Part shown: positions 1-64,000 of the stretch, piece by piece
How the letters are laid out: the number at the start of each line of letters is the position of its first letter
Numbering within the stretch: position 1 is the first letter of the stretch
From: an uncultured Colwellia sp.
GTDB lineage: Bacteria; Pseudomonadota; Gammaproteobacteria; Enterobacterales; Alteromonadaceae
Direction of reading: 5' to 3'
Length of the DNA stretch: 64,000 nucleotides
Assembly (NCBI GenBank): GCA_913061475.1
Contig: CAJXUN010000006.1
Location: forward strand, 62,001-126,000
Made by a program: the position numbers and the translations under genes
The notes under the pieces: model-generated
Told to the model about the DNA's origin: nothing
Seen by the model: only the letters and a program-made list of their open reading frames with translations
Databases searched by the model: none

Positions 1-1498
1 TGTTGCTGATTAAGCTATAAAACACACCATGACTGGTTAAATCGAGGAAGTCTAAACCGAAAAGCGCGGTGGGCTTAAGCCAGGTAATAGCAAAGACCCC
101 CTCTTGTACCCAAGCTAAGTTCGGCGCAATAATAGGTAGCAGCAAAGTAAAAAACCATACTAAGCTGCCAACAATCAAACCGGTTAGTGCCCCCTTACCA
201 TTAGCTTTACGCCAATATAGTGCACCAATAATCGCCGGAGAAAATTGTGATAATAAAACAAACGACAGTAAACCAATGCTAGCTAAGTGGCTTTGTTGAT
301 TAATGCTGCGTTCAAACGCAAAGGCAAATAACAAAATAGCGGCAATCGCTAAACGACGTTGCTTTAACAGTAAACCCGAAAATTGTGGGGCTCCCGCTTT
401 AGTGAACCATTTAAACTTCAACGTTAACGGGGTGATCACTTCAGTTGAAATCATGGTACTTAGCACAATAGCTGAGACAATCACCATGCTAGTTGCCGCA
501 GCTAAACCACCAATATAAACAATGATACCCAGCCAAGCCTGCTGAAAAAATAATGGTAAGGTAAGGACATAGGTATCAGCATCAACACTGCCACCCGGAA
601 AAGTGACTAAACCCGCAATAGCGATTGGTAAAACAAAAATATTAATGAGAATAAAATACAGCGGAAATAGCCAACGCGCAGTTTTTAGTTCATCGGGATG
701 ATGATTTTCAATCATCATCATATGGAATTGCTGTGGTAATACAAAAATGGTTATTGCACCCAGTATCGCTTGTGCTACCGCAAGATATACAGAATTATCC
801 TCGGTAAATAATCGATGACTTTGCTGCTGCGCCGCTAGGTCGGCAAAACCATCAAAAACAAAAAATGTCGCAAAGATACCAACAATGGTTAATGCGAATA
901 ACTTTACCACCGAACTAAACGCTATCGCTAAAACTAAGCCCTGATTTTGCTTACTAGCGGCTATTTGTCGAGTACCAAATAAAATACTAAACACAATCAG
1001 TACCACGGTAACAACGAATGCTGTACTTATACCGGATTGAAAGGTGCCGGTAAGTAAATCAAAACTGGTACTGATCGCACGTAACTGCAAGGCGATATAG
1101 GGAACGGTGCCTGCCAAAGCGATCAACGCAACGGTAATCGCTATTTTAGGCGAGCGGTCGTAGCGAAATGCAATAAAGTCCGCGATTGAAGTCAGATTTT
1201 GCCGTTTAATAATGTTTAACATTTTTAACAGCATTGGCCACGCCAACACTAGACACAGCATTGAGCCAATATAAATTGGAGCAAGCCAAGCGCCGGTGGT
1301 TGCTGCTTGTCCGACGGTGCCATAAAAAGCCCAAGACGTGCAACTTACCGCTAACGATAAACTATACACCCAAGGTTTACAGCGCCATTGCTCTGGTGAC
1401 TGATTTTGCCCTTTGTAAGCGACTAAAAACAATAAACAAAGATAACCAACGGAGAGAATGGTAACCAACCACGTATCAATAGATAACCAAGCTAACAA
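1..1498 (-). CDS. Na+/solute symporter-type sensor histidine kinase (CrbS-like), C-terminus cut by window edge
   Basis: Reading the minus strand from a TTG at 1498 gives an open frame of 499 codons that runs off the window start. The TTG follows an AAGGA ribosome site by about 7 nt, and there is an in-frame stop upstream. The visible part is only the multi-TM symporter (SSS/SLC5) module. Short blocks such as 'CTSWAFYGTVGQAA', 'TVPYIALQLRAIS' and 'VVSAIVLSTM' parallel the equivalents in the full-length kinase at 41354-44896 ('CTSWGFLGTSAQAA', 'TLPYIALQLKAIV', 'IVSTIALSTM'). By that match I infer that PAS, kinase and receiver domains follow outside the window. Relatives such as CrbS sense or transport small carboxylates and control acetate metabolism. 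A plain symporter without kinase domains cannot be excluded. Confidence 0.8.
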   Translation of the reverse strand, partial: MLAWLSIDTWLVTILSVGYLCLLFLVAYKGQNQSPEQWRCKPWVYSLSLAVSCTSWAFYGTVGQAATTGAWLAPIYIGSMLCLVLAWPMLLKMLNIIKRQNLTSIADFIAFRYDRSPKIAITVALIALAGTVPYIALQLRAISTSFDLLTGTFQSGISTAFVVTVVLIVFSILFGTRQIAASKQNQGLVLAIAFSSVVKLFALTIVGIFATFFVFDGFADLAAQQQSHRLFTEDNSVYLAVAQAILGAITIFVLPQQFHMMMIENHHPDELKTARWLFPLYFILINIFVLPIAIAGLVTFPGGSVDADTYVLTLPLFFQQAWLGIIVYIGGLAAATSMVIVSAIVLSTMISTEVITPLTLKFKWFTKAGAPQFSGLLLKQRRLAIAAILLFAFAFERSINQQSHLASIGLLSFVLLSQFSPAIIGALYWRKANGKGALTGLIVGSLVWFFTLLLPIIAPNLAWVQEGVFAITWLKPTALFGLDFLDLTSHGVFYSLISN

Positions 1499-1536
1499 AT
1501 TTATTCCTTTGTATAAAACTCATCAGACTCATCTAT

Positions 1537-1553
1537 GACTCACTCAGTGAGTC
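1537..1553. promoter_or_regulatory. 17-bp perfect dyad upstream of the symporter-kinase
   Basis: GACTCAC and GTGAGTC flank a 3-bp spacer, ending about 39 bp upstream of the TTG start of the minus-strand kinase. The symmetry is perfect and compact, so an operator for a dimeric regulator is plausible. A small mRNA hairpin in the 5' leader is the alternative. No regulator is identified. Confidence 0.3.
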
Positions 1554-1627
1554 TTGATCGGTTCGATGTAACGGCATTTTACGCTTTTATTGACTAGCAT
1601 ATCACGGCTGGTTGTCGGTTGTAGTGC

Positions 1628-1670
1628 ACTAAGGTAGTACTTATTTCCCTAACGTCCTAAGGTAGTCTAG
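1628..1670. promoter_or_regulatory. Two CTAAGGTAGT repeats between divergent kinase and MFS genes
   Basis: CTAAGGTAGT occurs twice, at 1629 and 1657, 28 bp apart in the same orientation, in the intergenic space between the kinase (minus) and the MFS gene (plus). The second copy continues as CTAG, so it ends in AGTCTAG, and it is preceded by GTC. This partly resembles the 18-bp sequence shared at 41254 and 49759. It may be a response-regulator site. The core is short, so chance is a real alternative. Confidence 0.3.
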
Positions 1671-1705
1671 CCATTCGTTGTTTATCAGTTTAAAAGTTAT
1701 CATAG

Positions 1706-2890
1706 ATGAAAATCACTAACAAATATTTAGTTGAAGCTATTGTTTTCTTTAGTTATGTTTTATTCGCCATGGCTTGGGTCGGTGGCACTGCTAGCATGCA
1801 AAACATTATGCTTTCACTTGATGTTCACAGCTTAGCTTCAGCAAGTTTTATTAGTGGCGCGGTCACCTTAGCGAAAATTGTCGGTACTTTCATTGCCGCC
1901 TGGATAGCGATAAAGCTCGGTATTAAATATGCGTTTTTTATTTCCAGCCTACTTATTACCATTGGTTTACTAACGCCGTACGCACCAAATTATGAATTAC
2001 TGCTATTAAGCCGGTTTTTAATGGGCTTAGGTGGCGCTTTTATGGTGGTATATTTTAACCCTATCGTTTTACAGTTTTTTAAGGCTGAAGAACGCGCCAC
2101 CATTAATGGTATTAATGCCGTAGCCTTTAATATTGGTACCGCAATAATTTTGTGGCAAATGCAAAGCATCAACCAACTGACAGGTAGCTGGCAAAACAGC
2201 TTAACGCTGTTCTCAATTTTTAGCCTAATTGTTGCTCTGCTGTGGCTACTGGTAAAGTTTGAGCAACCATCGACTGCAAGCCATACGCAAAATGAATCAC
2301 CTGAAAATTACAGTTACCGTCAAGGGCTAAGAGACCGTTTTAACTGGGTTTACGGCTTAGCGTATTCTGGTATTTTAGCGTTTTATATTTGCTTATTCAC
2401 CTTCTACCCCAAAGCGGGCATAGTGCAAAGCAAGTGGGTGATCGGTTTTGGTATTGTCGGTACTATATTTGGTATTATTTATAGTAAAAGAAGACCATTA
2501 CGCTTACCCGTTATCCGTTGGTCTGGTTTCGCTGTAATCGTTAGTACGGCAATATTTTCTTTTAGTGAACTCTATTGGTTACAAACACTTGCCGCTATTA
2601 CTTTAGGATTTTTCATCTTTCTACCGGTAACAGCATTGGTTTCTATCCCTCATGAATTACCGAAAATGACCGCCGCTCGCATCACCATTATATTTAGCAT
2701 GTTTTACTCGATCAGTTACATTATATCGACGCTAATTCTTTGGATATTTGGCGCTTTAGTCGATATACATCAAGGGAACTACACTTGGTCATTCATTTTG
2801 ATCACAACACTAAGCTCAACCTTATTCATTGGTAGTTACTTTTTGCCTGAAACGGGTAAGAAAAATAGCACGCAGCCAGAAGGAATTTAG
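1706..2890 (+). CDS. MFS transporter
   Basis: 394-residue protein with about twelve hydrophobic segments and a polar central loop near residues 190-215, the architecture of the major facilitator superfamily. 'RFLMGLGGAFMVVYFNP' in the N-terminal half fits the MFS TM4-TM5 region. It would be an inner-membrane secondary transporter. The substrate cannot be read from the sequence; the fold resembles CynX/NimT-type anion permeases, but that is a guess. The next gene begins 2 bp after its stop, so the two are probably co-transcribed. The ribosome site upstream of the ATG is weak. Confidence 0.85.
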   Translation: MKITNKYLVEAIVFFSYVLFAMAWVGGTASMQNIMLSLDVHSLASASFISGAVTLAKIVGTFIAAWIAIKLGIKYAFFISSLLITIGLLTPYAPNYELLLLSRFLMGLGGAFMVVYFNPIVLQFFKAEERATINGINAVAFNIGTAIILWQMQSINQLTGSWQNSLTLFSIFSLIVALLWLLVKFEQPSTASHTQNESPENYSYRQGLRDRFNWVYGLAYSGILAFYICLFTFYPKAGIVQSKWVIGFGIVGTIFGIIYSKRRPLRLPVIRWSGFAVIVSTAIFSFSELYWLQTLAAITLGFFIFLPVTALVSIPHELPKMTAARITIIFSMFYSISYIISTLILWIFGALVDIHQGNYTWSFILITTLSSTLFIGSYFLPETGKKNSTQPEGI

Positions 2891-2891
2891 C

Positions 2892-3851
2892 ATGAGAGGA
2901 ACGGTATCAAAAAAATTAATACCATTGCTTACACAAGTAAACTCTGGGCTAGCGCAAGCTAAAGCCAGTGGTGCTGCATTTGAACCTAGTGTAATAAGAC
3001 AAAATTTGGAAAACCTATCGGCTTACATGCTGCCCGGCCCTGATGTCGAATCAGTAAGCGATATTATTATAGCAATGCCAGAACATAGTGTTTCGGCCCG
3101 TATTTACCACCCAGCACCAGAACAAGCATTACCGGTTTTATTACATTTCCATGGCGGTGGTCATATGTGCGGTAGTGTGAATTTATATGACGCTATTAGC
3201 CGCGAACTGGCCGTTGCTAGTCATGCGATGGTGATATGCCTTGATTACCGGCTAGCGCCTGAGCACCCTTACCCTAGTGGTTTAAATGACTGTCAATATT
3301 TATTAGAAAACTATCGTCAAATACTTAAAGGCTATCGCCATAATCAACAACTGTATATTGCTGGTGACAGCGCCGGTGGCGCCATTTGTACAAGTCTGGT
3401 GATGAATAACATTGCTAATCCCGAAATACACATAGATAAACAAATATTGCTTTATCCTAGTGTCGATTACACCATGAGCTGCCCGTCAATTAGTGAGAAT
3501 GGCCAGGGATTTCTGTTAGAAGCTGATAAAATGCGCTGGTACTTTCAACAATACTTCAATGTTGACAGCATAGACAACGATCATAATTCAACAACATTGG
3601 TAAAGAATGCATCACCTTTGTTCAATGCCTTTGATCGCCGTATGCCTAAAACCTTAGTGATCACTGCCGGTTGCGACCCGTTGCGAGATGAGGGAAAGCT
3701 ATACGCTGAAAAAGCCAAACTCGCAGGGGTAAACGTAGAGCACTATCAATTTGACGACTTGATACACGCTTACATGCTGCTATCAAAACTGATACCTGCA
3801 CAATACCGGCAAACATATAACATCATAGAAAATTTCATTAATCATCAATAA
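2892..3851 (+). CDS. Alpha/beta hydrolase, hormone-sensitive-lipase (family IV) esterase
   Basis: 319 residues from ATG 2892, which is chosen over an earlier in-frame ATG at 2829 because AGGA lies just upstream and the longer form would overlap the MFS gene. The HSL oxyanion motif HGGG is at 87-90, the nucleophile motif GDSAGG puts Ser at 160, and 'CDPLRDEG' (Asp262) and 'DLIHAY' (His292) complete the triad. The fold is a cytoplasmic carboxylesterase acting on short acyl esters. The 2-bp spacing to the MFS gene suggests import of an ester followed by hydrolysis. Substrate is unknown. Confidence 0.88.
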   Translation: MRGTVSKKLIPLLTQVNSGLAQAKASGAAFEPSVIRQNLENLSAYMLPGPDVESVSDIIIAMPEHSVSARIYHPAPEQALPVLLHFHGGGHMCGSVNLYDAISRELAVASHAMVICLDYRLAPEHPYPSGLNDCQYLLENYRQILKGYRHNQQLYIAGDSAGGAICTSLVMNNIANPEIHIDKQILLYPSVDYTMSCPSISENGQGFLLEADKMRWYFQQYFNVDSIDNDHNSTTLVKNASPLFNAFDRRMPKTLVITAGCDPLRDEGKLYAEKAKLAGVNVEHYQFDDLIHAYMLLSKLIPAQYRQTYNIIENFINHQ

Positions 3852-3943
3852 GACTTATTTTTTAAAAAATTTTTTTAGCTACGTTTATGACTGAATGTTG
3901 ATTACGATGTGAATTAGTAAATAAATCAAAGATCTTCCTATAT

Positions 3944-3980
3944 GGGCTTCTCATCGATTTTGAGGTAGCCCTTTTTTCTT
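3944..3980 (+). terminator. Rho-independent terminator after esterase
   Basis: A GGGCTTCTCA/TGAGGTAGCCC stem with a short loop is followed by TTTTTTCTT on the plus strand. It closes the MFS-esterase unit and faces the convergent dehydrogenase gene. Confidence 0.8.
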
Positions 3981-4016
3981 AAAGTAAGCGTGTTAAGTTA
4001 AGTAAAACTAAGTCTG

Positions 4017-4799
4017 TTATTGGGCAGTCCAAGCACCGTCCATAGGTAGTGCCGAACCGGTTATACTTCTAGCACTATCGCTGCAAAGAAAAAGAATAAA
4101 TTCACCGATTTGCTCAGGTGCCATCATTTCAGGCAATGGCTGCTTAGCTGTCACTAATTGATATTTAGCTTGTTCAAATGGAACATTTTGTTGCTCCGCA
4201 ATGGTAGATATTTGATCATTAATCAGTGGCGTATCAACCCAACCAGGGCAAATAGCATTAACTGTAATGCCTTGTTCGGCGCATTCCAAAGCAAGCACTT
4301 TGGTTAGTCCAATCAAACCATGTTTCGCGGCGCAATAAGCAGATTTATTTACTGAGCCAACAAGGCCATGTACGGAAGCAACATTAATAATTCGCCCCCA
4401 GCTTTTACGCTTCATGCTTGGCAATGAGTATTGAATAGCATGGAAGGCGGCAGATAAGTTGATAGCAATAATCGCATTCCATTTATCTAATGGAAAATTT
4501 TCCGCACTTTCAGTATGTTGTATACCGGCATTATTAATTAAAATATCAATGCTCCCCATTTTCTCGGTAGCCAATTGAATAAAGCGTTCAATGCTATCAA
4601 CATCTCTTAAGTCGGCATTATCAAATAAAACATCAATACCGTATTGCTGTGAGAATTTATCAGCGAGTTGCCGACCTTCACTTAAAGACATTAAGCCATG
4701 TAATACAAGATTAATGCCTTGCGCTGCTAAGACGTGTGCCGTTGCTAAACCAATACCACTTGTTGAGCCCGTAATTAGGGCTACTTTTTCGTTAAGCAT
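4017..4799 (-). CDS. bdhA: 3-hydroxybutyrate dehydrogenase (SDR family)
   Basis: 260-residue short-chain dehydrogenase. The NAD-binding TGSTSGIG motif is at 10-17, NNAG at 89-92, and the catalytic set is Asn114, Ser142, Tyr155 and Lys159 ('SAYCAAK'). The segments 'HGLVGSVNKSAYCAAKHG' and 'PGWVDTPL' are characteristic of D-3-hydroxybutyrate dehydrogenase (EC 1.1.1.30), which interconverts 3-hydroxybutyrate and acetoacetate in the cytosol during ketone-body/PHB metabolism. It is transcribed toward the MFS-esterase pair and has its own promoter region. The alternative is another SDR of related specificity. Confidence 0.85.
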   Translation of the reverse strand: MLNEKVALITGSTSGIGLATAHVLAAQGINLVLHGLMSLSEGRQLADKFSQQYGIDVLFDNADLRDVDSIERFIQLATEKMGSIDILINNAGIQHTESAENFPLDKWNAIIAINLSAAFHAIQYSLPSMKRKSWGRIINVASVHGLVGSVNKSAYCAAKHGLIGLTKVLALECAEQGITVNAICPGWVDTPLINDQISTIAEQQNVPFEQAKYQLVTAKQPLPEMMAPEQIGEFILFLCSDSARSITGSALPMDGAWTAQ

Positions 4800-5056
4800 A
4801 ACGATTCCTTATTATAGAGTTATGCTTAAGATTATCGTATTTGACTCAGTGAATATTTGGCACCTTAGTACCATAGCGTCACGAGTAATTGCTATCAATG
4901 ATATATACTTTACCCAAAGTTAATGCTTTGTAGTCAGTTGGTTATTGAACGCAGGCGCTAATAGTTTTATTAACAAACGCTGGGATTGATAGCACTAAGT
5001 GACAGTGAAAAAGTAAAATATTTATTGCACTCCAAAGCCAATATTGGATGCTCGTA

Positions 5057-5263
5057 TTAGCGATAGATAATCATGTCGATGAGCAAGCAGTAGATTGAAT
5101 AAACCATAATAAATAAGCCTAAATAACGGATTATTAAAATAAAGCTATGGCTTAGCTTTATTTTAAAACCATAGCTGTCAGTTATTTTTTTAACTGACAA
5201 TATTACCAACAATACACCACAAAGTGCCATGGTAAGATATTTGAGCCAATCAATACTGTCCAT
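5057..5263 (-). CDS. Small two-TM membrane protein, unknown
   Basis: 68-residue ORF with two hydrophobic segments (about 10-26 and 40-64) joined by a short basic loop. The start is preceded by a good purine-rich ribosome site (AAGGAAGAAG). No family is recognised. Membrane localisation is the only prediction. It lies in a gene-poor stretch next to another small ORF of the same orientation. Confidence 0.5.
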   Translation of the reverse strand: MDSIDWLKYLTMALCGVLLVILSVKKITDSYGFKIKLSHSFILIIRYLGLFIMVYSIYCLLIDMIIYR

Positions 5264-5398
5264 ATCTTCTTCCTTATCCTTGAAAATAGTACCTTCGTTT
5301 TACTTCCATTTTATTTATCGTTTCATGCTAAAAGCACTATGATTAACACACTTAAACAAAGCACTAAAGGTATAAACCAAAGAAAGAACTAATGGTTC

Positions 5399-5518
5399 CT
5401 AAACACCTTTAACCCACTGGTAATACTTTTCATCTTCGCTATGTTTAGTTTGTTCTTGGACAAGTAAAAAGCAGGATGAGAATATCAAGATAGCAATAAA
5501 AGAGGTAACTAAGTTCAT
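5399..5518 (-). CDS. Predicted 39-residue membrane/secreted small protein
   Basis: An ATG at 5518 sits 6 nt after an AAGGA ribosome site and opens a 39-codon frame ending TAG at 5399. The product starts 'MNLVTSFIAILIFSSCFLL', a hydrophobic helix with a Cys, and ends in a short acidic/polar tail ending 'YYQWVKGV'. It could be a single-TM microprotein or a lipoprotein-like peptide (SSC). It is below usual gene-calling cutoffs. Support is the ribosome site plus the signal-like N-terminus only. Confidence 0.45.
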   Translation of the reverse strand: MNLVTSFIAILIFSSCFLLVQEQTKHSEDEKYYQWVKGV

Positions 5519-5578
5519 CTCATGTCCTTATGATGAATAACGCTGTGCGCCAACGTTTTGGCTTAGCGTATGAAGCAA

Positions 5579-5614
5579 ATAGGGTTAATTAATACCATAA
5601 TTAATTAACCCTAT
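5579..5614. repeat. 15-bp perfect inverted repeat
   Basis: AT-AGGGTTAATTAAT and its exact complement flank a 6-nt loop. There is no run of T after either arm, so this is not a textbook terminator. It may be a protein-binding palindrome or a transcript-end hairpin for the small ORF region. Confidence 0.5.
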
Positions 5615-5691
5615 AATTTCAACTAAGTTTTTGATTTTAAATGAACAAGTACTATTAAATGTCAATAGTCATTTACGGCTCGAAGTGCGTA

Positions 5692-5766
5692 TTTGAGCTT
5701 AGCAGCGCATTTACCCGTAAGTGTTGAAGCTCCACATCAACACATACGGCACGGCTAAGCCTCAAT
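5692..5766. repeat. Long imperfect hairpin element
   Basis: Nested complementary arms: TTGAGCTTAGC (5693) pairs with GCTAAGCCTCAA (5754-5765) with one bulged base, and CCGTAAGTGTTGA (5715-5727) pairs with TCAACACATACGG (5737-5749) with one mismatch and a 9-nt loop. The whole forms a stem of about 75 nt. It encodes no ORF. It could be a palindromic intergenic repeat family or a structured RNA. Confidence 0.5.
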
Positions 5767-5776
5767 ATGATATTTT

Positions 5777-5843
5777 TTTGGATTAAGCGTGTTTACTTAC
5801 ACCAATCGCAAAAATGTTTGGATTAATAACACGTTTACTTACA
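5777..5843. repeat. Two-copy direct repeat at the 3' end of the SIMPL gene
   Basis: Copies at 5777-5801 and 5817-5843 share TTTGGATTAA and GTTTACTTACA and differ only between these blocks. The second copy overlaps the stop codon of the minus-strand gene, so the first looks like a small duplication of the gene's 3' edge. Confidence 0.5.
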
Positions 5844-6558
5844 ATTCAAGATCGAATACCACACTGATTGAGGCAGAAAAAACAAGATTCTCTTGTAAAT
5901 AACGTCCTGGTTTTGCCGTGCTATCAGCCATGCGTGAACTGGTCGCATAAACCTCATTATTAGCACCATACCGGTGATGATTTGAATTGGAATTCGAATT
6001 AATACTGTAAATTGCACCTAGCTTTGCGTCAAAAGCATTCGCCAATGACTTACCTTTAACTTTTGCATTTTTAACCGCTAGCGCATTCACTTCTTGTTGC
6101 AGTTGCGCTTCATCTGAAGACTTTAATTCAATATTACGTATCGCATCGATTTTCACACTTAACGCAAAGTCCATAAATGCATTTAGTTTATCGATATTGT
6201 TCAATGTTACCTTTAGATTGCGGCGCGCGACATATCCTTCTACTTTATCGCGTTCGCCACGATTATAGGCATAACGCACCTCGGTAGATATGTTCGACGC
6301 CGAAACGGCATCTTCATCAACACCAAAGTTTGCTAAGCCATCTAATAAGTTATTTACCCGTTCATCGACGTCTTTTTTCGCATCTAAACTCGTTTTCTGG
6401 TTACTCTCAACACTAAAATTCACCACGGCAATATCAGGCATTGCCATCATTTCTGCACTGCCGGTTACCGTAACATGTCGATTTCCCGGTAAACTTGAAT
6501 TCGCAAATGAGTAACTAGATATCGTTAATAAAACAGCACAAGTCAGTAATTTCATCAT
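5839..6558 (-). CDS. SIMPL domain (DUF541/YggE-like) periplasmic protein
   Basis: 239 residues with an N-terminal signal peptide ('MMKLLTCAVLLTISSYSFA', cleavage near 19-20) followed by a SIMPL domain. 'HVTVTGSAEMMAMPDIAVVN' is the conserved opening of this family, and 'VSASNISTEVRYAYN' continues it. YggE-type proteins are periplasmic or envelope proteins linked to oxidative-stress tolerance; the molecular activity is not known. Length is normal for the family. It is a single gene with an upstream gap. Confidence 0.85.
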   Translation of the reverse strand: MMKLLTCAVLLTISSYSFANSSLPGNRHVTVTGSAEMMAMPDIAVVNFSVESNQKTSLDAKKDVDERVNNLLDGLANFGVDEDAVSASNISTEVRYAYNRGERDKVEGYVARRNLKVTLNNIDKLNAFMDFALSVKIDAIRNIELKSSDEAQLQQEVNALAVKNAKVKGKSLANAFDAKLGAIYSINSNSNSNHHRYGANNEVYATSSRMADSTAKPGRYLQENLVFSASISVVFDLEL

Positions 6559-6841
6559 TATTCCTATTTAACATATTTTATAAAAACCCTCATTGAGGGT
6601 TGATTGAGTTTGATTTTAATGACTTAACTCAATCGCTAAGTCACTCAATAATGGTTAATTTTTATAGCATGTTATTATTCTATGTCAACATAAGTGAACC
6701 GTAGCTGAACAAACCATATTTTATGGCTTTAACAGTAATTGGTAATTAAAATCATATTTAGCTCGATTTGTTTTGTAAAATCATCTACCTTGCCCCTTTT
6801 ATCAGCCGTGCATTTCAATAACTAAAGTTGTCGAGTAAAAC

Positions 6842-7657
6842 ATGATCCAATCCCTTATAGAAAATAAAACCTTAGTTACTGTTGTTTTAGCTATCGTTAT
6901 TATTACGGTAAAATTAGTGATTACTCGTTTTATTAAAAAACGTGCAAAAAAGAAAAAAGTAGATAAGCGCTTTACCGTTAACTTACTGAATAATATTTTT
7001 AATTTTGCACTTATTTTTATGGTGTTCAACATTTGGTCAATAGAAATTCAAAAGTTTGCCTTTTCAATTGCAGCCTTTGTTGTTGCCATCGTATTAGCAA
7101 CCCGAGAGTTTATTCAGTGTTTTATTGGTTTTATTTATGTTATTTCAAATCGTCCATTTCGCATTGGTGACTGGATCCAAGTGGGTAACTATTGCGGTGA
7201 AGTAAACTCAATTGACTGGATTAACTTAACGTTATTGGAAGTTAATATCAGCAATTATCAATTTACCGGCAAAACGTTATACATTCCTAATAATCAATTG
7301 GTCACTACGCCAATAAAAAACTTAAACTTTCTAAAACGTTACGCCGTTCATCACTTTACCATCACCCGCGATGGTAGCGTCAATCCATTTGAATTTATTG
7401 ATGCACTAAAAACTAATGCCAACAGTTATTGCGCGGATTTTAATGACGTCGCGGTAAGATACAATCAGGTAATTGAACACCGCTTGGATATAAATATTGC
7501 AGGGCCAGAGCCACACATTGAAGTTGCAACATCAGACATTGGTGATACTCAGGTCATTTTCACTATTTTCTGTCCGACAGAGCGCGCAATGGAAATTGAA
7601 AACAAACTGACAGCTGATTTTATGAACTTTTGGTTTAGTTCCAAAAGTCATAAATAG
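6842..7657 (+). CDS. MscS-family mechanosensitive ion channel
   Basis: 271 residues. Two N-terminal TM helices (about 8-30 and 50-66) precede the pore helix and the MscS beta domain. 'FIYVISNRPFRIGDWIQVGNYCGEVNSIDW' matches the family signature, in which the PFxxGDWI stretch begins the beta domain after the TM3 pore helix. It should be an inner-membrane channel that gates on membrane tension during hypo-osmotic shock. It is a short-form member without a periplasmic extension. The ribosome site is weak, but no better start exists. Confidence 0.88.
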   Translation: MIQSLIENKTLVTVVLAIVIITVKLVITRFIKKRAKKKKVDKRFTVNLLNNIFNFALIFMVFNIWSIEIQKFAFSIAAFVVAIVLATREFIQCFIGFIYVISNRPFRIGDWIQVGNYCGEVNSIDWINLTLLEVNISNYQFTGKTLYIPNNQLVTTPIKNLNFLKRYAVHHFTITRDGSVNPFEFIDALKTNANSYCADFNDVAVRYNQVIEHRLDINIAGPEPHIEVATSDIGDTQVIFTIFCPTERAMEIENKLTADFMNFWFSSKSHK

Positions 7658-7684
7658 AATCATATCTTATAAGTGTGATCTTTC

Positions 7685-7711
7685 ATCGTAGTCTCTGCAA
7701 TAGACTACGAT
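7685..7711. terminator. Convergent hairpin between MscS and DGC genes
   Basis: A 10-bp perfect stem (ATCGTAGTCT / AGACTACGAT) with a 7-nt loop spans the 28 bp after the MscS stop and includes the stop codon of the convergent gene. There is only a weak T tract, so termination in either direction is inferred. Confidence 0.5.
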
Positions 7712-8082
7712 ATTTGATTAATAGCTAACTTATCCAGCTCACTGTAGATGTATTTAATAGCGATACTATTTTCTTGCAGGGAGCAATCACCGGCTCTGCG
7801 AGCAGTAAAGCCTAACTCTGCAATATTAAAATAGGCAGCTATATTGACACCGTTTTGTGTTAAACAATAGCGGCTACATGAGTCTGTACAGCCTTCAATT
7901 AGAATGACATCTCGACCTGCTAATCGCGCTTGAATTTGGGCTTTATTGGCTGCCATCAACCATGAAACGCAAGACATTTCTGCAATACCGTCACTATCTA
8001 ATGTTAAAGCAATGTCATTTGCCATCGTTGCGAAATTGGAGCAACCAGAGCAAGCAAACACTAACGGTTTTCTATTTTTCAT
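7705..8082 (-). CDS. Putative zinc-binding protein, DGC domain
   Basis: 125 residues. The N-terminal 'FACSGCSNFATMANDIAL' and the later 'IEGCTDSCSRYCL' give four to five cysteines in the arrangement of the DGC-domain family, annotated as zinc-binding and of unknown biochemical role. The protein is probably cytosolic. Its promoter region carries a perfect FNR-type site at a textbook distance (see 8158-8198), pointing to induction under oxygen limitation. Nearest neighbours, an MscS channel and a serine hydrolase, do not suggest a pathway. Confidence 0.75.
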   Translation of the reverse strand: MKNRKPLVFACSGCSNFATMANDIALTLDSDGIAEMSCVSWLMAANKAQIQARLAGRDVILIEGCTDSCSRYCLTQNGVNIAAYFNIAELGFTARRAGDCSLQENSIAIKYIYSELDKLAINQIS

Positions 8083-8157
8083 TTAAATATCCACATCAAA
8101 TTTTTCGATTTACTGCATTAGCTCCCATCAATAAGGTTAAGAGCAGCGTAACTTACC

Positions 8158-8198
8158 ATTTTATTGCAGTGATAAATCAAAGCTTTGATATAAATCAA
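8158..8198 (-). promoter_or_regulatory. FNR-type class II promoter for the DGC gene
   Basis: TTGATATAAATCAA at 8185-8198 is a perfect TTGAT-N4-ATCAA FNR consensus. On the minus strand, TAAAAT (8163-8158) lies where a -10 box should be if the site is centred near -41.5, predicting transcription start close to 8150 and a leader of about 70 nt to the ATG at 8082. The rest of the 8083-8399 gap shows nothing else convincing. Confidence 0.7.
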
Positions 8199-8399
8199 AA
8201 CTATGAAGGTTTGAAAGCACCGGTTAATATTCATTTAATATCAGCAGTGGGTAGTGTTAAATTTATAGGCATTCTACTGGCAACTAACAAAGCACTATCT
8301 AGCAGTAAAATAAGGCGCTCATATTGACGTTTAGCAGGACCAATTAACTTTTGCTGTATATTTGCTGCTTTACTCGCTAGAATTAGGCGCTTTTTCAAA

Positions 8400-9596
8400 A
8401 TGGTCTCCAGCATGATATTTCGCCTTACCTTTCTTTTTATTACATTTTTTTTTACCTTTACCGGCTATGCTGTCGACATTGATAGCTTTAATAAAAAGTT
8501 ATCCGCACGCATTAGTAATGATTTAAAACAGTACGATATTCCCGGCGCCGCCTATGCCATTGTTAAAAACAACCAAGTCATTGCGATGGAGAATTTTGGT
8601 TATACTGATGTCGCCAAAAATCAAAAAATTGATAATAACACCGTATTTCGTCTAGCGTCGGTTTCCAAGCCTTTCGCCGCCACTATTACTACGATGCTAG
8701 CACAAGAACAACAGCTAAATTTATCAGACCCTGTGACTAAATATCTCCCCAATTTTGCTTTAGCCACGCAAGGCGCCGCAAATAAAATTCAATTAAAACA
8801 TCTATTAAGCCACTCCAGCGGTTTAATGCCAAATGCTTACGACAATTTATTGCACGAAAATTGGAGTATGGATAAAATTATTGGTCGTTTTGACCGTGTT
8901 ACCCCCATTTGCCAACCCGCAAAATGCTATGGCTATCAAAATATTGCCTACGGTTTTTTACAACCGGCGATTGAAGCTAGTCAAACAAAAAGTTATCCCG
9001 TTTTATTACAAGAGAGAATATTTACACCTTTAAAAATGGACGATGCATCGGTGGGTATTGAGGTTTTTTTAAAGCAAAACAATACCGCTAAACCTCACAT
9101 TTTGCGTAAAAGAATAAAAACCGGTAAAAAAAATAAAGCGGGTAAAGATATTAAACGTTATATCTGGCGTACCGTTGACGTAACGCCAGATTATTATAAA
9201 GTGGCTCCTGCAGCAGGTGTTAACGCTAGCGTTAGTGACTTAGCAAAATGGCTAATTGCCAATTTAGGCTATAACCCTGATGTACTTGCTCCTGACTTAC
9301 TAACTGAACTCACCATACCACGCATTAAAACCAAAAAAGATTTGCGTCGACGTTATTGGCGCAAACACTTAACGGATGCTCACTACGGTTACGGTTGGCG
9401 TATTTATCAATTTGATGGTCACCCTATTATTTATCATTCAGGTTGGGTTGCTGGATTTCGCGCTGATATTGGCTATTCACCAGAGCTCGATATTGGCTTT
9501 GCGATATTGATTAACGCTGAATCAAATGTGATTAACAAAATATCAAGCCAGTTTTGGTCGCAAGCACATCAAGCATTTGCAACAGAAAAACTTTAG
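8400..9596 (+). CDS. Serine hydrolase, class C beta-lactamase-like family
   Basis: 398 residues with an N-terminal hydrophobic signal segment ('FLFITFFFTFTGYAVD'). SxxK is 'SVSK' (Ser87-Lys90), YxN is 'YQN' (179-181), and HSG is at 346-348: the three catalytic motifs of the beta-lactamase/transpeptidase-like fold. Such proteins are periplasmic esterases, D-aminopeptidases or PBP-like hydrolases, and activity against beta-lactams cannot be inferred. An alternative start at ATG 8412 would begin directly at the signal peptide, and neither start has a clear ribosome site. It appears monocistronic. Confidence 0.85.
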   Translation: MVSSMIFRLTFLFITFFFTFTGYAVDIDSFNKKLSARISNDLKQYDIPGAAYAIVKNNQVIAMENFGYTDVAKNQKIDNNTVFRLASVSKPFAATITTMLAQEQQLNLSDPVTKYLPNFALATQGAANKIQLKHLLSHSSGLMPNAYDNLLHENWSMDKIIGRFDRVTPICQPAKCYGYQNIAYGFLQPAIEASQTKSYPVLLQERIFTPLKMDDASVGIEVFLKQNNTAKPHILRKRIKTGKKNKAGKDIKRYIWRTVDVTPDYYKVAPAAGVNASVSDLAKWLIANLGYNPDVLAPDLLTELTIPRIKTKKDLRRRYWRKHLTDAHYGYGWRIYQFDGHPIIYHSGWVAGFRADIGYSPELDIGFAILINAESNVINKISSQFWSQAHQAFATEKL

Positions 9597-9747
9597 CCAT
9601 ATTAAAAGACAAATGAACTAGGCGCTGTAACATCGAGACTGCGCCATAATTTCGCCACAATTGCTCACAAGATAGCCTCATTGTTACCGTTATAAGCACC
9701 TTTTGTTTTGTTGAAATAGCACTATCAGCAAAATGATGGAGCCAACA

Positions 9748-11874
9748 ATGTTTAATTCAAATAAAAAATTAGCCCTAATTGACTATCAAGACTCTTACTA
9801 TTATCAACAAAAGCGCAAAAAACAACGAAGGAAATGGCTAAAGTTAACACTTGCTTGTGTGCTTGTAACGACAATAGTTGCTGTTCTTGTGCCTTTAGCG
9901 CGAGCCGCTAGTATCAACAATGAGTTAAACGCACAAGCCCAAACAATAAAAGCAAATGGCTTAATTCACGGACCACAATTAATATTCGATCATCCTGATG
10001 ATAAACACGCAATTGCACTACCAATAGATATTAGCGCGAGTATTGAAGTTAATGGTCTGGTGGCGTACGCACGAATAAAACAGGTGTTTATCAACCCTTA
10101 TAACATGTCACTCGAGGGGAAATACCAATTCCCGCTGACAGAAGATGCTGCCATTAAACATTTAAAAATTAAGCTTGGTGAGCAAGAGATCATCGGACAA
10201 ATAATGGAGAAGCAAGCAGCAAAAGCAAGTTATAAAAAAGCCAAGGCGCAAGGGAAAAAAGCAAGTTTAGTTCAACAGCAGCGAGCAAATTTGTTCACCA
10301 ACAGTATCGCCAACATTCCTGCGCAATCTAAGGTTATTGTAACCTTAGAATTTATCATGCCGGTTAGCTTTACTGACAATAGCCTAGGTTTAATCCTGCC
10401 CTTAGCAATGACCGCTCGCTATGATAGCGGTAATTATCAACAATCACCGGCTCAGCAAGAAACAAATTTAATTGCACCACGATCTTCGACACTAGCGGAC
10501 AGCCAAGCGTCAATCAACATCGAACTTAATGCCGGTACGGCAATATCAGCTATTACCAGCAATAGCCATAAAATAAAAGCAAAAGCATTAACCAATGACC
10601 AATCGTCATACTTGGTCACACTCTCACCTGCCCAAGCGATAGCAAATCGCGATTTTACCTTGCACTGGCAACTGCAACCCAGTCAACAACCGCAAGTAAC
10701 GAGCTTTAGTGAGCAAGTGGCAGATGAATATTTTACTTTATTAACATTTTTTCCGCCGCAAATTGAAAAAACAACCCGCTTTGCCCGTGACATTATCTTC
10801 ATCATTGATACCTCAGGTTCAATGCAAGGAGATTCTATGACACAAGCGAAAGCAAGTTTGCAGCAAGCCATTTTACAGTTAAACGAAAAAGACAGTTTCA
10901 ATATCATCGCGTTTAATAATACCGTTGACTTGCTATTTCCAATCACGAATATGGCATCGAAAAACAATATAATTCTGGCACAAAATTTTATCAATCGTTT
11001 ACAGGCTGATGGCGGCACCGAAATGTACCGACCTTTAAGCCAAGCACTCGTCATGGCGCAAGATCAGCAACAAACAACGAAAGCAATTCGCCAAGTGGTG
11101 TTTATTACTGATGGTGCAGTTGCCAATGAATTTGAATTAATGCAATTGCTTGACGGGGCACAACGAAACTTCCGCCTATTTACCGTAGGTATCGGCGCAG
11201 CGCCAAATGGTTACTTTATGAAAAAAGCCGCACAGTTTGGTCGTGGCAGCTATGTATTTATCCAAAACAGTGCTGATGTACAAACTCAAATGTCAGCATT
11301 AATGGCAAAAATTAGTCACCCAGCTATCAGCAATATCTCGTTAATGTTTGATAACCAAATTCACCAACAAGTTGAAGCTTATCCGAAAAAAATCACTGAC
11401 TTATATCTTGGTGAGCCGATGCAAGTAACGATAAAATCAAAACTACCGATCACAAGTGTCCAAATTATGGGAGAGAGTGCTAGCGAGGCTTGGTACCAAC
11501 AACTAATTGTTGACAAAAATCAATCATCTCAAGGTATATCTACGCTCTGGGCGCGACGAAAAATTGCTGATTTACTCGACAGTTTAGTAACAGGAGCCGA
11601 TAAAGAACAAGTAAAAACAGAGGTAATTTCCACCTCAATTATCCATCAAACTTTGTCACCATACACGAGTTTTATCGCGTTAGAGAAAGCACGAAAAAAA
11701 CAGCCATTAACCGCCCGTAACAGCACATCAAATGCATTAGCAAAAACACATGAAAGTTTAATGGTAGCTATGCCTAAAACAGCGCTCGGCTGGCATCAAC
11801 AGTTACTCATCGGTTTGTTATTGATGTTACTTGCGCCACTAGCCCTTAGCATGAAAAATTTTAAAGATGACTAA
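9748..11874 (+). CDS. Sortase-target protein with VIT and vWA domains (marine proteobacterial type)
   Basis: 708 residues from ATG 9748, which has GGAG 6 nt upstream; two ATGs at 9733/9736 lie before the ribosome site. A basic N-terminus leads into a hydrophobic signal segment. A VIT domain (about 50-180) precedes a vWA domain whose MIDAS ligands are visible: DTSGS (Asp354, Ser356, Ser358), GGT (Thr424) and TDG (Asp455). The C-terminus has the sorting signal: 'MPKTA' at 675-679, a hydrophobic stretch and a short polar tail. The sortase gene overlaps its end by 8 bp. The protein is probably envelope-anchored and metal-binding, perhaps adhesive. Its ligand is unknown. Confidence 0.9.
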   Translation: MFNSNKKLALIDYQDSYYYQQKRKKQRRKWLKLTLACVLVTTIVAVLVPLARAASINNELNAQAQTIKANGLIHGPQLIFDHPDDKHAIALPIDISASIEVNGLVAYARIKQVFINPYNMSLEGKYQFPLTEDAAIKHLKIKLGEQEIIGQIMEKQAAKASYKKAKAQGKKASLVQQQRANLFTNSIANIPAQSKVIVTLEFIMPVSFTDNSLGLILPLAMTARYDSGNYQQSPAQQETNLIAPRSSTLADSQASINIELNAGTAISAITSNSHKIKAKALTNDQSSYLVTLSPAQAIANRDFTLHWQLQPSQQPQVTSFSEQVADEYFTLLTFFPPQIEKTTRFARDIIFIIDTSGSMQGDSMTQAKASLQQAILQLNEKDSFNIIAFNNTVDLLFPITNMASKNNIILAQNFINRLQADGGTEMYRPLSQALVMAQDQQQTTKAIRQVVFITDGAVANEFELMQLLDGAQRNFRLFTVGIGAAPNGYFMKKAAQFGRGSYVFIQNSADVQTQMSALMAKISHPAISNISLMFDNQIHQQVEAYPKKITDLYLGEPMQVTIKSKLPITSVQIMGESASEAWYQQLIVDKNQSSQGISTLWARRKIADLLDSLVTGADKEQVKTEVISTSIIHQTLSPYTSFIALEKARKKQPLTARNSTSNALAKTHESLMVAMPKTALGWHQQLLIGLLLMLLAPLALSMKNFKDD

Positions 11875-12484
11875 TGATAACAATATGAAAATTCACATGG
11901 TTAAATGGCTCCCAACAGCACTACTGCTTGTTGGCAGCTTACTGTGCATTCATGCGAGCTGGTTGCCGGTTAAAGCTTGGTTGTCGCAGCAGCTAATTCA
12001 TCATAGTTGGCAACAATCAATGGCAACAAAAAATGCAAAATTACCATCGCTAAAAACAGCAATTGCGCCTAAACCTTGGCCATGGGCTGACACCTTTCCC
12101 ATTGCGGAATTGGTGTTTAAACGTATAGACAAAAGCATTGTGGTATTAAATGGCGGTGACCCAACAACGCTCGCATTTTCTGCTGGCGCCATTGCGCCAT
12201 TTAATCAAGCGAATACAACTAAGCCCTTTGTGGTTGCAGGCCATCGTGACAGCCACTTTTCTTTTTTACAGGATATAGCCATGAAAGATGTTATTTCATT
12301 AACTGACGCACAAGGGCGGTCCCAACTATATCAAGTTGAACGTATCGATATAGTTGACGCATCCTCGGGGCAATTGGCATTGCCTGCAGATGACGCCAGT
12401 CTGGTGTTGATCACTTGCTTCCCATTCGAAGGTATAGGCAATAACGCCGAGCAACGCTATGTCGTTACAGCGACACCACTTTAG
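11867..12484 (+). CDS. Class GN sortase
   Basis: 205 residues: one N-terminal TM anchor (about 14-33), then a sortase domain with His126 ('VAGHRDSH'), Cys184 ('LITCFPF') and Arg197 ('QRYVV'), the catalytic trio. Class GN sortases of Gram-negative bacteria are encoded beside a single dedicated substrate, which is the case here: the start codon lies inside the last codons of the VIT/vWA gene, implying translational coupling. It would cut the MPKTA signal and transfer the protein to an unknown nucleophile in the periplasm. An alternative ATG at 11885 would remove the overlap. Confidence 0.9.
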   Translation: MTNDNNMKIHMVKWLPTALLLVGSLLCIHASWLPVKAWLSQQLIHHSWQQSMATKNAKLPSLKTAIAPKPWPWADTFPIAELVFKRIDKSIVVLNGGDPTTLAFSAGAIAPFNQANTTKPFVVAGHRDSHFSFLQDIAMKDVISLTDAQGRSQLYQVERIDIVDASSGQLALPADDASLVLITCFPFEGIGNNAEQRYVVTATPL

Positions 12485-12559
12485 CTTTCCCGCGTGAAAA
12501 GCACGGGTCAGCTAAGGGAGTTTAATGCACTAACCGAATAAACCAGTCATAACATGGAT

Positions 12560-12901
12560 TTACGCCGCGCCCTCTAGTGCAAAGGTTTGTGATCTCGCGT
12601 TTGCTTCACTGAGCATAAAGCCATGATGGCATTTCGATTTAATGACACTTTGTAGGTACTTATTCCACAGTCGAACCGAATATAAATCACATTCATTTTG
12701 AATTTGCATGCCTGAGATAAAAGCTAGCTCTTCTTCATTTTTAGGCGCTAATGCCCCTGATAATAATGCTTCAAAAGTTGCCCCGTATACTTGTAGCTCT
12801 TCTGATTCGCGTTTATTAAAGTAGCCACTTCGTGAAATACCATGTGAAAAAATAGCATCTCCATAAAAAGGCTTAACTCCCTGACGAATAGACGTTTCCA
12901 T
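12560..12901 (-). CDS. maoP: MaoP-like DUF413 protein
   Basis: 113 residues. The order 'FSHGISRSGYFNKRESEELQVYGATFEALLSG' followed by 'W.KY' near 80 and a C-terminal basic helix matches DUF413/MaoP (formerly YifE), which in E. coli helps define the Ori macrodomain of the chromosome. The neighbour on the other strand is an HdfR-like LysR gene, the same pairing as maoP-hdfR in enterobacteria, which strengthens the call. The two are divergent with about 160 bp between starts. Confidence 0.8.
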   Translation of the reverse strand: METSIRQGVKPFYGDAIFSHGISRSGYFNKRESEELQVYGATFEALLSGALAPKNEEELAFISGMQIQNECDLYSVRLWNKYLQSVIKSKCHHGFMLSEANARSQTFALEGAA

Positions 12902-13061
12902 TGCAGTTACCCCTTAAAATATCATTAATCAAACGTTAGTTAACACTACACTTACTGGAGGCAAATTTATCTTAAATTAATATTGAAGAAAAACAAAAAA
13001 AATTTGTCGTATTGATAAATATCTCATACATTAGCCATGTTGAAATTTATTGATGAATATT

Positions 13062-13892
13062 ATGGACATTCGGGTATTTAAAACATTCCTTCAAGTTGCA
13101 AAGACCAAACACTTTGGTCATGCAGCAGAAAATCTTTTTATTACGCAAGCAGCCGTTAGCGCAAGAATAAAGCAACTAGAAGAATTTTATGATTCGACTT
13201 TATTTATTCGTGATAAAAATAATTTAAAATTAACCCCTGCGGGCGAAACATTAATTGCACATGCAAATTTAATGATTGAACAAATGGAGCAATCTAAACA
13301 ATCCATTGCCTTAGCAAAACAACAAAAAATTAAATTTGATATCGCCGCTACGCCTAATATTTGGGATGCATTTCTTAGCTCTCGGATTAATAAATCTATC
13401 GCTTTTTTTCAACAGGTATCTTTAGGCATGGAAATATCGGCTCGAGAAACGATTCAACGAAAGCTAGATGAAAGAACTTTAGATATAGGTTTACTGACAG
13501 ACCCGATTAAAAATACCGATTTCAATAATGTACTCATTGGCTATTTTGAATTAGCTTTAGTCTCAACATCTAAAGATTATCACGACTTAATTGAGCAATA
13601 TGTCTTTGTTGATTGGGGCTTAACGTTCCAAAAGGAGCACACTTTACATCACAAGTTTCAACCCGCATTAAGAACCACTACCGCAATGATCGCGCTAGAA
13701 GTGATCTTGCTAGAAGGTGGATTTGCCTATCTTCCTATCGAGCTAATCACCCCACTAGTTGAGTCTAAGGAATTGTTTATCATCGACAGTCCACTGTTAA
13801 TTAAACGACCTATTTATTTAGTTACTCGGGCAAATAGTAACAATAATAAGCTACTGGCAAACTACAAAGATTTTCTGCAAACAATGCAATAA
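13062..13892 (+). CDS. hdfR: HdfR-like LysR-family transcription regulator
   Basis: 276 residues from ATG 13062. The frame extends to ATG 13053 and TTG 13050, but the family begins at 'MD..VFKTFL'. The N-terminal winged HTH ('HFGHAAENLFITQAAVSARIKQLE') is typical, and a LysR substrate-binding domain follows. The alignment in memory with E. coli HdfR (repressor of flagellar master genes, LysR type) runs through both domains, and the divergent maoP gene supports it. It may autoregulate from the shared 160-bp intergenic region. Its targets here are unknown. Confidence 0.75.
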   Translation: MDIRVFKTFLQVAKTKHFGHAAENLFITQAAVSARIKQLEEFYDSTLFIRDKNNLKLTPAGETLIAHANLMIEQMEQSKQSIALAKQQKIKFDIAATPNIWDAFLSSRINKSIAFFQQVSLGMEISARETIQRKLDERTLDIGLLTDPIKNTDFNNVLIGYFELALVSTSKDYHDLIEQYVFVDWGLTFQKEHTLHHKFQPALRTTTAMIALEVILLEGGFAYLPIELITPLVESKELFIIDSPLLIKRPIYLVTRANSNNNKLLANYKDFLQTMQ

Positions 13893-13900
13893 CAGAGTCA

Positions 13901-14851
13901 CTAGTAACCTATGGTCTTATCGACACAGACTGGAATTATGCCTGTTTGGCGATATTGCATAATATTTTTCGCAACAATGTCACAGGCGCTGGCTTGATTA
14001 GTTGGCGCTGATATATGAGGTAACACCGTAATATCGGGATGTTGCCAAAACACACTATCAGGCGCTAAAGGTTCATGATCAAAAACATCAAGTACGGCAT
14101 GACTGATATGCTTGCTATTTAATGCACAGATAAGGGCATCGTTATCAATTAAGCCGCCGCGAGCAAAGTTAATAATCGCACTGCCTTGCGGTAAATTCGC
14201 TAATATCGCTTTATCTACAAGACCCTGAGTTGCTGGCGTTAACGGCAATAAACACAATAAAATATCACTTTTGGATAGCATTTCAGCTAAACCATCGTTA
14301 TCACTATAAGTAACAACGTTTGCGATATGCTTTTTCGTCCGACTCCAACCCAACACCTGAAAACCGTTTTTTCGCAGTTGCTTGGCACTGGCTTGCCCTA
14401 GTTCGCCTAAACCCAAAATGCCAATACGTCGTTCACTTGCGAGGATATGCGGATGTTGCTGCCAGTGTTTATTTTGCTGTTGTTTGGCGTAACGAGGCAT
14501 ATCTCGATGTAAGTATAAAGTCCAGGCTAAGGCGGCCTCAGCCATGGTTGAACTTAACCTAGGATCTATTAAGCGTACAACCTCTATTGGCGAATCGGCC
14601 AATGATATCATCAGTTTTTCGACACCAGCCCAAATACTATGCAGCCAAGTTAAATTTTCAAATTCAGCCAACAACTCGGCTTTGGGGTTAGCAACAATCG
14701 CTAACTGACAGTGTTTTTTTTCGACTTGCTCAACCTCACTAACATGAATAACTCTTTCATCTGGCAGTGCGCGATTAAGTGCTGCTATCCAAATAGTTTG
14801 CTCAGCCTCAGGTAATTGACTAATAAAGGGGATCATGTGATATGCGCTCAT
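13901..14851 (-). CDS. ghrA: D-2-hydroxyacid dehydrogenase, glyoxylate/hydroxypyruvate reductase A-like
   Basis: 316 residues. The Rossmann motif 'GILGLGELGQASAKQL' is near 143-158, with the NADP-type pocket following ('WSRTKKH'). Catalytic elements 'NFARGGLIDNDAL', 'VLDVFDHEPL' and 'PHISA' give Arg, Glu and His of the family. Length and C-terminal sequence resemble GhrA, which reduces glyoxylate and hydroxypyruvate in the cytosol. It converges on hdfR with 8 bp between stops. Specificity within the 2-hydroxyacid dehydrogenases is inferred. Confidence 0.78.
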   Translation of the reverse strand: MSAYHMIPFISQLPEAEQTIWIAALNRALPDERVIHVSEVEQVEKKHCQLAIVANPKAELLAEFENLTWLHSIWAGVEKLMISLADSPIEVVRLIDPRLSSTMAEAALAWTLYLHRDMPRYAKQQQNKHWQQHPHILASERRIGILGLGELGQASAKQLRKNGFQVLGWSRTKKHIANVVTYSDNDGLAEMLSKSDILLCLLPLTPATQGLVDKAILANLPQGSAIINFARGGLIDNDALICALNSKHISHAVLDVFDHEPLAPDSVFWQHPDITVLPHISAPTNQASACDIVAKNIMQYRQTGIIPVCVDKTIGY

Positions 14852-14965
14852 ACTGAAGAAAATTTTATTATATTACCTTAATGAGACAATGTTTTAATCT
14901 ATTGATAAATAAAAACTTATAATTTTGTTCTTTCTTCCAACGCCCAACTAAGGTATAACGGCGCT

Positions 14966-15832
14966 ATGAAAGTACCTAAACGCATACAGCCACTCGTTGA
15001 CGATGGCCTAATAGATGAAGTAATAAGCCAATTAATGAGTGGAAAAGAAGCCACTGTTTATATGGTACGTTGCGGCGACGATGTTCGCTGCGCGAAAGTT
15101 TACAAAGAAGCCATTAAGCGTAGCTTTAAAAAAGCTGCGCAATATCAAGAAGGTAGAAAAAGTCGTAATAGCCGTCGCGCGCGTGCGATGGAAAAAGGCT
15201 CTAAATATGGTCGCGACCAACAAGAATCTGCATGGCAAAATGCCGAGGTTGACGCACTATATAAATTAGCCGAAGTGGGCGTACGTGTACCACAACCTTT
15301 TGGCTGTTTTGATGGCGTATTACTTATGGAGTTGGTTACCGATAATGCTGGCGATGTTGCGCCGCGTTTAAATGACGTGGTTATGCCAGCAGAACAAGCA
15401 CAAGAAGATCACACGCTAGTAATGCATTACGTCAAGCTAATGCTCTGTGCTGGCATTATTCACGGTGATTTATCAGAGTTTAATGTTCTCGTTGATGATT
15501 ACGGCCCGGTCATTATTGACTTACCACAAGCTGTCGATGCATCGGCAAATAATAATGCGAAAGCCATGCTGATGCGTGATGTTGCCAATATGACCAATTA
15601 TTACGCGCAATTTAGTCCTGATTTAAAAGCAAGCAAGTACGGTGAAGAAATGTGGGCACTGTTTGAAAGTGGCGAATTAACGCCTGAGTCAGACCTTACC
15701 GGCTTATTTAAAGAAAACACCGCTAGCGCCGATGTTGATACAGTATTAGAAGAGATTAAAGCCGCATTTGAAGAAGAAGAAGCAAGAATAGAACGCATTA
15801 GTGAAGCCAATGCTATTGATAGCGATTACTAA
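14966..15832 (+). CDS. RIO-family serine protein kinase
   Basis: 288 residues in the PA4780-like bacterial RIO branch. Lys44 ('CAKVYK') is the phosphate-binding lysine, 'HGDLSEFNVL' (His166-Asp168, Asn173) is the catalytic loop and 'IIDLPQA' (Asp185) the metal-binding segment. A glycine-rich-like loop 'SGKEATVY' lies at 25-32. RIO kinases act in ribosome maturation in archaea and eukaryotes; the bacterial substrate is not established. The C-terminal tail is acidic and helical. It is flanked by a clear terminator and seems monocistronic. Confidence 0.88.
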   Translation: MKVPKRIQPLVDDGLIDEVISQLMSGKEATVYMVRCGDDVRCAKVYKEAIKRSFKKAAQYQEGRKSRNSRRARAMEKGSKYGRDQQESAWQNAEVDALYKLAEVGVRVPQPFGCFDGVLLMELVTDNAGDVAPRLNDVVMPAEQAQEDHTLVMHYVKLMLCAGIIHGDLSEFNVLVDDYGPVIIDLPQAVDASANNNAKAMLMRDVANMTNYYAQFSPDLKASKYGEEMWALFESGELTPESDLTGLFKENTASADVDTVLEEIKAAFEEEEARIERISEANAIDSDY

Positions 15833-15871
15833 CAAGTCTGACAAAAACCAGCTATTTAACGCTTAATTAAC

Positions 15872-15909
15872 GCAACTTAGTTTTTAGTATAACTTAAAAG
15901 CTAAGTTGC
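15872..15909. terminator. Bidirectional terminator between RIO kinase and YeiH genes
   Basis: GCAACTTAG and CTAAGTTGC form a 9-bp stem that extends inward through TTTTTAG / CTTAAAA. It lies between two convergent stop codons. T runs inside the stem on both strands support use in either direction. Confidence 0.6.
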
Positions 15910-15926
15910 CTTGATAAACATGGCCG

Positions 15927-16913
15927 TTAATAAAAGCATAAGATACCAGCAATAATCAAACTAGCCAAAAATACGGTTTCACCGGCCATTAATAATACCG
16001 GTCGCCAGCCGACAGAAAGCACTTGTTTTAATGAGGTTTTAACCCCTATCGCGGCAATAGCAACAACTAATAAATTACTCGACATAGTGCGAATAACATC
16101 AATTAACCAAGTCGGTAACAGTCCGATATTTTTTAAGAAAGCCAAGATAAAAAACATAATCAAAAAGCCAGGAATAAAAGCACTAACACCCGCCGACATC
16201 GTACTGTCTTTTTCTCTATAAGCAAAAAACACCATCATCACAATCGGCATTAACAACGCGACTCTCAGCAGTTTAATATATGTAGCTACGTCGCCCGCTT
16301 CCTCAGAAATGCTATAACCGGCGCCAACCACTTGTGCAACATCATGGATAGCACCACCAATAAAAACACCTGCTAACTGATCTGAAAAACCTAAATGAAT
16401 CGCCACGATAGGATAAAAAATCATCGATAAGGTACTGAAAGTGGTGATCCCTATAACCGTCAAGGCAAAATATTTTTCTTGGGATTTATTGTTGGGCAAT
16501 ACCGTTGATATCGCTGCAGCCGCCGACACACCGCAAACGGCGACAGCTCCGCCCGACAAAACACCAAAAACTTTTGGCAGGCCTAAGATTCGTGCAAATA
16601 GAACACCAAACATAATCGTTAATAACATACTGATCATAACAATTAACGGCGGTGTAATACCGAGCGAGACAATATCAGAAAACGCAATACGTACACCGAG
16701 CAAGCCAACACAGAAACGTAAGAGCTCCCTAGAACAGTAATCGACACCCGATTGAATATTACCCTGTTGGTAAAAAGAGTGCAGACTCAAACCGATTAAT
16801 AAGGCAAATAGCATAATGGGGGCTTGATAGCGTGTCGCAACCATTGTCGCTATAACTGCAATCAAGCAACAAAACATTGCCCCCAATAGTTTAGCTTTTA
16901 AATTCAGTAACAT
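15927..16913 (-). CDS. YeiH/UPF0324 family membrane transporter
   Basis: 328 residues, about ten TM segments. 'GGAVAVCGVSAAAAISTVLP' (family segment with the conserved Cys-Gly) and 'GVFIGGAIHDVAQVVGAGYSI' are diagnostic of the UPF0324 family, often labelled putative sulfate exporters. It sits in the inner membrane. The substrate is not proven for the family. No sulfur genes are adjacent. The gene is monocistronic, converging on the RIO kinase. Confidence 0.85.
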   Translation of the reverse strand: MLLNLKAKLLGAMFCCLIAVIATMVATRYQAPIMLFALLIGLSLHSFYQQGNIQSGVDYCSRELLRFCVGLLGVRIAFSDIVSLGITPPLIVMISMLLTIMFGVLFARILGLPKVFGVLSGGAVAVCGVSAAAAISTVLPNNKSQEKYFALTVIGITTFSTLSMIFYPIVAIHLGFSDQLAGVFIGGAIHDVAQVVGAGYSISEEAGDVATYIKLLRVALLMPIVMMVFFAYREKDSTMSAGVSAFIPGFLIMFFILAFLKNIGLLPTWLIDVIRTMSSNLLVVAIAAIGVKTSLKQVLSVGWRPVLLMAGETVFLASLIIAGILCFY

Positions 16914-17086
16914 TGTGCCATTAAACCGGAATGATTTTTCATAAAATGCGGAAATAAAATTGTATCATCAGTAGTCGCTATATTGCTTATTTTTCGAATA
17001 ACGAACATAAGACGTATGCTGTCCCCTTTTTACTGCGACAAATAATTTAAGTTTACTCTGCCGCAGTTTATTACTTGATTAAGTGA

Positions 17087-17569
17087 TTAGTCCTGACAAT
17101 GAGCATCAACAAGTGTGATTTCAGAGATAAGCACACTCTTGGGCGCAACGGATCCTGGTAAGCCTCTGCTTCCGTATGCTAAATCAGCTGGTATATAAAG
17201 CTCCCAGGTTTCACCAATCTTCATCATAGGTACACCTTCACGCCAACCTTCAATCATTTTAGATAGCATTAACTCACTAGGGTGACCACGTTGGTAACTA
17301 CTGTCGATGATTTGTTTCGATTTAGCTAACAACATTTTATAGTGCACTGTAACTTTATAATCAGGATCAGGTTTACAACCAGTACTTTGCTCTAAAACTT
17401 TGTACTGCAACCCCGAGTCAGTGGCTACCACCCCATCCCGTTTAAGGTTCTTGGTAAACCAGTATTCATTGATTCTTTCTAGGCTATACGCTCTATTGGA
17501 GTTATTTGAACTAGCGCAACCAAATATCAAGGAACAAGTAAAACTGACGAACAAAATGCGTATTAACAT
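17087..17569 (-). CDS. FKBP-type peptidyl-prolyl isomerase lipoprotein
   Basis: 160 residues. The signal peptide ends in the lipobox 'IFGC' (Cys18), so the protein should be lipid-anchored in the envelope. The FKBP core begins with 'DSGLQYKVL' and includes 'KVTVHYKMLL', 'EGWREGVPMMKIGETWELYIPADLAYG' and a C-terminal 'VLISEITLVDA'. FkpA/Mip relatives catalyse proline isomerisation in periplasmic folding. It is shorter than FkpA because the N-terminal dimerisation helices are nearly absent. The gene is monocistronic. Confidence 0.88.
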   Translation of the reverse strand: MLIRILFVSFTCSLIFGCASSNNSNRAYSLERINEYWFTKNLKRDGVVATDSGLQYKVLEQSTGCKPDPDYKVTVHYKMLLAKSKQIIDSSYQRGHPSELMLSKMIEGWREGVPMMKIGETWELYIPADLAYGSRGLPGSVAPKSVLISEITLVDAHCQD

Positions 17570-18027
17570 TTTTTACTCTCAACTAAAAAATAAGTTATTT
17601 TATGATTTATGGAATTAATTATAGCTTTTGTAATAAGTACTTTTCCACTATGTTATGACTAAGAGGAAAACTGATTTTATAGCTTAATTATATTAGGGTC
17701 ATGGTTTCATTATATTCCGTATTACAATAATTATTTTACTGTCCTTGTTCTCTGCCAGTTCATTTTTTACTTCAAAGCACTCAATATGAACGGCAACTTC
17801 TAGCGGACGTTAGCTATAATGATGTTGTAACTCCCTCAAATTCGCACTTACTTGTCTCTATTTTATGGTGATTTGTGAAGTTTTTATAATTCCCTCACGA
17901 CTTTTGACGCAAAAATATCAATTTGATTAAATTTCTTCCTAATTCAGAGCGTTTCTCGATGTTCACAAAGAAGGTAAATTTTTTTGGTTTAGTCATTCTA
18001 AATCAAATAAATTTAACGATGTTAGTA
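17570..18027. other. Gene-free stretch
   Basis: About 460 AT-rich bases upstream of the FKBP gene with no supportable ORF, terminator or known motif. It runs into the structured element at 18028-18240. Confidence 0.5.
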
Positions 18028-18240
18028 GGTAATCGAGAAAGTTCCCTGAGGGCTATTTTAACAGACTTAAATGCTGCGTCATTGATTTTGATAAGGTTCT
18101 CACAGGGATGTGAGTCATTAAAACAACGCAGGAGCAGTCGTCGAGAATAACTATTATCTTCAATCAATGCGGTACCTAAATGGATGTAGGTACTTAGATT
18201 TTGTCTGGAACTACAAACCGGTGCCCTGATCAAACACTAG
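18028..18240. other. Structured intergenic element, possible RNA or repeat
   Basis: A sequence richer in GC than its surroundings with several complementary pairs. CTCACA/TGTGAG forms a perfect hairpin (18099-18114). It is nested in TGCTGCGT (18072) against ACGCAGGAGCA (18126-18136), with two unpaired bases. A third pair, GTACCTA/TAGGTAC, is at 18172-18193. Two short antisense ORFs cover it but look like chance frames. The shape suggests an intergenic repeat family or a small RNA. I do not recognise it. Confidence 0.4.
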
Positions 18241-18260
18241 CGTTAACCGACAAACAAGCG

Positions 18261-18710
18261 TTAGCTAAACCAGTTATTATTGTTAGCTTTAGCGGCAAAG
18301 CGCACTAATACCAGGGCGATAACCAGCACCATAATTGGCATTATCATGCCGCCCGGACCATACACTTGATATGAGTCGCTAATGAAAAATGCGTGAAACA
18401 TTTGCACAACAACACCCATAAATGAAAGCACAAATAATTGATAGCAAAATGCTTTTTTCATTAATAAAGCTACACTACCTAACGCGCCAGAAAATACGGC
18501 AATGGCAAAAGCTAGCGTTGCCCAAATCGGGGTTGCGGCATATAAGTTTTGTTCTGCCAGTGGCAACTCAGCTATCTGCTCTGGCGTCGTCAGCATTTGG
18601 CCAACAAATGCCATAACACCTAATAAATTCCATATCAGTGCTAATATTGCCACTACCTTAAACCAGCCAGGTATAGCAGTTACTTCCGGTGCTTGCTTTG
18701 TATCCGACAT
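18261..18710 (-). CDS. Four-TM membrane protein, unknown
   Basis: 149 residues with four hydrophobic segments (about 16-38, 62-84, 90-110 and 122-140). 'PGWFKVVAILALIWNLLGVMAF' opens a small family of uncharacterised inner-membrane proteins common in marine gammaproteobacteria. No catalytic motif is visible. It lies 84 bp downstream of yehS on the same strand and could share its transcript. Confidence 0.7.
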   Translation of the reverse strand: MSDTKQAPEVTAIPGWFKVVAILALIWNLLGVMAFVGQMLTTPEQIAELPLAEQNLYAATPIWATLAFAIAVFSGALGSVALLMKKAFCYQLFVLSFMGVVVQMFHAFFISDSYQVYGPGGMIMPIMVLVIALVLVRFAAKANNNNWFS

Positions 18711-18793
18711 AATTCATTCCTTCTTATTATTAAGAACTTATCAGTTAGGAATATATCTTAGTTATAGTACAAATGTCAGCTTTTTAACCTAGG

Positions 18794-19456
18794 CTATTCG
18801 CCCCAAATATCTTTAGGTTTAAGTTTTAACACTTTTCGCTCACCCGGTTTACGCTCTACTTTGCTTTTATTCGGGTTGACGTAAATTTTACTGGCATTGG
18901 CTTTCGCTGAATTATAGTTCTTATTTGCTAACACTGTTTCTAATTTATCTTTGGTTTCTTCAACTACCGCAGTTTTTACTTGTGCCTTAGCTCGACGTTG
19001 AACGTGAAATTTCTTATCAATACCTTGCAAAAAATTACGTAGTACCTGATCTTTACATTCACGATAATTTTTATGATCTGGCTTGCGAGAAAAAGCGCTT
19101 AATTCTGGCTTGTTTAAATTAAAATCTGCTAACGCCAATATCTCAATAATTTCTTCCGCTTTTAAATTAAACGCTATTTTAAGTTTAGTTAGAATAATAT
19201 TATTATTTAAACGCTTTTCAGTCTTTGCTGGCTCTCCATCTTTTTTGCCACGACGCTCATTAATAAAGCCATTTAAAAACGCGGCAAACGTAGTGTCGGT
19301 GCAATTAACATAAGTTGGATCTTCTTCTTTTTTTAACCAATTACTAATTTGATCACGAGTCACGGTTAAATCACCGGCCGCAAAAATAGCAATAACCTTT
19401 TGATCATTAAAATTAAAGGTATATCTCAGGCGACGTAAAACATCGTTATTTGTCAC
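18794..19456 (-). CDS. yehS: DUF1456 protein (YehS-like)
   Basis: 220 residues from a GTG at 19456. An upstream ATG (19486) gives a longer frame, but GGAG lies 6 nt before the GTG, inside the longer version, and the family starts at 'NDVLRRLRYTF'. Two DUF1456 repeats follow (about 1-65 and 80-145): 'NDVLRRLRYTFNF', then 'NNIILTKLKIAFNLKAEEI', with 'DPTYVNCTD' and 'HKNYRECKD' as matching positions. A basic C-terminal tail of about 70 residues is longer than in E. coli YehS. The function is unknown. Confidence 0.82.
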   Translation of the reverse strand: MTNNDVLRRLRYTFNFNDQKVIAIFAAGDLTVTRDQISNWLKKEEDPTYVNCTDTTFAAFLNGFINERRGKKDGEPAKTEKRLNNNIILTKLKIAFNLKAEEIIEILALADFNLNKPELSAFSRKPDHKNYRECKDQVLRNFLQGIDKKFHVQRRAKAQVKTAVVEETKDKLETVLANKNYNSAKANASKIYVNPNKSKVERKPGERKVLKLKPKDIWGE

Positions 19457-19746
19457 AAACTTCTCCAAAAAACCAACATATTTCATTGGTGAGTATTGCC
19501 TTATGCTAAATCGGTTTGTTAGCGACTGGCAATACCATAGTGATTCAATTATGCCGTATTATACACGCTTTAAATAACGAGATCTTTAGCTGCATGAGCT
19601 AATTGAATGAAAAGCGTCACCGCGTTAAATTTAGCGGTTAAAGATCAGGTAAAACTCATGTTAAGATATCGGAAAATTATAGTTAGTTCAGCTGTCGATA
19701 CAGTTATTTAGCGCCCATTTAGCATTCAAGTAATAAAAGAGTAATC

Positions 19747-22700
19747 ATGAGTAAAAATGTTAGTCTATTCAGTCCCGTATTGGCTAAAAGCCGAGGTAAA
19801 AATGCCGATAGAAAAATCTGGCAAAATTTACCCGGTAGTAGCGCAACTGTCGCCATTTTTCATGGTGCGTTATCAACACAACAACCGATACTATTGCTTA
19901 CTCATGATACACCGTCAGCATTGCGCTTAGAGCAAGAATTAGCCAGTTTAAATCAGCAAGAAAAATTACCTATTTGCTTGTTTCCTGATTGGGAAACCTT
20001 ACCGTACGACACATTTTCGCCTCATCAAGATATTATTTCTCAGCGTTTGGCGACTTTATATCAATTGTCACGGATGGATAAAGGTATTGTTATTGTACCT
20101 GTATCAACCTTAATGCAGCGCTTAGCGCCAAAGCAATACATAGAAGCCAATAGCTTAATCATTAAAAAAGGCGACAAAAAAGATTTACATCAGCTCAGAA
20201 AAAACTTAGAAGCTAGTGGCTATCGCTGTGTTGATCAAGTGATGGAACACGGCGAGTTTTCCGCTCGTGGCGCGATCCTTGATTTATTTCCCATGGGCAG
20301 TAAAACGCCGTTTCGTTTAGATTTTTTTGATGACGAAATCGACGAAATTCGCTTATTTGATCCAGAAAATCAACGTTCGAGCGACAAAGTCGATAATATC
20401 AATTTGTTACCTGCTCATGAGTTTCCAACCGACACTGACGGTACCAACTTATTCCGTAGTCAATATCGCGAACAATTTACCAGCATTATTGACAAAGAAT
20501 CTATTTATCATCAAGTCAGTAATGGCATTATGCCGGCAGGTATTGAATATTATTTACCGTTATTCTTTGAAACCACCAATACTCTCTGTGACTACCTTGC
20601 TGATAATACTTTAGTCATTATCAGCGGCGATATTGACAAAGCTAGCGCTCATTACTGGGCAGATATTGAGTACCGCTACGAAGATAGGCGCTATGATCGA
20701 ACTCGACCACTGTTACCACCGAGCCAACTATTTCTAAATAATGAAGAACTCTACAGTGCATTAAAACCTTTTGATCGTATTAATGTAAAACCAGAAATAA
20801 ACGAAGATGACATTAAAACATCACAAGTGCAGTTTGATGTTCATGCTTTGCCCGATCTAACCATAGATCATAAATTAAAGCAGCCATTTGAATTACTGAA
20901 TAACTTTATTAGCAGTAAAGAAACGCCGAACAAACTGTTATTTGTTGCTGAAAGCCAAGGCCGACGTGAAAGTGTTTTAGAGTTATTAGAACGTAATAAA
21001 ATAAAACCCAATATTTTCGAAACCATTGAAGACTTTGTCAACAGTGATGCGCCACTCGGTATTACAGTTAACGCATTAAGTGCCGGTTTTATTTTTCAAG
21101 CCAAGGGCAGCGCGAAGAAAAATGCCATTGCCTTAATTACCGAAGCTGAATTACTCGGTGACAGAGTTCGTCAAACACGTCGTCGCAATAAACAACAAGA
21201 AATTCAAAACGACGCAATATTTAAAAATTTAGCCGAGCTTAGTATCGGCCAACCTGTGGTTCATATTGACCACGGCATTGGTCGCTACATGGGTTTGCAA
21301 ACCATTGAAAATAGTGGCATTACCACTGAGTTTTTAGTACTAAGTTACGCCAGCGAAGCAAAACTATATGTGCCTGTAGCCTCGCTACACCTGATTAGTC
21401 GCTATTCCGGTGCTGATGCTGACCACGCACCTTTGCACAAGCTAGGTAACGATACTTGGAGCAAAGCCAAGCAAAAAGCCGCGGAAAAAGTGCGAGACGT
21501 GGCGGCTGAGCTGTTAGATATTTACGCTAAGCGCGCCAGTAATCATGGTTATAGTTTCAAACGTGACAAAGACGATTACCGCGCCTTTTCTGACAGTTTT
21601 GGCTTTGAAGAAACCTTAGATCAAGAACAAGCTATTAATGCCGTGATCAGCGATATGTTATCGCCACAAGCTATGGATAGGTTAGTGTGTGGTGATGTTG
21701 GCTTTGGTAAAACCGAAGTGGCCATGCGCGCCGCTTTTATTGCAGTCAATGATGGTAAGCAAGTGGCGATATTAGTGCCCACTACCCTACTGGCTCAACA
21801 ACACTACGAAAACTTCCGTGATCGCTTTGCTAATTGGCCGATTAGTATCGAAGTTTTATCACGTTTTAAAACCGCAAAAGAACAAAATGCCATCATTAAA
21901 GATGTTGAATCGGGTCAAATAGATATTTTAATTGGCACCCATAAACTTTTACAAAACAGCATTAAATATAAAGATTTAGGCTTGTTAGTTGTTGATGAAG
22001 AACATAGGTTCGGCGTTAAACAAAAAGAAAAAATAAAACAGCTGCGCGCGAATGTTGATATTTTAACACTCACCGCTACGCCTATTCCCAGGACCTTAAA
22101 TATGGCCATGGGTGGTATGCGTGATTTGTCTATTATAGCAACACCACCAGCCAAACGCTTGGCGGTAAAAACCTTTGTTAGACAGCGTGACGACGCCTTA
22201 ATTCGCGAATCAATTCTCAGGGAAATATTACGTGGTGGTCAAGTTTACTTCTTACATAACAATGTTGATACCATAGATAAAACCGCCGCCGACATTCAAG
22301 CGTTATTACCTGAAGCGAAAATCACCACAGCTCACGGACAAATGCGCGAACGTGAACTCGAGCGCATTATGAGCGACTTCTATCACCAGCGGTATAATGT
22401 TTTAGTTTGTACCACCATTATTGAAACCGGCATCGATGTGCCGACTGCCAACACTATTATTATGGACCGAGCGGATCATTTAGGCTTAGCTCAGTTGCAC
22501 CAATTACGTGGTCGAGTTGGCCGCTCGCATCACCAAGCATACGCCTATTTGTTAACACCGCATGAAAAACGCATGACCAAAGATGCAAAAAAACGCCTTG
22601 AAGCCATCGCATCATTAGAAGACTTAGGTGCAGGCTTTACCTTGGCAACGCATGATTTAGAAATTCGTGGTGCCGGTGAACTATTAGGCGAAGATCAAAG

Positions 22701-23256
22701 TGGCTCAATGAGCCAAGTTGGTTTTACACTCTATATGGAAATGCTTGATGCTGCAGTTGCAGCGCTCAAAGACGGTAAACAATTATCACTTGAACAAGTA
22801 ATGAAAACACAAACTGAAGTCGATTTACGTGTTGCAGCCCTACTACCTGATGATTATATTTTCGATGTCAGTGTACGATTAAGTTTATACAAGCGTATTG
22901 CCAGTTGTAAAAACAAACAAGCCCTTGATGACGTGCAAGTTGAATTGATTGACCGTTTTGGTTTATTACCGCAGCCGGCAAAAAATTTAATTCATATCGC
23001 AAAACTTAAAATTAAAGCCGAAAAAATTGGCATTGCTCGTATTGATGTTGGCCCTGCAGGTGGTTCAATTGAATTTAGCAGCGATACCAAAGTAGATGCC
23101 ATGTTCATTATTGGTTTAATTCAGCAACAACCTAAGATATATAAAATGGATGGTGCTAACAAACTGAAATTTAAGCACGTGACAGAAGATGCTAAATCAC
23201 GTTTTATTTTGGTCACCACCATGTTGAACGAATTGGCCAATCATTTAAGGGCATAA
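19747..23256 (+). CDS. mfd: Transcription-repair coupling factor Mfd
   Basis: 1169 residues, full length for Mfd. The N-terminal UvrB-homology region (about 1-340) is followed by the RNA-polymerase-interacting CarD-like domain ('IGQPVVHIDHGIGRYMGLQ', about 500), then the SF2 translocase with Walker A 'GDVGFGKTE' (649-657), DEEH box (749-752), 'TATPIPRTL', and 'GRVGRSHHQAYAYLL' in the second RecA lobe, and a C-terminal TRCF domain. Mfd displaces stalled RNA polymerase and recruits UvrA. It is followed by csiV, a pairing seen in related marine bacteria. Confidence 0.97.
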   Translation: MSKNVSLFSPVLAKSRGKNADRKIWQNLPGSSATVAIFHGALSTQQPILLLTHDTPSALRLEQELASLNQQEKLPICLFPDWETLPYDTFSPHQDIISQRLATLYQLSRMDKGIVIVPVSTLMQRLAPKQYIEANSLIIKKGDKKDLHQLRKNLEASGYRCVDQVMEHGEFSARGAILDLFPMGSKTPFRLDFFDDEIDEIRLFDPENQRSSDKVDNINLLPAHEFPTDTDGTNLFRSQYREQFTSIIDKESIYHQVSNGIMPAGIEYYLPLFFETTNTLCDYLADNTLVIISGDIDKASAHYWADIEYRYEDRRYDRTRPLLPPSQLFLNNEELYSALKPFDRINVKPEINEDDIKTSQVQFDVHALPDLTIDHKLKQPFELLNNFISSKETPNKLLFVAESQGRRESVLELLERNKIKPNIFETIEDFVNSDAPLGITVNALSAGFIFQAKGSAKKNAIALITEAELLGDRVRQTRRRNKQQEIQNDAIFKNLAELSIGQPVVHIDHGIGRYMGLQTIENSGITTEFLVLSYASEAKLYVPVASLHLISRYSGADADHAPLHKLGNDTWSKAKQKAAEKVRDVAAELLDIYAKRASNHGYSFKRDKDDYRAFSDSFGFEETLDQEQAINAVISDMLSPQAMDRLVCGDVGFGKTEVAMRAAFIAVNDGKQVAILVPTTLLAQQHYENFRDRFANWPISIEVLSRFKTAKEQNAIIKDVESGQIDILIGTHKLLQNSIKYKDLGLLVVDEEHRFGVKQKEKIKQLRANVDILTLTATPIPRTLNMAMGGMRDLSIIATPPAKRLAVKTFVRQRDDALIRESILREILRGGQVYFLHNNVDTIDKTAADIQALLPEAKITTAHGQMRERELERIMSDFYHQRYNVLVCTTIIETGIDVPTANTIIMDRADHLGLAQLHQLRGRVGRSHHQAYAYLLTPHEKRMTKDAKKRLEAIASLEDLGAGFTLATHDLEIRGAGELLGEDQSGSMSQVGFTLYMEMLDAAVAALKDGKQLSLEQVMKTQTEVDLRVAALLPDDYIFDVSVRLSLYKRIASCKNKQALDDVQVELIDRFGLLPQPAKNLIHIAKLKIKAEKIGIARIDVGPAGGSIEFSSDTKVDAMFIIGLIQQQPKIYKMDGANKLKFKHVTEDAKSRFILVTTMLNELANHLRA

Positions 23257-23399
23257 TGATTAAAATGAGCAATAGTTACCACGATACGATTTATCACATA
23301 ATAGTTAACAGATAACTGATTGATAATTTAAGTATTGATCAACCTTTGCTATTATAGCCGTCGGAACGATTGGTAAGACAACCATTAATTGGAAACTGA

Positions 23400-24989
23400 A
23401 TGAAATTAACGCAACTTGTTTTATGTGCAGCAGCCATAGCGTTACCGCTATCTTCACATGCCGCTTCGCAAAAAAGTAATGACCGATGGTTTGAAGTAGA
23501 AATAATCCTTTTTAGCCAATTAGGTGATAAAACGCAGTTAAAAGAAAATTTCCCAGACACCACTGACCTTCCTAAATATCGATATGCTGAAGATTTACTC
23601 GGCAAATATTTAAACCCCGATATTCGCGGCTTAAAACAACTATTGCCGAGTTGTGACTCACCAGCAGCTCCGCAAAGCCTGCTAGAACAACACGCAAAAT
23701 TACCACCACTTTTTGCTAAAAAGTCATTAAAGCAAATCCTACAATTTGCAGAAAGCAAAAACAATTCAACGGACCTAACAGCGCCAAATAAGAACTTTTC
23801 CGACGCTAGTAATGATGTTACAAGTGCGACCATAGACAACCGGCTTGTGAGCCGAAAAACGACGCCAGATCAAGCTAATAATCCAGTGACGGAAAATGAG
23901 GCATTGAGCAGCGGAAAAATAAGTGCCGAAGTTGTAAGTAACGCTATTGATAACCCGCTAGAGCCTTCATCTGTCGAGCTATCACAAGAGCAGCGCATAA
24001 AAATACAACAGTCAGTACAGGCGGCCGAAGAAGAGTTTCAACAGCTAAAATTTCAATATACCGCCAAAACCGAGGCTAAATCTTTCTGTCGAATTGACCA
24101 GTCTTACTTTGCAGATTATCAAGCTAGCCATCCTACATTTGACTACTACGGTTTTACGGTTGATAAAATCCCGTTACGCATAGATTCCCCAGAAGAAATC
24201 GGCAACAACAATACACATTTACTCAGTAATGCCTCATTAAAGCTTGGCGATATCATTACAGACTTAAGGTATAGCAAGGACTTTCGCCCACTTCTACATA
24301 TGGGATGGCGACAAGTAGCTCGACCTAAAAAGCAATCAGTACCGGTGAAAGTGTATGCGGGTGAAAATTTTGAGGCAGATCACCAAAAGAAGTTAGCTGA
24401 CTTCAATGCGCTAAAGAATCTACACACAAGGCAATTACTTGCATATACTAATCAGCAAGACTCAGTTACTTCTTTAGCTGAAAAAGTACCTAATGAGCAA
24501 AGCAAAGTTGAGCAACTACAATTAGCAAAACAAGCACGTATTGAGCAAATAATTTCCCAGCTATCACAAGTAAACCAAGATAGTGATGAACTATTTACCT
24601 CTATCGATAAGCAAGACTTATCGCTAGAACTTGCTAACAAAAACATTATAGCACCACTGGCGTTGGCACAACCACAGCCTCCTATTCAACAATGGTTTCT
24701 CGATGGCTTTTTTAATATTCACTTAAAACATTATTTATTTATTACCGCTGATTTTACGGTGTTAGATAAAAATTTATCGGAGCTTGCTAGCGCTGAATTG
24801 GCAAATTCGATGGTAACAGCAGCCGATAACAACACGGTTATTGCCCCAACAACGCAAGCGAAAGCTATTCGCTTTAAACAAGACCGACGGGTGATCAGTG
24901 GTGAAGTACACTATTTTGACCACCCTTACATGGGCATGATAGTGCAAATTAGACCTTACACAAAACCAGAGCCTGAAGCAGAGCTTTAA
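23400..24989 (+). CDS. csiV: CsiV-like peptidoglycan-binding envelope protein
   Basis: 529 residues with a signal peptide (cleavage after 'SHAA', about 22). The motif 'RWFEVEIILFSQ' just after it and the C-terminal 'SGEVHYFDHPYMGMIVQIRPY' are the two conserved ends of CsiV, a periplasmic peptidoglycan-binding protein required for normal cell shape in Vibrio. Between them is a low-complexity Q/E/S-rich middle (about 120-220 and 320-410), longer than I expect for Vibrio CsiV. It begins 143 bp after mfd. Confidence 0.8.
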   Translation: MKLTQLVLCAAAIALPLSSHAASQKSNDRWFEVEIILFSQLGDKTQLKENFPDTTDLPKYRYAEDLLGKYLNPDIRGLKQLLPSCDSPAAPQSLLEQHAKLPPLFAKKSLKQILQFAESKNNSTDLTAPNKNFSDASNDVTSATIDNRLVSRKTTPDQANNPVTENEALSSGKISAEVVSNAIDNPLEPSSVELSQEQRIKIQQSVQAAEEEFQQLKFQYTAKTEAKSFCRIDQSYFADYQASHPTFDYYGFTVDKIPLRIDSPEEIGNNNTHLLSNASLKLGDIITDLRYSKDFRPLLHMGWRQVARPKKQSVPVKVYAGENFEADHQKKLADFNALKNLHTRQLLAYTNQQDSVTSLAEKVPNEQSKVEQLQLAKQARIEQIISQLSQVNQDSDELFTSIDKQDLSLELANKNIIAPLALAQPQPPIQQWFLDGFFNIHLKHYLFITADFTVLDKNLSELASAELANSMVTAADNNTVIAPTTQAKAIRFKQDRRVISGEVHYFDHPYMGMIVQIRPYTKPEPEAEL

Positions 24990-25038
24990 CAAGCCCTGGC
25001 ATAAACAACATTTTCAAACATAGGTAGTTAGAGACATT

Positions 25039-25329
25039 ATGGATAAAGAAATTGAAATTCAAGCAGCAGTCTTCCGTCGTTTACTAGCGCATTTAGATAA
25101 CCGCAAAGACGTGCAAAACATTGAATTAATGAACCTTGCAGGTTTTTGTCGCAACTGTTTTTCTAAATGGACGGTCGCCGAAGCTGAAAAAATCGGTGTT
25201 ACTGTTGATATCGAAGATGCGCGCCAACAGGTATATGGTATGCCATATAGTGATTGGAAAGAAAAGCATCAGCTGCCAGCAACGGAGGAGCAGCTAGCAA
25301 AGTTTAACCAATTAAACCCGAAAAAATAG
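25039..25329 (+). CDS. DUF1244 protein
   Basis: 96 residues. 'FRRLLAHLDNRKDVQNIELMNLAGFCRNCFSKW' and 'VYGMPYSDWK' are the fixed signature of DUF1244, a small soluble family. The two Cys in CRNC may bind metal. The function is unknown. It begins 49 bp after csiV and is followed closely by the next gene on the same strand. Confidence 0.88.
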   Translation: MDKEIEIQAAVFRRLLAHLDNRKDVQNIELMNLAGFCRNCFSKWTVAEAEKIGVTVDIEDARQQVYGMPYSDWKEKHQLPATEEQLAKFNQLNPKK

Positions 25330-25365
25330 TTTTATTCTGGCAATAGCACAAAGGAGTGTAGATAT

Positions 25366-26130
25366 ATGAAGACTTGTTTATTGATAGTAATCCTCACTTT
25401 ATTATCAAACATTGTCTTGGCTGACGAGAAAAAACTTCGTACTTCATACTATCGCCAAAATATGGCACCACAACTATTTTTCGATGAAAACAACAAGCCT
25501 ACAAGTGGTATTCTCTTTGATATCACCCACGCTATTGCTGACAAGTTAGACCTAGAGCTTGAAATGTTGCCCATACCCCGCAAAAGAATTGAACAAACTC
25601 TGGTTAGAAACATTATCGATATGCACTGTGCAGCTAATAAGAGTTGGTATACCTTAAGCACTTTACAATGGAGCAGTGTCATTTATAAAAATAGAGATAT
25701 TCTTATTAATAACAAAGGCATAACAACTTTAACTGAATTAGCTGACTATCAGCAATTAAAAATTGGTACCTCATTGGGTTATATCTACCCTGAACTTGTC
25801 AACTATATTAGTAACAACAACATACTACCCGTTTCTAGCGTTTCGCCTGAAGACAGCTATAAGCAATATCGTAAAAACAAAATATCGGGCTTTGTCATTC
25901 CTGAAATTGAAGCATCACCTTTTATAAAAGAAGTTACCGACTCTGTGGTCATTATGAATAATAATGACATACGCTGTGTTTTAGCACCGAGCATGAAAAA
26001 ATCGAGAGTGGACAATATCAGTAGTGCGATAGAGCAATTAAAATCTTCTGGTGAAATTGACGCTATTTTAAGTAAATACATGCCTGAGTCTAAGCTCGCT
26101 AGAGAAAATTCTAAAATATTAGCGGATTAG
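25366..26130 (+). CDS. Periplasmic solute-binding protein, SBP_bac_3 type
   Basis: 254 residues with a signal peptide ('MKTCLLIVILTLLSNIVLA', cleavage about 19). The remainder has the family-3 (amino-acid-binding-like) layout: 'KPTSGILFDITHAIADKLDLELEM' in lobe 1 and 'KIGTSLGYIYPEL' at the hinge, ending 'SSGEIDAILSKYM'. No ABC permease is adjacent, so it may be an orphan binding protein or a signalling sensor. A good AAGGAGTG ribosome site precedes it. Confidence 0.78.
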   Translation: MKTCLLIVILTLLSNIVLADEKKLRTSYYRQNMAPQLFFDENNKPTSGILFDITHAIADKLDLELEMLPIPRKRIEQTLVRNIIDMHCAANKSWYTLSTLQWSSVIYKNRDILINNKGITTLTELADYQQLKIGTSLGYIYPELVNYISNNNILPVSSVSPEDSYKQYRKNKISGFVIPEIEASPFIKEVTDSVVIMNNNDIRCVLAPSMKKSRVDNISSAIEQLKSSGEIDAILSKYMPESKLARENSKILAD

Positions 26131-26290
26131 CATTTTCAAAGTCGACATTGCAATCACAGCACTGTCAATAATCAGGCTGCCTAGTTGAACAGAAGCGAGC
26201 TATTGAAAGTAGCGCAGCGATGGGGAGTTAAGCCAGCTTATAATGAGCGATGAATTATTTTTAATTACTATAAGATATCGCCAGCAGTAA

Positions 26291-26593
26291 CTAGACCTTA
26301 ACAAAGACCGTCATGGCTGTCGCTCTGCGATCGTTTCGGTCACGAGACTCTAACCAACGCCCGCGCTTCATCCGTTGTTGGCGACGATCTTCCCCCATGC
26401 GACGATCACTATCAGGTAATAATGATTGTGTAGCCGATAATTTTTCTTTTAGTAACGCCTGCTCGGTCTCTGGTTCTGAACCGAGCCCTTTACTTTGCTT
26501 TTTTTTCTCTGGCTGATGCCGACGACTGTCCTTTGATGATGGCTCAGCTTTCGCCGTATAATTGGGTGGTAATAACTCAGCTAAAACGTCCAT
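26291..26593 (-). CDS. Small conserved arginine-rich protein, unknown
   Basis: 100 residues, strongly charged. The C-terminal 'DRRMGEDRRQQRMKRGRWLESRDRNDRR' region (about 62-90) resembles short uncharacterised proteins in Alteromonadales, where an RxGxDRR...RGRWLESR core is shared. No fold can be read. The basic clusters could bind nucleic acid. There is an AGAGAAAGG ribosome-like sequence upstream of the ATG. Confidence 0.6.
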   Translation of the reverse strand: MDVLAELLPPNYTAKAEPSSKDSRRHQPEKKKQSKGLGSEPETEQALLKEKLSATQSLLPDSDRRMGEDRRQQRMKRGRWLESRDRNDRRATAMTVFVKV

Positions 26594-26716
26594 TTACCTT
26601 TCTCTTTCAGATGCTTAAAATAATGACTCATTGTTCATTAAATCGGCAGGCATCATAAAAAGTTTAGTAATTTTTTTGTTTTTACTGCGAAAATAGAGAA
26701 AAGTTAAATACCGATA

Positions 26717-27406
26717 TTATAAAAATGCATCAACCTCTGCTTGGCTTAAGTAACGCCACTCTCCTAACGGTAAGTTAGCTAACTTTATCGGACCGATTTG
26801 TTCACGATGCAGACCGACAACTTTATTACCAACGGCAGCAAACATGCGTTTCACTTGATGGTACTTACCTTCGGTGATGGTTAATAGCACTTCACGTTCT
26901 TCAACTTGCGCTAACTTTGCGGGTCGAGTTAGCCCCTCTTCACCTTGTAACTGCACACCATGGGTAAATTTTTCAGCGGTATCAGCCTTTAATGCATCTC
27001 GTAACCAGACACGATAGACTTTTTCGCACTGCTTTTTTGGTGAAATAATATTATGTGACCAACGCCCGTCATCGGTCACTAACACTAGGCCGGTCGTGTC
27101 AGCATCTAAACGACCGGCTATGTGCATATCGAAAGCTCGATCAACATCGATTAAATGTAATAACGAGGGATATATTTCATCAACATTTGAGCAAATGGTA
27201 TCAAGGGGTTTATGCAAAATGACATAGCGAGAGCTGCGCGCTGTCAGCTCGCTTCCTTCAACACAAATACAGTTATTTTCGTGCACCTGTGTTGCGGGAT
27301 CTTTAATAACCGTATCATTCACCGTCACCTTACCCATTTTGAGCAACTTTTTAGCTTCAGTGCGGGTCAGTTCGGTACTTTTGCAAATAAATTTATCTAG
27401 GCGCAT
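26717..27406 (-). CDS. rsuA: 16S rRNA pseudouridine(516) synthase RsuA
   Basis: 229 residues. An N-terminal S4-like RNA-binding domain ('MRLDKFICKSTELTRTEAKKLL', 1-60) precedes the RsuA/RluB-type catalytic domain with 'GRLDADTTGL' (catalytic Asp101). 'EGKYHQVKRMFAAVGNKVVGLHRE' follows near the C-terminus. Length and motifs fit RsuA rather than RluB/E/F. It acts on 16S rRNA in assembling small subunits. The gene is monocistronic. Confidence 0.9.
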   Translation of the reverse strand: MRLDKFICKSTELTRTEAKKLLKMGKVTVNDTVIKDPATQVHENNCICVEGSELTARSSRYVILHKPLDTICSNVDEIYPSLLHLIDVDRAFDMHIAGRLDADTTGLVLVTDDGRWSHNIISPKKQCEKVYRVWLRDALKADTAEKFTHGVQLQGEEGLTRPAKLAQVEEREVLLTITEGKYHQVKRMFAAVGNKVVGLHREQIGPIKLANLPLGEWRYLSQAEVDAFL

Positions 27407-27569
27407 GGTGATTTTTTCGCTAACAACTAATGAAATAAAGGCGACGCTATTATCAACATTTGAGTACGTTTAGCAAGGTTAACGCGCTTAACAACGTTAA
27501 AACAGCTCGCCAATTAATTTCTATAGCCTATACAGATTGACTAAAAGCATTCCGCCTGAAAGTAACTCA

Positions 27570-28451
27570 TTAAGCGACTGACATGCCGGCAATTTTATGC
27601 CAATAACCATTACACTCTTCGACCCCGTCTAGCGGATATTTTTCTGCGTGTACTAACTGTTTGCCAAATCTATCAAGCATAGTAAAGGCTTGCTCACTAT
27701 CAGCGCTAATACGCGCAATATCAACGCCAATACTGGCCATTTCAGGTACTTCATTCACTAAATTATATTGATAACCTGACATGGTTTGAATGCCATTTAA
27801 AATAAATACTCGCTCGCCTTCACGGCTATCCATTTTTCGCCCTTGCGGGTAATTAATGCAACAATACTGGCAATCATCTTTGGGTCGATCCTCTGAACGA
27901 GCGGTAAAGCAGCGAGCAGAGTACGCTAATGGCATATAGCCCCAAGCGAATACTTCACATTCAAACTGGTCGCGAATGTTTTCTTGTTCGGCTTGCTGCA
28001 ATAAGGTTCTTAACCAATCTCCCGAAAGCTCCACCGGCATCACCCAGCGGCTCATGCCTTGTTTAAGCAGTACTTTTAAGGTTGCGATGTTGTAGCAATT
28101 AATCGCCGGCCCAGCGACAAAAGGCAGCTGCTGCTCATGCATCATTTGTACGGCACTTAAATCATTAGCTTCAATCAATAACTCACCATTAGCGCACAGT
28201 CGGCGTAAGGTTTGGATTTCTGCCGGTGATTCCAACAAGGTCATGGTTGAAAGCACGATTTGCTTGTTACTGTTACTCGCAAGTTCTTTCGCAAGGTTTA
28301 TCCAGTCTTTCGCACGTAATTCACGGCGCTTTGAACACACAGTTTCACCTAAATAGATAATATCGGCTTTACTGGTTAATGCTTGCTGATAATACGCTTC
28401 AACATCGTTTTTTGGCCAAAAAAACAAACTCGGACCCAAGGATAATTTCAT
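27570..28451 (-). CDS. ubiV: UbiV, U32-family protein for O2-independent ubiquinone hydroxylation
   Basis: 293 residues from ATG 28451, which has GGAAG 5 nt upstream; an in-frame TTG at 28463 is less likely. Cysteines at 39, 181, 194 and 198 reproduce the CX12CX3C arrangement of the UbiV 4Fe-4S ligands ('CFTARSEDRPKDDCQYCC'). UbiV works with UbiU to hydroxylate ubiquinone intermediates without oxygen. It lies 152 bp downstream of ubiU on the same strand. Confidence 0.9.
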   Translation of the reverse strand: MKLSLGPSLFFWPKNDVEAYYQQALTSKADIIYLGETVCSKRRELRAKDWINLAKELASNSNKQIVLSTMTLLESPAEIQTLRRLCANGELLIEANDLSAVQMMHEQQLPFVAGPAINCYNIATLKVLLKQGMSRWVMPVELSGDWLRTLLQQAEQENIRDQFECEVFAWGYMPLAYSARCFTARSEDRPKDDCQYCCINYPQGRKMDSREGERVFILNGIQTMSGYQYNLVNEVPEMASIGVDIARISADSEQAFTMLDRFGKQLVHAEKYPLDGVEECNGYWHKIAGMSVA

Positions 28452-28603
28452 AAACACTTCCAATTATTATTTGCCAAATACCGGGTAACGAATCAAAATA
28501 TCACGTAAATATTTGCGCACTCATTTTCACCCGATAGATTTTAGTCATGGCTTATATTGTTGATAACATAGTGGTTAATTAGCACTTGTTAGCTTTACAG
28601 CGG

Positions 28604-29599
28604 CTATTGCCATTTACGGTGATAAGCACCTAGGGTGGTTTGGCTGCCTTCAGACAAGTTGGCTAAGGTATTCATCCAAGCCTGTTCGACTTGATATTGC
28701 TCTGGATTTTTAGCACAACGGTCAAGCGCCATACGCCAGGTTTTCGCCACTTGTTCAACATAAGCAGGACTGCGTTGGCGGCCCTCAATTTTCACTGAAG
28801 CTATGCCCATTTTGACTAACTCAGGGATCAGCTCTAGGGTATTTAAACTGGTTGGCTCTTCTAACGCGTGATAGACATTGTCGTCAACCTCAAAACGGCC
28901 TTTACATAGGGTGGGATAACCAGCATTTTCGTCACTTTGATAACGGTCAATAAGTACATTATTCAACCGACTTTCTAAGCCTTTGTCAGTTTCTTGCCAA
29001 CGTACATATTTTGCTGGTGAACAAGCACCTGCGGTATTAGGCGACTCCCCTGTCATGTAAGATGAAAGGTAGCAGCGCCCTTCTGACATAATACATAAGC
29101 TACCAAAAGCAAATACTTCCAGCTTAACCGGACTGGTTTTTGCTAATTGACGCACTTGTTGTACTGATAAAACCCGTGGCAATACCACACGCTCAACAGC
29201 AAAGTTATTTTTGAAGAACTTAATCGCTTCTAAATTAGTGGTTGATGCTTGTACAGACACATGACGCCCAACATCTGGATATTTTGTTGCCGCATAATCT
29301 AGAATACCTAAATCGGCAATGATCAAAGCATCACAGCCAATAGCGACAGCATTATCTACCGCTTTTCGCCAGCGTGCTTCGCCACAGGGATGCGCAAAGG
29401 TGTTAATGGCTACGTGCAACTTTTTACCATGTTGGTGAACATAGTCAGCCGCTTTTGCCAATTTGCCATCATTAAAATTAAGACCGGCAAAGTGCCGCGC
29501 ATTGGTATCATCTTTCATTCCGATGTAAACCGCGTCAGCACCGTTATCAATCGCCTTTTTAAGTGCGGGCAAATTACCCGCAGGACACAAAAGTTCCAT
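28604..29599 (-). CDS. ubiU: UbiU, U32-family partner of UbiV
   Basis: 331 residues, starting 'MELLCPAGNLPALKKAIDNGADAVYIG', the U32 family opening. Cys169, Cys176, Cys193 and Cys232 occupy the four UbiU iron-sulfur ligand positions. The protein is a cytosolic partner in anaerobic ubiquinone biosynthesis. It is divergent from ubiT with about 240 bp between starts, as in other ubiTUV loci. No perfect FNR site was seen in that interval. Confidence 0.92.
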   Translation of the reverse strand: MELLCPAGNLPALKKAIDNGADAVYIGMKDDTNARHFAGLNFNDGKLAKAADYVHQHGKKLHVAINTFAHPCGEARWRKAVDNAVAIGCDALIIADLGILDYAATKYPDVGRHVSVQASTTNLEAIKFFKNNFAVERVVLPRVLSVQQVRQLAKTSPVKLEVFAFGSLCIMSEGRCYLSSYMTGESPNTAGACSPAKYVRWQETDKGLESRLNNVLIDRYQSDENAGYPTLCKGRFEVDDNVYHALEEPTSLNTLELIPELVKMGIASVKIEGRQRSPAYVEQVAKTWRMALDRCAKNPEQYQVEQAWMNTLANLSEGSQTTLGAYHRKWQ

Positions 29600-29838
29600 A
29601 ACATCTCAAGCTAAATTAACTACGCGAGGCAGTTTACCTAGCTTGGATAAAACATTATTTGATATAAAATAACTAACTTAGCGTTGATAACATTTTTATT
29701 TTATTTCGATAATGAAATATTAATAACGCCCATGATTCAACTTTGATCTACTTCATAAAAGCATTGCTATGCTTGTGCTACTGTGTTGTAACGAGCAATA
29801 ATTGTCGTCTGGCACCCGCCAGCAATAGCGCGATAAAA

Positions 29839-30426
29839 ATGGACCAAACAGTGACCAGCCAACGAATTAGCCAACTCAGTAAGCGACTAAACAGCCAATT
29901 AAACTTACCAAGTATACCTTTAAGTGTACGTCAGCATGCCTTGTCATTTGTGCCCAAGATATTAAAGCCCAGCTTACGTTTTGTACCATTTTTTGCCCAA
30001 AAGTCTGTGCTGATACCTGCGCTACGTTCGGTATTTAAAGAAGCGATTAACGATGGCGATTTCGAGTTTTTAACGGAGAAATGGCTAAAAATCTCGATTA
30101 CCGATATTGATCTACATTGGTGGTTAAGCTTTCAAAACAATAGCCTGATTATGGCTGCGCCAAGCCAAGCCATACAAGAAGATGTTAGTTTTAAAGCTGC
30201 AGGTGACGATTTATTACTTATTGCCGGCCGTAAACAAGACCCAGATACCTTATTTTTCCAACGACGATTACAAATTGAAGGTGATACTGAGCTCGGTTTA
30301 GAAGTAAAGAACTTAATTGATGCTATTGACCTTGACCAACTACCAAGCAGTGTCCATAAAATCATTAACATGCTTGCGGAAGTTGTTGAGCAAACTCAGC
30401 AAGAAATAAAACACGGCGAGAAATAG
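29839..30426 (+). CDS. ubiT: UbiT, SCP2-domain accessory factor
   Basis: 195 residues from ATG 29839. The open frame reaches a TTG at 29743, but the extra N-terminus is Cys/hydrophobic and absent from relatives, and neither start has a strong ribosome site. The SCP2 lipid-binding domain contains 'AGRKQDPDTLFFQRRL.IEGDTELGLEVKNLIDAI', the most conserved UbiT segment. UbiT binds polyprenyl intermediates and is required for O2-independent ubiquinone synthesis with UbiU/UbiV. Confidence 0.88.
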   Translation: MDQTVTSQRISQLSKRLNSQLNLPSIPLSVRQHALSFVPKILKPSLRFVPFFAQKSVLIPALRSVFKEAINDGDFEFLTEKWLKISITDIDLHWWLSFQNNSLIMAAPSQAIQEDVSFKAAGDDLLLIAGRKQDPDTLFFQRRLQIEGDTELGLEVKNLIDAIDLDQLPSSVHKIINMLAEVVEQTQQEIKHGEK

Positions 30427-30490
30427 CAACTTCGAGCCGTTAAAAGCGGCGATTAGAAAAAGCGATCTGTTACCCACTAACAGTCATCAA

Positions 30491-30841
30491 CTAAACCTGC
30501 TGAATTGGTTTGTTGGACGAAATAAAAGCCAAGATAAAAGACAAACAAAAAACAATAAACGTGCCTAAGGTTTCCTGACCATAAGTTAATAGGTTAAAGT
30601 GAAATAAAATATTTTCGACAAAACCTAGCACAAAGCCACAGCCTAACAACACTTTATTATTTAAATACCCTGGCGCTCGGCATATTTTTGCCAATAGATA
30701 ACCGGCAACGGGAAAGGTCGACCAAATAAAAAATACCACTAGCGAGAAAAACATAGCTAACGGCGTAATACTTGAAAAGATCAGTTTCTCAATGACGGCA
30801 TATGACTGTGCAACAATATAGCCTAAATATAAATACCACAT
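30491..30841 (-). CDS. Small membrane protein, unknown
   Basis: 116 residues with three or four hydrophobic segments (about 5-20, 26-50, 63-82 and 90-108). No family recognised. It lies downstream of the thioesterase gene at the end of the CoA-ligase/ABC cluster, on the same strand, with a 145-bp gap, so membership of that operon is possible but not shown. Confidence 0.55.
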   Translation of the reverse strand: MWYLYLGYIVAQSYAVIEKLIFSSITPLAMFFSLVVFFIWSTFPVAGYLLAKICRAPGYLNNKVLLGCGFVLGFVENILFHFNLLTYGQETLGTFIVFCLSFILAFISSNKPIQQV

Positions 30842-30986
30842 AAAACCTCTTTAATAACTGCACTTTTATAGCTCGATTGCACTTTAAAGCTAGTGTTACA
30901 GTATCTTTAAAAAGTTACTTTGATCTCAGACAGGTGATATTTATTTTATCGGCATATTAATACTCAAGAAGCGCCAGCATTAGCAG

Positions 30987-31487
30987 CTAGGTCGGGCTCA
31001 TGGAATCAGGCATTTTTACTGCGATTACCGTACCTTTAGCGCAAATAACATTGTTTGCTGATACCGTTATCTCTACCACCACTTTTTTGGCTTTTATTTC
31101 AGTAAAGGTACCGATAAGTTCAAGCTCTACACCCATCGGTGTTGGCGCTAAATAACTAACATTTAGCGCAGCAGTTACAAAACGTAATGCAGGTAAAGTG
31201 CCCATAGCACGCTCTGCTTGCCGATATGCCATAGCAGCAGCGCTGCCTGTGCCATGACAATCGATCAGTGAAGCAATTAAGCCACCGTAAACAAAGCCAG
31301 GAATAGCAGTATGACGTTGCTCAGGCATAAAATGGGCAACAGTTTCTTCAGCGGTTTTTTCATTCACATTGCCTTGTTCAGTGTGCCAATAACTTTTTAG
31401 TTGATGACCATCATGGTTATTTTTACCACAACCATAACAGTGGCTAAGTTCTTCTGGGTAACAGTCTTGAAAGGCCATGTTGCTCAC
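30987..31487 (-). CDS. PaaI-type hotdog thioesterase
   Basis: 166 residues. 'IPGFVYGGLIASLIDCHGTGSAAAMA' is the hotdog helix with the HGG-like region, followed by 'ALNVSYLAPTPMGVELELIG'. An extra N-terminal 'CYGCG' Cys pair may bind metal. These enzymes hydrolyse acyl-CoA esters in the cytosol. It follows the PaaK-like ligase by 42 bp, so it probably releases CoA from products or dead-end esters of the ligases in this cluster. Confidence 0.82.
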   Translation of the reverse strand: MSNMAFQDCYPEELSHCYGCGKNNHDGHQLKSYWHTEQGNVNEKTAEETVAHFMPEQRHTAIPGFVYGGLIASLIDCHGTGSAAAMAYRQAERAMGTLPALRFVTAALNVSYLAPTPMGVELELIGTFTEIKAKKVVVEITVSANNVICAKGTVIAVKMPDSMSPT

Positions 31488-31529
31488 GGGTAACTCCTTT
31501 TTATATCGTTGTTGGTCATTATGCTATAG

Positions 31530-32780
31530 CTAAGCAATCTCTCTTTGGTCATCAATAACTTTACCATCATCAGGTAAACAACCTAAAGCAACAAGTTCAA
31601 CACTGCCATTGAGTTTGGTTAGTTGCTTTAAGCTATCGCTAAGTTGGCTTAGTAATAACTCAGTGTCGATATCCGCATTATGTGTATTATCAAACTCACA
31701 CTGTAAGTGCATTTTATCTTGATGAACTTGCTGAGTAACCGTTAAACGTACTTTCGAACAATATGTTGTGCTTAAGCGCACCCGTTCAATTTGCTCAGGA
31801 TGCACAAACATGCCCTTTACTTTTGTGGTTTGATCGGCTCGCCCTAGCCAGCCCTTAATACGCATATTGCTGCGACCACAAGCACTTTGTCCTGACTTAA
31901 TGGCAGATAAATCACCGGTTGCAAAGCGAATTAAAGGATAGTCAGCATTAAGGCTAGTAACGACCACCTCACCTATTTCACCATCCGCCACAGGCGCTAA
32001 GCTGCCAGGTCGAACAATTTCAACAATGAGGTTTTCTGAAATAATTAATCCATCATCCGCGATACTTTCATAACCAATCAGCCCCACATCGGCACTGGCA
32101 TAAGCTTGTAAGACATTAATTCCTGCCTGAGTGAATTCATCGCGCAAAGCTTTGGGTAAGGCTTCGCCTGTTACTAAGGCCTTTTTGAGGCTGCTAATGT
32201 CGCGATTTTGCGCTTTTGCTTTATTGACTAAAATATTTAAAAACGATGGCGTACCGCAATACCCCTGAGGTTTTAGGTCTTCAATAATATCGAGTTGCTG
32301 CTCAGTTTGTCCTGGCCCAGCAGGAATTACCGTACAACCACAGGCACGTGCGCCAGAGTCGAGAATAAAGCCACCTGGGGTTAAATGATACGACAAGCAA
32401 TTTTGCACTAAGTCACCAGCAACAAAGCCTGCAGCATGGAAAGCTTGTCCCATGCGCCACCAATCATCTTGACAACTTTCAGGATCATAAATAGGTCCGG
32501 GAGATTGAAAAATTCGGCTAATCTGGCCATTACTGGTATTAAGACCTGCCAAAGGAGGTTGACGCTTTTGCAAAGTGATCAGATCTGATTTTCGCGTAAT
32601 AGGTAATTGTGCAAGCTCGGCTCGTGAGTTGATACTGTCGGCATTAATCTCGGCAAGTAGCTTTTGATAATAAGGGCTATGGCGCTGCACATTAGCAATA
32701 AATGTCGGTAATCGAGAGAACAATGACTGCTCTCTAGCTTCGCAAGCTTGATGTTCGTCTGGATGATAATAGGTCGTCAT
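31530..32780 (-). CDS. PaaK-like CoA ligase (AMP-binding)
   Basis: 416 residues, similar in length to phenylacetate-CoA ligases. The family segments are 'GTPSFLNILVNKAK', 'LVTGEALPKALRDEF', 'YASADVGLIGYE', 'PLIRFATGDLSAI' and 'RIKGWLGRADQTTKVKGMFVHPEQIE' before the C-terminal AMP-binding_2 subdomain. The classical N-terminal P-loop SSGTTG is replaced by 'FQSPGPIYDP', so the phosphate-binding loop is atypical. The likely reaction is ATP-dependent CoA thioesterification of a carboxylate. Substrate is unknown. It lies directly downstream of livF-like. Confidence 0.8.
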   Translation of the reverse strand: MTTYYHPDEHQACEAREQSLFSRLPTFIANVQRHSPYYQKLLAEINADSINSRAELAQLPITRKSDLITLQKRQPPLAGLNTSNGQISRIFQSPGPIYDPESCQDDWWRMGQAFHAAGFVAGDLVQNCLSYHLTPGGFILDSGARACGCTVIPAGPGQTEQQLDIIEDLKPQGYCGTPSFLNILVNKAKAQNRDISSLKKALVTGEALPKALRDEFTQAGINVLQAYASADVGLIGYESIADDGLIISENLIVEIVRPGSLAPVADGEIGEVVVTSLNADYPLIRFATGDLSAIKSGQSACGRSNMRIKGWLGRADQTTKVKGMFVHPEQIERVRLSTTYCSKVRLTVTQQVHQDKMHLQCEFDNTHNADIDTELLLSQLSDSLKQLTKLNGSVELVALGCLPDDGKVIDDQREIA

Positions 32781-32849
32781 AATAGCTCAAAGTTGTGTTA
32801 TTAAATGGATGGAAAAATATGAGTACTGGCTCACATTCACGAAATGCAA

Positions 32850-33671
32850 TTACAACCAACGCTTACGACGCTTGTAAGACTTCAAACCTTTAAAGCTTTT
32901 ACGCTCTTCATTACCGCCCCCAAGATAAAACTCTTTCACATCTTCGTTATTTAATAACTGCTCCTGTGTACCATCAAGCACCACCTTACCTGACTCCATA
33001 ATGTAGCCGTAATTTGCAGCTCTTAAGGCATAGTTAGCATTTTGCTCAACCAACAACATAGTAATCCCCTGATCTTGATTGATTTTTTTAATAATTCCAA
33101 AAACTTCTTTCACCAACAATGGTGATAACCCCATTGACGGCTCATCTAGGCAAATCATTTTGGGTCGTGCCATCAATGCTCGGCCAATGGCCAGCATTTG
33201 CTGCTCTCCACCTGATAAATATCCCGCTAAACCTGTACGTTCTTTTAAGCGAGGAAAGTAATGATAAACCATTTCTATATCTTGGTTTATTTGCGAATCT
33301 TTACGAGTGTACGCACCCAACTTTAAGTTTTCTAATGACGTCATATCTTCGATAATTCGACGACCTTCCATCACCTGAAACAGGCCGCTACGCACAACGT
33401 CTTCGGCGTTCTTACTATCAATACGTTCACCCAAAAAGGTAATATCGCCTTTAGTAACTTCGCCATTTTCCGTTTTCAATAAGCCTGAAATCGCTTTTAG
33501 CGTCGTCGATTTTCCCGCACCATTAGGTCCTAACAAAGTGACAACTTCGCCTTCTGGTACATCTAAACTCACGCCACGAAGTACTTGTATGACTTCGTCA
33601 TAAACGACTTCAATATTGTTTACAGTTAATATTGGTGATGCAGTTTGTAATTTTGTCGCTGCTTGTGACAT
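32850..33671 (-). CDS. ABC transporter ATPase, LivF type
   Basis: 273 residues. Walker A 'GPNGAGKST' (48-56), signature 'LSGGE' (152-156), Walker B 'MICLDEP' (172-178) and 'LLVEQNA' near the H-loop. The LivF-like branch is indicated by 'GLFQVMEGRRIIEDMTSLENL'. It extends beyond usual LivF with a basic C-terminal tail ('SYKRRKRWL'). With the LivG-like ATPase at 39162 it would power the LivHM-like permease of this operon. Confidence 0.88.
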   Translation of the reverse strand: MSQAATKLQTASPILTVNNIEVVYDEVIQVLRGVSLDVPEGEVVTLLGPNGAGKSTTLKAISGLLKTENGEVTKGDITFLGERIDSKNAEDVVRSGLFQVMEGRRIIEDMTSLENLKLGAYTRKDSQINQDIEMVYHYFPRLKERTGLAGYLSGGEQQMLAIGRALMARPKMICLDEPSMGLSPLLVKEVFGIIKKINQDQGITMLLVEQNANYALRAANYGYIMESGKVVLDGTQEQLLNNEDVKEFYLGGGNEERKSFKGLKSYKRRKRWL

Positions 33672-33779
33672 ACATACTCCGTATAAATTATGCTTTGCTA
33701 CTCGATTTATTAATCACTAAAAGGTTACTGAGCAAAGCATTCTCTTTGCCCAGTAACTTGTCATTCCAGAAGTTAACTA

Positions 33780-35027
33780 TTAATAACCTAACCAGTCGTC
33801 ACGACGGTCTAAGGTAACTTGTGATACCTTCTCTACGGTAATATCACCACCGTTGTAGTTACCCTTATAAATATTGACTTGGTTAATGCCACGATGATCT
33901 TCATCAGTCCAGTTAGCAGCTAAACAAACGCCATCCAATCCCTTTGGCACCCAATTTTTATGGGCATACATGCCTTTTTTGATGTTTTCACCGGTAATGC
34001 CACCGTTATCTTTTGCCCACTCCATCGCTTCTTTCATGAAGAACGTAGAACAAACACCACGAATATAATGGTGCACACGCTCTTCTGTTCCTGACTCATC
34101 CGATTGCTTAGAAATTTCACGTACCAACTTCATACCCGGCACATCGTCAGTCCAAAACGGGGTCATAGTAGGAAAAACATAATCTTTTATACCTTCACCT
34201 GCCGCACTAAATATTTTCTTATCGCCGCCCCAAATATTCGACATAAACTGAATATCAGTACCGACGGTATTACATGATTTAACCAAGGATAAAACTGAGC
34301 CACCTAAGTTACCGATGTAGCCATAGTTTGAACCTGAACTTTTCAGGCTTAAACATTGCGCCTTAAAGTCACCTGGTTTCATTGAAACGACTACAGCCGG
34401 TTGTACGTCAAAACCTAATTCTGTGGCATATTCTGCACAGGCTTCTTTCGGTGCGTTAGGGAATGGATGATTAGCTCCTATGTGAGTAAATTTGGGCTTA
34501 CCTTTACCTGCTTTATCTTGCCAATCTTGCGCAGCCCATTGCACTAAACCACGACAAGCATCTGAATAAGATGCCCCGTAAAAAAAGTTATAAGGCGCCG
34601 GCTTTTTGGTGTGTGGGTTCTTACCTGTTGGGTCAGTTAGATGTCCTGAATATGAGGCAGAGAAAACCGGCACTTTATCTTTAGCAACGAATGAAATAAG
34701 TGCTTCAGTATCCGCCGTTCCCCAACCTTGCATAGCAACCATTTTTTTACGCGAGTGCCATTTTTTATATGATGCGATCGCTTGCGGAACTTTGTAGGCA
34801 TAATCGATTGTTTCATATTCTAGCGTTGTGCCTTTGATACCGCCGTTGGCATTAATATAAGCGAGTGAATCGCGTACGCCATCAGCATAGTTTTTACCAA
34901 CAAAAGCGGTTGGCCCCGACATGTCAGCTAAGTGGCCAACAAATACGGTATCTTTTGCTAATACCTGAGTGCTCATCCCCAAAGCACAGCATACGAATAG
35001 AGAACTTAATTTTGCTATATGTTGCAT
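33780..35027 (-). CDS. ABC transporter periplasmic binding protein, LivJ/K-like
   Basis: 415 residues with a signal peptide (cleavage after 'VLA', about 24). 'VFVGHLADMSGPTAFVGKNYADGVRDSLAYINANGGIKG' is the family-6 binding-protein N-terminus (as in amide-, urea- and branched-chain amino-acid receptors). Mature Cys residues could form disulfides. It sits between the permease and the second ATPase. Given the neighbouring CoA ligases, the ligand is more likely a carboxylate than an amino acid (inference). Confidence 0.87.
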   Translation of the reverse strand: MQHIAKLSSLFVCCALGMSTQVLAKDTVFVGHLADMSGPTAFVGKNYADGVRDSLAYINANGGIKGTTLEYETIDYAYKVPQAIASYKKWHSRKKMVAMQGWGTADTEALISFVAKDKVPVFSASYSGHLTDPTGKNPHTKKPAPYNFFYGASYSDACRGLVQWAAQDWQDKAGKGKPKFTHIGANHPFPNAPKEACAEYATELGFDVQPAVVVSMKPGDFKAQCLSLKSSGSNYGYIGNLGGSVLSLVKSCNTVGTDIQFMSNIWGGDKKIFSAAGEGIKDYVFPTMTPFWTDDVPGMKLVREISKQSDESGTEERVHHYIRGVCSTFFMKEAMEWAKDNGGITGENIKKGMYAHKNWVPKGLDGVCLAANWTDEDHRGINQVNIYKGNYNGGDITVEKVSQVTLDRRDDWLGY

Positions 35028-35118
35028 GACTATTTCCTTCTTCTTTTAATGGCTATATTGCCAATGACTTGTTGTAATAATTGTTATTTATAGTTATATG
35101 TTGTTAAATTTCAGTAAA

Positions 35119-36192
35119 TTAGTATGAAAATGGATAGAATTTCCAATAGTTTTTAATTTGTGCCCAACGGTGTGCCATCCCTTCAGGTTCAAATATTAGG
35201 AATAAAATAATCACTAAACCTATCGCCATTTCTTTAATGTAAGCTAAGCCGTCAACCACCATAGGAATATTGCCCCATTCGGTCATTTTCATTAAGCCAA
35301 CACCACCTTCAAGCACTTCAGGTAAAAACACCATAAACACCACGCCCATCAAGGTACCTTTGACTGAGCCTAAGCCACCAATAATGATCATCGCTAAAAA
35401 TTGAATCGACATAAAAAGTGTGAATCCTTCGGCAGAAACATAACCTAAATAGTGAGCATATAAAGCACCACCAATACCTGCATAAAAAGACGAAACACCA
35501 AAAGACAATAAACGGTATTTGTTTAATTTAATGCCCATAATTTCAGCTGAAAGGTAATGGTCTCGCACCGCGATAAATGCCCGCCCTTCACGACTACGCA
35601 TTAAGTTACAACCCCAGATATACATAAATACTAAGGCAAACAACGCGACATAAAAAAAGCTTTCATCGGTGTCAAAAGCAAAACCAAATAAACTAATAGG
35701 ATCAGCAGATGAACCCGCTGAGCCACCAGAGAACCAATCAGCACGGGCAAAAAAGTCTTCTAAAATAAATTGCGCCGCTAATGTCGCTATTGCCAAATAC
35801 AAGCCTTTAATACGCGATGCCGGTAAGCCAAACACCATACCAACCCCCATAGTTAAAAAGCCCGCCAGTGGAATACAAAAGACCACGGGAATGCCAAAAG
35901 AGACATTCATCCAGGCAGAGGCAAAAGCACCAAAGCCAAAAAATGCCCCGTGTCCCAATGATATTTGTCCGGTATATCCCACTAAAATATTTAAACCTAA
36001 GGCGGCAATACCTAAATACGATATTTGAATAAATAACGTTAAGTAGTAGGCATCAACCAAATATGGTGCTGCGCATAGCAATGCGATAGCAATAATCGCG
36101 ATATTTCTGATCGTGCTGGTTTCAAAAATGGTGTTATCTTGTTTATAGCTAGTACGGAAATCACCGCACGGTCGCATCGTTAAACTCGACAT
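35119..36192 (-). CDS. ABC permease, LivM type
   Basis: 357 residues with about ten TM helices. 'ALGLNILVGYTGQISLGHGAFFGFGAF' is the LivM signature, and the cytoplasmic coupling motif 'FIAVRDHYLSAEIMGIKLNKYRLLSFGVSSFYAGIGGALYA' is present. It forms the inner-membrane channel with the LivH-type protein. The N-terminal ~30 residues ahead of TM1 are polar. It follows the LivH-type gene by 106 bp. Confidence 0.9.
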   Translation of the reverse strand: MSSLTMRPCGDFRTSYKQDNTIFETSTIRNIAIIAIALLCAAPYLVDAYYLTLFIQISYLGIAALGLNILVGYTGQISLGHGAFFGFGAFASAWMNVSFGIPVVFCIPLAGFLTMGVGMVFGLPASRIKGLYLAIATLAAQFILEDFFARADWFSGGSAGSSADPISLFGFAFDTDESFFYVALFALVFMYIWGCNLMRSREGRAFIAVRDHYLSAEIMGIKLNKYRLLSFGVSSFYAGIGGALYAHYLGYVSAEGFTLFMSIQFLAMIIIGGLGSVKGTLMGVVFMVFLPEVLEGGVGLMKMTEWGNIPMVVDGLAYIKEMAIGLVIILFLIFEPEGMAHRWAQIKNYWKFYPFSY

Positions 36193-36298
36193 AATTAACT
36201 CCTAAAAACTCGAGGTTATTCGCTGTAAATTGGCGCTACCGCTTTATCAGTAGCGCGCTCAATTTTGACGACAATATTTTCATTACAATGGCGAAAGG

Positions 36299-37192
36299 TT
36301 AAATTCGTTCGATATCTTTGGTGCCAAATAAACCATAAGGTTTGAACCAAAGAATAATAAGTAATACGTAAAACGGGGCTATGTCATACATGTTGCCGAC
36401 ATGTAAGTATTGGCTGTCGAAAAATTCAGCGACATTTTCTAGTACCCCAATAATTAAGCCACCAACAATAGCGCCGATAATGGAATCTAAACCGCCGAGA
36501 ATAACCGCTGGGAATACTTTAATACCAATAATAGATAATGAGTTTGATACCCCGCTAACCATGGCAATAACCACACCGGCCGTTGCCGAAACCGTAGCAG
36601 CAATACCCCAGCTCATGGCAAACACTTGCTTAACAGAAATACCCAAGCTTTGTGCTATTTGCTGATCAAAAGCGGTAGCACGCATCGCTAAACCATATTT
36701 CGAATGTTTAAAGAACAAGTAGAAAGCGACCATAATAATCAGCGCAATCACCGTACTCATTAAGTAGGCCGTTTCGATATGCAAACCCAAAATTTGAATG
36801 CTTTCAGTTTCAAACACCTTAGGGAAACTTTGTGCTGAGACACCGAAAATCCACTTCATCAGGGCTTGGAAAAATATCGATAAACCAATAGTCACCATAA
36901 TCACCGAAATAATAGGCTCGCCGATCATGGGTCGTAACACGATCATTTGCAGCATAACGCCAAATACCGCCATAAATGCCATGGTCAGTAAAAATCCGAC
37001 AATAAAGGGCAACTCTAAGTAGATAAGTAATGCCCAACACACCCAGGCCCCAATCAAAAGAAACTCACCTTGGGCAAAGTTTACAATTTGAGTCGACTTA
37101 TAAACTAAGACAAAACACATGCCTACCACACCGTACAATAAGCCAACAATAAGGCCATTGACGATGAGTTGCGTTAATAGCTCAAAATTCAT
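36299..37192 (-). CDS. ABC permease, LivH type
   Basis: 297 residues, about eight TM helices. 'GLLYGVVGMCFVLVYKSTQIVNFAQGEFLLIGAW' is the LivH signature, and 'AMRATAFDQQIAQSLGISVKQVFAMSWGIAA' the coupling loop. The start codon overlaps the stop of the acyl-CoA synthetase gene by 4 bp (ATGA), so translation is coupled and the ligase is an integral part of the transporter operon. Confidence 0.92.
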   Translation of the reverse strand: MNFELLTQLIVNGLIVGLLYGVVGMCFVLVYKSTQIVNFAQGEFLLIGAWVCWALLIYLELPFIVGFLLTMAFMAVFGVMLQMIVLRPMIGEPIISVIMVTIGLSIFFQALMKWIFGVSAQSFPKVFETESIQILGLHIETAYLMSTVIALIIMVAFYLFFKHSKYGLAMRATAFDQQIAQSLGISVKQVFAMSWGIAATVSATAGVVIAMVSGVSNSLSIIGIKVFPAVILGGLDSIIGAIVGGLIIGVLENVAEFFDSQYLHVGNMYDIAPFYVLLIILWFKPYGLFGTKDIERI

Positions 37193-39162
37193 GATGCTCT
37201 CCGTTCTATATTTGCTTGCTCAATAGCCGCTTTACTTGATTGTTCATTAGCAATCAATGACGTGACGTTAAGCTGGGTTTGAATACGGGTTTTGGTGCCA
37301 TCTTGGAAAACAACCGTGGTATCAATATCAACCACATCTTTGTTGTCATAAATAGCTGAAATAATGTCGCCATATTTATCAGCGATAACACCACGACGTA
37401 CTTTACGTGTCCGAGTTAGTTCGCCATCATCAGCGTCTAATTCTTTGTAAAGCAGTAGAAATTTATGAATTTTTTGAGCTTCAGGTAATGTCTCATTCAC
37501 CCGTGAAATTTCTTCGGCGAGCTTGGCGTAAACTTCAGGTAAGGTAGACAGATTGGTATAATTAGTGAAAGCAAAACCATTTTGTTCAGCCCACTTAGCA
37601 ACAATACTAAAACGAATACAAATAATCGCCGATAAGTAAGGTTTGTCTTTACCTAAAATAACCGCTTCACCAATAAAAGATGAAAACTTAAGTTTGTTTT
37701 CAATGTATTGCGGTGAGTACTGCGCACCATTGCTAGTACAAGCAAGATCCTTAATACGATCAATAACCACTAAATGCCCTGATGGTTTAAAATAACCGGC
37801 ATCACCGGTTTGCATCCAGCCATCAATAACATCTTCGTCATAAGCTTTTTGGTTATTTAAGTAGCCGGTAAACATACCCACTGTTCGGGCAATAATTTCG
37901 CCGACACCTGATTCATCGGTATTAATCACCTTAATTTCGGCGCTATCAAACGCGACACCAACACTGTCATAGTCGACATCATCTTCATGGTGAATAGTGT
38001 AAGCACCACACATTTCTGTTTGGCCATAAAGTTGGCGTAAAGGCACACCGATAGTTTGGAAGAATTTAAAGGTATCTGGCCCCATTGCCGCACCACCTGT
38101 GGCCGCTGACTTTAAAAATGAAAAACCGAGACGATCTCGTAATGCTTTCATTAATAACACCTCAGCAAGCCATGACTTTTCACCTTGCGCTTGGCTTTTT
38201 TCAGCGAGTTTCATGGCATAATTGAATAGTTTGCGCTTCAGTGGTGTTGAGTCCATCATGCGCGCTTGCACGTCAGCTAAAATACCTTCCCAAACACGCG
38301 GAGCCAATAGCACAAAACTTGGCCCTATTTCCCGTAGGTCTGACATTAAAGTTTCTTGCTCTTCAACAAAATTAACAATCTGACGTGCAATCAAGGCTTG
38401 CCCTAACGCATACACTTGTTCCATGATCCAAGGCAGCGGCAATACCGAAACATAATTATCTCCGGGTTGTCGAGGATCAGCTCTAAGGTATGAACTGCAG
38501 TGTTTAACAAAATCACCACCATTGAGTAAGGCAATTTTAGGCTTTGATGTGGTGCCTGAAGTCGTACAATAAATCGAAATATCTTCGGGCGTTGTGGCAG
38601 CAGTTAATTGCTTATAACCTTGTGGATTTTCTTTGTCTATCTTCTGACCTAATTGATAAACCGCATTTATATCAACCAACCTAGCGTCTGAATATTTACG
38701 CATGCCTCTAGGGTCACAATAAACAATAAACTTAACCTTTGGAATATTATCCGCCAGTTCAAGTAGCTTGTCGCATTGCTCTTCGTTTTCAGCAACAACG
38801 ACTGTTGCCCCACTATTTTCAAGCAAATAAACCACTTCTTCATGCATTGAGTCTTGATAAATGCCGATGGAATAACAACGCATCGCATGGGCGGCTACTT
38901 CACCCCAAATCCATTCAGGACGGTTATCGCCGAGTAAGGCAATAGCATCACCTTGGCTAACGCCCATATCCAATAATCCCAAGCTCAACCATTTCACCCG
39001 ATCGTTATAATCGCTCCAAGTGAACTCGTTCCAAATACCAAATTCTTTTTCACGCATCGCAATCGCATTTGGCCAATTTTCAGCATTGTGCTGTAAAATT
39101 TTTGGGAAGGTATTTAACGTTCCCATTTCAAAATCATTACTAGTTTGGGTTACGGCATTCAT
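37189..39162 (-). CDS. AMP-dependent acyl-CoA synthetase, long-chain (FAA1-like) type
   Basis: 657 residues. The P-loop-like 'CTTSGTTSKPKIALL' (about 201-215), 'YGQTEMCGAY' (ATP-binding), 'GWMQTGDAGYF' and 'VIDRIKDL' are the core motifs of adenylate-forming ligases. The length and the C-terminal extension resemble eukaryotic-type long-chain acyl-CoA synthetases often found inside Liv-type operons. It would activate an imported acid as its CoA ester. It overlaps livG by 1 bp and livH by 4 bp. Confidence 0.88.
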   Translation of the reverse strand: MNAVTQTSNDFEMGTLNTFPKILQHNAENWPNAIAMREKEFGIWNEFTWSDYNDRVKWLSLGLLDMGVSQGDAIALLGDNRPEWIWGEVAAHAMRCYSIGIYQDSMHEEVVYLLENSGATVVVAENEEQCDKLLELADNIPKVKFIVYCDPRGMRKYSDARLVDINAVYQLGQKIDKENPQGYKQLTAATTPEDISIYCTTSGTTSKPKIALLNGGDFVKHCSSYLRADPRQPGDNYVSVLPLPWIMEQVYALGQALIARQIVNFVEEQETLMSDLREIGPSFVLLAPRVWEGILADVQARMMDSTPLKRKLFNYAMKLAEKSQAQGEKSWLAEVLLMKALRDRLGFSFLKSAATGGAAMGPDTFKFFQTIGVPLRQLYGQTEMCGAYTIHHEDDVDYDSVGVAFDSAEIKVINTDESGVGEIIARTVGMFTGYLNNQKAYDEDVIDGWMQTGDAGYFKPSGHLVVIDRIKDLACTSNGAQYSPQYIENKLKFSSFIGEAVILGKDKPYLSAIICIRFSIVAKWAEQNGFAFTNYTNLSTLPEVYAKLAEEISRVNETLPEAQKIHKFLLLYKELDADDGELTRTRKVRRGVIADKYGDIISAIYDNKDVVDIDTTVVFQDGTKTRIQTQLNVTSLIANEQSSKAAIEQANIERRAS

Positions 39163-39983
39163 CAGCTTACCTCCGCTAATTTTGCTTGTTGTTCTGATGA
39201 TGTCTCTTCACTTTCTTCAAGCCCTAAGTAAGCGCGCTTAACATAAGGATCTGCCATCACTTCTTCAGGTAAACCACAAATCAGTTTTTTACCAAAATCA
39301 AGCACCATGACTTCATGTGAAATATCCATCACCACGCCCATATCATGCTCAATCATCACCACGGTAATACCAAACTCTTCGTTTAAATCGAGAATATATC
39401 TCGCCATATCCTCTTTCTCTTCTAAGTTCATTCCAGCCATCGGCTCATCAAGCAGAATCAACTTGGGGTTTAACGCCATTGCCCGCGCTAACTCGACACG
39501 TTTGCGCAATCCGTAAGATAAAGTGCCAGCAATAGATTTGCGAATATGAGAAATTTCCAGAAAGTCGATAACTTCTTCAACTTTACGGCGATGCTCTAGT
39601 TCTTCTTTTTGAGCACCTGACGCCCAATATAATGGCCCAGTCAGCCAGTTATTTTTTAATAGGTGATGACGTCCAACCATAATATTATCGAGTACTGACA
39701 TATGACCAAACAAAGCTAGATTTTGAAAAGTACGACCCATACCTAGATCGGCGCGGTCATTGGGGCGCAAACCGGTAACGTTCTTACCATCGAAAGTAAT
39801 GCTGCCGCTGTTAGGCTGATAGCGGCCAGAAATGCAATTGAGCATTGATGTTTTGCCCGCACCATTGGGCCCGATAATCGAAAAAACTGAGCCTTTTTTT
39901 ACTGAAAAGCTAACATCGGTTAAGGCTTTAACACCACCAAACGCCAGTGATATTTGCTCTATATTGAGTATCGACGCAGTCAT
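39162..39983 (-). CDS. ABC transporter ATPase, LivG type
   Basis: 273 residues from ATG 39983, which has a perfect AGGAGG ribosome site; the frame extends upstream to 40079, but that extension carries no domain and crosses the terminator region. Walker A 'GPNGAGKTS' is at 38-46, signature 'LSYGLRKRVELARAMALNP', Walker B 'LILLDEP', H-loop 'VMIEHDM'. This is the first gene of the transporter operon; its stop overlaps the ligase start (TGATG). Confidence 0.9.
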   Translation of the reverse strand: MTASILNIEQISLAFGGVKALTDVSFSVKKGSVFSIIGPNGAGKTSMLNCISGRYQPNSGSITFDGKNVTGLRPNDRADLGMGRTFQNLALFGHMSVLDNIMVGRHHLLKNNWLTGPLYWASGAQKEELEHRRKVEEVIDFLEISHIRKSIAGTLSYGLRKRVELARAMALNPKLILLDEPMAGMNLEEKEDMARYILDLNEEFGITVVMIEHDMGVVMDISHEVMVLDFGKKLICGLPEEVMADPYVKRAYLGLEESEETSSEQQAKLAEVS

Positions 39984-40038
39984 ACTCAACCTCCTAAATT
40001 CAAGTGGGGGAAATAACGTTCTGTTGCAGCTCACGTTT

Positions 40039-40068
40039 AAAAAAAGAGAGGGGGCAAGCCCCCTCCCA
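40039..40068 (-). terminator. Strong terminator after the porin gene
   Basis: On the minus strand an 8-bp GC-rich stem (GAGGGGGC / GCCCCCTC) with a 2-nt loop is followed by TCTTTTTTT. It ends porin transcription about 60 nt after its stop and separates it from the transporter operon, which then needs its own promoter or read-through. Confidence 0.9.
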
Positions 40069-40070
40069 AA

Positions 40071-40097
40071 ACGTAACAACGATTGGGAAAGTTACGT
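40071..40097. promoter_or_regulatory. ACGTAAC-N13-GTTACGT dyad
   Basis: Perfect 7-bp inverted repeats separated by 13 bp, with half-sites 20 bp apart (two helical turns), between the porin stop and the terminator, about 90-115 bp upstream of the LivG-type start. It could be an operator for the transporter operon or part of an mRNA 3' structure of the porin transcript. No regulator is assigned. Confidence 0.3.
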
Positions 40098-40124
40098 AAG
40101 CTTCAACATTAGAACAGGGGGAAA

Positions 40125-41165
40125 TTACAATGCGTATCTCATTGTTGCTTGTACATAGGTGGAGTCTTTATCTAGCTCATCAATAGAGAAGTTACCCACC
40201 TCAATACCTACCGCGAGATCTTTGGTTAAGTCTTGGAATAAGTTAACGCCCCACTGTGTGCGCTCGCGATCAGAAACATCACCTTCAACTTTGCCGTACA
40301 GCACCGTTGAACGTAAGGTCTCATTCCAGAAGTGACGATAAGCAACTAATACAGAGGTCAGGTCTTCAACTTCTTCACCATAAAGATCCTTAACTGCAGC
40401 AACACCAACGTAACGACCTAATTCACCTTTATGAAATTGAAAACGAATATCATCTTTACCGCTGGTTTTAATACGACCAGCCACTGAGGCGCCAAATGCC
40501 CTTTCACTATTACCTAAGGTAGTATTTAATTCTCGCGCTAAACCCGATACGGAAACACTGCCCCAGTCGCCTTTAAAGTTATAACGCGCGACAATATCAG
40601 GCACGCTATCATTGGCGGTATCACCACCCCAGCTTTCAGGGTTTTCTAAGGCAACTTGAAAGTTACCTACGTTGTAACGAACTTGACCTTGGCGTATAAA
40701 AACCAACCCCGTTGTCGCACCAGCAAAATCTGCTGACTCAGGAATAGCACTGGTATTCATAAAGGTTGACCATGTTTGACCAACGGTTAAGTCTTTGTAT
40801 TTAACAAATGCATGACGAATACGCGGATGCGCCGAATTCGACACAATTTCATTACCGCCACCGCCCCAAAAATCCATTTCTATAAAGCCCATAACGTCAC
40901 CATGAACATATTTGGTATTAAAGCGTGTTTCATTGGCAAAAATCTTAAATTGTGAAGCATTTTCTGAAAGCGCCGCGCCATCACCGATCCAAAAATCACG
41001 GTAAGCTACATCACCGTCTACATAGCGAGCATCTATTTTGATGTAACCACCAAAGGTTAATTTATCATTGTCTGTTAATTCAATTTCATAACCGGCAAAT
41101 GCCGAACTTGTTGCCACCATAAACGAAGATGCGAGTAATAATTTTTTATATTTTGAGTTAAACAT
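40125..41165 (-). CDS. DcaP-like outer-membrane porin
   Basis: 346 residues with a signal peptide (cleavage after 'SAFA', about 24). The mature protein begins 'YEIELTDNDKLTFGGYIKIDARY' and alternates polar/hydrophobic strands, ending in Leu after an aromatic ('ATMRYAL'), as expected for an outer-membrane barrel. 'GFIEMDFWGGGGNE' and 'KDLTVGQTWSTFMN' resemble the DcaP family of trimeric porins that pass dicarboxylates. Position upstream of a carboxylate-activating ABC operon supports an acid-uptake role. Confidence 0.82.
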   Translation of the reverse strand: MFNSKYKKLLLASSFMVATSSAFAGYEIELTDNDKLTFGGYIKIDARYVDGDVAYRDFWIGDGAALSENASQFKIFANETRFNTKYVHGDVMGFIEMDFWGGGGNEIVSNSAHPRIRHAFVKYKDLTVGQTWSTFMNTSAIPESADFAGATTGLVFIRQGQVRYNVGNFQVALENPESWGGDTANDSVPDIVARYNFKGDWGSVSVSGLARELNTTLGNSERAFGASVAGRIKTSGKDDIRFQFHKGELGRYVGVAAVKDLYGEEVEDLTSVLVAYRHFWNETLRSTVLYGKVEGDVSDRERTQWGVNLFQDLTKDLAVGIEVGNFSIDELDKDSTYVQATMRYAL

Positions 41166-41253
41166 CTAGCTATTCCCCTTGTATTTTTTGTACGTTCAAT
41201 ACTAAACACGTCGAAAAAATCAACAATTGGAAATAAGACCTAGCACCTTGCAA

Positions 41254-41271
41254 TTAGTCCTTTAGTCTAGT
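41254..41271. promoter_or_regulatory. 18-bp motif shared with 49759-49776
   Basis: TTAGTCCTTTAGTCTAGT in the divergent promoter region, 88 bp upstream of the porin start and 82 bp upstream of the kinase start. The identical 18-mer occurs inverted upstream of the response regulator. It contains two TTAGTC repeats 8 bp apart. The likely explanation is a binding site for the regulator partnered with this kinase. This is inference. Confidence 0.5.
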
Positions 41272-41353
41272 GCGATGTTGTTTGACTTGTGACACCAAAT
41301 GGCAACAGCTAAGATGAAGAAAAATAATAATTTTCCCGCACCATAAGGACGAT

Positions 41354-44300
41354 ATGTTTTCGAATTGGTTACTGGTAAGTGTCAGTATTGGCTACATAAG
41401 TCTATTGTTTCTTATTGCCTATTTGGGCGGGAAATATCGTCATAAATTAGCCGAGAAACAAACGGCAATTATTTATGCGCTATCGTTAGGTGTGTACTGT
41501 ACATCGTGGGGTTTTTTAGGCACGTCTGCACAAGCAGCCAAAAGCTCTTTTACCTACATTTCGGTGTATTTAGCCCCTATATTACTGTTTGTTTTTGCTT
41601 GGCCATTTATTCAGCGAATTATCAAGACCTGTTTAAAACTAAAAATAACCTCTATTGCTGACCTGCTTTCAGCACGTTTCGGTAAGTCGCAAAGCCTAGC
41701 CTTCATTGTTACCGTTGTCGCGCTCATTGGCACCCTGCCGTATATTGCCTTGCAGCTAAAAGCGATTGTTTATTCATATAAAATACTGCAACAAAATCAA
41801 GACTTTCCTGTTTGGCAGTTAGGCTTAATTGTCAGTACTATTTTGGCCGGGTTTAGTATTATTTTTGGCATTCGAACCATTGATGTTACAGAACGACATC
41901 CGGGGGTGATGATCGCCATCGCCTTCGAGTCAGCAGTAAAGCTTATTGCTTTTTTAATGGTTGGCATTTTTGTATCATTTTTTATCTATGACTCACCAGC
42001 AGAAATTTGGCGATTATCACAAGACCATGTCTCAATTAGCCAACAGTTTGAAAGTACCAATATCATTAACATGGTAGGACTACTGATTATTGTTATGTCA
42101 GCCTTCCTTTGTTTACCGCGACAGTTTCAAGTGATGTTTGTCGAAATTAAAGAACAAAAAAATAGTAACTTGGCGCGTTGGTGGTTGCCGGCATATATTT
42201 TAGTATTTGCATTTTTTGCCGGTCCTATCGGGCTTGCTGGCACTTTAAACTATGGCCAATCTTTAGAGCCAGACGCTTACGTATTATTTTTACCCGCTTA
42301 TAATGGCCAAGTTTGGCTGTCATTATTTGCCTTCCTCGGCGCAGTTTCAGCTGCAAGCTCTATGGTTATTGTCTCGACAATTGCCTTAAGCACTATGTTA
42401 AGCAACGAGATTGTCTTTCCGTTAATGTTCAAGCTATCGCCGCAAAAACAGCATGATTTTTTACATTTTCAATCACGATTATTGCGTATTCGCAAAGCCT
42501 TAGTGATCACCGTGATCACCTTAAGTTATGGCATGCTTTTGTTATCACCACCCGATACTCTTTCTTCTTTGGGTGAAGTTGCCTTTGGTGCCATAGCGCA
42601 AATTGGACCGGCACTCATTGCGGCTTTTTTCTGGCGCCGCGCCACTCATAAGGGCGTACTCTGGGGCATAGGCAGTGGTTTTTCTATCTGGATTATATTT
42701 AATTTGTTACCCCAATTAGGTTTTTATACCCATCCGTTAGCAAATTCAGCATTCTCCGCTACCACCATTGTCACGCTGATAGGTCTTCTCATTAACATTC
42801 TCGTATTAGTGATTGTTTCCTTGCTCACGCGGCAAAGCATCCGCGAAGAAATGCAAAGTAAGTTTTTCTACAAGCAAGACCAGCACCCGCAATCTCATTT
42901 ACCTAAACAGCCCAGAATTGATATTCGAGAGCTAGAGTATTTAGTCGCCAGATTTATTGGTCAGGAAAAGTCATCGGAGTGTTTTGAGAGCTTTAATTCT
43001 GTACATAAAAATAAAAAACAAAAAAGCTACAATGAAGCCCTGATCTTTCATGCCGAGCATACCCTTGCTAGCGTTATCGGCTCAGCGTCAGCAAAACTGG
43101 TTATTTCCTTTGCCCTTGGTGGTCGTGATATCGCCTTTGATCAAGTGGCTAAAATTGTTGAAGACAACTCAAGCCAACAATTAGAATTTAGCCGTTCAGT
43201 ACTACAAGGAGCTATTGAAAACACTAGCGAAGGTATTTCTGTTATTGATGGCAATTTAAATTTAGTCGCATGGAATAAACAGTACTTAGACATTTTCAAT
43301 TACCCGCCTGGCTTTATCTATATTGGTTGCCATGTTAGTAACGTTATTCGCTTTAATCTCAGTAATCAAAAGCGCTACATTCATGACATTGACGCACAAG
43401 TACAAAAGCGTTTGCAGTTCATAAGAGCAGGCAGCAAGCACAAATCGGAACGTAAATTGTCAAATGGCAAAATAATTAACATAGAAGGAAACCCAATTCC
43501 CGGTGGCGGCTTTGTGATGATTTTTTCCGATATTACTGAATACCGACGCGCTGAAAAATACCTAAAAGAAGAAAATACCGACCTGGAGAGTCGAGTGTTA
43601 AGCCGAACGAAAGAGCTTGAACAAGCCAACCTAGAACTTGAAAAAGCCAATCAAGACTTAGCCAATGCACAACTTAAAGCCGAACAAGCGCACTTAAAAA
43701 AGAGCCAATACTTGCGCGCCTGTAGTCATGATTTATTACAACCATTATCGGCCGCTCGCCTTTTCTCCTCTGCGGTCAGTTTAAGTGCAAAAGTAACCAA
43801 GCAAGAACGCGAACAAATCAAACAAATTGATACTTCGCTAGAAATTGCCAATAATTTATTGTTAGATTTAAACGAAATAGCGCGGATAGAAAGCGGTAAT
43901 ATCAGCCCCGATATCAGTACATTTGCTGTAAAAAAACTGTTTTCTATGCTGCATTCTGAGTTCTGTGCATTGAGCAAAGATTACCAAATTGACTTTCATT
44001 GCTTTTCAAGCGACTTGTATATTAAAAGTGACTTCACGCTATTATCACGCATTATTCAAAATTTCCTGAGTAATGCCTTTCGCTACGCGAGTAACGGTAA
44101 GGTATTACTGGGTTGTCGCCGCAAAGGGCAGTACCTTTGTTTACAAGTGTTAGACAACGGTCCCGGTATACCTGAAGATAAGCAGCAACAAGTATTTGAA
44201 CAATTCACCCAGCTATCAACAAAATTAGTCGGCCCCAAGGGCCTAGGTTTAGGTTTGAATATCGCGCAAAGCCTAGCTGAAATTTTAAATCATCAGCTAG

Positions 44301-44896
44301 GTTTAATCTCAAAAGCTGGCCACGGCTGTTTATTTAGCGTCAGTGTTCCTATGGCGGCGGCACCGACATTGCAGCAAGCCAAACCTTTACGCGCAAGCAC
44401 CACCTTACAGGGTGTTAGTGTTTTATGTATCGATAACGAAGCGGCGGTATTGTCAGGTATGAATGACTTATTATCGGCATGGAAATGTAAAGTGTACAGC
44501 GCAATAAGTGCTGAACAAGCGATTGAAGTTTATCAAAAACACGAAGAAGAAATCGATATAGTCTTAGTTGACTATCAATTAGTCTCAGAAAATACCGCGA
44601 ACATATTATCATCCGATTCGGCTTTTATTCCTAAGCAACCTAAAGACAATAATCATGATATCGCTAACTTCAACGGCATTGAGTTGATAAAGCATTTACG
44701 CGCCATAAGCCACTACCCTTTACCGGCGATTTTGATCACCGCCACAACCGACGAAAGCGTTTTAGGACAAGCTCAACAAGTCGATATGGGCTACCTAAGA
44801 AAAATAGTTAAACCGATAGCTTTACGGGCACTAATGAGTTCTTTACTCACCAAAGAACTCGAAAGAAACTATATACCTGATAACTTTAACCTATAG
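41354..44896 (+). CDS. Symporter-PAS-histidine kinase-receiver hybrid sensor (CrbS-like)
   Basis: 1180 residues. An SSS-family symporter module with about 13 TM helices fills residues 1-490. A PAS-like segment follows (about 615-720, 'ENTSEGISVIDGNLNLVAWN'), then a coiled coil (about 735-780), an H-box 'CSHDLLQPL' (His792), a HATPase domain ('NFLSNAFRYA', 'DNGPGIP', 'GLGLGLNIAQ') and a C-terminal receiver with phospho-acceptor Asp1073 ('VLVDYQL'). CrbS/MxtR proteins of this layout pair with a LuxR-type regulator and control acetate use. Divergence from the porin/ABC cluster suggests this one watches the same acid. Its partner is probably the regulator at 48721-49368. Confidence 0.9.
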   Translation: MFSNWLLVSVSIGYISLLFLIAYLGGKYRHKLAEKQTAIIYALSLGVYCTSWGFLGTSAQAAKSSFTYISVYLAPILLFVFAWPFIQRIIKTCLKLKITSIADLLSARFGKSQSLAFIVTVVALIGTLPYIALQLKAIVYSYKILQQNQDFPVWQLGLIVSTILAGFSIIFGIRTIDVTERHPGVMIAIAFESAVKLIAFLMVGIFVSFFIYDSPAEIWRLSQDHVSISQQFESTNIINMVGLLIIVMSAFLCLPRQFQVMFVEIKEQKNSNLARWWLPAYILVFAFFAGPIGLAGTLNYGQSLEPDAYVLFLPAYNGQVWLSLFAFLGAVSAASSMVIVSTIALSTMLSNEIVFPLMFKLSPQKQHDFLHFQSRLLRIRKALVITVITLSYGMLLLSPPDTLSSLGEVAFGAIAQIGPALIAAFFWRRATHKGVLWGIGSGFSIWIIFNLLPQLGFYTHPLANSAFSATTIVTLIGLLINILVLVIVSLLTRQSIREEMQSKFFYKQDQHPQSHLPKQPRIDIRELEYLVARFIGQEKSSECFESFNSVHKNKKQKSYNEALIFHAEHTLASVIGSASAKLVISFALGGRDIAFDQVAKIVEDNSSQQLEFSRSVLQGAIENTSEGISVIDGNLNLVAWNKQYLDIFNYPPGFIYIGCHVSNVIRFNLSNQKRYIHDIDAQVQKRLQFIRAGSKHKSERKLSNGKIINIEGNPIPGGGFVMIFSDITEYRRAEKYLKEENTDLESRVLSRTKELEQANLELEKANQDLANAQLKAEQAHLKKSQYLRACSHDLLQPLSAARLFSSAVSLSAKVTKQEREQIKQIDTSLEIANNLLLDLNEIARIESGNISPDISTFAVKKLFSMLHSEFCALSKDYQIDFHCFSSDLYIKSDFTLLSRIIQNFLSNAFRYASNGKVLLGCRRKGQYLCLQVLDNGPGIPEDKQQQVFEQFTQLSTKLVGPKGLGLGLNIAQSLAEILNHQLGLISKAGHGCLFSVSVPMAAAPTLQQAKPLRASTTLQGVSVLCIDNEAAVLSGMNDLLSAWKCKVYSAISAEQAIEVYQKHEEEIDIVLVDYQLVSENTANILSSDSAFIPKQPKDNNHDIANFNGIELIKHLRAISHYPLPAILITATTDESVLGQAQQVDMGYLRKIVKPIALRALMSSLLTKELERNYIPDNFNL

Positions 44897-45005
44897 CGCA
44901 CGGCTTTTTACTTGCATCACTGTAATAGCCCGAATGGTTGGCTATGCATAATGTTTAAGGTTTAAAATTTAAAATTCACCAAATAATTTGCCACCTTAGG
45001 TCGTA

Positions 45006-45248
45006 ATGAATAGAATTATCCAACTTGGTTCAAAGACTGGAAAAATAATTAGTATTGAACAAGCTTTTAAATATACAACGATAATGAACTCTATGCTGAT
45101 TCAAACCCTAAGTGTTAAAGGGGCTACATTTGATGAAGAATCAATAGAAAATTGTTTGGTGAAATTTAGGTATAAGTCGTTTAAAGAACAAAAATCAGTT
45201 GGCTTTTGCTTCGTCGCTAATTATAGCCAACAATTTTTTGCCCCTTAA
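45006..45248 (+). CDS. Small ORF running into an attC-like site
   Basis: 80-codon frame whose last ~25 codons lie inside the attC-like site at 45171-45262. The AGGT 6 nt before the ATG is a modest ribosome site. The first ~55 residues look protein-like ('IISIEQAFKYTTIMNSMLIQ', then 'GATFDEESIENCLVKF'). No family recognised. It may be a degraded or truncated cassette gene whose natural stop was lost. Confidence 0.35.
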   Translation: MNRIIQLGSKTGKIISIEQAFKYTTIMNSMLIQTLSVKGATFDEESIENCLVKFRYKSFKEQKSVGFCFVANYSQQFFAP

Positions 45249-45262
45249 CTTGGGCGTTACAT
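45171..45262 (+). other. attC-like integron recombination site 1
   Basis: Starts TATAAGTCGTTTAAAG and ends GCCCCTTAACTTGGGCGTTAC, with an inner GTTGGCT/AGCCAAC stem (45198-45204, 45225-45231). The right end has the layout of integron attC R'/L' boxes: TTAA, then GGGCGTTA. The left box seems to have lost about 3 bp relative to TATAACAAG. The next gene begins 15 bp after the core GTT, as cassette genes do. Confidence 0.6.
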
Positions 45263-45276
45263 TTACAAGGAAGTTT

Positions 45277-45918
45277 ATGAGCCGCTTTCTAGATAGCGGA
45301 ATCTTAATTGCGATTTTAACCGCATTTTTATTCACTCTTAGTGTTGCTAATTACAATGGCTATCTAACTGCAATAGGTATTGAGCCAGGCTTTATTCTTC
45401 GAAATTCCCATCAAATATTATATAACTCATTATTTGTCATTTTAACTCCACTACTTAAAGTTGCAATTTGGGGAATAACAGTATGTTTTTCTTTATATTT
45501 CATAGCTAATTTATATACCACTGTATTACGTGATTGGCTTTGGATGAAAAAGAAAATTGCCAAGTTTAGTCTCAAAAATAAAAAAACAAAGCGAAGCCGT
45601 GCTGAAATAAATTCTCAAAAATTTATCATGTCTATGTTTCCTATAGCTTTAGCAGCTTTAATTTTCTTTGGTGGTTTACTTAAATCAGAAGAAACAGGAA
45701 AAGAGTCTGGTTATGAGCTTATTGAAAAGATACAACAATCTGATTATTTACCTCACGAAGTGATAAGTATTAAAGGTTACAAATCCAAAATATACGTTGT
45801 ATCTTGTGGTATTAATAATTGTGCTGGAATAAACGTTGATACTATGAAAATTGAGTATTTTGAAAACAAGTTTTCTATTGGCACGACGTCAAATAATGTA
45901 AATATAACAAGCAATTAA
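45277..45918 (+). CDS. Cassette-encoded membrane protein, unknown
   Basis: 213 residues from ATG 45277, chosen because AAGGA lies 5 nt upstream; an earlier in-frame ATG (45199) falls inside the attC-like site. Three hydrophobic segments (about 8-26, 50-75 and 115-135) surround a basic loop, followed by a C-terminal soluble domain of about 75 residues with 'VVSCGINNCAG'. No family is recognised. The stop codon lies a few bases inside the next attC-like site, the standard arrangement of integron cassettes. Markedly AT-rich. Confidence 0.65.
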   Translation: MSRFLDSGILIAILTAFLFTLSVANYNGYLTAIGIEPGFILRNSHQILYNSLFVILTPLLKVAIWGITVCFSLYFIANLYTTVLRDWLWMKKKIAKFSLKNKKTKRSRAEINSQKFIMSMFPIALAALIFFGGLLKSEETGKESGYELIEKIQQSDYLPHEVISIKGYKSKIYVVSCGINNCAGINVDTMKIEYFENKFSIGTTSNNVNITSN

Positions 45919-46001
45919 ATAGGAAAAAAGAGCGGTTGGCTGTTTTCACTCCGTTCAACATTTTAGCCAACAAATTCAAGTCACTTATTATGGCATTAGA
46001 G
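45903..46001 (+). other. attC-like integron recombination site 2
   Basis: Starts TATAACAAGCAATTAAAT and ends CACTTATTATGGCATTAGAG, with the inner stem GTTGGCT/AGCCAAC (45935-45941, 45965-45971), the same as in site 1. The left box TATAACAAG is intact, and the right core is ATTAGAG in place of GTTAGAG. It contains the stop of the upstream gene, and the downstream ATG follows the core by 5 bp. Confidence 0.65.
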
Positions 46002-46006
46002 TTTTT

Positions 46007-46849
46007 ATGAAATTATCAATCATATTTGCGAGTTTTTTATTTATTAGTTCACTCTATGCTCAAAGCAGCCTTCCCAAATGGGAGGCTGATTTAAATCAAG
46101 CGAGAGAATTATTTGAATTAAGTGAATATCAAAAGGCTTATGAAATAACTGCCAAAATATTAGCTGAAAGTGAAGAAGGAACTCAGCAATGGGTTGATTC
46201 AAGCTATTTTATCGCTTTTGCTGCTCTTCATACTGGAAAGGTTACCGAAGCGAATAAATGGTTTGAACTTCATATAAATGCATATGGTGCTGGCCTACAG
46301 GAAGGTAATATAGATGATGTATATTTTCTGTGGATAGATAATTTAATATATGGATTCGCTGCGTATTACCAAAACACTGGAGATTTCAAAAGCTCCTTAA
46401 AATTTCATCAAGCTAGATTAAACTTCTTTAATAGTTACACATCAACTTTAAAACAACGTGACTGGGCTTTAGCACATAATAATATTTCTGTTTCGTTAAG
46501 CTCTCTCAAACGATTTGATGAAGCAAGAAAGCATTTAATTATTGCAATTGGTTATGCTAAATCTGATCCTGTCACTCTTAAACACCTAAAGTTTCAAGAA
46601 ATTTTAATTTTAGCCTCAGAAGAAAAGTGTGAGGAGTTTGAGAAAAAAATCGAGGGTAGTTTTGCTAAAAGTCTTAATTCATTACAACAAGTTGTTTTAA
46701 AATTCTCATTATTAGAATGTAAAGGAGAGTTAGAAAAAGCATTGTTGCTAGCAAATAAAACATTGAAGAAGCATTCTAAAAGTGATGTAAATAAAACGAT
46801 AGAGTTACTAATTTTAAAGCAATACGTCGATAAAAACTCTAACAAGTAA
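46007..46849 (+). CDS. Cassette-encoded secreted protein with TPR-like helices
   Basis: 280 residues with a signal peptide ('MKLSIIFASFLFISSLYA', cleavage about 18). The remainder is alpha-helical with repeat-like pairs such as 'ARELFELSEYQKAYEITAKILAES' and 'SLKFHQARLNFFNSYTS', 'SLKRFDEARKHLIIAIGYAKSD', consistent with tetratricopeptide-like repeats. It probably mediates protein contacts in the periplasm. The start lies 5 bp after an attC-like core and the stop lies in another attC-like box, so it is very likely an integron cassette gene. AT-rich. Confidence 0.65.
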   Translation: MKLSIIFASFLFISSLYAQSSLPKWEADLNQARELFELSEYQKAYEITAKILAESEEGTQQWVDSSYFIAFAALHTGKVTEANKWFELHINAYGAGLQEGNIDDVYFLWIDNLIYGFAAYYQNTGDFKSSLKFHQARLNFFNSYTSTLKQRDWALAHNNISVSLSSLKRFDEARKHLIIAIGYAKSDPVTLKHLKFQEILILASEEKCEEFEKKIEGSFAKSLNSLQQVVLKFSLLECKGELEKALLLANKTLKKHSKSDVNKTIELLILKQYVDKNSNK

Positions 46850-46930
46850 CTATGATGTCAATAACCGTTATTTTGTCACTGCATCGCTTAGTTTTATCTA
46901 GTTGATATTTGTTTATTAGTTGAGCATTAT
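46837..46930 (+). other. Degenerate attC-like site 3
   Basis: Opens CTCTAACAAGTAACTATGA, overlapping the previous stop codon as at site 2, and closes TTAGTTGAGCATTAT. The left TAACAAGTAACTA and the reverse complement of the right end (TAATGCTCAACTA) agree at 9 of 13 positions. The central stem is unclear, so it may be decayed. Confidence 0.35.
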
Positions 46931-46966
46931 TTGCGTGATATATCAAATAAAGTGGAGATTACACCA

Positions 46967-47275
46967 ATGCTAGAAATTAGACCTAACTGTGAATGCTGTG
47001 ATAAAGACTTAGCACCAGATTCTACAGAAGCAATGATCTGCACATATGAATGCACGTTTTGCGTGACATGTGTCAATGAGATATTAGAAAATGTCTGCCC
47101 AAATTGTGGTGGTGGTTTTGTTCCTCGCCCTATTCGGCCGAAAGTAGCGAGACGTTCTGGCTTGAGTATTAGCCATCAGCCTGCTTCACTCAAAAGAGTG
47201 CATACCCAATGTAGTATTGAAGAGCTGAAAGCGTTCGCTGCAAAAACTAAACATATAGAGCCGCAAGATCGCTGA
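46967..47275 (+). CDS. DUF1272 cysteine-rich protein
   Basis: 102 residues from ATG 46967, 9 nt after GGAG; a TTG at 46931 would add 12 residues not seen in the family. 'MLEIRPNCECCDKDLAPDSTEAMICTYECTFCVTCVNEILENVCPNCGGGF' has eight or more Cys in CxxC-type pairs, the DUF1272 pattern, likely zinc-binding. Function unknown. DUF1272 proteins are common mobile cargo. A polar C-terminal extension follows 'RPIRP'. Confidence 0.85.
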   Translation: MLEIRPNCECCDKDLAPDSTEAMICTYECTFCVTCVNEILENVCPNCGGGFVPRPIRPKVARRSGLSISHQPASLKRVHTQCSIEELKAFAAKTKHIEPQDR

Positions 47276-47402
47276 TTGATAAGGCCACATCACCGCTAAG
47301 TAAGGCCACTACGCAAGCTAAAAACACTGTTTTCTTTTTTTACATTTTACCGACATTAATCGCCCCATTAGCAGGGTATTTTACCAACGAGAATTAACGT
47401 TA

Positions 47403-47978
47403 ATGCCTACACCAGAGCCATCGAGAATCATGACATTTTCAACACCAAAAGAACTCGGCCAGTGGCTCAAGGTGAATCACGCTACTGAAACTGAACTATG
47501 GGTCAAGATATACAAAAAAAATACTAAGATTGAGAGCGTGACTTGGCAAGATGTAGTTATTGAAGTTTTGTGCTGGGGCTGGATTGACGGTATTAAGAAG
47601 TCAATTGATTCCCAAGCCTACCTGCAGCGCATTACGCCGAGAAAAGCACGAAGTATTTGGTCTAAGCGCAACACAGAACATGCGGAACGTTTGATAAGCG
47701 AAGGCAGAATGATGGCTTCAGGACGAGTACATATTAGTGCGGCGAAAGCTGACGGTCGTTGGGAAAACGCTTACGTGGTTAGTGAAATGACAGTGCCAAG
47801 CGATTTCTTAGCAGCACTTGAGAGTAAACCAAATGCAAAGCAGTTTTTTGAGACCCTTAATAAATCAACTCGATATGTTATTGCCCACGGATTGACCAGT
47901 GCAAAGAAACCAGAAACCAGACAAAAACGGTTTGTAAAGTTCATCAATATGCTGGTTAACAAAGACAAGCCAAAATAG
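47403..47978 (+). CDS. YdeI/OmpD-associated family protein
   Basis: 191 residues. 'ELGQWLKVNHATETELWVKIYKK' and 'SVTWQDVVIEVLCWGWIDGIKKSIDSQAYLQRITPRKARSIWSKRN' are diagnostic of the YdeI family (DUF1905-like C-terminal region). The family is linked to antimicrobial-peptide or bacteriocin tolerance, with unknown mechanism, and is a frequent integron and island passenger. The ATG is preceded by no strong ribosome site; Met10 is an alternative start. Confidence 0.83.
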   Translation: MPTPEPSRIMTFSTPKELGQWLKVNHATETELWVKIYKKNTKIESVTWQDVVIEVLCWGWIDGIKKSIDSQAYLQRITPRKARSIWSKRNTEHAERLISEGRMMASGRVHISAAKADGRWENAYVVSEMTVPSDFLAALESKPNAKQFFETLNKSTRYVIAHGLTSAKKPETRQKRFVKFINMLVNKDKPK

Positions 47979-48116
47979 CCAAAATTCGGCACAAGCTAAG
48001 TGTCATATGGTATAAGCTGCTCAATAGAACGTATTAAAGGTGGCTTGCGTTCGCACCATACTATTTTTAGTTAGCCATTGAATACCGCCTAACATGTCAG
48101 CCCCTCAGGAGCTTTA

Positions 48117-48614
48117 GTGAAGATTCGAGAATTCAAGAAAGATGACTTCCCTGCTGTAAAAGATATTTATCAGCAAGGCATTGATACCGGAAACGCTACT
48201 TTTCAGCAAACGACTAAGAACTGGCAGGAATGGGATAATTCAATGTTAAATTGCTGTCGCCTGATCGCCACTGAAAATAATCAAATATCCGGCTGGGCTG
48301 CTCTTTCGCCCGTTTCAAGTAGAGAAGTATATTCTGGCGTCGCCGAAGTGAGTGTTTATGTTGCAAAACATGCACAAGGCAATGGTGTTGGACAAAAATT
48401 ACTTGCTCAATTAATTATTACATCTGAACGTAATAATATTTGGATGTTACAAGCCGGGATATTCCCTGAGAACATTGGCAGTATTGCACTTCATAAAAAG
48501 AATGGCTTTCGTCAACTCGGTATTAGAGAGAAGATAGGGAAAATGAATGGTGTATGGCGTGACTCTGTTTTTATGGAAAGGCGTAGTCAAATTGTCGGTA
48601 CATCAGACAACTAG
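48117..48614 (+). CDS. GNAT-family N-acetyltransferase (phosphinothricin-acetyltransferase-like)
   Basis: 165 residues from a GTG start that has AGGAG 6 nt upstream. 'VSVYVAKHAQGNGVGQKLLAQLI' holds the Q/RxxGxG acetyl-CoA loop (about 84-89), and 'NIGSIALHKKNGFRQLGIREKIGKMNGVWRDSVFMER' is the C-terminal signature of the PAT subgroup. It acetylates an amine of a small molecule, with substrate unknown. Resistance to phosphinothricin or methionine sulfone is only a family possibility. It is in the accessory island. Confidence 0.85.
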   Translation: MKIREFKKDDFPAVKDIYQQGIDTGNATFQQTTKNWQEWDNSMLNCCRLIATENNQISGWAALSPVSSREVYSGVAEVSVYVAKHAQGNGVGQKLLAQLIITSERNNIWMLQAGIFPENIGSIALHKKNGFRQLGIREKIGKMNGVWRDSVFMERRSQIVGTSDN

Positions 48615-48720
48615 CTTTTTATTAAGCGAGACGTTAACCAAGCCGTTAGCTAAGCTGAGCAAAGATTGCTGCTCTCAACCTTATCAACAAAGAATAAGAT
48701 TAGCACTTTGGCAGCAAGTA

Positions 48721-49368
48721 TTAAGTAAATGACGCATTGGCTTGCTGACGCTCATTTAATAAAATCACCGCTTGCGTACGGTTTTTTACTCCTAACTTTA
48801 AAAAAATGGTACTTGCATGGCTTTTAATGGTTGATTCTGACAAGCTCAGTTCATACGCTATTTGCTTGTTAAGTAAGCCTTCTGCAAACATTAACAATAT
48901 TTTGTGTTGTTGAGGGGTTAACGACGCGAGTTTATCTTTTTGTTCTGACATGTTTTCATCAGGATTAAAATCGCCATGAGGCGTCCATAACTTGCCTTGA
49001 ATAACGTCATTAATCGCCTTAATCATTTCAGGCACGGGGGTCGATTTAGGAATAAACCCAGCAGCCCCTAAACTCATGGCCTTGCGTATAGTATCAAGCT
49101 CTTCAAAACCTGAAATAATCACCACACCAATTTCTGGATATAGTTGGCGAATACGGCCAAGGGTATTAAAACCTTGAGCACCCGGAATATCAAGATCAAG
49201 TAAGATCAAGTCAATGTCTGAGTTGCTGGCGAGCTTTGCTTCTAATTCAGCTATGGTTTCAGCTTCGAGCAAAGAAGAGCAAACAAAACTAGACCTAAGC
49301 ATTAGTGCTAATGCTTGCCTAAATAGTGGATGATCATCGGCAATGATGAGTTTGGTATTTGATGTCAT
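48721..49368 (-). CDS. NarL/FixJ-type response regulator (CrbR-like)
   Basis: 215 residues: receiver domain with Asp11-Asp12 acidic pocket, phospho-acceptor Asp58 ('LILLDLD') and Lys near 108 ('PKS'), then a LuxR-type HTH (about 148-208, 'LTPQQHKILLMFAEGLLNKQIAYELSLSESTIKSHASTIFLKLGVKNRTQAV'). Regulators of this type partner CrbS/MxtR symporter kinases. The full-length kinase gene converges on it across the accessory island. It has a MITE-like insertion 24 bp upstream of its start. Confidence 0.9.
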   Translation of the reverse strand: MTSNTKLIIADDHPLFRQALALMLRSSFVCSSLLEAETIAELEAKLASNSDIDLILLDLDIPGAQGFNTLGRIRQLYPEIGVVIISGFEELDTIRKAMSLGAAGFIPKSTPVPEMIKAINDVIQGKLWTPHGDFNPDENMSEQKDKLASLTPQQHKILLMFAEGLLNKQIAYELSLSESTIKSHASTIFLKLGVKNRTQAVILLNERQQANASFT

Positions 49369-49392
49369 TTTATTTTCTAACTTAATATTTAG

Positions 49393-49665
49393 ATTAGGGG
49401 CTGTTGATCTTTGTTTAATAATTCAGCTGAGAGATAAAATCACCTTAATTAAGGCGAAAATGGTGTAGTTTAGTCATCTAAATTAACTATTTTCAACGCA
49501 AAGTAAGGTGATTTTAGCCTCAGCCCTTTGGGCAATGGCTATTTTTAACGCTAGCGGCATTAGAATTTCACTTATTTGGAACAACCAAACCCCGTTCATT
49601 CTGCTTTGCTAACATCAAAAGTAACCTATTGCTGAAAATATAAACAAAGATCAACAGCCCCTAAT
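49393..49665. mobile_element. MITE-like element with 25-bp perfect terminal inverted repeats
   Basis: The ends (49393-49417 and 49641-49665) are exact reverse complements; the outermost bases are ATTAGGGGCTGTTGATC. If the flanking TA is a duplicated target, the element proper is 265 bp and begins GGGG. An internal 13-bp inverted repeat (TAAAATCACCTTA, 49435-49447 and 49504-49516) is also perfect. No ORF is inside. This is the structure of a non-autonomous insertion-sequence derivative. The parent family is not identified. Confidence 0.75.
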
Positions 49666-49758
49666 GATCTTTTTATTTAGTCCAACAATGTTTTAGTTCG
49701 TTGATGAACTTAAATAAGGTAACCGTATTCGAGAAAACTGCAATGAAAATAAGCTCAA

Positions 49759-49776
49759 ACTAGACTAAAGGACTAA
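49759..49776. promoter_or_regulatory. 18-bp motif shared with 41254-41271 (inverted)
   Basis: ACTAGACTAAAGGACTAA is the exact reverse complement of the sequence in the porin/kinase promoter. It lies 390 bp upstream of the regulator start, but only about 117 bp if the MITE is removed. It is also 31 bp past the stop of the xdhC-like gene. Autoregulation is the natural reading. Confidence 0.5.
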
Positions 49777-49807
49777 GCCAAAAATAGGTTGATATTCGCA
49801 AAACGTG

Positions 49808-50902
49808 TTAACCATTAATGTACTTACCTGATAACGCCAAGCCACTGCGTTGGTGTAAAACACTATGACATTGCGCCAAAATAGATAAAGCAATTGATTC
49901 TGGTAATTCACCACCAATATCAAGCCCTACCGGACCATTAACATTTTTAGTTAACCACGCTCTGTCGGCTATCTCAGCTATTGCTTCAACATTGCCACGA
50001 CGTTCAAGTGGCCCTAACAAGCCAATATATTTTGCTGTGTTGCTTTCATGCAATAATTTTAACCACGCGGCATCTAACCTTAAGTTATGGGTCATCAATA
50101 TAGCGGCATCAAGTTGTTTGAATTGGGCTATTGCCGAAAAATCATCAGGGTGTACTCGAAAAATATCAGAGGCATCTTTAAACATACTTTGGCGAGCATA
50201 ACTAGAACGATGATCAACCACAGTAACGCGCCAGCCCATCTGCCTCGCCATTAACACTAATGGCACCGCATCGGAGCCACCGCCAAAAATCCAAAAATTT
50301 ATCGGTGCAGAAATTTTTGTTAATGAAATCTCGGTTTGGGCAAGCGAGAAATTAATATGGGCTTTATCTCGTTTTATCATTTGCTCAAGCTCGGCGTTTT
50401 TTACCTGCTGGTTTTGCGCATCAGTGCTGAGTAATAGTTGACCTTGATGATCAAATAAACTGAGTTCATTTAACGCGTGTTGCTCCCCCGCTGAAAATGT
50501 TTGCTGCAGATAGCTCAATTCACCATTATGCATACGTTGGTAAAGGCTAGTGAGCAGTGTTTGGTGTGCAGCCGTAATAAATTGCAGTAATACGCCGATT
50601 TTTCCTTTGCAGCCAACACCTAGCTCTGCGGCATAGCCATCTTCTTCCAGCATATCGTATTCAACATAATGCGCTTGTTGATTATCAAAAACCTTTTTAG
50701 CGTGTAAAACAATGTTAGCCTCTAAACAGCCGCCACTGACTAAACCATGAGTTTGCCCTAAACTATTCACCAACATAATAGCCCCAGGTGAACGGTAGCT
50801 CGAACCTGCTTTATTCACGATAGTGGCAATTACCCAAGCAAGTTTATCGCATTGGCTGAGATAGCGTTCTAGCAAGGAAAAATGAGAGTGATTGTTTAAC
50901 AA
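49808..50902 (-). CDS. XdhC/CoxI-family protein
   Basis: 364 residues. The N-terminal XdhC_CoxI domain (about 10-85) carries 'WVIATIVNKAGSSYRSPGAIMLV' and 'GLVSGGCLEANIV', followed by 'GVGCKGKIGVLL'. The C-terminal Rossmann XdhC_C domain (about 205-350) holds 'FGGGSDAVPLVLMARQMGWRVTVVD' and 'GPVGLDIGGELPESIALSILAQ'. XdhC proteins bind molybdenum cofactor and insert the sulfurated form into xanthine dehydrogenase-type enzymes. No molybdoenzyme gene is in the window, so it is an orphan here. Confidence 0.85.
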   Translation of the reverse strand: MLNNHSHFSLLERYLSQCDKLAWVIATIVNKAGSSYRSPGAIMLVNSLGQTHGLVSGGCLEANIVLHAKKVFDNQQAHYVEYDMLEEDGYAAELGVGCKGKIGVLLQFITAAHQTLLTSLYQRMHNGELSYLQQTFSAGEQHALNELSLFDHQGQLLLSTDAQNQQVKNAELEQMIKRDKAHINFSLAQTEISLTKISAPINFWIFGGGSDAVPLVLMARQMGWRVTVVDHRSSYARQSMFKDASDIFRVHPDDFSAIAQFKQLDAAILMTHNLRLDAAWLKLLHESNTAKYIGLLGPLERRGNVEAIAEIADRAWLTKNVNGPVGLDIGGELPESIALSILAQCHSVLHQRSGLALSGKYING

Positions 50903-51028
50903 TGTTAGGCCTTAGCGTTATTAAAAGTAGATAATGAACTTTTTATTTATCATAACAAGTTAAACAAACTTTAAAAACGTCAATTAGTCTGCTGCTTCAT
51001 AAATAGAAAATTATTGAAAAAACACCAT

Positions 51029-51053
51029 AAAAAAAGCCACTTAATAGTGGCTT
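51029..51053 (-). terminator. recA terminator
   Basis: On the minus strand AAGCCACT-ATTA-AGTGGCTT is followed by an uninterrupted T run, 25 nt after the recA stop. Classical intrinsic terminator. Confidence 0.9.
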
Positions 51054-51077
51054 AATTATAAATTAACAGACTAATAT

Positions 51078-52112
51078 TTATTTAGCTGGCGCTGCTACTT
51101 TCTCAGCTTCATCTACTGGCTTAGGCTTAGTTAATAACAATTCACGTAAACGGGTATCAATTTCTTTCGCTATTTCAGGGTTTTCTTTCAAGAATTTAGC
51201 TGCATTAGCTTTACCTTGGCCAATTTTATCGCCTTTATAGCTATACCAAGCACCGGCTTTTTCAACCATTTCATGCTTAACACCTAGGTCAACCAACTCA
51301 CCTAAACTGTTAATGCCTTCACCATACAAGATTTGAAATTCAACTTGTTTAAATGGTGGCGCAATTTTGTTTTTAACCACTTTAACGCGCGTTTCATTAC
51401 CGACGATTTCATCGCCGTTTTTAACCGCACCAATACGGCGAATATCTAAACGTACTGAGGCATAGAATTTTAATGCATTACCACCGGTAGTTGTTTCTGG
51501 GCTACCAAACATAACACCAATTTTCATACGAATTTGGTTAATGAAAATGATCATGGTATTTGATTGCTTTAAATTACCCGTCAGCTTACGCATGGCTTGA
51601 GAAAGCATACGTGCTTGTAAGCCCATGTGTGAATCGCCCATATCACCTTCGATTTCAGCTTTGGGTGTTAGCGCCGCAACTGAATCGACCACGATAATAT
51701 CAATAGCACCAGAGCGCGTTAACATGTCACAAATTTCCAACGCTTGCTCACCCGTATCAGGCTGAGAAACTAATAATTCGTTAATGTTTACACCGAGCTT
51801 TTCAGCATAGATTGGGTCAAGTGCATGCTCAGCATCAACAAAGGCACATACTTTACCGTTACGCTGTGCTTCAGCAATAACTTCCAAGGTCAGTGTAGTT
51901 TTACCACTTGACTCTGGACCATAGATTTCAACAACACGGCCTAGAGGCAAACCACCAGCACCGAGTGCGATATCTAAACCTAATGAACCTGTTGAAATAG
52001 TTTCAACATCCATGCTGCGATTATCACCCAGCTTCATGATTGAACCTTTACCGAATTGACGTTCGATTTGGCTTAAGGCTGCTGATAATGCTTTTTCTTT
52101 GTTATCGTTCAT
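51078..52112 (-). CDS. recA: Recombinase RecA
   Basis: 344 residues. Walker A 'GPESSGKTT' (65-73), '[19 protein letters not shown]' (loop L1 region), '[38 protein letters not shown]' (Walker B/L2 region) and the C-terminal '[21 protein letters not shown]'-like segment are all present. RecA forms filaments on single-stranded DNA, drives strand exchange and stimulates LexA cleavage. A LexA box lies in its promoter and a terminator follows directly; recX is not downstream. Confidence 0.98.
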
Positions 52113-52164
52113 TTGTTGCTCCGCGATGATTTAGGTGCGTAATTCGTTCTGATGACGCAAAGTA

Positions 52165-52184
52165 TACTGTATAGTCGTACAGTA
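52165..52184. promoter_or_regulatory. LexA (SOS) box of recA
   Basis: TACTGTATAGTCGTACAGTA has the CTGT-N8-ACAG core with symmetric flanks, 53 bp upstream of the recA start. LexA would repress recA here. The rest of the 52113-52437 gap up to mutS shows no further motif. Confidence 0.92.
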
Positions 52185-52455
52185 TCAAGGTTTTTATTAA
52201 TTTATTTTATTTTTAAATTAACTTTAAATAACCTATACTTTTTATCCATTGATAATAAAGGACTTTATTTGCTTTAGTAACTTTTAAAATTTCAACGTGA
52301 AAAAGTTACTCTAGTAGATAATTGTGATTATACAGTACTTTCACAGCATTAACTTATTGGTCTTTTTTATAAAAAATAGAAAGATTTGATTACCTGCCTT
52401 ATGGCATAATCTATTCACTGAATCTATTGATAAATTTTTGAGTTCCGGCACTTCA

Positions 52456-55023
52456 ATGACAACAATTACCCAAGACCTTTCAACTCACACCCCTATGATG
52501 CGTCAGTACTTGACTATAAAGGCAGAGTTTCCACATATTTTAATCTTTTATCGTATGGGGGATTTTTATGAATTATTCTTTGATGATGCAAAAAAAGCAT
52601 CCGACTTGCTTGATATCTCATTAACTGCCCGAGGAAAAACCGGCGGTAATGCAATTCCAATGGCGGGGGTTCCCTATCATGCGGTTGAAGGTTATTTAGC
52701 GAAGTTAGTTCAACTCGGGGAATCTGTCGCTATCTGCGAGCAAATAGGCGATCCGGCGACCAGTAAAGGCCCGGTTGAGCGAAAAGTAGTGCGTGTGGTA
52801 ACTCCCGGCACGGTCAGTGATGAAGCACTACTCACCGACAGACAAGATAACTTAATTGTTGCCGTGCACCAAACACCACAAGGCTTCGGTCTGGCTTATT
52901 TAGATATGACCAGTGGTCGATTTGTATTAGTAGAACCGAGAACCGAGGAACAAGTACAAGCTGAATTACAACGTTTAGCACCGGCAGAATTGTTATACCC
53001 TGAATCATTAGCAGCTAATAGTATTATTGCCGGCCGTAAAGGTTTACGCCGACGCCCTGACTGGGAGTTTGATTTAGAAACCAGTAAAGCCCTACTCAAC
53101 AAGCAATTTGGTACACAGTCATTATCTGGCTTTGGCGTTGAAGATAAGCCATTAGGCATTGCCGCGGCCGGTTGTTTATTTCAATATGTTAAAGACAGTC
53201 AGCGTACGGCCTTACCGCATATTAGAGCCATTATTGGTGAGAGTGCATCAAGTGCGGTGATCCTCGACGCTGCGACTCGACGCAATTTAGAGTTAACACA
53301 AAACTTACAAGGTGGTAGCGAAAACACCCTTGCTGCGATCCTTGATAAAGCCGCAACACCTATGGGATCAAGACTGCTCAAGCGTTGGTTGCATTTCCCA
53401 TTACGTGATCTTAGTACCTTAAATAGTCGTCAAAATGCCATTGAAGAAATTTTACAGCAAGATTTATCAAATGAGCTCAACAGTAACTTAAAGCAGTTTG
53501 GTGATATTGAGCGAATTGTTGCGCGGGTGGCTTTACGTTCCGCCCGTCCTCGTGACTTTGCCCGTTTACGTAATGCCTTAATGCATTTACCTGATTTACA
53601 AACCCTGATGACCAGCTGCACTCAAACTCATCTAACTTCACTCATAAAACAGTGTCAGCCATTACCTGCAACACAAGCTTTGTTAGAAAGTGCCATTGTT
53701 GAAAATCCACCAGTATTAATTCGTGACGGTGGTGTTATTGCCCCTGGCTATAATGAAGAGTTAGATGTACTTCGCGACTTAAGCGATGGTGCAACAGAGT
53801 TTTTAGCTCAGCTTGAAGCGCGTGAAAAAGCGCGTACCGGTATTCACTCTTTAAAGGTAGGTTACAATAAAGTACACGGTTTCTTCATTGAAATGAGTCG
53901 CACCTCCGCAATGGATGTGCCTGATGATTATATTCGTCGTCAAACCTTAAAAAATAACGAGCGTTTCATTACCAATGAATTAAAACAGCACGAAGAAAAA
54001 GTGCTATCGGCACAAAGTAAGTTCCTTGCACTTGAGAAACGCTTATACGAAGCATTATTTGATCAAATATTACCTGAATTAGAAAAATTACAGCTACTCG
54101 CACAAGCGTTATCGGAAGTTGATGTACTCAACACATTTGCAGAACGGGCAGAAAGCTTAAATTATGTAAAACCGGTACTGCATGAGGATAGCGGTATTAA
54201 TATTGAGGCTGGACGTCATGTCGTAGTTGAACAAATGACAGCCGAGCCTTTTATTGCCAACCCGGTCGTGCTGACCGACAGTAGAAGAATGCTCATCATC
54301 ACTGGCCCTAATATGGGCGGTAAATCTACCTATATGCGCCAAACAGCCTTAATCGTATTACTGGCCCATATTGGTTGTTACGTACCAGCAAATGCGGCTC
54401 AAATTGGTATGGTGGATAGAATTTTCACCCGAATAGGTGCCTCAGACGATTTAGCCAGTGGCCGCTCAACCTTTATGGTAGAAATGACCGAAACCGCTAA
54501 TATCTTGCATAATGCCACCAATAAAAGCTTAGTGCTATTAGATGAAATTGGCAGAGGTACGAGTACCTATGATGGTTTATCACTGGCATGGGCTTGTGCT
54601 GAAATGCTGGCGATAAAAACCCAAGCCTTTACCTTATTTGCTAGCCATTATTTTGAACTTACATTATTGGCTGAACAAATTGATAGCTTAGCGAACGTAC
54701 ATTTAGATGCCGTTGAACATGGCGACAGTATAGTTTTTATGCACACAGTACAAGAAGGAGCTGCCAGCAAGAGTTTCGGCTTGCAGGTTGCGCAACTTGC
54801 CGGCATACCTAAAAGCGTTATTCAACGGGCAAAGCAGCGTTTATCTGAACTGGAAAATATGCAAGCACCGTCGGTTATGAGCCAAGCGCCACAAGCTTTT
54901 GAGCAGTTGTCATTAATGGAAACTAATCACCCTGCCATTGAGCAACTTAACGCAGTAGAGGTTAATGATCTTAGCCCTAAAATGGCACTGGATTTATTAT
55001 ATAAATTAAAAGAAATGCTGTAG
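52456..55023 (+). CDS. mutS: DNA mismatch repair protein MutS
   Basis: 855 residues from ATG 52456; a TTG six codons earlier also opens the frame but is unlikely. The mismatch-contacting F-Y-E is at 37-39 ('MGDFYELFF'), Walker A 'GPNMGGKST' at 617-625, '[20 protein letters not shown]' gives Walker B/D-loop, and 'SHYFEL' the signature His. The C-terminal segment includes the tetramerisation tail '[18 protein letters not shown]'. It detects mismatches and recruits MutL. Confidence 0.98.
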
Positions 55024-55073
55024 TGAATTAACCTCAACTCGGGTTAACTTTAGTAAAGAAATGATAGTACTAA

Positions 55074-55100
55074 AAAAACCAGCATTTGCTGGTTTTTATT
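55074..55100. terminator. Bidirectional terminator between mutS and rpoS
   Basis: AAAAACCAGC-ATTT-GCTGGTTTTT, with T runs on both strands. It serves mutS (plus) and rpoS (minus), whose stops converge on it. Confidence 0.9.
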
Positions 55101-55140
55101 TAATCAATAATTGAAGCTACTTAAAAATTAGAGCTGATCC

Positions 55141-56067
55141 TTAGACCTGAAATAGTGCCTCAATAGACAAATCTTGTTGACTCAAAATATCACGTAGACG
55201 CTTTAATGCTTCAACTTGGATTTGACGAACACGCTCTCGCGTTAAGCCGATTTCAACACCAACATCCTCTAGTGTTGCCGCTTCATAGCCGAGCAAACCA
55301 AAACGTCTTGCTAGCACTTCACGTTGCTTAGAATTTAACTCATTCAACCAATCAACAATACTATGCTTAATATCATGAGTTTGTAGTTTAGTTTCAGGGC
55401 CGCCAGATTTTTCATCAGGAATAACATCTAATAAAACTTTTTCACCTTCGCCACCAAATGGTGAGTCAACTGAGGCGATACGTTCATTCAACCGTAACAT
55501 TTTACTGACATCTTCTACCGGTACATCAAGTTCAAAAGCAATGTCTTCAGCGGTAGGTTCGTGATCAAGTTTTTGCACTAACTCACGAGCGGTACGTAAA
55601 TAAATATTAAGTTCTTTGACAACATGAATAGGTAATCGAATAGTGCGGGTTTGATTCATAATGGCACGTTCGATTGTTTGTCGAATCCACCAGGTCGCGT
55701 AGGTAGAAAATCTAAAACCGCGCTCAGGATCAAACTTTTCAACGGCGCGAATAAGGCCTAAATTACCTTCTTCGATGAGATCAAGTAGTGGTAAACCACG
55801 GTTATTGTAACGACGAGCAATTTTTACAACTAAACGAAGATTACTTTCTATCATTCGTTTACGAGAAGGTTCATCACCTTTTAATGCTAGGCGAGAATAG
55901 TAGACTTCTTCTTCGGCAGTTAATAGCGGAGAAAAACCAATTTCACTTAAATATATTTGTGTTGCATCTAAACTCGAAGGGCCCTCATCCGGCATTTCAG
56001 CCTTCATAATTTGTGGTTTTTCTTTTACTGCAACATCAGAACACTCTATTTGTTTTTTTATGCCCAT
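55141..56067 (-). CDS. rpoS: Stationary-phase sigma factor RpoS
   Basis: 308 residues. Region 1.2 ('[24 protein letters not shown]'), region 2 ('[59 protein letters not shown]'), region 3, and region 4 with the HTH '[29 protein letters not shown]'. The length and the gene order with nlpD upstream identify RpoS rather than RpoD or RpoH. It directs general stress and stationary-phase transcription. Its main promoter usually lies inside nlpD. Confidence 0.96.
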
Positions 56068-56151
56068 GTTATATCTCCCGCTATTAGCAATAGCTAAATA
56101 TACTGACTAAATATTCACGTTGGCTCCAATTTATTTTCTATAAATTTTTTA

Positions 56152-57003
56152 TTATTGTTTCGGCAAATACTTCATAGGATTAACTGATTTTCCGCGAAAG
56201 CGAACTTCAAAATGAAGCATGACTCTTTCAGCGTCTGTATCACCCATTCTGGCTATCACTTGACCGGCTTTTACAACTTGCTGTTCTTTAACTAGAATGC
56301 GATCGTTATGGGCATAAGCACTTAGGTAGTCTTCGTTGTGTTTAACTATGACTAACTGGCCGTATCCTTGTAACGCATCACCGGCATAAACTACCTTGCC
56401 GTCTGCAGTTGCTTTCACCGAATCACCGCGTCGCCCCGCAATGTCGATTCCTTTATTCCCTTGTTTTGCCGTGGAAAATTTATGAATAACCTTTCCTTTA
56501 GCAGGCCAGCGCCATTTTCTTATTTTTTGTGAAAAAGCAGTGCCTTGTGACTGAACTTTCTTGCTTACTTTTTGCTCAGCTACATTTCCACCATACTCCT
56601 GCTTTTTCTTCTGCGCAATAGGTTTTTTTATAACTTTTTGTTTTGATGAGTTAAAGCTTTTACTCTTACTCTTATTCTTACTTGGCTGGCTTGAATTTTT
56701 CGTTAAAAATAATTTTTGTTGCGGATAAATGTTGTAAGGTGCTTTAATATTATTAAGCGCAGCTAAGGTACGAATATCGATATCTGCGCGCCATGCAATT
56801 GAATATAAAGTTTCACCTTTTTTGACTATATATTCACTTCCAGTAACACTGTTTTTGATTCGTTGGCTAAGCGGGAGTGAGCCCTGAACATCAACTACGG
56901 GGGCTGGTTTACTGCGACTAGAACAGCCGTTAAGTGCTAATAGCATTATTAGCACTAACAGATTGCTGTTATTAATTAAGCTACCTTGCAAGCATTTTGT
57001 CAT
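56152..57003 (-). CDS. nlpD: NlpD-type murein hydrolase activator
   Basis: 283 residues. Lipobox 'LNGC' (Cys27) predicts a lipoprotein. A LysM domain (about 57-100, 'YIVKKGETLYSIAWRADIDIRTLAALNNI') is followed by a Lys/Ser-rich linker and a C-terminal M23/LytM domain. The HxxxD zinc motif is replaced by 'NKGID', so the domain is degenerate like other NlpD proteins, which activate AmiC instead of cutting peptidoglycan themselves. It precedes rpoS by 84 bp. Confidence 0.93.
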   Translation of the reverse strand: MTKCLQGSLINNSNLLVLIMLLALNGCSSRSKPAPVVDVQGSLPLSQRIKNSVTGSEYIVKKGETLYSIAWRADIDIRTLAALNNIKAPYNIYPQQKLFLTKNSSQPSKNKSKSKSFNSSKQKVIKKPIAQKKKQEYGGNVAEQKVSKKVQSQGTAFSQKIRKWRWPAKGKVIHKFSTAKQGNKGIDIAGRRGDSVKATADGKVVYAGDALQGYGQLVIVKHNEDYLSAYAHNDRILVKEQQVVKAGQVIARMGDTDAERVMLHFEVRFRGKSVNPMKYLPKQ

Positions 57004-57020
57004 AACCCGCGATTCATCCT

Positions 57021-57599
57021 TTATCGTGTGGCAATATAAGCAATGACAATGGCGCTAACAACAAGCCAACCTAAGACATCTACCCATTGTCTTATTTTTT
57101 GTTCCATCGGAGCTCCGCCCCAACGAATAACGCCAGCGACTAAGAAAAATCGCATACCGCGACCAATCGCTGATGCCAGTAAAAATGGCAGAAAAGCCAT
57201 GTGTAAAAACCCAGCACTGACGGTGAATAATTTATAAGGAATAGGAGAGAAACCAGCAATAAATACCACCCACACACCCCACTCACTAAACCAAAGCATG
57301 GCTTTATCAAATCGAGCTTGGTAACCAAATTCGGTGATCAAGGGTTGGATCCATGGTTCAAACATCATATAACCTAAACCATAACCAACGATCCCCCCTA
57401 GCACAGAGGCAACTGTGGTCAATGTGGCAAATTTCCAAGCTTTTTCGCGCTGTGCCAACACCATAGGAGCAAGCAGCACATCAGGTGGAATCGGAAAAAA
57501 AACTGACTCAGCAAAGGTCAATACCGCTAAAATTCTAGGGGCAAACTTATGCTCAGCCCATTTAAGTGTCCATTCATATAATGCAGAAAATATTTTCAC
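57021..57599 (-). CDS. YqaA-like DedA-family membrane protein
   Basis: 192 residues, four to five TM helices. 'FAESVFFPIPPDVLLAPMVLAQREKAW' and 'FSPIPYKLFTVSAGFLHMAFLPFLLASAIGRGMRFFLVAGVI' are the paired SNARE-associated/DedA motifs, the second holding the conserved Arg residues. The family works in membrane lipid or proton-motive-force homeostasis. It lies between pcm and nlpD with 3-bp and 17-bp gaps, so it is part of the same transcript. Confidence 0.9.
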   Translation of the reverse strand: MKIFSALYEWTLKWAEHKFAPRILAVLTFAESVFFPIPPDVLLAPMVLAQREKAWKFATLTTVASVLGGIVGYGLGYMMFEPWIQPLITEFGYQARFDKAMLWFSEWGVWVVFIAGFSPIPYKLFTVSAGFLHMAFLPFLLASAIGRGMRFFLVAGVIRWGGAPMEQKIRQWVDVLGWLVVSAIVIAYIATR

Positions 57600-57602
57600 A
57601 AA

Positions 57603-58280
57603 TTATCCTAATGCGCCAGGTACAAGAGGAACAAATCGAACAGCTTCAATTTGTTGCTCTTTAAATTCATCACCATGGCGAGTAATTAACTTCAAAATTT
57701 GGCTTTGCTCGCCAACGGGAATAATCAAGCGACCACCATCGGCCAGTTGCTCTAATAACGCAGCGGGCACTTCTGTTGGTGCTGCAGTAACGATAATAGC
57801 TTGAAACGGCGCTTTACTTTGCCATCCCTGCCAGCCATCACCATGCTTCATGGCAACATTGTGCAAATCCATGCTACGTAATCGTCGTTTTGCTTGCCAT
57901 TGTAACGACTTAATACGCTCAACAGAAAACACTTTAGAGCTTAGTTGCGCTAAAATAGAGGTTTGATAGCCAGAACCGGTACCTATTTCTAAAATACTGT
58001 CGGGTACACCATCAATCAGTAAGAGCTCTGACATTTTAGCGACAATATAAGGTTGCGATATAGTTTGCCCCTGCCCTATAGGCAACGCTGTATTGTCATA
58101 AGCTTTGTGCGCTAAAATTTCTGGGACAAAAATATGTCGAGGCGAGCGTGCAATAGCCTGTAATACTTGTTGATTTTTAATACCTTCAACCAGTAATTTT
58201 TGTGCCAGTAACTCACCACTTCGACTCGACTTTCCGCCGATACTGTTGCCTACTCTGGCATTGATATTACGTTGATTCAT
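57603..58280 (-). CDS. pcm: Protein-L-isoaspartate O-methyltransferase
   Basis: 225 residues. '[23 protein letters not shown]' is the PCMT signature, '[18 protein letters not shown]' is the AdoMet motif I, and '[32 protein letters not shown]' is the post-motif. It methylates L-isoaspartyl residues in aged proteins as a first repair step. Its start overlaps the surE stop by 4 bp (ATGA). The usual surE-pcm pairing is intact. Confidence 0.96.
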
Positions 58281-59029
58281 AGTGAAAGTTCATTAATCCA
58301 TTCTGTCATTTGTGCCATGCTTTTATAAGCAGTCATATCTATAGTTAACGGGGTAATTGATGCATAACCATTAGCAACAGCATGAAAATCGGTACCAACG
58401 CCCGCATCAAGTTCTTGCCCAAGAGGTCCGTACCAATAAATATCACGTTGCCATGGGTCTTTCATCTTTTTCATGGTTTCCGCTTTATGGCGGTGTCCTA
58501 AGCGAGTGACCTGAATTCCTTTTAATTCATTTAGAGGCAAATCAGGTACATTGATATTAATTATTTGATCGCTTGGTAACGGGTGTAGTTGTAAACGCTC
58601 TATAAACTTTGCCGTAACAACCGCTGCCGTTTGAAGGTTCTTTGGACTCTTAGACACCAAGGATACCGCTATCGCAGGCATCCCCAGATGTCGGCCTTCT
58701 GTTGCCGCTGCTACTGTACCAGAATATATAGTGTCATCGCCTAAATTAGCACCGTGATTAATACCAGCAACAACCAAATCCAGTTGTCCTTGCATTAATT
58801 GGGTTGCCCCTAAATGTACAGAATCAGTCGGCGTGCCATTGACGGAAATAAAGCCATTTTCTAAGGTTTGCGCCCGTAACGGGTTTAACAATGTTAAAGA
58901 GTGACTTGCGCCACTGCAGTTTCTATCAGGGGCAACGACAGTCACGTCGAATACTTTTGACAGTTCGTCAAAAAGTACCTTAATGCCTTCAGCATTAACG
59001 CCATCATCATTACTCAGCAATATTCTCAT
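58277..59029 (-). CDS. surE: 5'/3'-nucleotidase SurE
   Basis: 250 residues. '[16 protein letters not shown]' with the Asp-Asp metal pair (8-9), '[13 protein letters not shown]' (Ser/Asn ligands) and '[27 protein letters not shown]' are the conserved SurE blocks. It removes phosphate from nucleoside 5'- and 3'-monophosphates and short polyphosphate. It overlaps both neighbours by 4 bp and is translationally coupled to the IspF-TruD gene upstream. Confidence 0.97.
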
Positions 59030-60681
59030 AACTGACCTTTTGTCACTGAATCCGTATCAGATTGTCGATTTGCAGACACATCAACACGTTCAGTCAGATC
59101 AGTATAATGAATTAATTCTCGCATAATGGTCGTCGCATAAGCGCCAGGCGGTAGAAAAAAAGATAAGGTCACTACGTCATTATCAACATCAATTTTTGGC
59201 TCTTTCATTACCAACCGTGTGCGGCGGCGCTCTTGTTTTAGGCCAAAACGTGGTAAGCCTAAACAAAATTCAGGTTGTTGCTCTGCAACACTCTGTTCAA
59301 AAGCTAACGCTTGCGCAGTGGTCATTAATTCCCCTGCGCCCCACATAGGTGCGGTAATATCTACATCGTGACTTAAATGCCTATCCGTTAAACTTTGGTC
59401 AATGGTTTCGGCTAAAAATACTGACTGTGTGCCAGCTAACATTAGAACATCGCCATCAATTAAATTATCAAAATTTTCTTGCTCAATACGTTGACTGATC
59501 ATTTGATTAAAGATTAATGAACGCGCTGCTGATAAATACATGCCACGTTTTTTCTTATCGTTAACTTTACCACCAGCAAATAAACTCAAGGCTTTATCTA
59601 TATTACCGCCATTAATACCAAAGCGTTGCTCACCAAAATAATTGGGTACGCCGTGGTTACTTATCACATGCCAGCGTCGAACTAACTCGTCAAGCTCAGA
59701 AACGTCACGCAAGGTAATTTCAAACCGATTACCTTCTAAGCCACCAATACGCAGTTTTTTGTTGTGGCGTTTAGAAGATAATACTTCAACACCGTCAATA
59801 GCTAAGTCACTTAAGTCATAACTTTGCTTACCTGGCAGGTGCACACCAAACCACTGTTCAGTCACCGCAAAGCGGTCTTTTAAACCGGCATAAGAAACCA
59901 GTGACTCTTTAACCGAAAAATATTGCGCTAATTGTTTAGCAACAAATGCCGTGTTAGCACCTGTTTTACGGATATGAATAAACAGATGTTCACCTTCACC
60001 ACAAGGCAAAAATGGCAGTTTTTCAAACACTTTAAAATCAGATTTTTCACTACGCAATAAACCGCTCGAAGCCGGTTTTCCGTATAAATAAGCGAATGCA
60101 GGTAATGCACTTGTTACGGGCTCTTTAACTTGCGCTATCATTTTTTCAATGGCGATGGCAGGTTTTACTGAGATTTTTTTATCAGTATCATCACTGACAA
60201 TTGCGTCATCAGATTTCATCAACAAAACCACTGCGTGCACTGAAACCCCTTCTTTACGACCAACATAACCGAGCTTTTCTGTGGTGGTGGCTTTGACATT
60301 GACCTGTTCTATATCGGCCTGTAGATCTTCGGCTAAACAGCTTCGCATTGCCATAAGGTGTGGCGCTATTTTTGGTGCTTGCGCGCAAATAGTAATATCA
60401 GCATTACCTAAGCTATAACCTTTTTCTTTCATTAAACCAACGACATGACGTAATAGTATACGGCTAGAAATATTCTCATATTGCCCGTCAGTATCGGGAA
60501 AGTGATTACCAATATCAGCTAAACATAAGGCTCCTAATATGGCATCACATAATGCGTGAATCGCAACATCGCCATCAGAGTGTGCAATAAAGCCAAAATC
60601 ATAAGGAATAGCAATACCCGCTAAAAACAGTGGCCCTTCGCCACCAAACTTATGTACATCAAAACCGTGACCTATTCTCAT
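59026..60681 (-). CDS. ispF/truD: IspF-TruD fusion: MEcPP synthase joined to tRNA pseudouridine(13) synthase
   Basis: One uninterrupted 551-residue frame. Residues 1-157 are a complete IspF (Asp8, His10, His42 zinc ligands; '[14 protein letters not shown]' with Glu135), which makes 2-C-methyl-D-erythritol 2,4-cyclodiphosphate in the MEP isoprenoid pathway. After a linker of about 35 residues, TruD starts at '[12 protein letters not shown]' (199) with catalytic Asp269 ('[12 protein letters not shown]') and '[17 protein letters not shown]'. These are normally two adjacent genes. An internal Met181 could allow separate TruD initiation but has no ribosome site. It follows ispD by 7 bp. Confidence 0.93.
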
Positions 60682-60688
60682 AATGCCT

Positions 60689-61399
60689 CTAATTGGAATT
60701 CTTTTTTTGTTGTTGCAAAATAAATTCAGCTAATTGTAAATCTTCAGGCTGAGTAATTTTTATATTGTCACTGCTACCACTGACCAAACCACTATCGTAG
60801 CCAAACGCCTCCATTGCCGATGATTCATCGGTTATGGTTATGCCATTTGTTAACGCTGTGCTAATTGCCGTGGTTAATTCAGCTGTTTTGTACATTTGCG
60901 GTGTCAGTGCATGCCACATAAGGCTGCGATCTAAGGTTTTATCGACTACGCCTGTTGGTGTTGCTTGTTTCATTGTATCGCGCACGGGGCTCGCTAAAAT
61001 ACCACCATGATTATTTTTAAGGCAATAACTGATCAATTGATTTAAATCTTGGTGCTGCACACATGGTCTAGCGGCATCATGTACCAATACCCATTGTTCT
61101 TGGACAACCTTTGCGCTTTGTAAACCGGCTAACACTGAATCAACTCGTTCTTTACCACCAATAACGCAAGTAACATTCTTATTGTTCGCCAATGAACTTG
61201 TCGGAAAATATTCATCGTTTTCACCTAAGGCAATAACAACATGGCCAATAGCTTCGTGGCTTAATAGTCGTTGAACGGTGTGTTCTAAAATGGTTTTATT
61301 TTCGATGGTGAGATATTGTTTAGGGCAAGCGGAGAGCATACGTTTACCAACACCTGCAGCGGGCACTACTACAGTAAATGGCCCAAGTGAATTGCTCAT
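60689..61399 (-). CDS. ispD: 2-C-methyl-D-erythritol 4-phosphate cytidylyltransferase IspD
   Basis: 236 residues. '[23 protein letters not shown]' is the nucleotide-binding opening, '[11 protein letters not shown]' carries the metal-binding Asp, and '[10 protein letters not shown]' and '[12 protein letters not shown]' follow. It transfers CMP to MEP, two steps before IspF in the same pathway. Its ATG overlaps the ftsB stop by 1 bp (TAATG). Confidence 0.96.
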
Positions 61400-61704
61400 T
61401 ATCGCAATCGTTCCTTTTTTTCGGCTTCATCATCATTAGGGATAACACGAAAAAATGTTTCGCCCTGTTTGATCATACCTAATTCATGACGAGCGCGTTC
61501 TTCTATGGCTTCAGTGCCTGATTTTAAATCATCGGTATCTGCGTAGAGTAATTTATTACGCTGCTTGAGCTTGTTGTTGTTAGCCAGTTGTCGGGTAACT
61601 TCCTCTTCTAATGCGAGATAATCAGGCACACTGTTTTTACCAAACCAAAGTCGGTATTGTAAAAGTACGAAAAAAAGTAGTAAAACTGCCGTGATCAGCC
61701 GCAT
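61399..61704 (-). CDS. ftsB: Cell division protein FtsB
   Basis: 101 residues. One N-terminal TM helix (about 4-20), then a periplasmic coiled coil (about 28-65, 'ALEEEVTRQLANNNKLKQRNKLL') and the conserved 'DLKSGTEAIEERARHELGMIKQGETFFRV' segment. FtsB forms the FtsQLB complex that activates septal wall synthesis. It is the first gene of the ispD cluster; the usual enolase gene is not upstream. Confidence 0.93.
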   Translation of the reverse strand: MRLITAVLLLFFVLLQYRLWFGKNSVPDYLALEEEVTRQLANNNKLKQRNKLLYADTDDLKSGTEAIEERARHELGMIKQGETFFRVIPNDDEAEKKERLR

Positions 61705-61795
61705 AAAGTATCTAAAATTGATAACAAAAAAATAAGTTTAATACGCTATTATAAATGTGTACCGCTCGCTGTAAACACCCAACAAGATTTAAAAG

Positions 61796-62446
61796 TCAAT
61801 TGTGCTTAACATTTGCTCTTGGTTGTTTGAAATTACGCCAATTAATTGTGCAAGACAGCAACAATTCTCGAAGTGATGGCATTGATGGCTGCATTTTTTG
61901 ATTATTTTGCCAACAATGTCCTGCACACGCTGCCGTCATTACTTTTTTAGTGGGTTTGAGTAGGCTAGCGTTGTTAGCATTTGCCTGATTACCCGAGCCA
62001 CATTCAGTTAAGTTGAACCAGCCGTAAACGTTAGTGCGAAAGCGTTTCTGTCCTATATCAACTCTATCAATACAATCAAGAACAATTCGGCTATCTAAAG
62101 CAATAGGAACAACTAAGCCATGAATGAGTTGTTGGCTTTTATACCAAGCAATAACATTTTCATTATAAGCTGACAATTGGCTGATAGAGGGAGCACTATT
62201 GGCTTGCTTCGCTGACCAACTAGCATTTTGCACATCAAGGTCGAGTGGCGTTTGTGCATTTAACAAAGCAAATGCCGTTCGTTTAACATAATGAGGTAGG
62301 CTTTTTATTCGTCCCTGTAAGCCGATTATATCAACATATTCATCACGAGCTAAGCTCATTAACTCTCGCTCATAAAGGGCATTACAGAGCTCCGCAAAGT
62401 CAGATGACTGCTGCTCAGATTGCCATAATAATGATTGAGTCACCAT
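61796..62446 (-). CDS. Hypothetical protein
   Basis: 216 residues, soluble, no signal peptide or TM segment. No family is recognised. It has a pair of Cys near 167-172 ('AACAGHC') and two patches worth noting, 'HGLVVPIALDSRIVLDCIDR' and 'VYGWFNLTECG'. It ends 92 bp upstream of ftsB on the same strand and has its own promoter region, shared divergently with the methyltransferase gene. Confidence 0.6.
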   Translation of the reverse strand: MVTQSLLWQSEQQSSDFAELCNALYERELMSLARDEYVDIIGLQGRIKSLPHYVKRTAFALLNAQTPLDLDVQNASWSAKQANSAPSISQLSAYNENVIAWYKSQQLIHGLVVPIALDSRIVLDCIDRVDIGQKRFRTNVYGWFNLTECGSGNQANANNASLLKPTKKVMTAACAGHCWQNNQKMQPSMPSLRELLLSCTINWRNFKQPRANVKHN

Positions 62447-62629
62447 GAATTTAACAACTGCCTTAACTTACGTGCTGATAATGTGCCGATAATTTAAGCA
62501 TACTTGATTGTTGTGTAAAGATAAAATAGCTAAACAACATTTTAACGCCTGAAATTTTATTAACGTTCAGCAATACTAGCTCACACGCAATAAATCGTTG
62601 CCTTTCAATAACATTGAATTACACTGAAA

Positions 62630-63445
62630 GTGTCATCAATCAGCCAAATATTGAATACTATGCTCAGTGCTACACAACTGCTTCACTTAGAGGGTGAGAG
62701 CATTTTTCAGCAAACTCTCGATACGCAAGTATTACGAGTATTTGAAAATGCTCAATATCGTTGGTTCACGTTAGGCGGGAACGCTGTACAAGCTATTATG
62801 GCAAAAGCTCAACCACAAACAACGTTATTAGCTATCCCACAAGCACTGATGATATTTCTTTTGTGGCAACCTAAAACTAGCCGTATTTTAAATTTAGGTT
62901 TAGGCGCAGGTGGTTTGGAGCGCGCCTTACATCATTATCATACTTTTGATATAACGGCGATTGAGCAACAAGCTGAAATTATAACCATGGCAAAAAACTA
63001 CTTTAATTTACCTGCACGTGTTGCAGCAATTAACGACAATGCGGAATCATTTTTGGCGCACACAAAAAACACATTTGATATTATTCTTTCTGATATTTAC
63101 CAACAAGAACAGTCACCAAGCACGTTATTTGAGCAAGCATTTTATGTCAATATCGCAAAAAAGTTAACGCCAACAGGCTGCGCTTTAGTCAGCATTAATA
63201 TCAACGATCAACAGCTAACCAGCTTATTAACCATACTCCGTAGTTTGCATTTACATGTTTCATTAATTGATTTTAATGATTATAAAAATATCATTGTTGT
63301 TATCAGCAAATTGCCATTACCTGATAAAATACAGCTAATAAGATTAAATCAGCAGCACATTAAATCGCTAAACATTGATTTTTCATCGGCTATAGAGCAC
63401 ATGCACACGCTACCTGAAGTAAAGCCATTTATTGATCAGCAATAA
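62630..63445 (+). CDS. Spermidine synthase-like AdoMet-binding protein
   Basis: 271 residues from a GTG; ATG 62660 (residue 11) is a possible later start. The AdoMet motif I is 'ILNLGLGAGGLERAL' (about 87-101), the acidic turn 'ITAIEQQAEIITMAKNYF' follows and 'FDIILSDIYQQEQSP' is motif II, the order seen in spermidine synthase-like proteins. Residues for a polyamine pocket are not obvious, so it may methylate something else or lack polyamine activity. It precedes upp by about 95 bp. Confidence 0.72.
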   Translation: MSSISQILNTMLSATQLLHLEGESIFQQTLDTQVLRVFENAQYRWFTLGGNAVQAIMAKAQPQTTLLAIPQALMIFLLWQPKTSRILNLGLGAGGLERALHHYHTFDITAIEQQAEIITMAKNYFNLPARVAAINDNAESFLAHTKNTFDIILSDIYQQEQSPSTLFEQAFYVNIAKKLTPTGCALVSININDQQLTSLLTILRSLHLHVSLIDFNDYKNIIVVISKLPLPDKIQLIRLNQQHIKSLNIDFSSAIEHMHTLPEVKPFIDQQ

Positions 63446-63539
63446 GTCTAAATTGTTTTTTCATCGCAATTAAGTACTTAAGTCAATAGATCACATATAA
63501 TACAAAAAATAGTTTTTTCATCGAGTTTTGGAGTAAATG

Positions 63540-64000
63540 ATGAGCGTAATTGAAGTAAAGCATCCCCTAATTAAACACAAACTTGGCTTAATGCGTGAAG
63601 TTGATATAAGTACCAAGCGTTTTCGCGAACTTGCCTCTGAAGTTGGCTGCCTATTAACCTATGAAGCGACAAAAAATCTTGAAGTAGAAACCACCACGAT
63701 TAATAGCTGGAATGGTGAAATTCAAGTAGAACAAATTAAAGGTAAAAAAGTTACTGTGGTACCTATTTTACGTGCAGGTTTGGGTATGATGGATGGCGTA
63801 TTAGAACTCATTCCTAGTGCGCGTATCTCAGTTGTTGGCATGTATCGTAACGAAGAAACTCTTGAACCAGTATTTTACTTTGAAAAATTAGCCGGGCAAA
63901 TTGAAGAGCGCTTAGCCTTAGTGATTGACCCTATGCTTGCCACTGGTGGCTCTATGGTAGCAACCATCGACTTACTAAAAGAACGTGGCTCGACAAATAT
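63540..64000 (+). CDS. upp: Uracil phosphoribosyltransferase, C-terminus cut by window edge
   Basis: The first 153 codons are visible from ATG 63540, 6 nt after GGAG; a second ATG 3 bp earlier is less well placed. '[20 protein letters not shown]', '[20 protein letters not shown]' and the PRPP-binding loop '[12 protein letters not shown]' are the UPRT hallmarks. It converts uracil and PRPP to UMP in pyrimidine salvage. The remaining ~55 residues, including the uracil pocket, lie outside. Confidence 0.96.

Follow-up and report, generated by a model that had tools for sequence, protein, structure and literature searches.

A putative cassette for sensing, importing and activating a carboxylic acid in an uncultured Colwellia sp.

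Results

Genes at the locus

The window, which is the whole 64,000-nucleotide stretch of Colwellia DNA analyzed, contains an operon and a divergent histidine kinase gene (Table 1). Read from its low coordinate, the operon encodes a thioesterase, a PaaK-like protein, LivF, a periplasmic binding protein, LivM, LivH, a FadD-like synthetase, LivG and a DcaP-like porin. All of the genes listed by the first-pass annotation (porin, Liv importer, synthetase, PaaK-like protein, thioesterase and divergent kinase) were thus found in the window. The Liv/HAAT ABC importer is complete, with two BPD_transp_2 permeases, two ATPases and one Peripla_BP_6 protein; the NCBIfam Liv names are those of the best-matching models, and the scores lie under those models' own cut-offs. 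The synthetase gene overlaps LivG by 1 base and LivH by 4 bases, which fits the translational coupling proposed for it earlier. LivG probably starts at an internal MTASILN, judged by eye, rather than at the TTG of the listed ORF. An ORF at 30491-30841 (116 aa) matched no Pfam family, had no counterpart found in related loci and was not counted as part of the system.

Table 1. Features of the locus (window coordinates)
Feature	Position	Strand	Basis
Operon, thioesterase through porin	30987-41165	-	
Hotdog (4HBT/FlK-like) thioesterase	30987-31487	-	Pfam 4HBT 32 bits, cut-off 20.6
PaaK-like ANL protein	31530-32780	-	AMP-binding (second half of model only) and AMP-binding_C_2
LivF-type ABC ATPase	32850-33671	-	ABC_tran; best model PRK11614 LivF 223 bits, below cut-off 441
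Periplasmic binding protein, Liv family	33780-35027	-	Peripla_BP_6 202 bits
LivM-type permease	35119-36192	-	Pfam BPD_transp_2
LivH-type permease	36299-37192	-	BPD_transp_2; overlaps FadD by 4 bases
FadD-like acyl-CoA synthetase	37189-39162	-	Full-length AMP-binding match
LivG-type ABC ATPase	39162-40079	-	ABC_tran; best model PRK11300 LivG 251 bits, below cut-off 362
DcaP-family outer-membrane porin, first gene of the operon	40125-41165	-	Pfam DcaP (PF19577) 56.4 bits, cut-off 27
Divergent intergenic region	41166-41353		Conserved element and GTC-type repeats
SLC5-type hybrid histidine kinase	41354-44896	+	PAS_7, HisKA, HATPase_c, Response_reg (Pfam)
LuxR-type response regulator, probable kinase partner	48721-49368	-	Response_reg and GerE

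Conservation of the core and its flanks

From 570 confirmed named relatives, the 80 best served as named loci for comparison; each contains FadD by construction, since the search was run with FadD. Of these 80, 65 keep the whole core in the order LivG-FadD-LivH-LivM-SBP-LivF-PaaK, 14 are cut by contig ends and one (L148) lacks PaaK. The neighborhood conservation that the first-pass annotation proposed to check held for the Liv-FadD-PaaK core, and the kinase and porin were restricted to a subset of the listed loci. The transport and CoA-tagging genes recur across Proteobacteria. In a phylum-level draw of 398 genomes, 66 have a FadD match of 400 bits or more, in a search that scored few candidates per genome and may have missed some; a class-level draw of 369 has 26 with FadD at E ≤ 1e-100. 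Within the genus, the cassette is missing from 10 of 17 genomes.

Acyl-CoA genes occur anywhere in the flanks of 33 of 82 listed loci. In 16 of the 68 listed loci with an anchor they follow the operon immediately, on its strand; named genes of this kind were found directly downstream neither in the other 52 nor in the window's operon. ORF calling was crude, and each cluster took its family name from a scan of one or two members. The families in this directly downstream position were acyl-CoA dehydrogenase (6), AMP-forming ligase (5), aldehyde dehydrogenase (4), thiolase (3), CaiB-type CoA transferase (3) and enoyl-CoA hydratase (2, one of them in a Thalassotalea locus, L074). An electron-transfer-flavoprotein subunit adjoins the operon in four Vibrio loci. 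The aldehyde dehydrogenase cluster is mixed, and two Colwellia members, located away from the operon, appear MmsA-like by eye. One flank cluster (C2) was set aside as aconitase-like by eye and unrelated to the system.

One intact ligase and a partner lacking the P-loop

The acyl-CoA synthetase (ANL) motifs are all present in FadD: the P-loop, A5 Glu, A7 Asp, A8 Arg and A10 Lys. P-loop residues 201-205, K209, E383, D454, R469 and K587, at motif positions that we assigned, do not vary among the aligned rows (21 of 21). A search of solved structures with the FadD profile gave no match at E ≤ 1e-60. In the PaaK-like protein, the P-loop, defined for PaaK as (S/T)(S/T/G)G(S/T)TGxPK (PMC8388817), is replaced by SPGP (residues 93-96). 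The first-pass annotation had called this P-loop atypical, and the trait proved to be real and family-wide: none of 85 aligned homologues (complete ORFs of at least 380 aa) has the canonical motif, with SPGP in 84 and SPGN in one. The A10 catalytic lysine is K407 in the window protein and is a lysine in 66 of the 85 rows, missing in 19. A structure model (pLDDT 90.7) has the PaaK fold, with TM scores of 0.81-0.86 to 2y4o_A, 4r1m_A and 6he0. PaaK1 and PaaK2 (2y27, 2y4o) share this fold and size, and the fold match to PaaK2 is at 28% identity, but the PaaK-like protein differs from both in having SPGP in place of the P-loop and an A10 lysine that is not conserved. Of the operon's two ANL proteins, only FadD looks like an intact ligase. 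The earlier count of two CoA ligases is accordingly doubtful, since FadD alone keeps the ligase motifs.

All 66 genomes in which FadD matched strongly also carry the PaaK-like protein, whereas only 1 of the 332 others had it; this search, too, scored few candidates per genome, so that misses are possible. A strong match means at least 400 bits, a line drawn after the gap was visible, and the two 398-genome draws behind the FadD and PaaK counts are taken as identical; at E ≤ 1e-100, three genomes (G539, G598 and G632) join as FadD-positive without PaaK. Absence of the ligases from orthologous operons, which had been named beforehand as an argument against the system, was not what the genomes showed. 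The PaaK-like protein looks like an obligate, probably non-adenylating partner.

Binding protein

The operon's binding protein is the single Peripla_BP_6 match in the genome at E ≤ 0.001. Residue E249 of LivJ (E226 of the mature protein) is the contact that holds the amino group of the ligand. Both reference rows, LivJ and LivK, have glutamate at this position; the window protein has I265, and all 29 aligned rows have V or I, in an alignment to LivJ that is distant (24% identity) yet clear around the amine site. The binding protein is therefore probably of a non-amino-acid type. Its nearest solved folds are 3eaf, 3lkb and 4n03, of which the second-best, 3lkb, binds valine. Fold neighbors are mixed and include binders of valine, fatty acid, hydroxybenzoates and urea, so the fold leaves the substrate undecided.

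Liv systems had been described in the first-pass annotation as amino acid importers, a generalization that published Liv-type proteins for non-amino acids contradict (PMC3223731). In Rhodopseudomonas, very few of the tested Liv-type binding proteins are reported to take Leu, Ile or Val; the ligands reported instead are aromatic, fatty or dicarboxylic acids or amino acids of other kinds, and CoA-ligase genes (hba, cou, pim) adjoin some of the binding proteins (PMC3223731).

Kinase, regulator and porin

A simple hydropathy scan placed 13 hydrophobic segments in kinase residues 6-480, the number of helices of an N-terminal SLC5 domain, and one more at 571-589. The Pfam SSF model gave no match to the kinase at E ≤ 1; the protein does match a solved histidine kinase, PDB 10ed, with an E of 1e-87 across profile positions 5-544. 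A STAC domain would be expected at residues 496-615. The CrbS-type features are present, namely PAS, DHp, CA and REC domains and a LuxR-type partner. The gene for this regulator was absent from the gene set of the first-pass annotation.

Operon-linked kinases form one clade (support 100/100), as do operon-linked regulators (100/99), the window regulator included; both clades stand apart from the genome's CrbS/R-like paralogues. An extra kinase is present in 7 of 7 operon-bearing genomes of the genus (own included) versus 0 of 10 others, in a search that scored few candidates per genome and may have missed some, and this second copy is additional to the paralogue. Counting the window's own genome, 11 relatives bear the operon and 10 of them have the kinase next to it; the kinase is ~2.2 kb from FadD in 10 genomes, and one genome (G109) has the operon without kinase or porin. 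Among the named loci, the kinase adjoins the operon in 17 of 19 of the Colwellia/Shewanella/Oceanospirillaceae type (L070-L087, L097), the other two being cut there. None of the 63 other named loci listed has it, and 48 of them extend beyond LivG by over 6 kb on the upstream side; this marks the sensor as an addition specific to certain lineages. The regulator is near the kinase in 14 of the 17 kinase-bearing loci, and L080 has none within 4 kb beyond the kinase. Two matching kinases (35-54% identity) also occur in two genomes that lack the operon, G027 and G066. Adjacency, co-occurrence and trees support the reading of kinase and regulator as an operon-specific duplicate of a CrbS/R-like pair. 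The earlier proposal of a porin, importer and synthetase set with its own symporter-type kinase is supported.

Clade-specific kinase residues number 15, and the 8 that fall within the SLC5 part are not enough to identify a ligand. Signaling by SLC5-type kinases is reported not to require transport (PMC5715377); what the sensor domain binds may therefore differ from the imported acid.

The DcaP porin is next to the operon in 15 of the 17 kinase-bearing loci listed and in none of the other loci surveyed, which makes it largely uninformative about the core; its DcaP match is distant (56 bits). The thioesterase occurs in nine surveyed loci, 8 of the 17 kinase-bearing ones and L077.

Intergenic region

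Alignment of 18 intergenics revealed a conserved CAATYGGNAATAAG element and GTC-type repeats in the divergent region, which are possible regulator sites. The extended CAATYGGNAATAAG element has its sole perfect genome match in the window's intergenic region. The published CrbR box (PMC5715377) is exact in 8 of the 18 operon intergenics, comprising 7 of 7 from Shewanella/Parashewanella and 1 of 10 other non-Shewanella ones, and intergenics with one box are not significant singly (p 0.056-0.092). No exact CrbR box (ACTU box) is present in the window's intergenic region, and the combined box-plus-TTGAC pattern has one genome match, located elsewhere.

Discussion

The locus is probably a cassette dedicated to sensing, importing and activating a carboxylic acid other than an amino acid. 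Gene content and order, phylogenetic linkage, co-occurrence and motif loss are direct observations; the direction of transport, the coupling, the substrate class, the signal of the kinase and the role of the PaaK-like protein are inferred. The acid would cross the outer membrane through the porin, and the binding protein would deliver it to LivHMGF for entry into the cell. Synthesized in step with the permease, FadD would convert it to the CoA ester and thereby trap it, and the operon-specific CrbS/R-like kinase and regulator would turn on the divergent operon when the acid or its product is present. Rather than serving as another conventional ligase, the PaaK-like protein probably works with FadD on acyl-AMP or acyl-CoA. 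The most likely acid class is a medium-chain or branched fatty-type monocarboxylic acid entering beta-oxidation, which is the weakest point of the proposal and lies outside the confidence placed in the cassette as such.

Two narrower readings are, for the importer, sub-cases of this cassette. A dicarboxylic acid importer with a DcaP porin and a pim-like ligase is unlikely. It draws on reports that Acinetobacter DcaP3 is required for growth on di- and tricarboxylic acids (PMC12338516), that pim-adjacent binding proteins take dicarboxylic as well as fatty acids (PMC3223731) and that a predicted ABC transporter is required on pimelate in Ralstonia CL21 (PMC12543098); however, a distantly matching porin confined to the kinase-bearing loci listed has little bearing on the core. 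An aromatic acid importer like hba/cou, with the PaaK-like protein as aryl-CoA ligase, seems distinctly unlikely. Kinship to PaaK and fold matches of the binding protein to 4q6w (3-hydroxybenzoate) and 4evs (4-hydroxybenzoate) are set against the loss of the P-loop in 85 of 85 homologues, the FadD type of the synthetase inside the operon, and the flanking clusters inspected (ten scanned, others by eye), among which no ring-cleavage or ring-reduction gene was recognized.

It is very unlikely that this is an ordinary branched-chain amino acid importer that shares its operon with acyl-CoA genes by chance. The closest models by name for LivG, LivF, LivH and LivM are branched-chain amino acid ones, the fold matches include leucine binders besides the valine-binding 3lkb, and the genome has no other Peripla_BP_6 protein. 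The V/I at the amine site in 29 of 29 rows nevertheless argues against amino acids, as do the position of FadD within the operon, overlapping both neighbors, the 10 genus genomes without the cassette and the acyl-CoA genes flanking 33 loci. We consider it very unlikely that the kinase is a mere neighbor that regulates acetate functions. Its resemblance to CrbS, the lack in the window of the sole published box tested, and the paired kinases of G027 and G066 would fit such a role, but the additional copy tracks the operon through the genus, the linked kinases and regulators each form one clade, and the spacing from FadD recurs in 10 genomes.

The obligate P-loop-less partner is the most novel part of the cassette. 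More tentatively, and with rather less than even confidence, the SPGP-type PaaK relative may be a conserved ANL-fold protein that has lost acyl-adenylate formation and serves as an obligate partner of the importer. It would receive acyl-AMP or acyl-CoA from FadD, itself coupled to transport, for the second half-reaction, hand-off or product sensing. Import and CoA trapping would then be one channeled machine, to which some lineages add a symporter-type sensor of its own. If true, this would be a new role for an ANL protein.

Known systems share parts of this arrangement. The hbaEFGHI, couPSTU and pim-linked importers of Rhodopseudomonas palustris also have ABC genes beside CoA-ligase genes, and their binding proteins have aromatic, fatty or dicarboxylic acids as ligands, but as described there they apparently lack a synthetase between LivG and LivH, a P-loop-less PaaK partner and an SLC5 kinase (PMC3223731). 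CrbS/CrbR (MxtR/ErdR) of Pseudomonas and Vibrio share the 13-helix SLC5, PAS, kinase and receiver domains and the LuxR-type partner, and their published-type boxes recur in the Shewanella loci of the cassette (PMC5715377). Unlike CrbS/CrbR proper, which control acs in response to acetate through the ACTU box, the cassette pair belongs to separate clades, is tied to the Liv-FadD operon rather than to acs/actP, and shares its genome with a CrbS/R-like paralogue. Such a duplicated pair is a natural experiment on the ligands of SLC5-kinase sensors. A term search of a study on MxtR/ErdR targets in P. putida found no mention of an ABC transporter or ligase (PMC9927547). RpuS/RpuR of Sinorhizobium fredii is likewise an SLC5/STAC kinase system controlling expression of an uptake system, although its reported target is the pyruvate symporter MctP and not an ABC importer with a CoA synthetase (PMC9100948). 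Acinetobacter DcaP porins belong to the same Pfam family as the operon porin, which is a distant match in another operon context. RB-TnSeq in Ralstonia/Cupriavidus is reported to identify a predicted ABC transporter that growth on C7-C8 fatty acids depends on, which may or may not be this cassette (PMC12543098). A literature search mostly outside subscription journals found no published description of the full gene set. The cassette is widespread, and in Azospirillum and Peteryoungia its genes are annotated as branched-chain amino acid transport, long-chain fatty acid-CoA ligase or simply AMP-binding protein; current labels may thus hide a common route of acid uptake.

Organization and conservation of the cassette

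The operon and its sensor pair (table) are well supported as a real, dedicated system predicted to sense, import and activate an acid. The LivG and FadD genes overlap by 1 base, and FadD and LivH by 4 bases. Using FadD as the query, which places FadD in every named locus by construction, the order LivG-FadD-LivH-LivM-binding protein-LivF-PaaK was complete in 65 of the 80 named loci (the best 80 of at least 570 confirmed relatives). A contig end interrupts the core in 14 of the 80, and L148 is the sole locus of 80 with no PaaK within 5.8 kb after LivF. Record titles place the named loci in the Gamma-, Alpha- and Betaproteobacteria, the Desulfuromonadales and one Stygiobacter MAG. FadD was detected at E ≤ 1e-100 in 11/118 relatives (own genome included), 26/369 genomes of the class and 69/398 of the phylum. 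Other genomes have a second cassette order with FadD first, where FadD is mostly 35-39% and PaaK 46-55% identical; at L163, L167, L171, L173, L176 and other FadD-first loci, the permeases have diverged and the PaaK-like protein is well conserved.

A hydrophobic 116-aa ORF (30491-30841) at the operon end has no Pfam family and no match across the 82 related loci surveyed. At 27570-30426, an SCP2 ORF is divergent from two U32 peptidase-family ORFs (minus strand); we take the U32 pair and the SCP2 ORF to be probably UbiV, UbiU and UbiT of oxygen-independent ubiquinone synthesis.

Features of the operon and sensor pair
Feature	Coordinates	Strand	Remarks
Thioesterase	30987-31487	-	
PaaK-like protein	31530-32780	-	
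LivF	32850-33671	-	
Binding protein	33780-35027	-	Peripla_BP_6
LivM	35119-36192	-	
LivH	36299-37192	-	
FadD	37189-39162	-	
LivG	39162-40079	-	
Porin	40125-41165	-	
SLC5-type hybrid kinase	41354-44896	+	Divergent from operon; PAS_7, HisKA, HATPase_c, Response_reg
LuxR-type response regulator (probable partner of the kinase)	48721-49368	-	

The PaaK-like protein

The PaaK-like protein was found at E ≤ 1e-70 in 67/398 genomes, with one match in each. It is present in 66/66 genomes with a FadD match of at least 400 bits versus 1/332 others (Fisher 3e-75, a value that ignores relatedness and uses a 400-bit line set afterwards). In 59/67 genomes it lies within 13 kb of a FadD match on the same strand. 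In four of the other eight the two genes share a contig at a distance of 1 to 29 kb but point in opposite directions; in one the distance is 186 kb, in two the genes are on separate contigs, and G689 has no FadD match. These counts show that the PaaK-like protein accompanies the cassette also in genomes where the two are apart.

Motifs were compared in 85 aligned homologues including the window protein, all encoded by complete ORFs no shorter than 380 aa and drawn from both gene orders. The motif at the P-loop position is SPGP in 84/85 and SPGN in 1/85, bearing out the atypical P-loop noted in the first-pass annotation; the canonical form occurs in 0/85. The A10 lysine is K in 66/85 and lost in 19/85 (Shewanella, Parashewanella, Vibrio and several further lineages). 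The A8 motif GRAD is found in 85/85 and A7 TGD in 83/85. According to PMC8388817, the P-loop serine and threonines of PaaK1 bind the ATP phosphates and the A10 lysine is the key catalytic residue of the enzyme class. The structural model (pLDDT 90.7) has a PaaK-like fold and superimposes on 2-hydroxyisobutyryl-CoA ligase with TM 0.86 in the thioesterification state (6he0) and 0.71 in the post-adenylation state (6hdx); the better predicted fit to the former is only a hint. Two CoA ligases had been proposed for the operon. The second gene is indeed there and its product is a conserved cassette member, but given the noncanonical P-loop it is probably not an ordinary ligase.

Binding protein and substrate

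The window binding protein is the genome's only Peripla_BP_6 match. Its I265 aligns with LivJ Glu249 (also E in LivK), which we take to be the holder of the amino group, and is V or I in 29/29 rows. The nearest folds to its model (pLDDT 86) were 3eaf, 3lkb (valine) and 4n03, whose title names a fatty acid ABC transporter; 4q6w (3-hydroxybenzoate) followed closely, and leucine and urea binders were also among the matches. Of the Rhodopseudomonas Liv-type binding proteins assayed in PMC3223731, very few bound Leu/Ile/Val; their ligands were other amino acids or aromatic, fatty or dicarboxylic acids. The premise that known Liv systems import amino acids is therefore wrong, although the sense-import-activate conclusion drawn from it for a carboxylic acid stands.

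A fatty-type monocarboxylic acid is the favoured substrate; a dicarboxylic or aromatic acid is less likely. Acyl-CoA genes lie directly downstream on the same strand in 16/68 anchored loci: a dehydrogenase in 6, an AMP-forming ligase in 5, an aldehyde dehydrogenase in 4, a thiolase in 3, a CaiB-type transferase in 3 and a hydratase in 2. None of these families is there in 52/68. Families were assigned by scanning one or two members of each cluster. At least one acyl-CoA gene occurs anywhere in the flanks of 33/82 loci. The flank ligase scanned best matched an acetate-CoA ligase model, then branched-chain MbcS. In four Vibrio loci the operon adjoins genes for an ETF beta subunit (identified by scanning) and for ETF alpha and ETF-quinone oxidoreductase (both recognised by eye).

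Kinase and response regulator

The N-terminal part of the kinase has 13 hydrophobic segments, with a 14th at 571-589, and is similar to 10ed, a histidine-kinase chain of solved structure (E 1.2e-54 alone, 1e-87 as a profile); the Pfam SSF model gave no match to the kinase at E ≤ 1. Gene-neighbourhood conservation, the check suggested earlier, holds for the core order and reaches the kinase in 17 of the same best 80 loci. All 17 fall within 19 Colwellia-, Shewanella- and Oceanospirillaceae-type loci (L070-L087, L097), and in the remaining two (L077, L085) the contig is cut at the kinase position. The kinase is adjacent in 0/61 remaining named loci; of all 63 lacking it, 48 extend over 6 kb beyond LivG on the upstream side.

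Among the 11 FadD-bearing relatives, nine (own included) have a 67-100% identical kinase ~2.2 kb from FadD, G099 has one 55% identical at ~2.2 kb, and G109 has none beside FadD. The best kinase in the 107 relatives without FadD is at most 57% identical, and two of them (G027, G066) each carry a pair of kinases that match at E ≤ 1e-200 with 35-54% identity. Within the genus, two such kinases occur in 7/7 operon-bearing genomes and one in 10/10 others. The 18 operon-linked kinases form a single clade (support 100/100) apart from paralogues, with branching inside it partly unsettled, and the 16 operon-linked regulators, including the window's, group together (100/99), likewise apart from their paralogues.

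A regulator is close to the kinase in 14/17 kinase-bearing loci; the contig is cut at its position in L079 and L087, and L080 has none within 4 kb of the kinase. Five ORFs (45199-48614: membrane, TPR, DUF1272, OmdA-like, GNAT) separate the two genes in the window. The paralogous kinase on contig C70 of the same genome is 55% identical and also adjoins a LuxR-type regulator; we infer that this pair is CrbS/R proper. A third SLC5-type kinase (1-1498, minus strand, 37% identical) straddles the window's left edge and adjoins a long ORF outside it that by eye is TonB-dependent receptor-like.

The divergent intergenic region and other regulators

In an alignment of 18 intergenic regions, an element resembling CAATYGGNAATAAG is conserved and GTC-type half sites recur. 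The window form of this CAAT element has its sole perfect genome match here; allowing two mismatches adds three, no more than a control pattern gave. The published CrbR box (ACTU, PMC5715377) was simplified by us to ACYWWNGTC on either strand. It occurs in 8/18 regions (all seven Shewanella/Parashewanella and L080) at 13 positions versus ~1.3 expected (sum of shuffle means), and is absent from the window region and nine others. The p values per region were 0.056-0.092 with one box and 0.002-0.006 with two or three; the sequences are related, hence these are not independent.

Other sensors seem to have been recruited to the cassette in other lineages. A PAS-type kinase and regulator are divergent to it in Peteryoungia (L003:5158-7841), gene clusters of both are also present in Terasakiella (L136), and short kinase-domain matches are divergent to it in L170, L174 and L176. 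A regulator gene lies just upstream of LivG in L104, L110, L112, L114 and L117, which are Desulfuromonadales/Geobacteraceae or deltaproteobacterial MAGs; that of L110, the one scanned of the five, is of the sigma-54 type and PrdR/AtoC-like.
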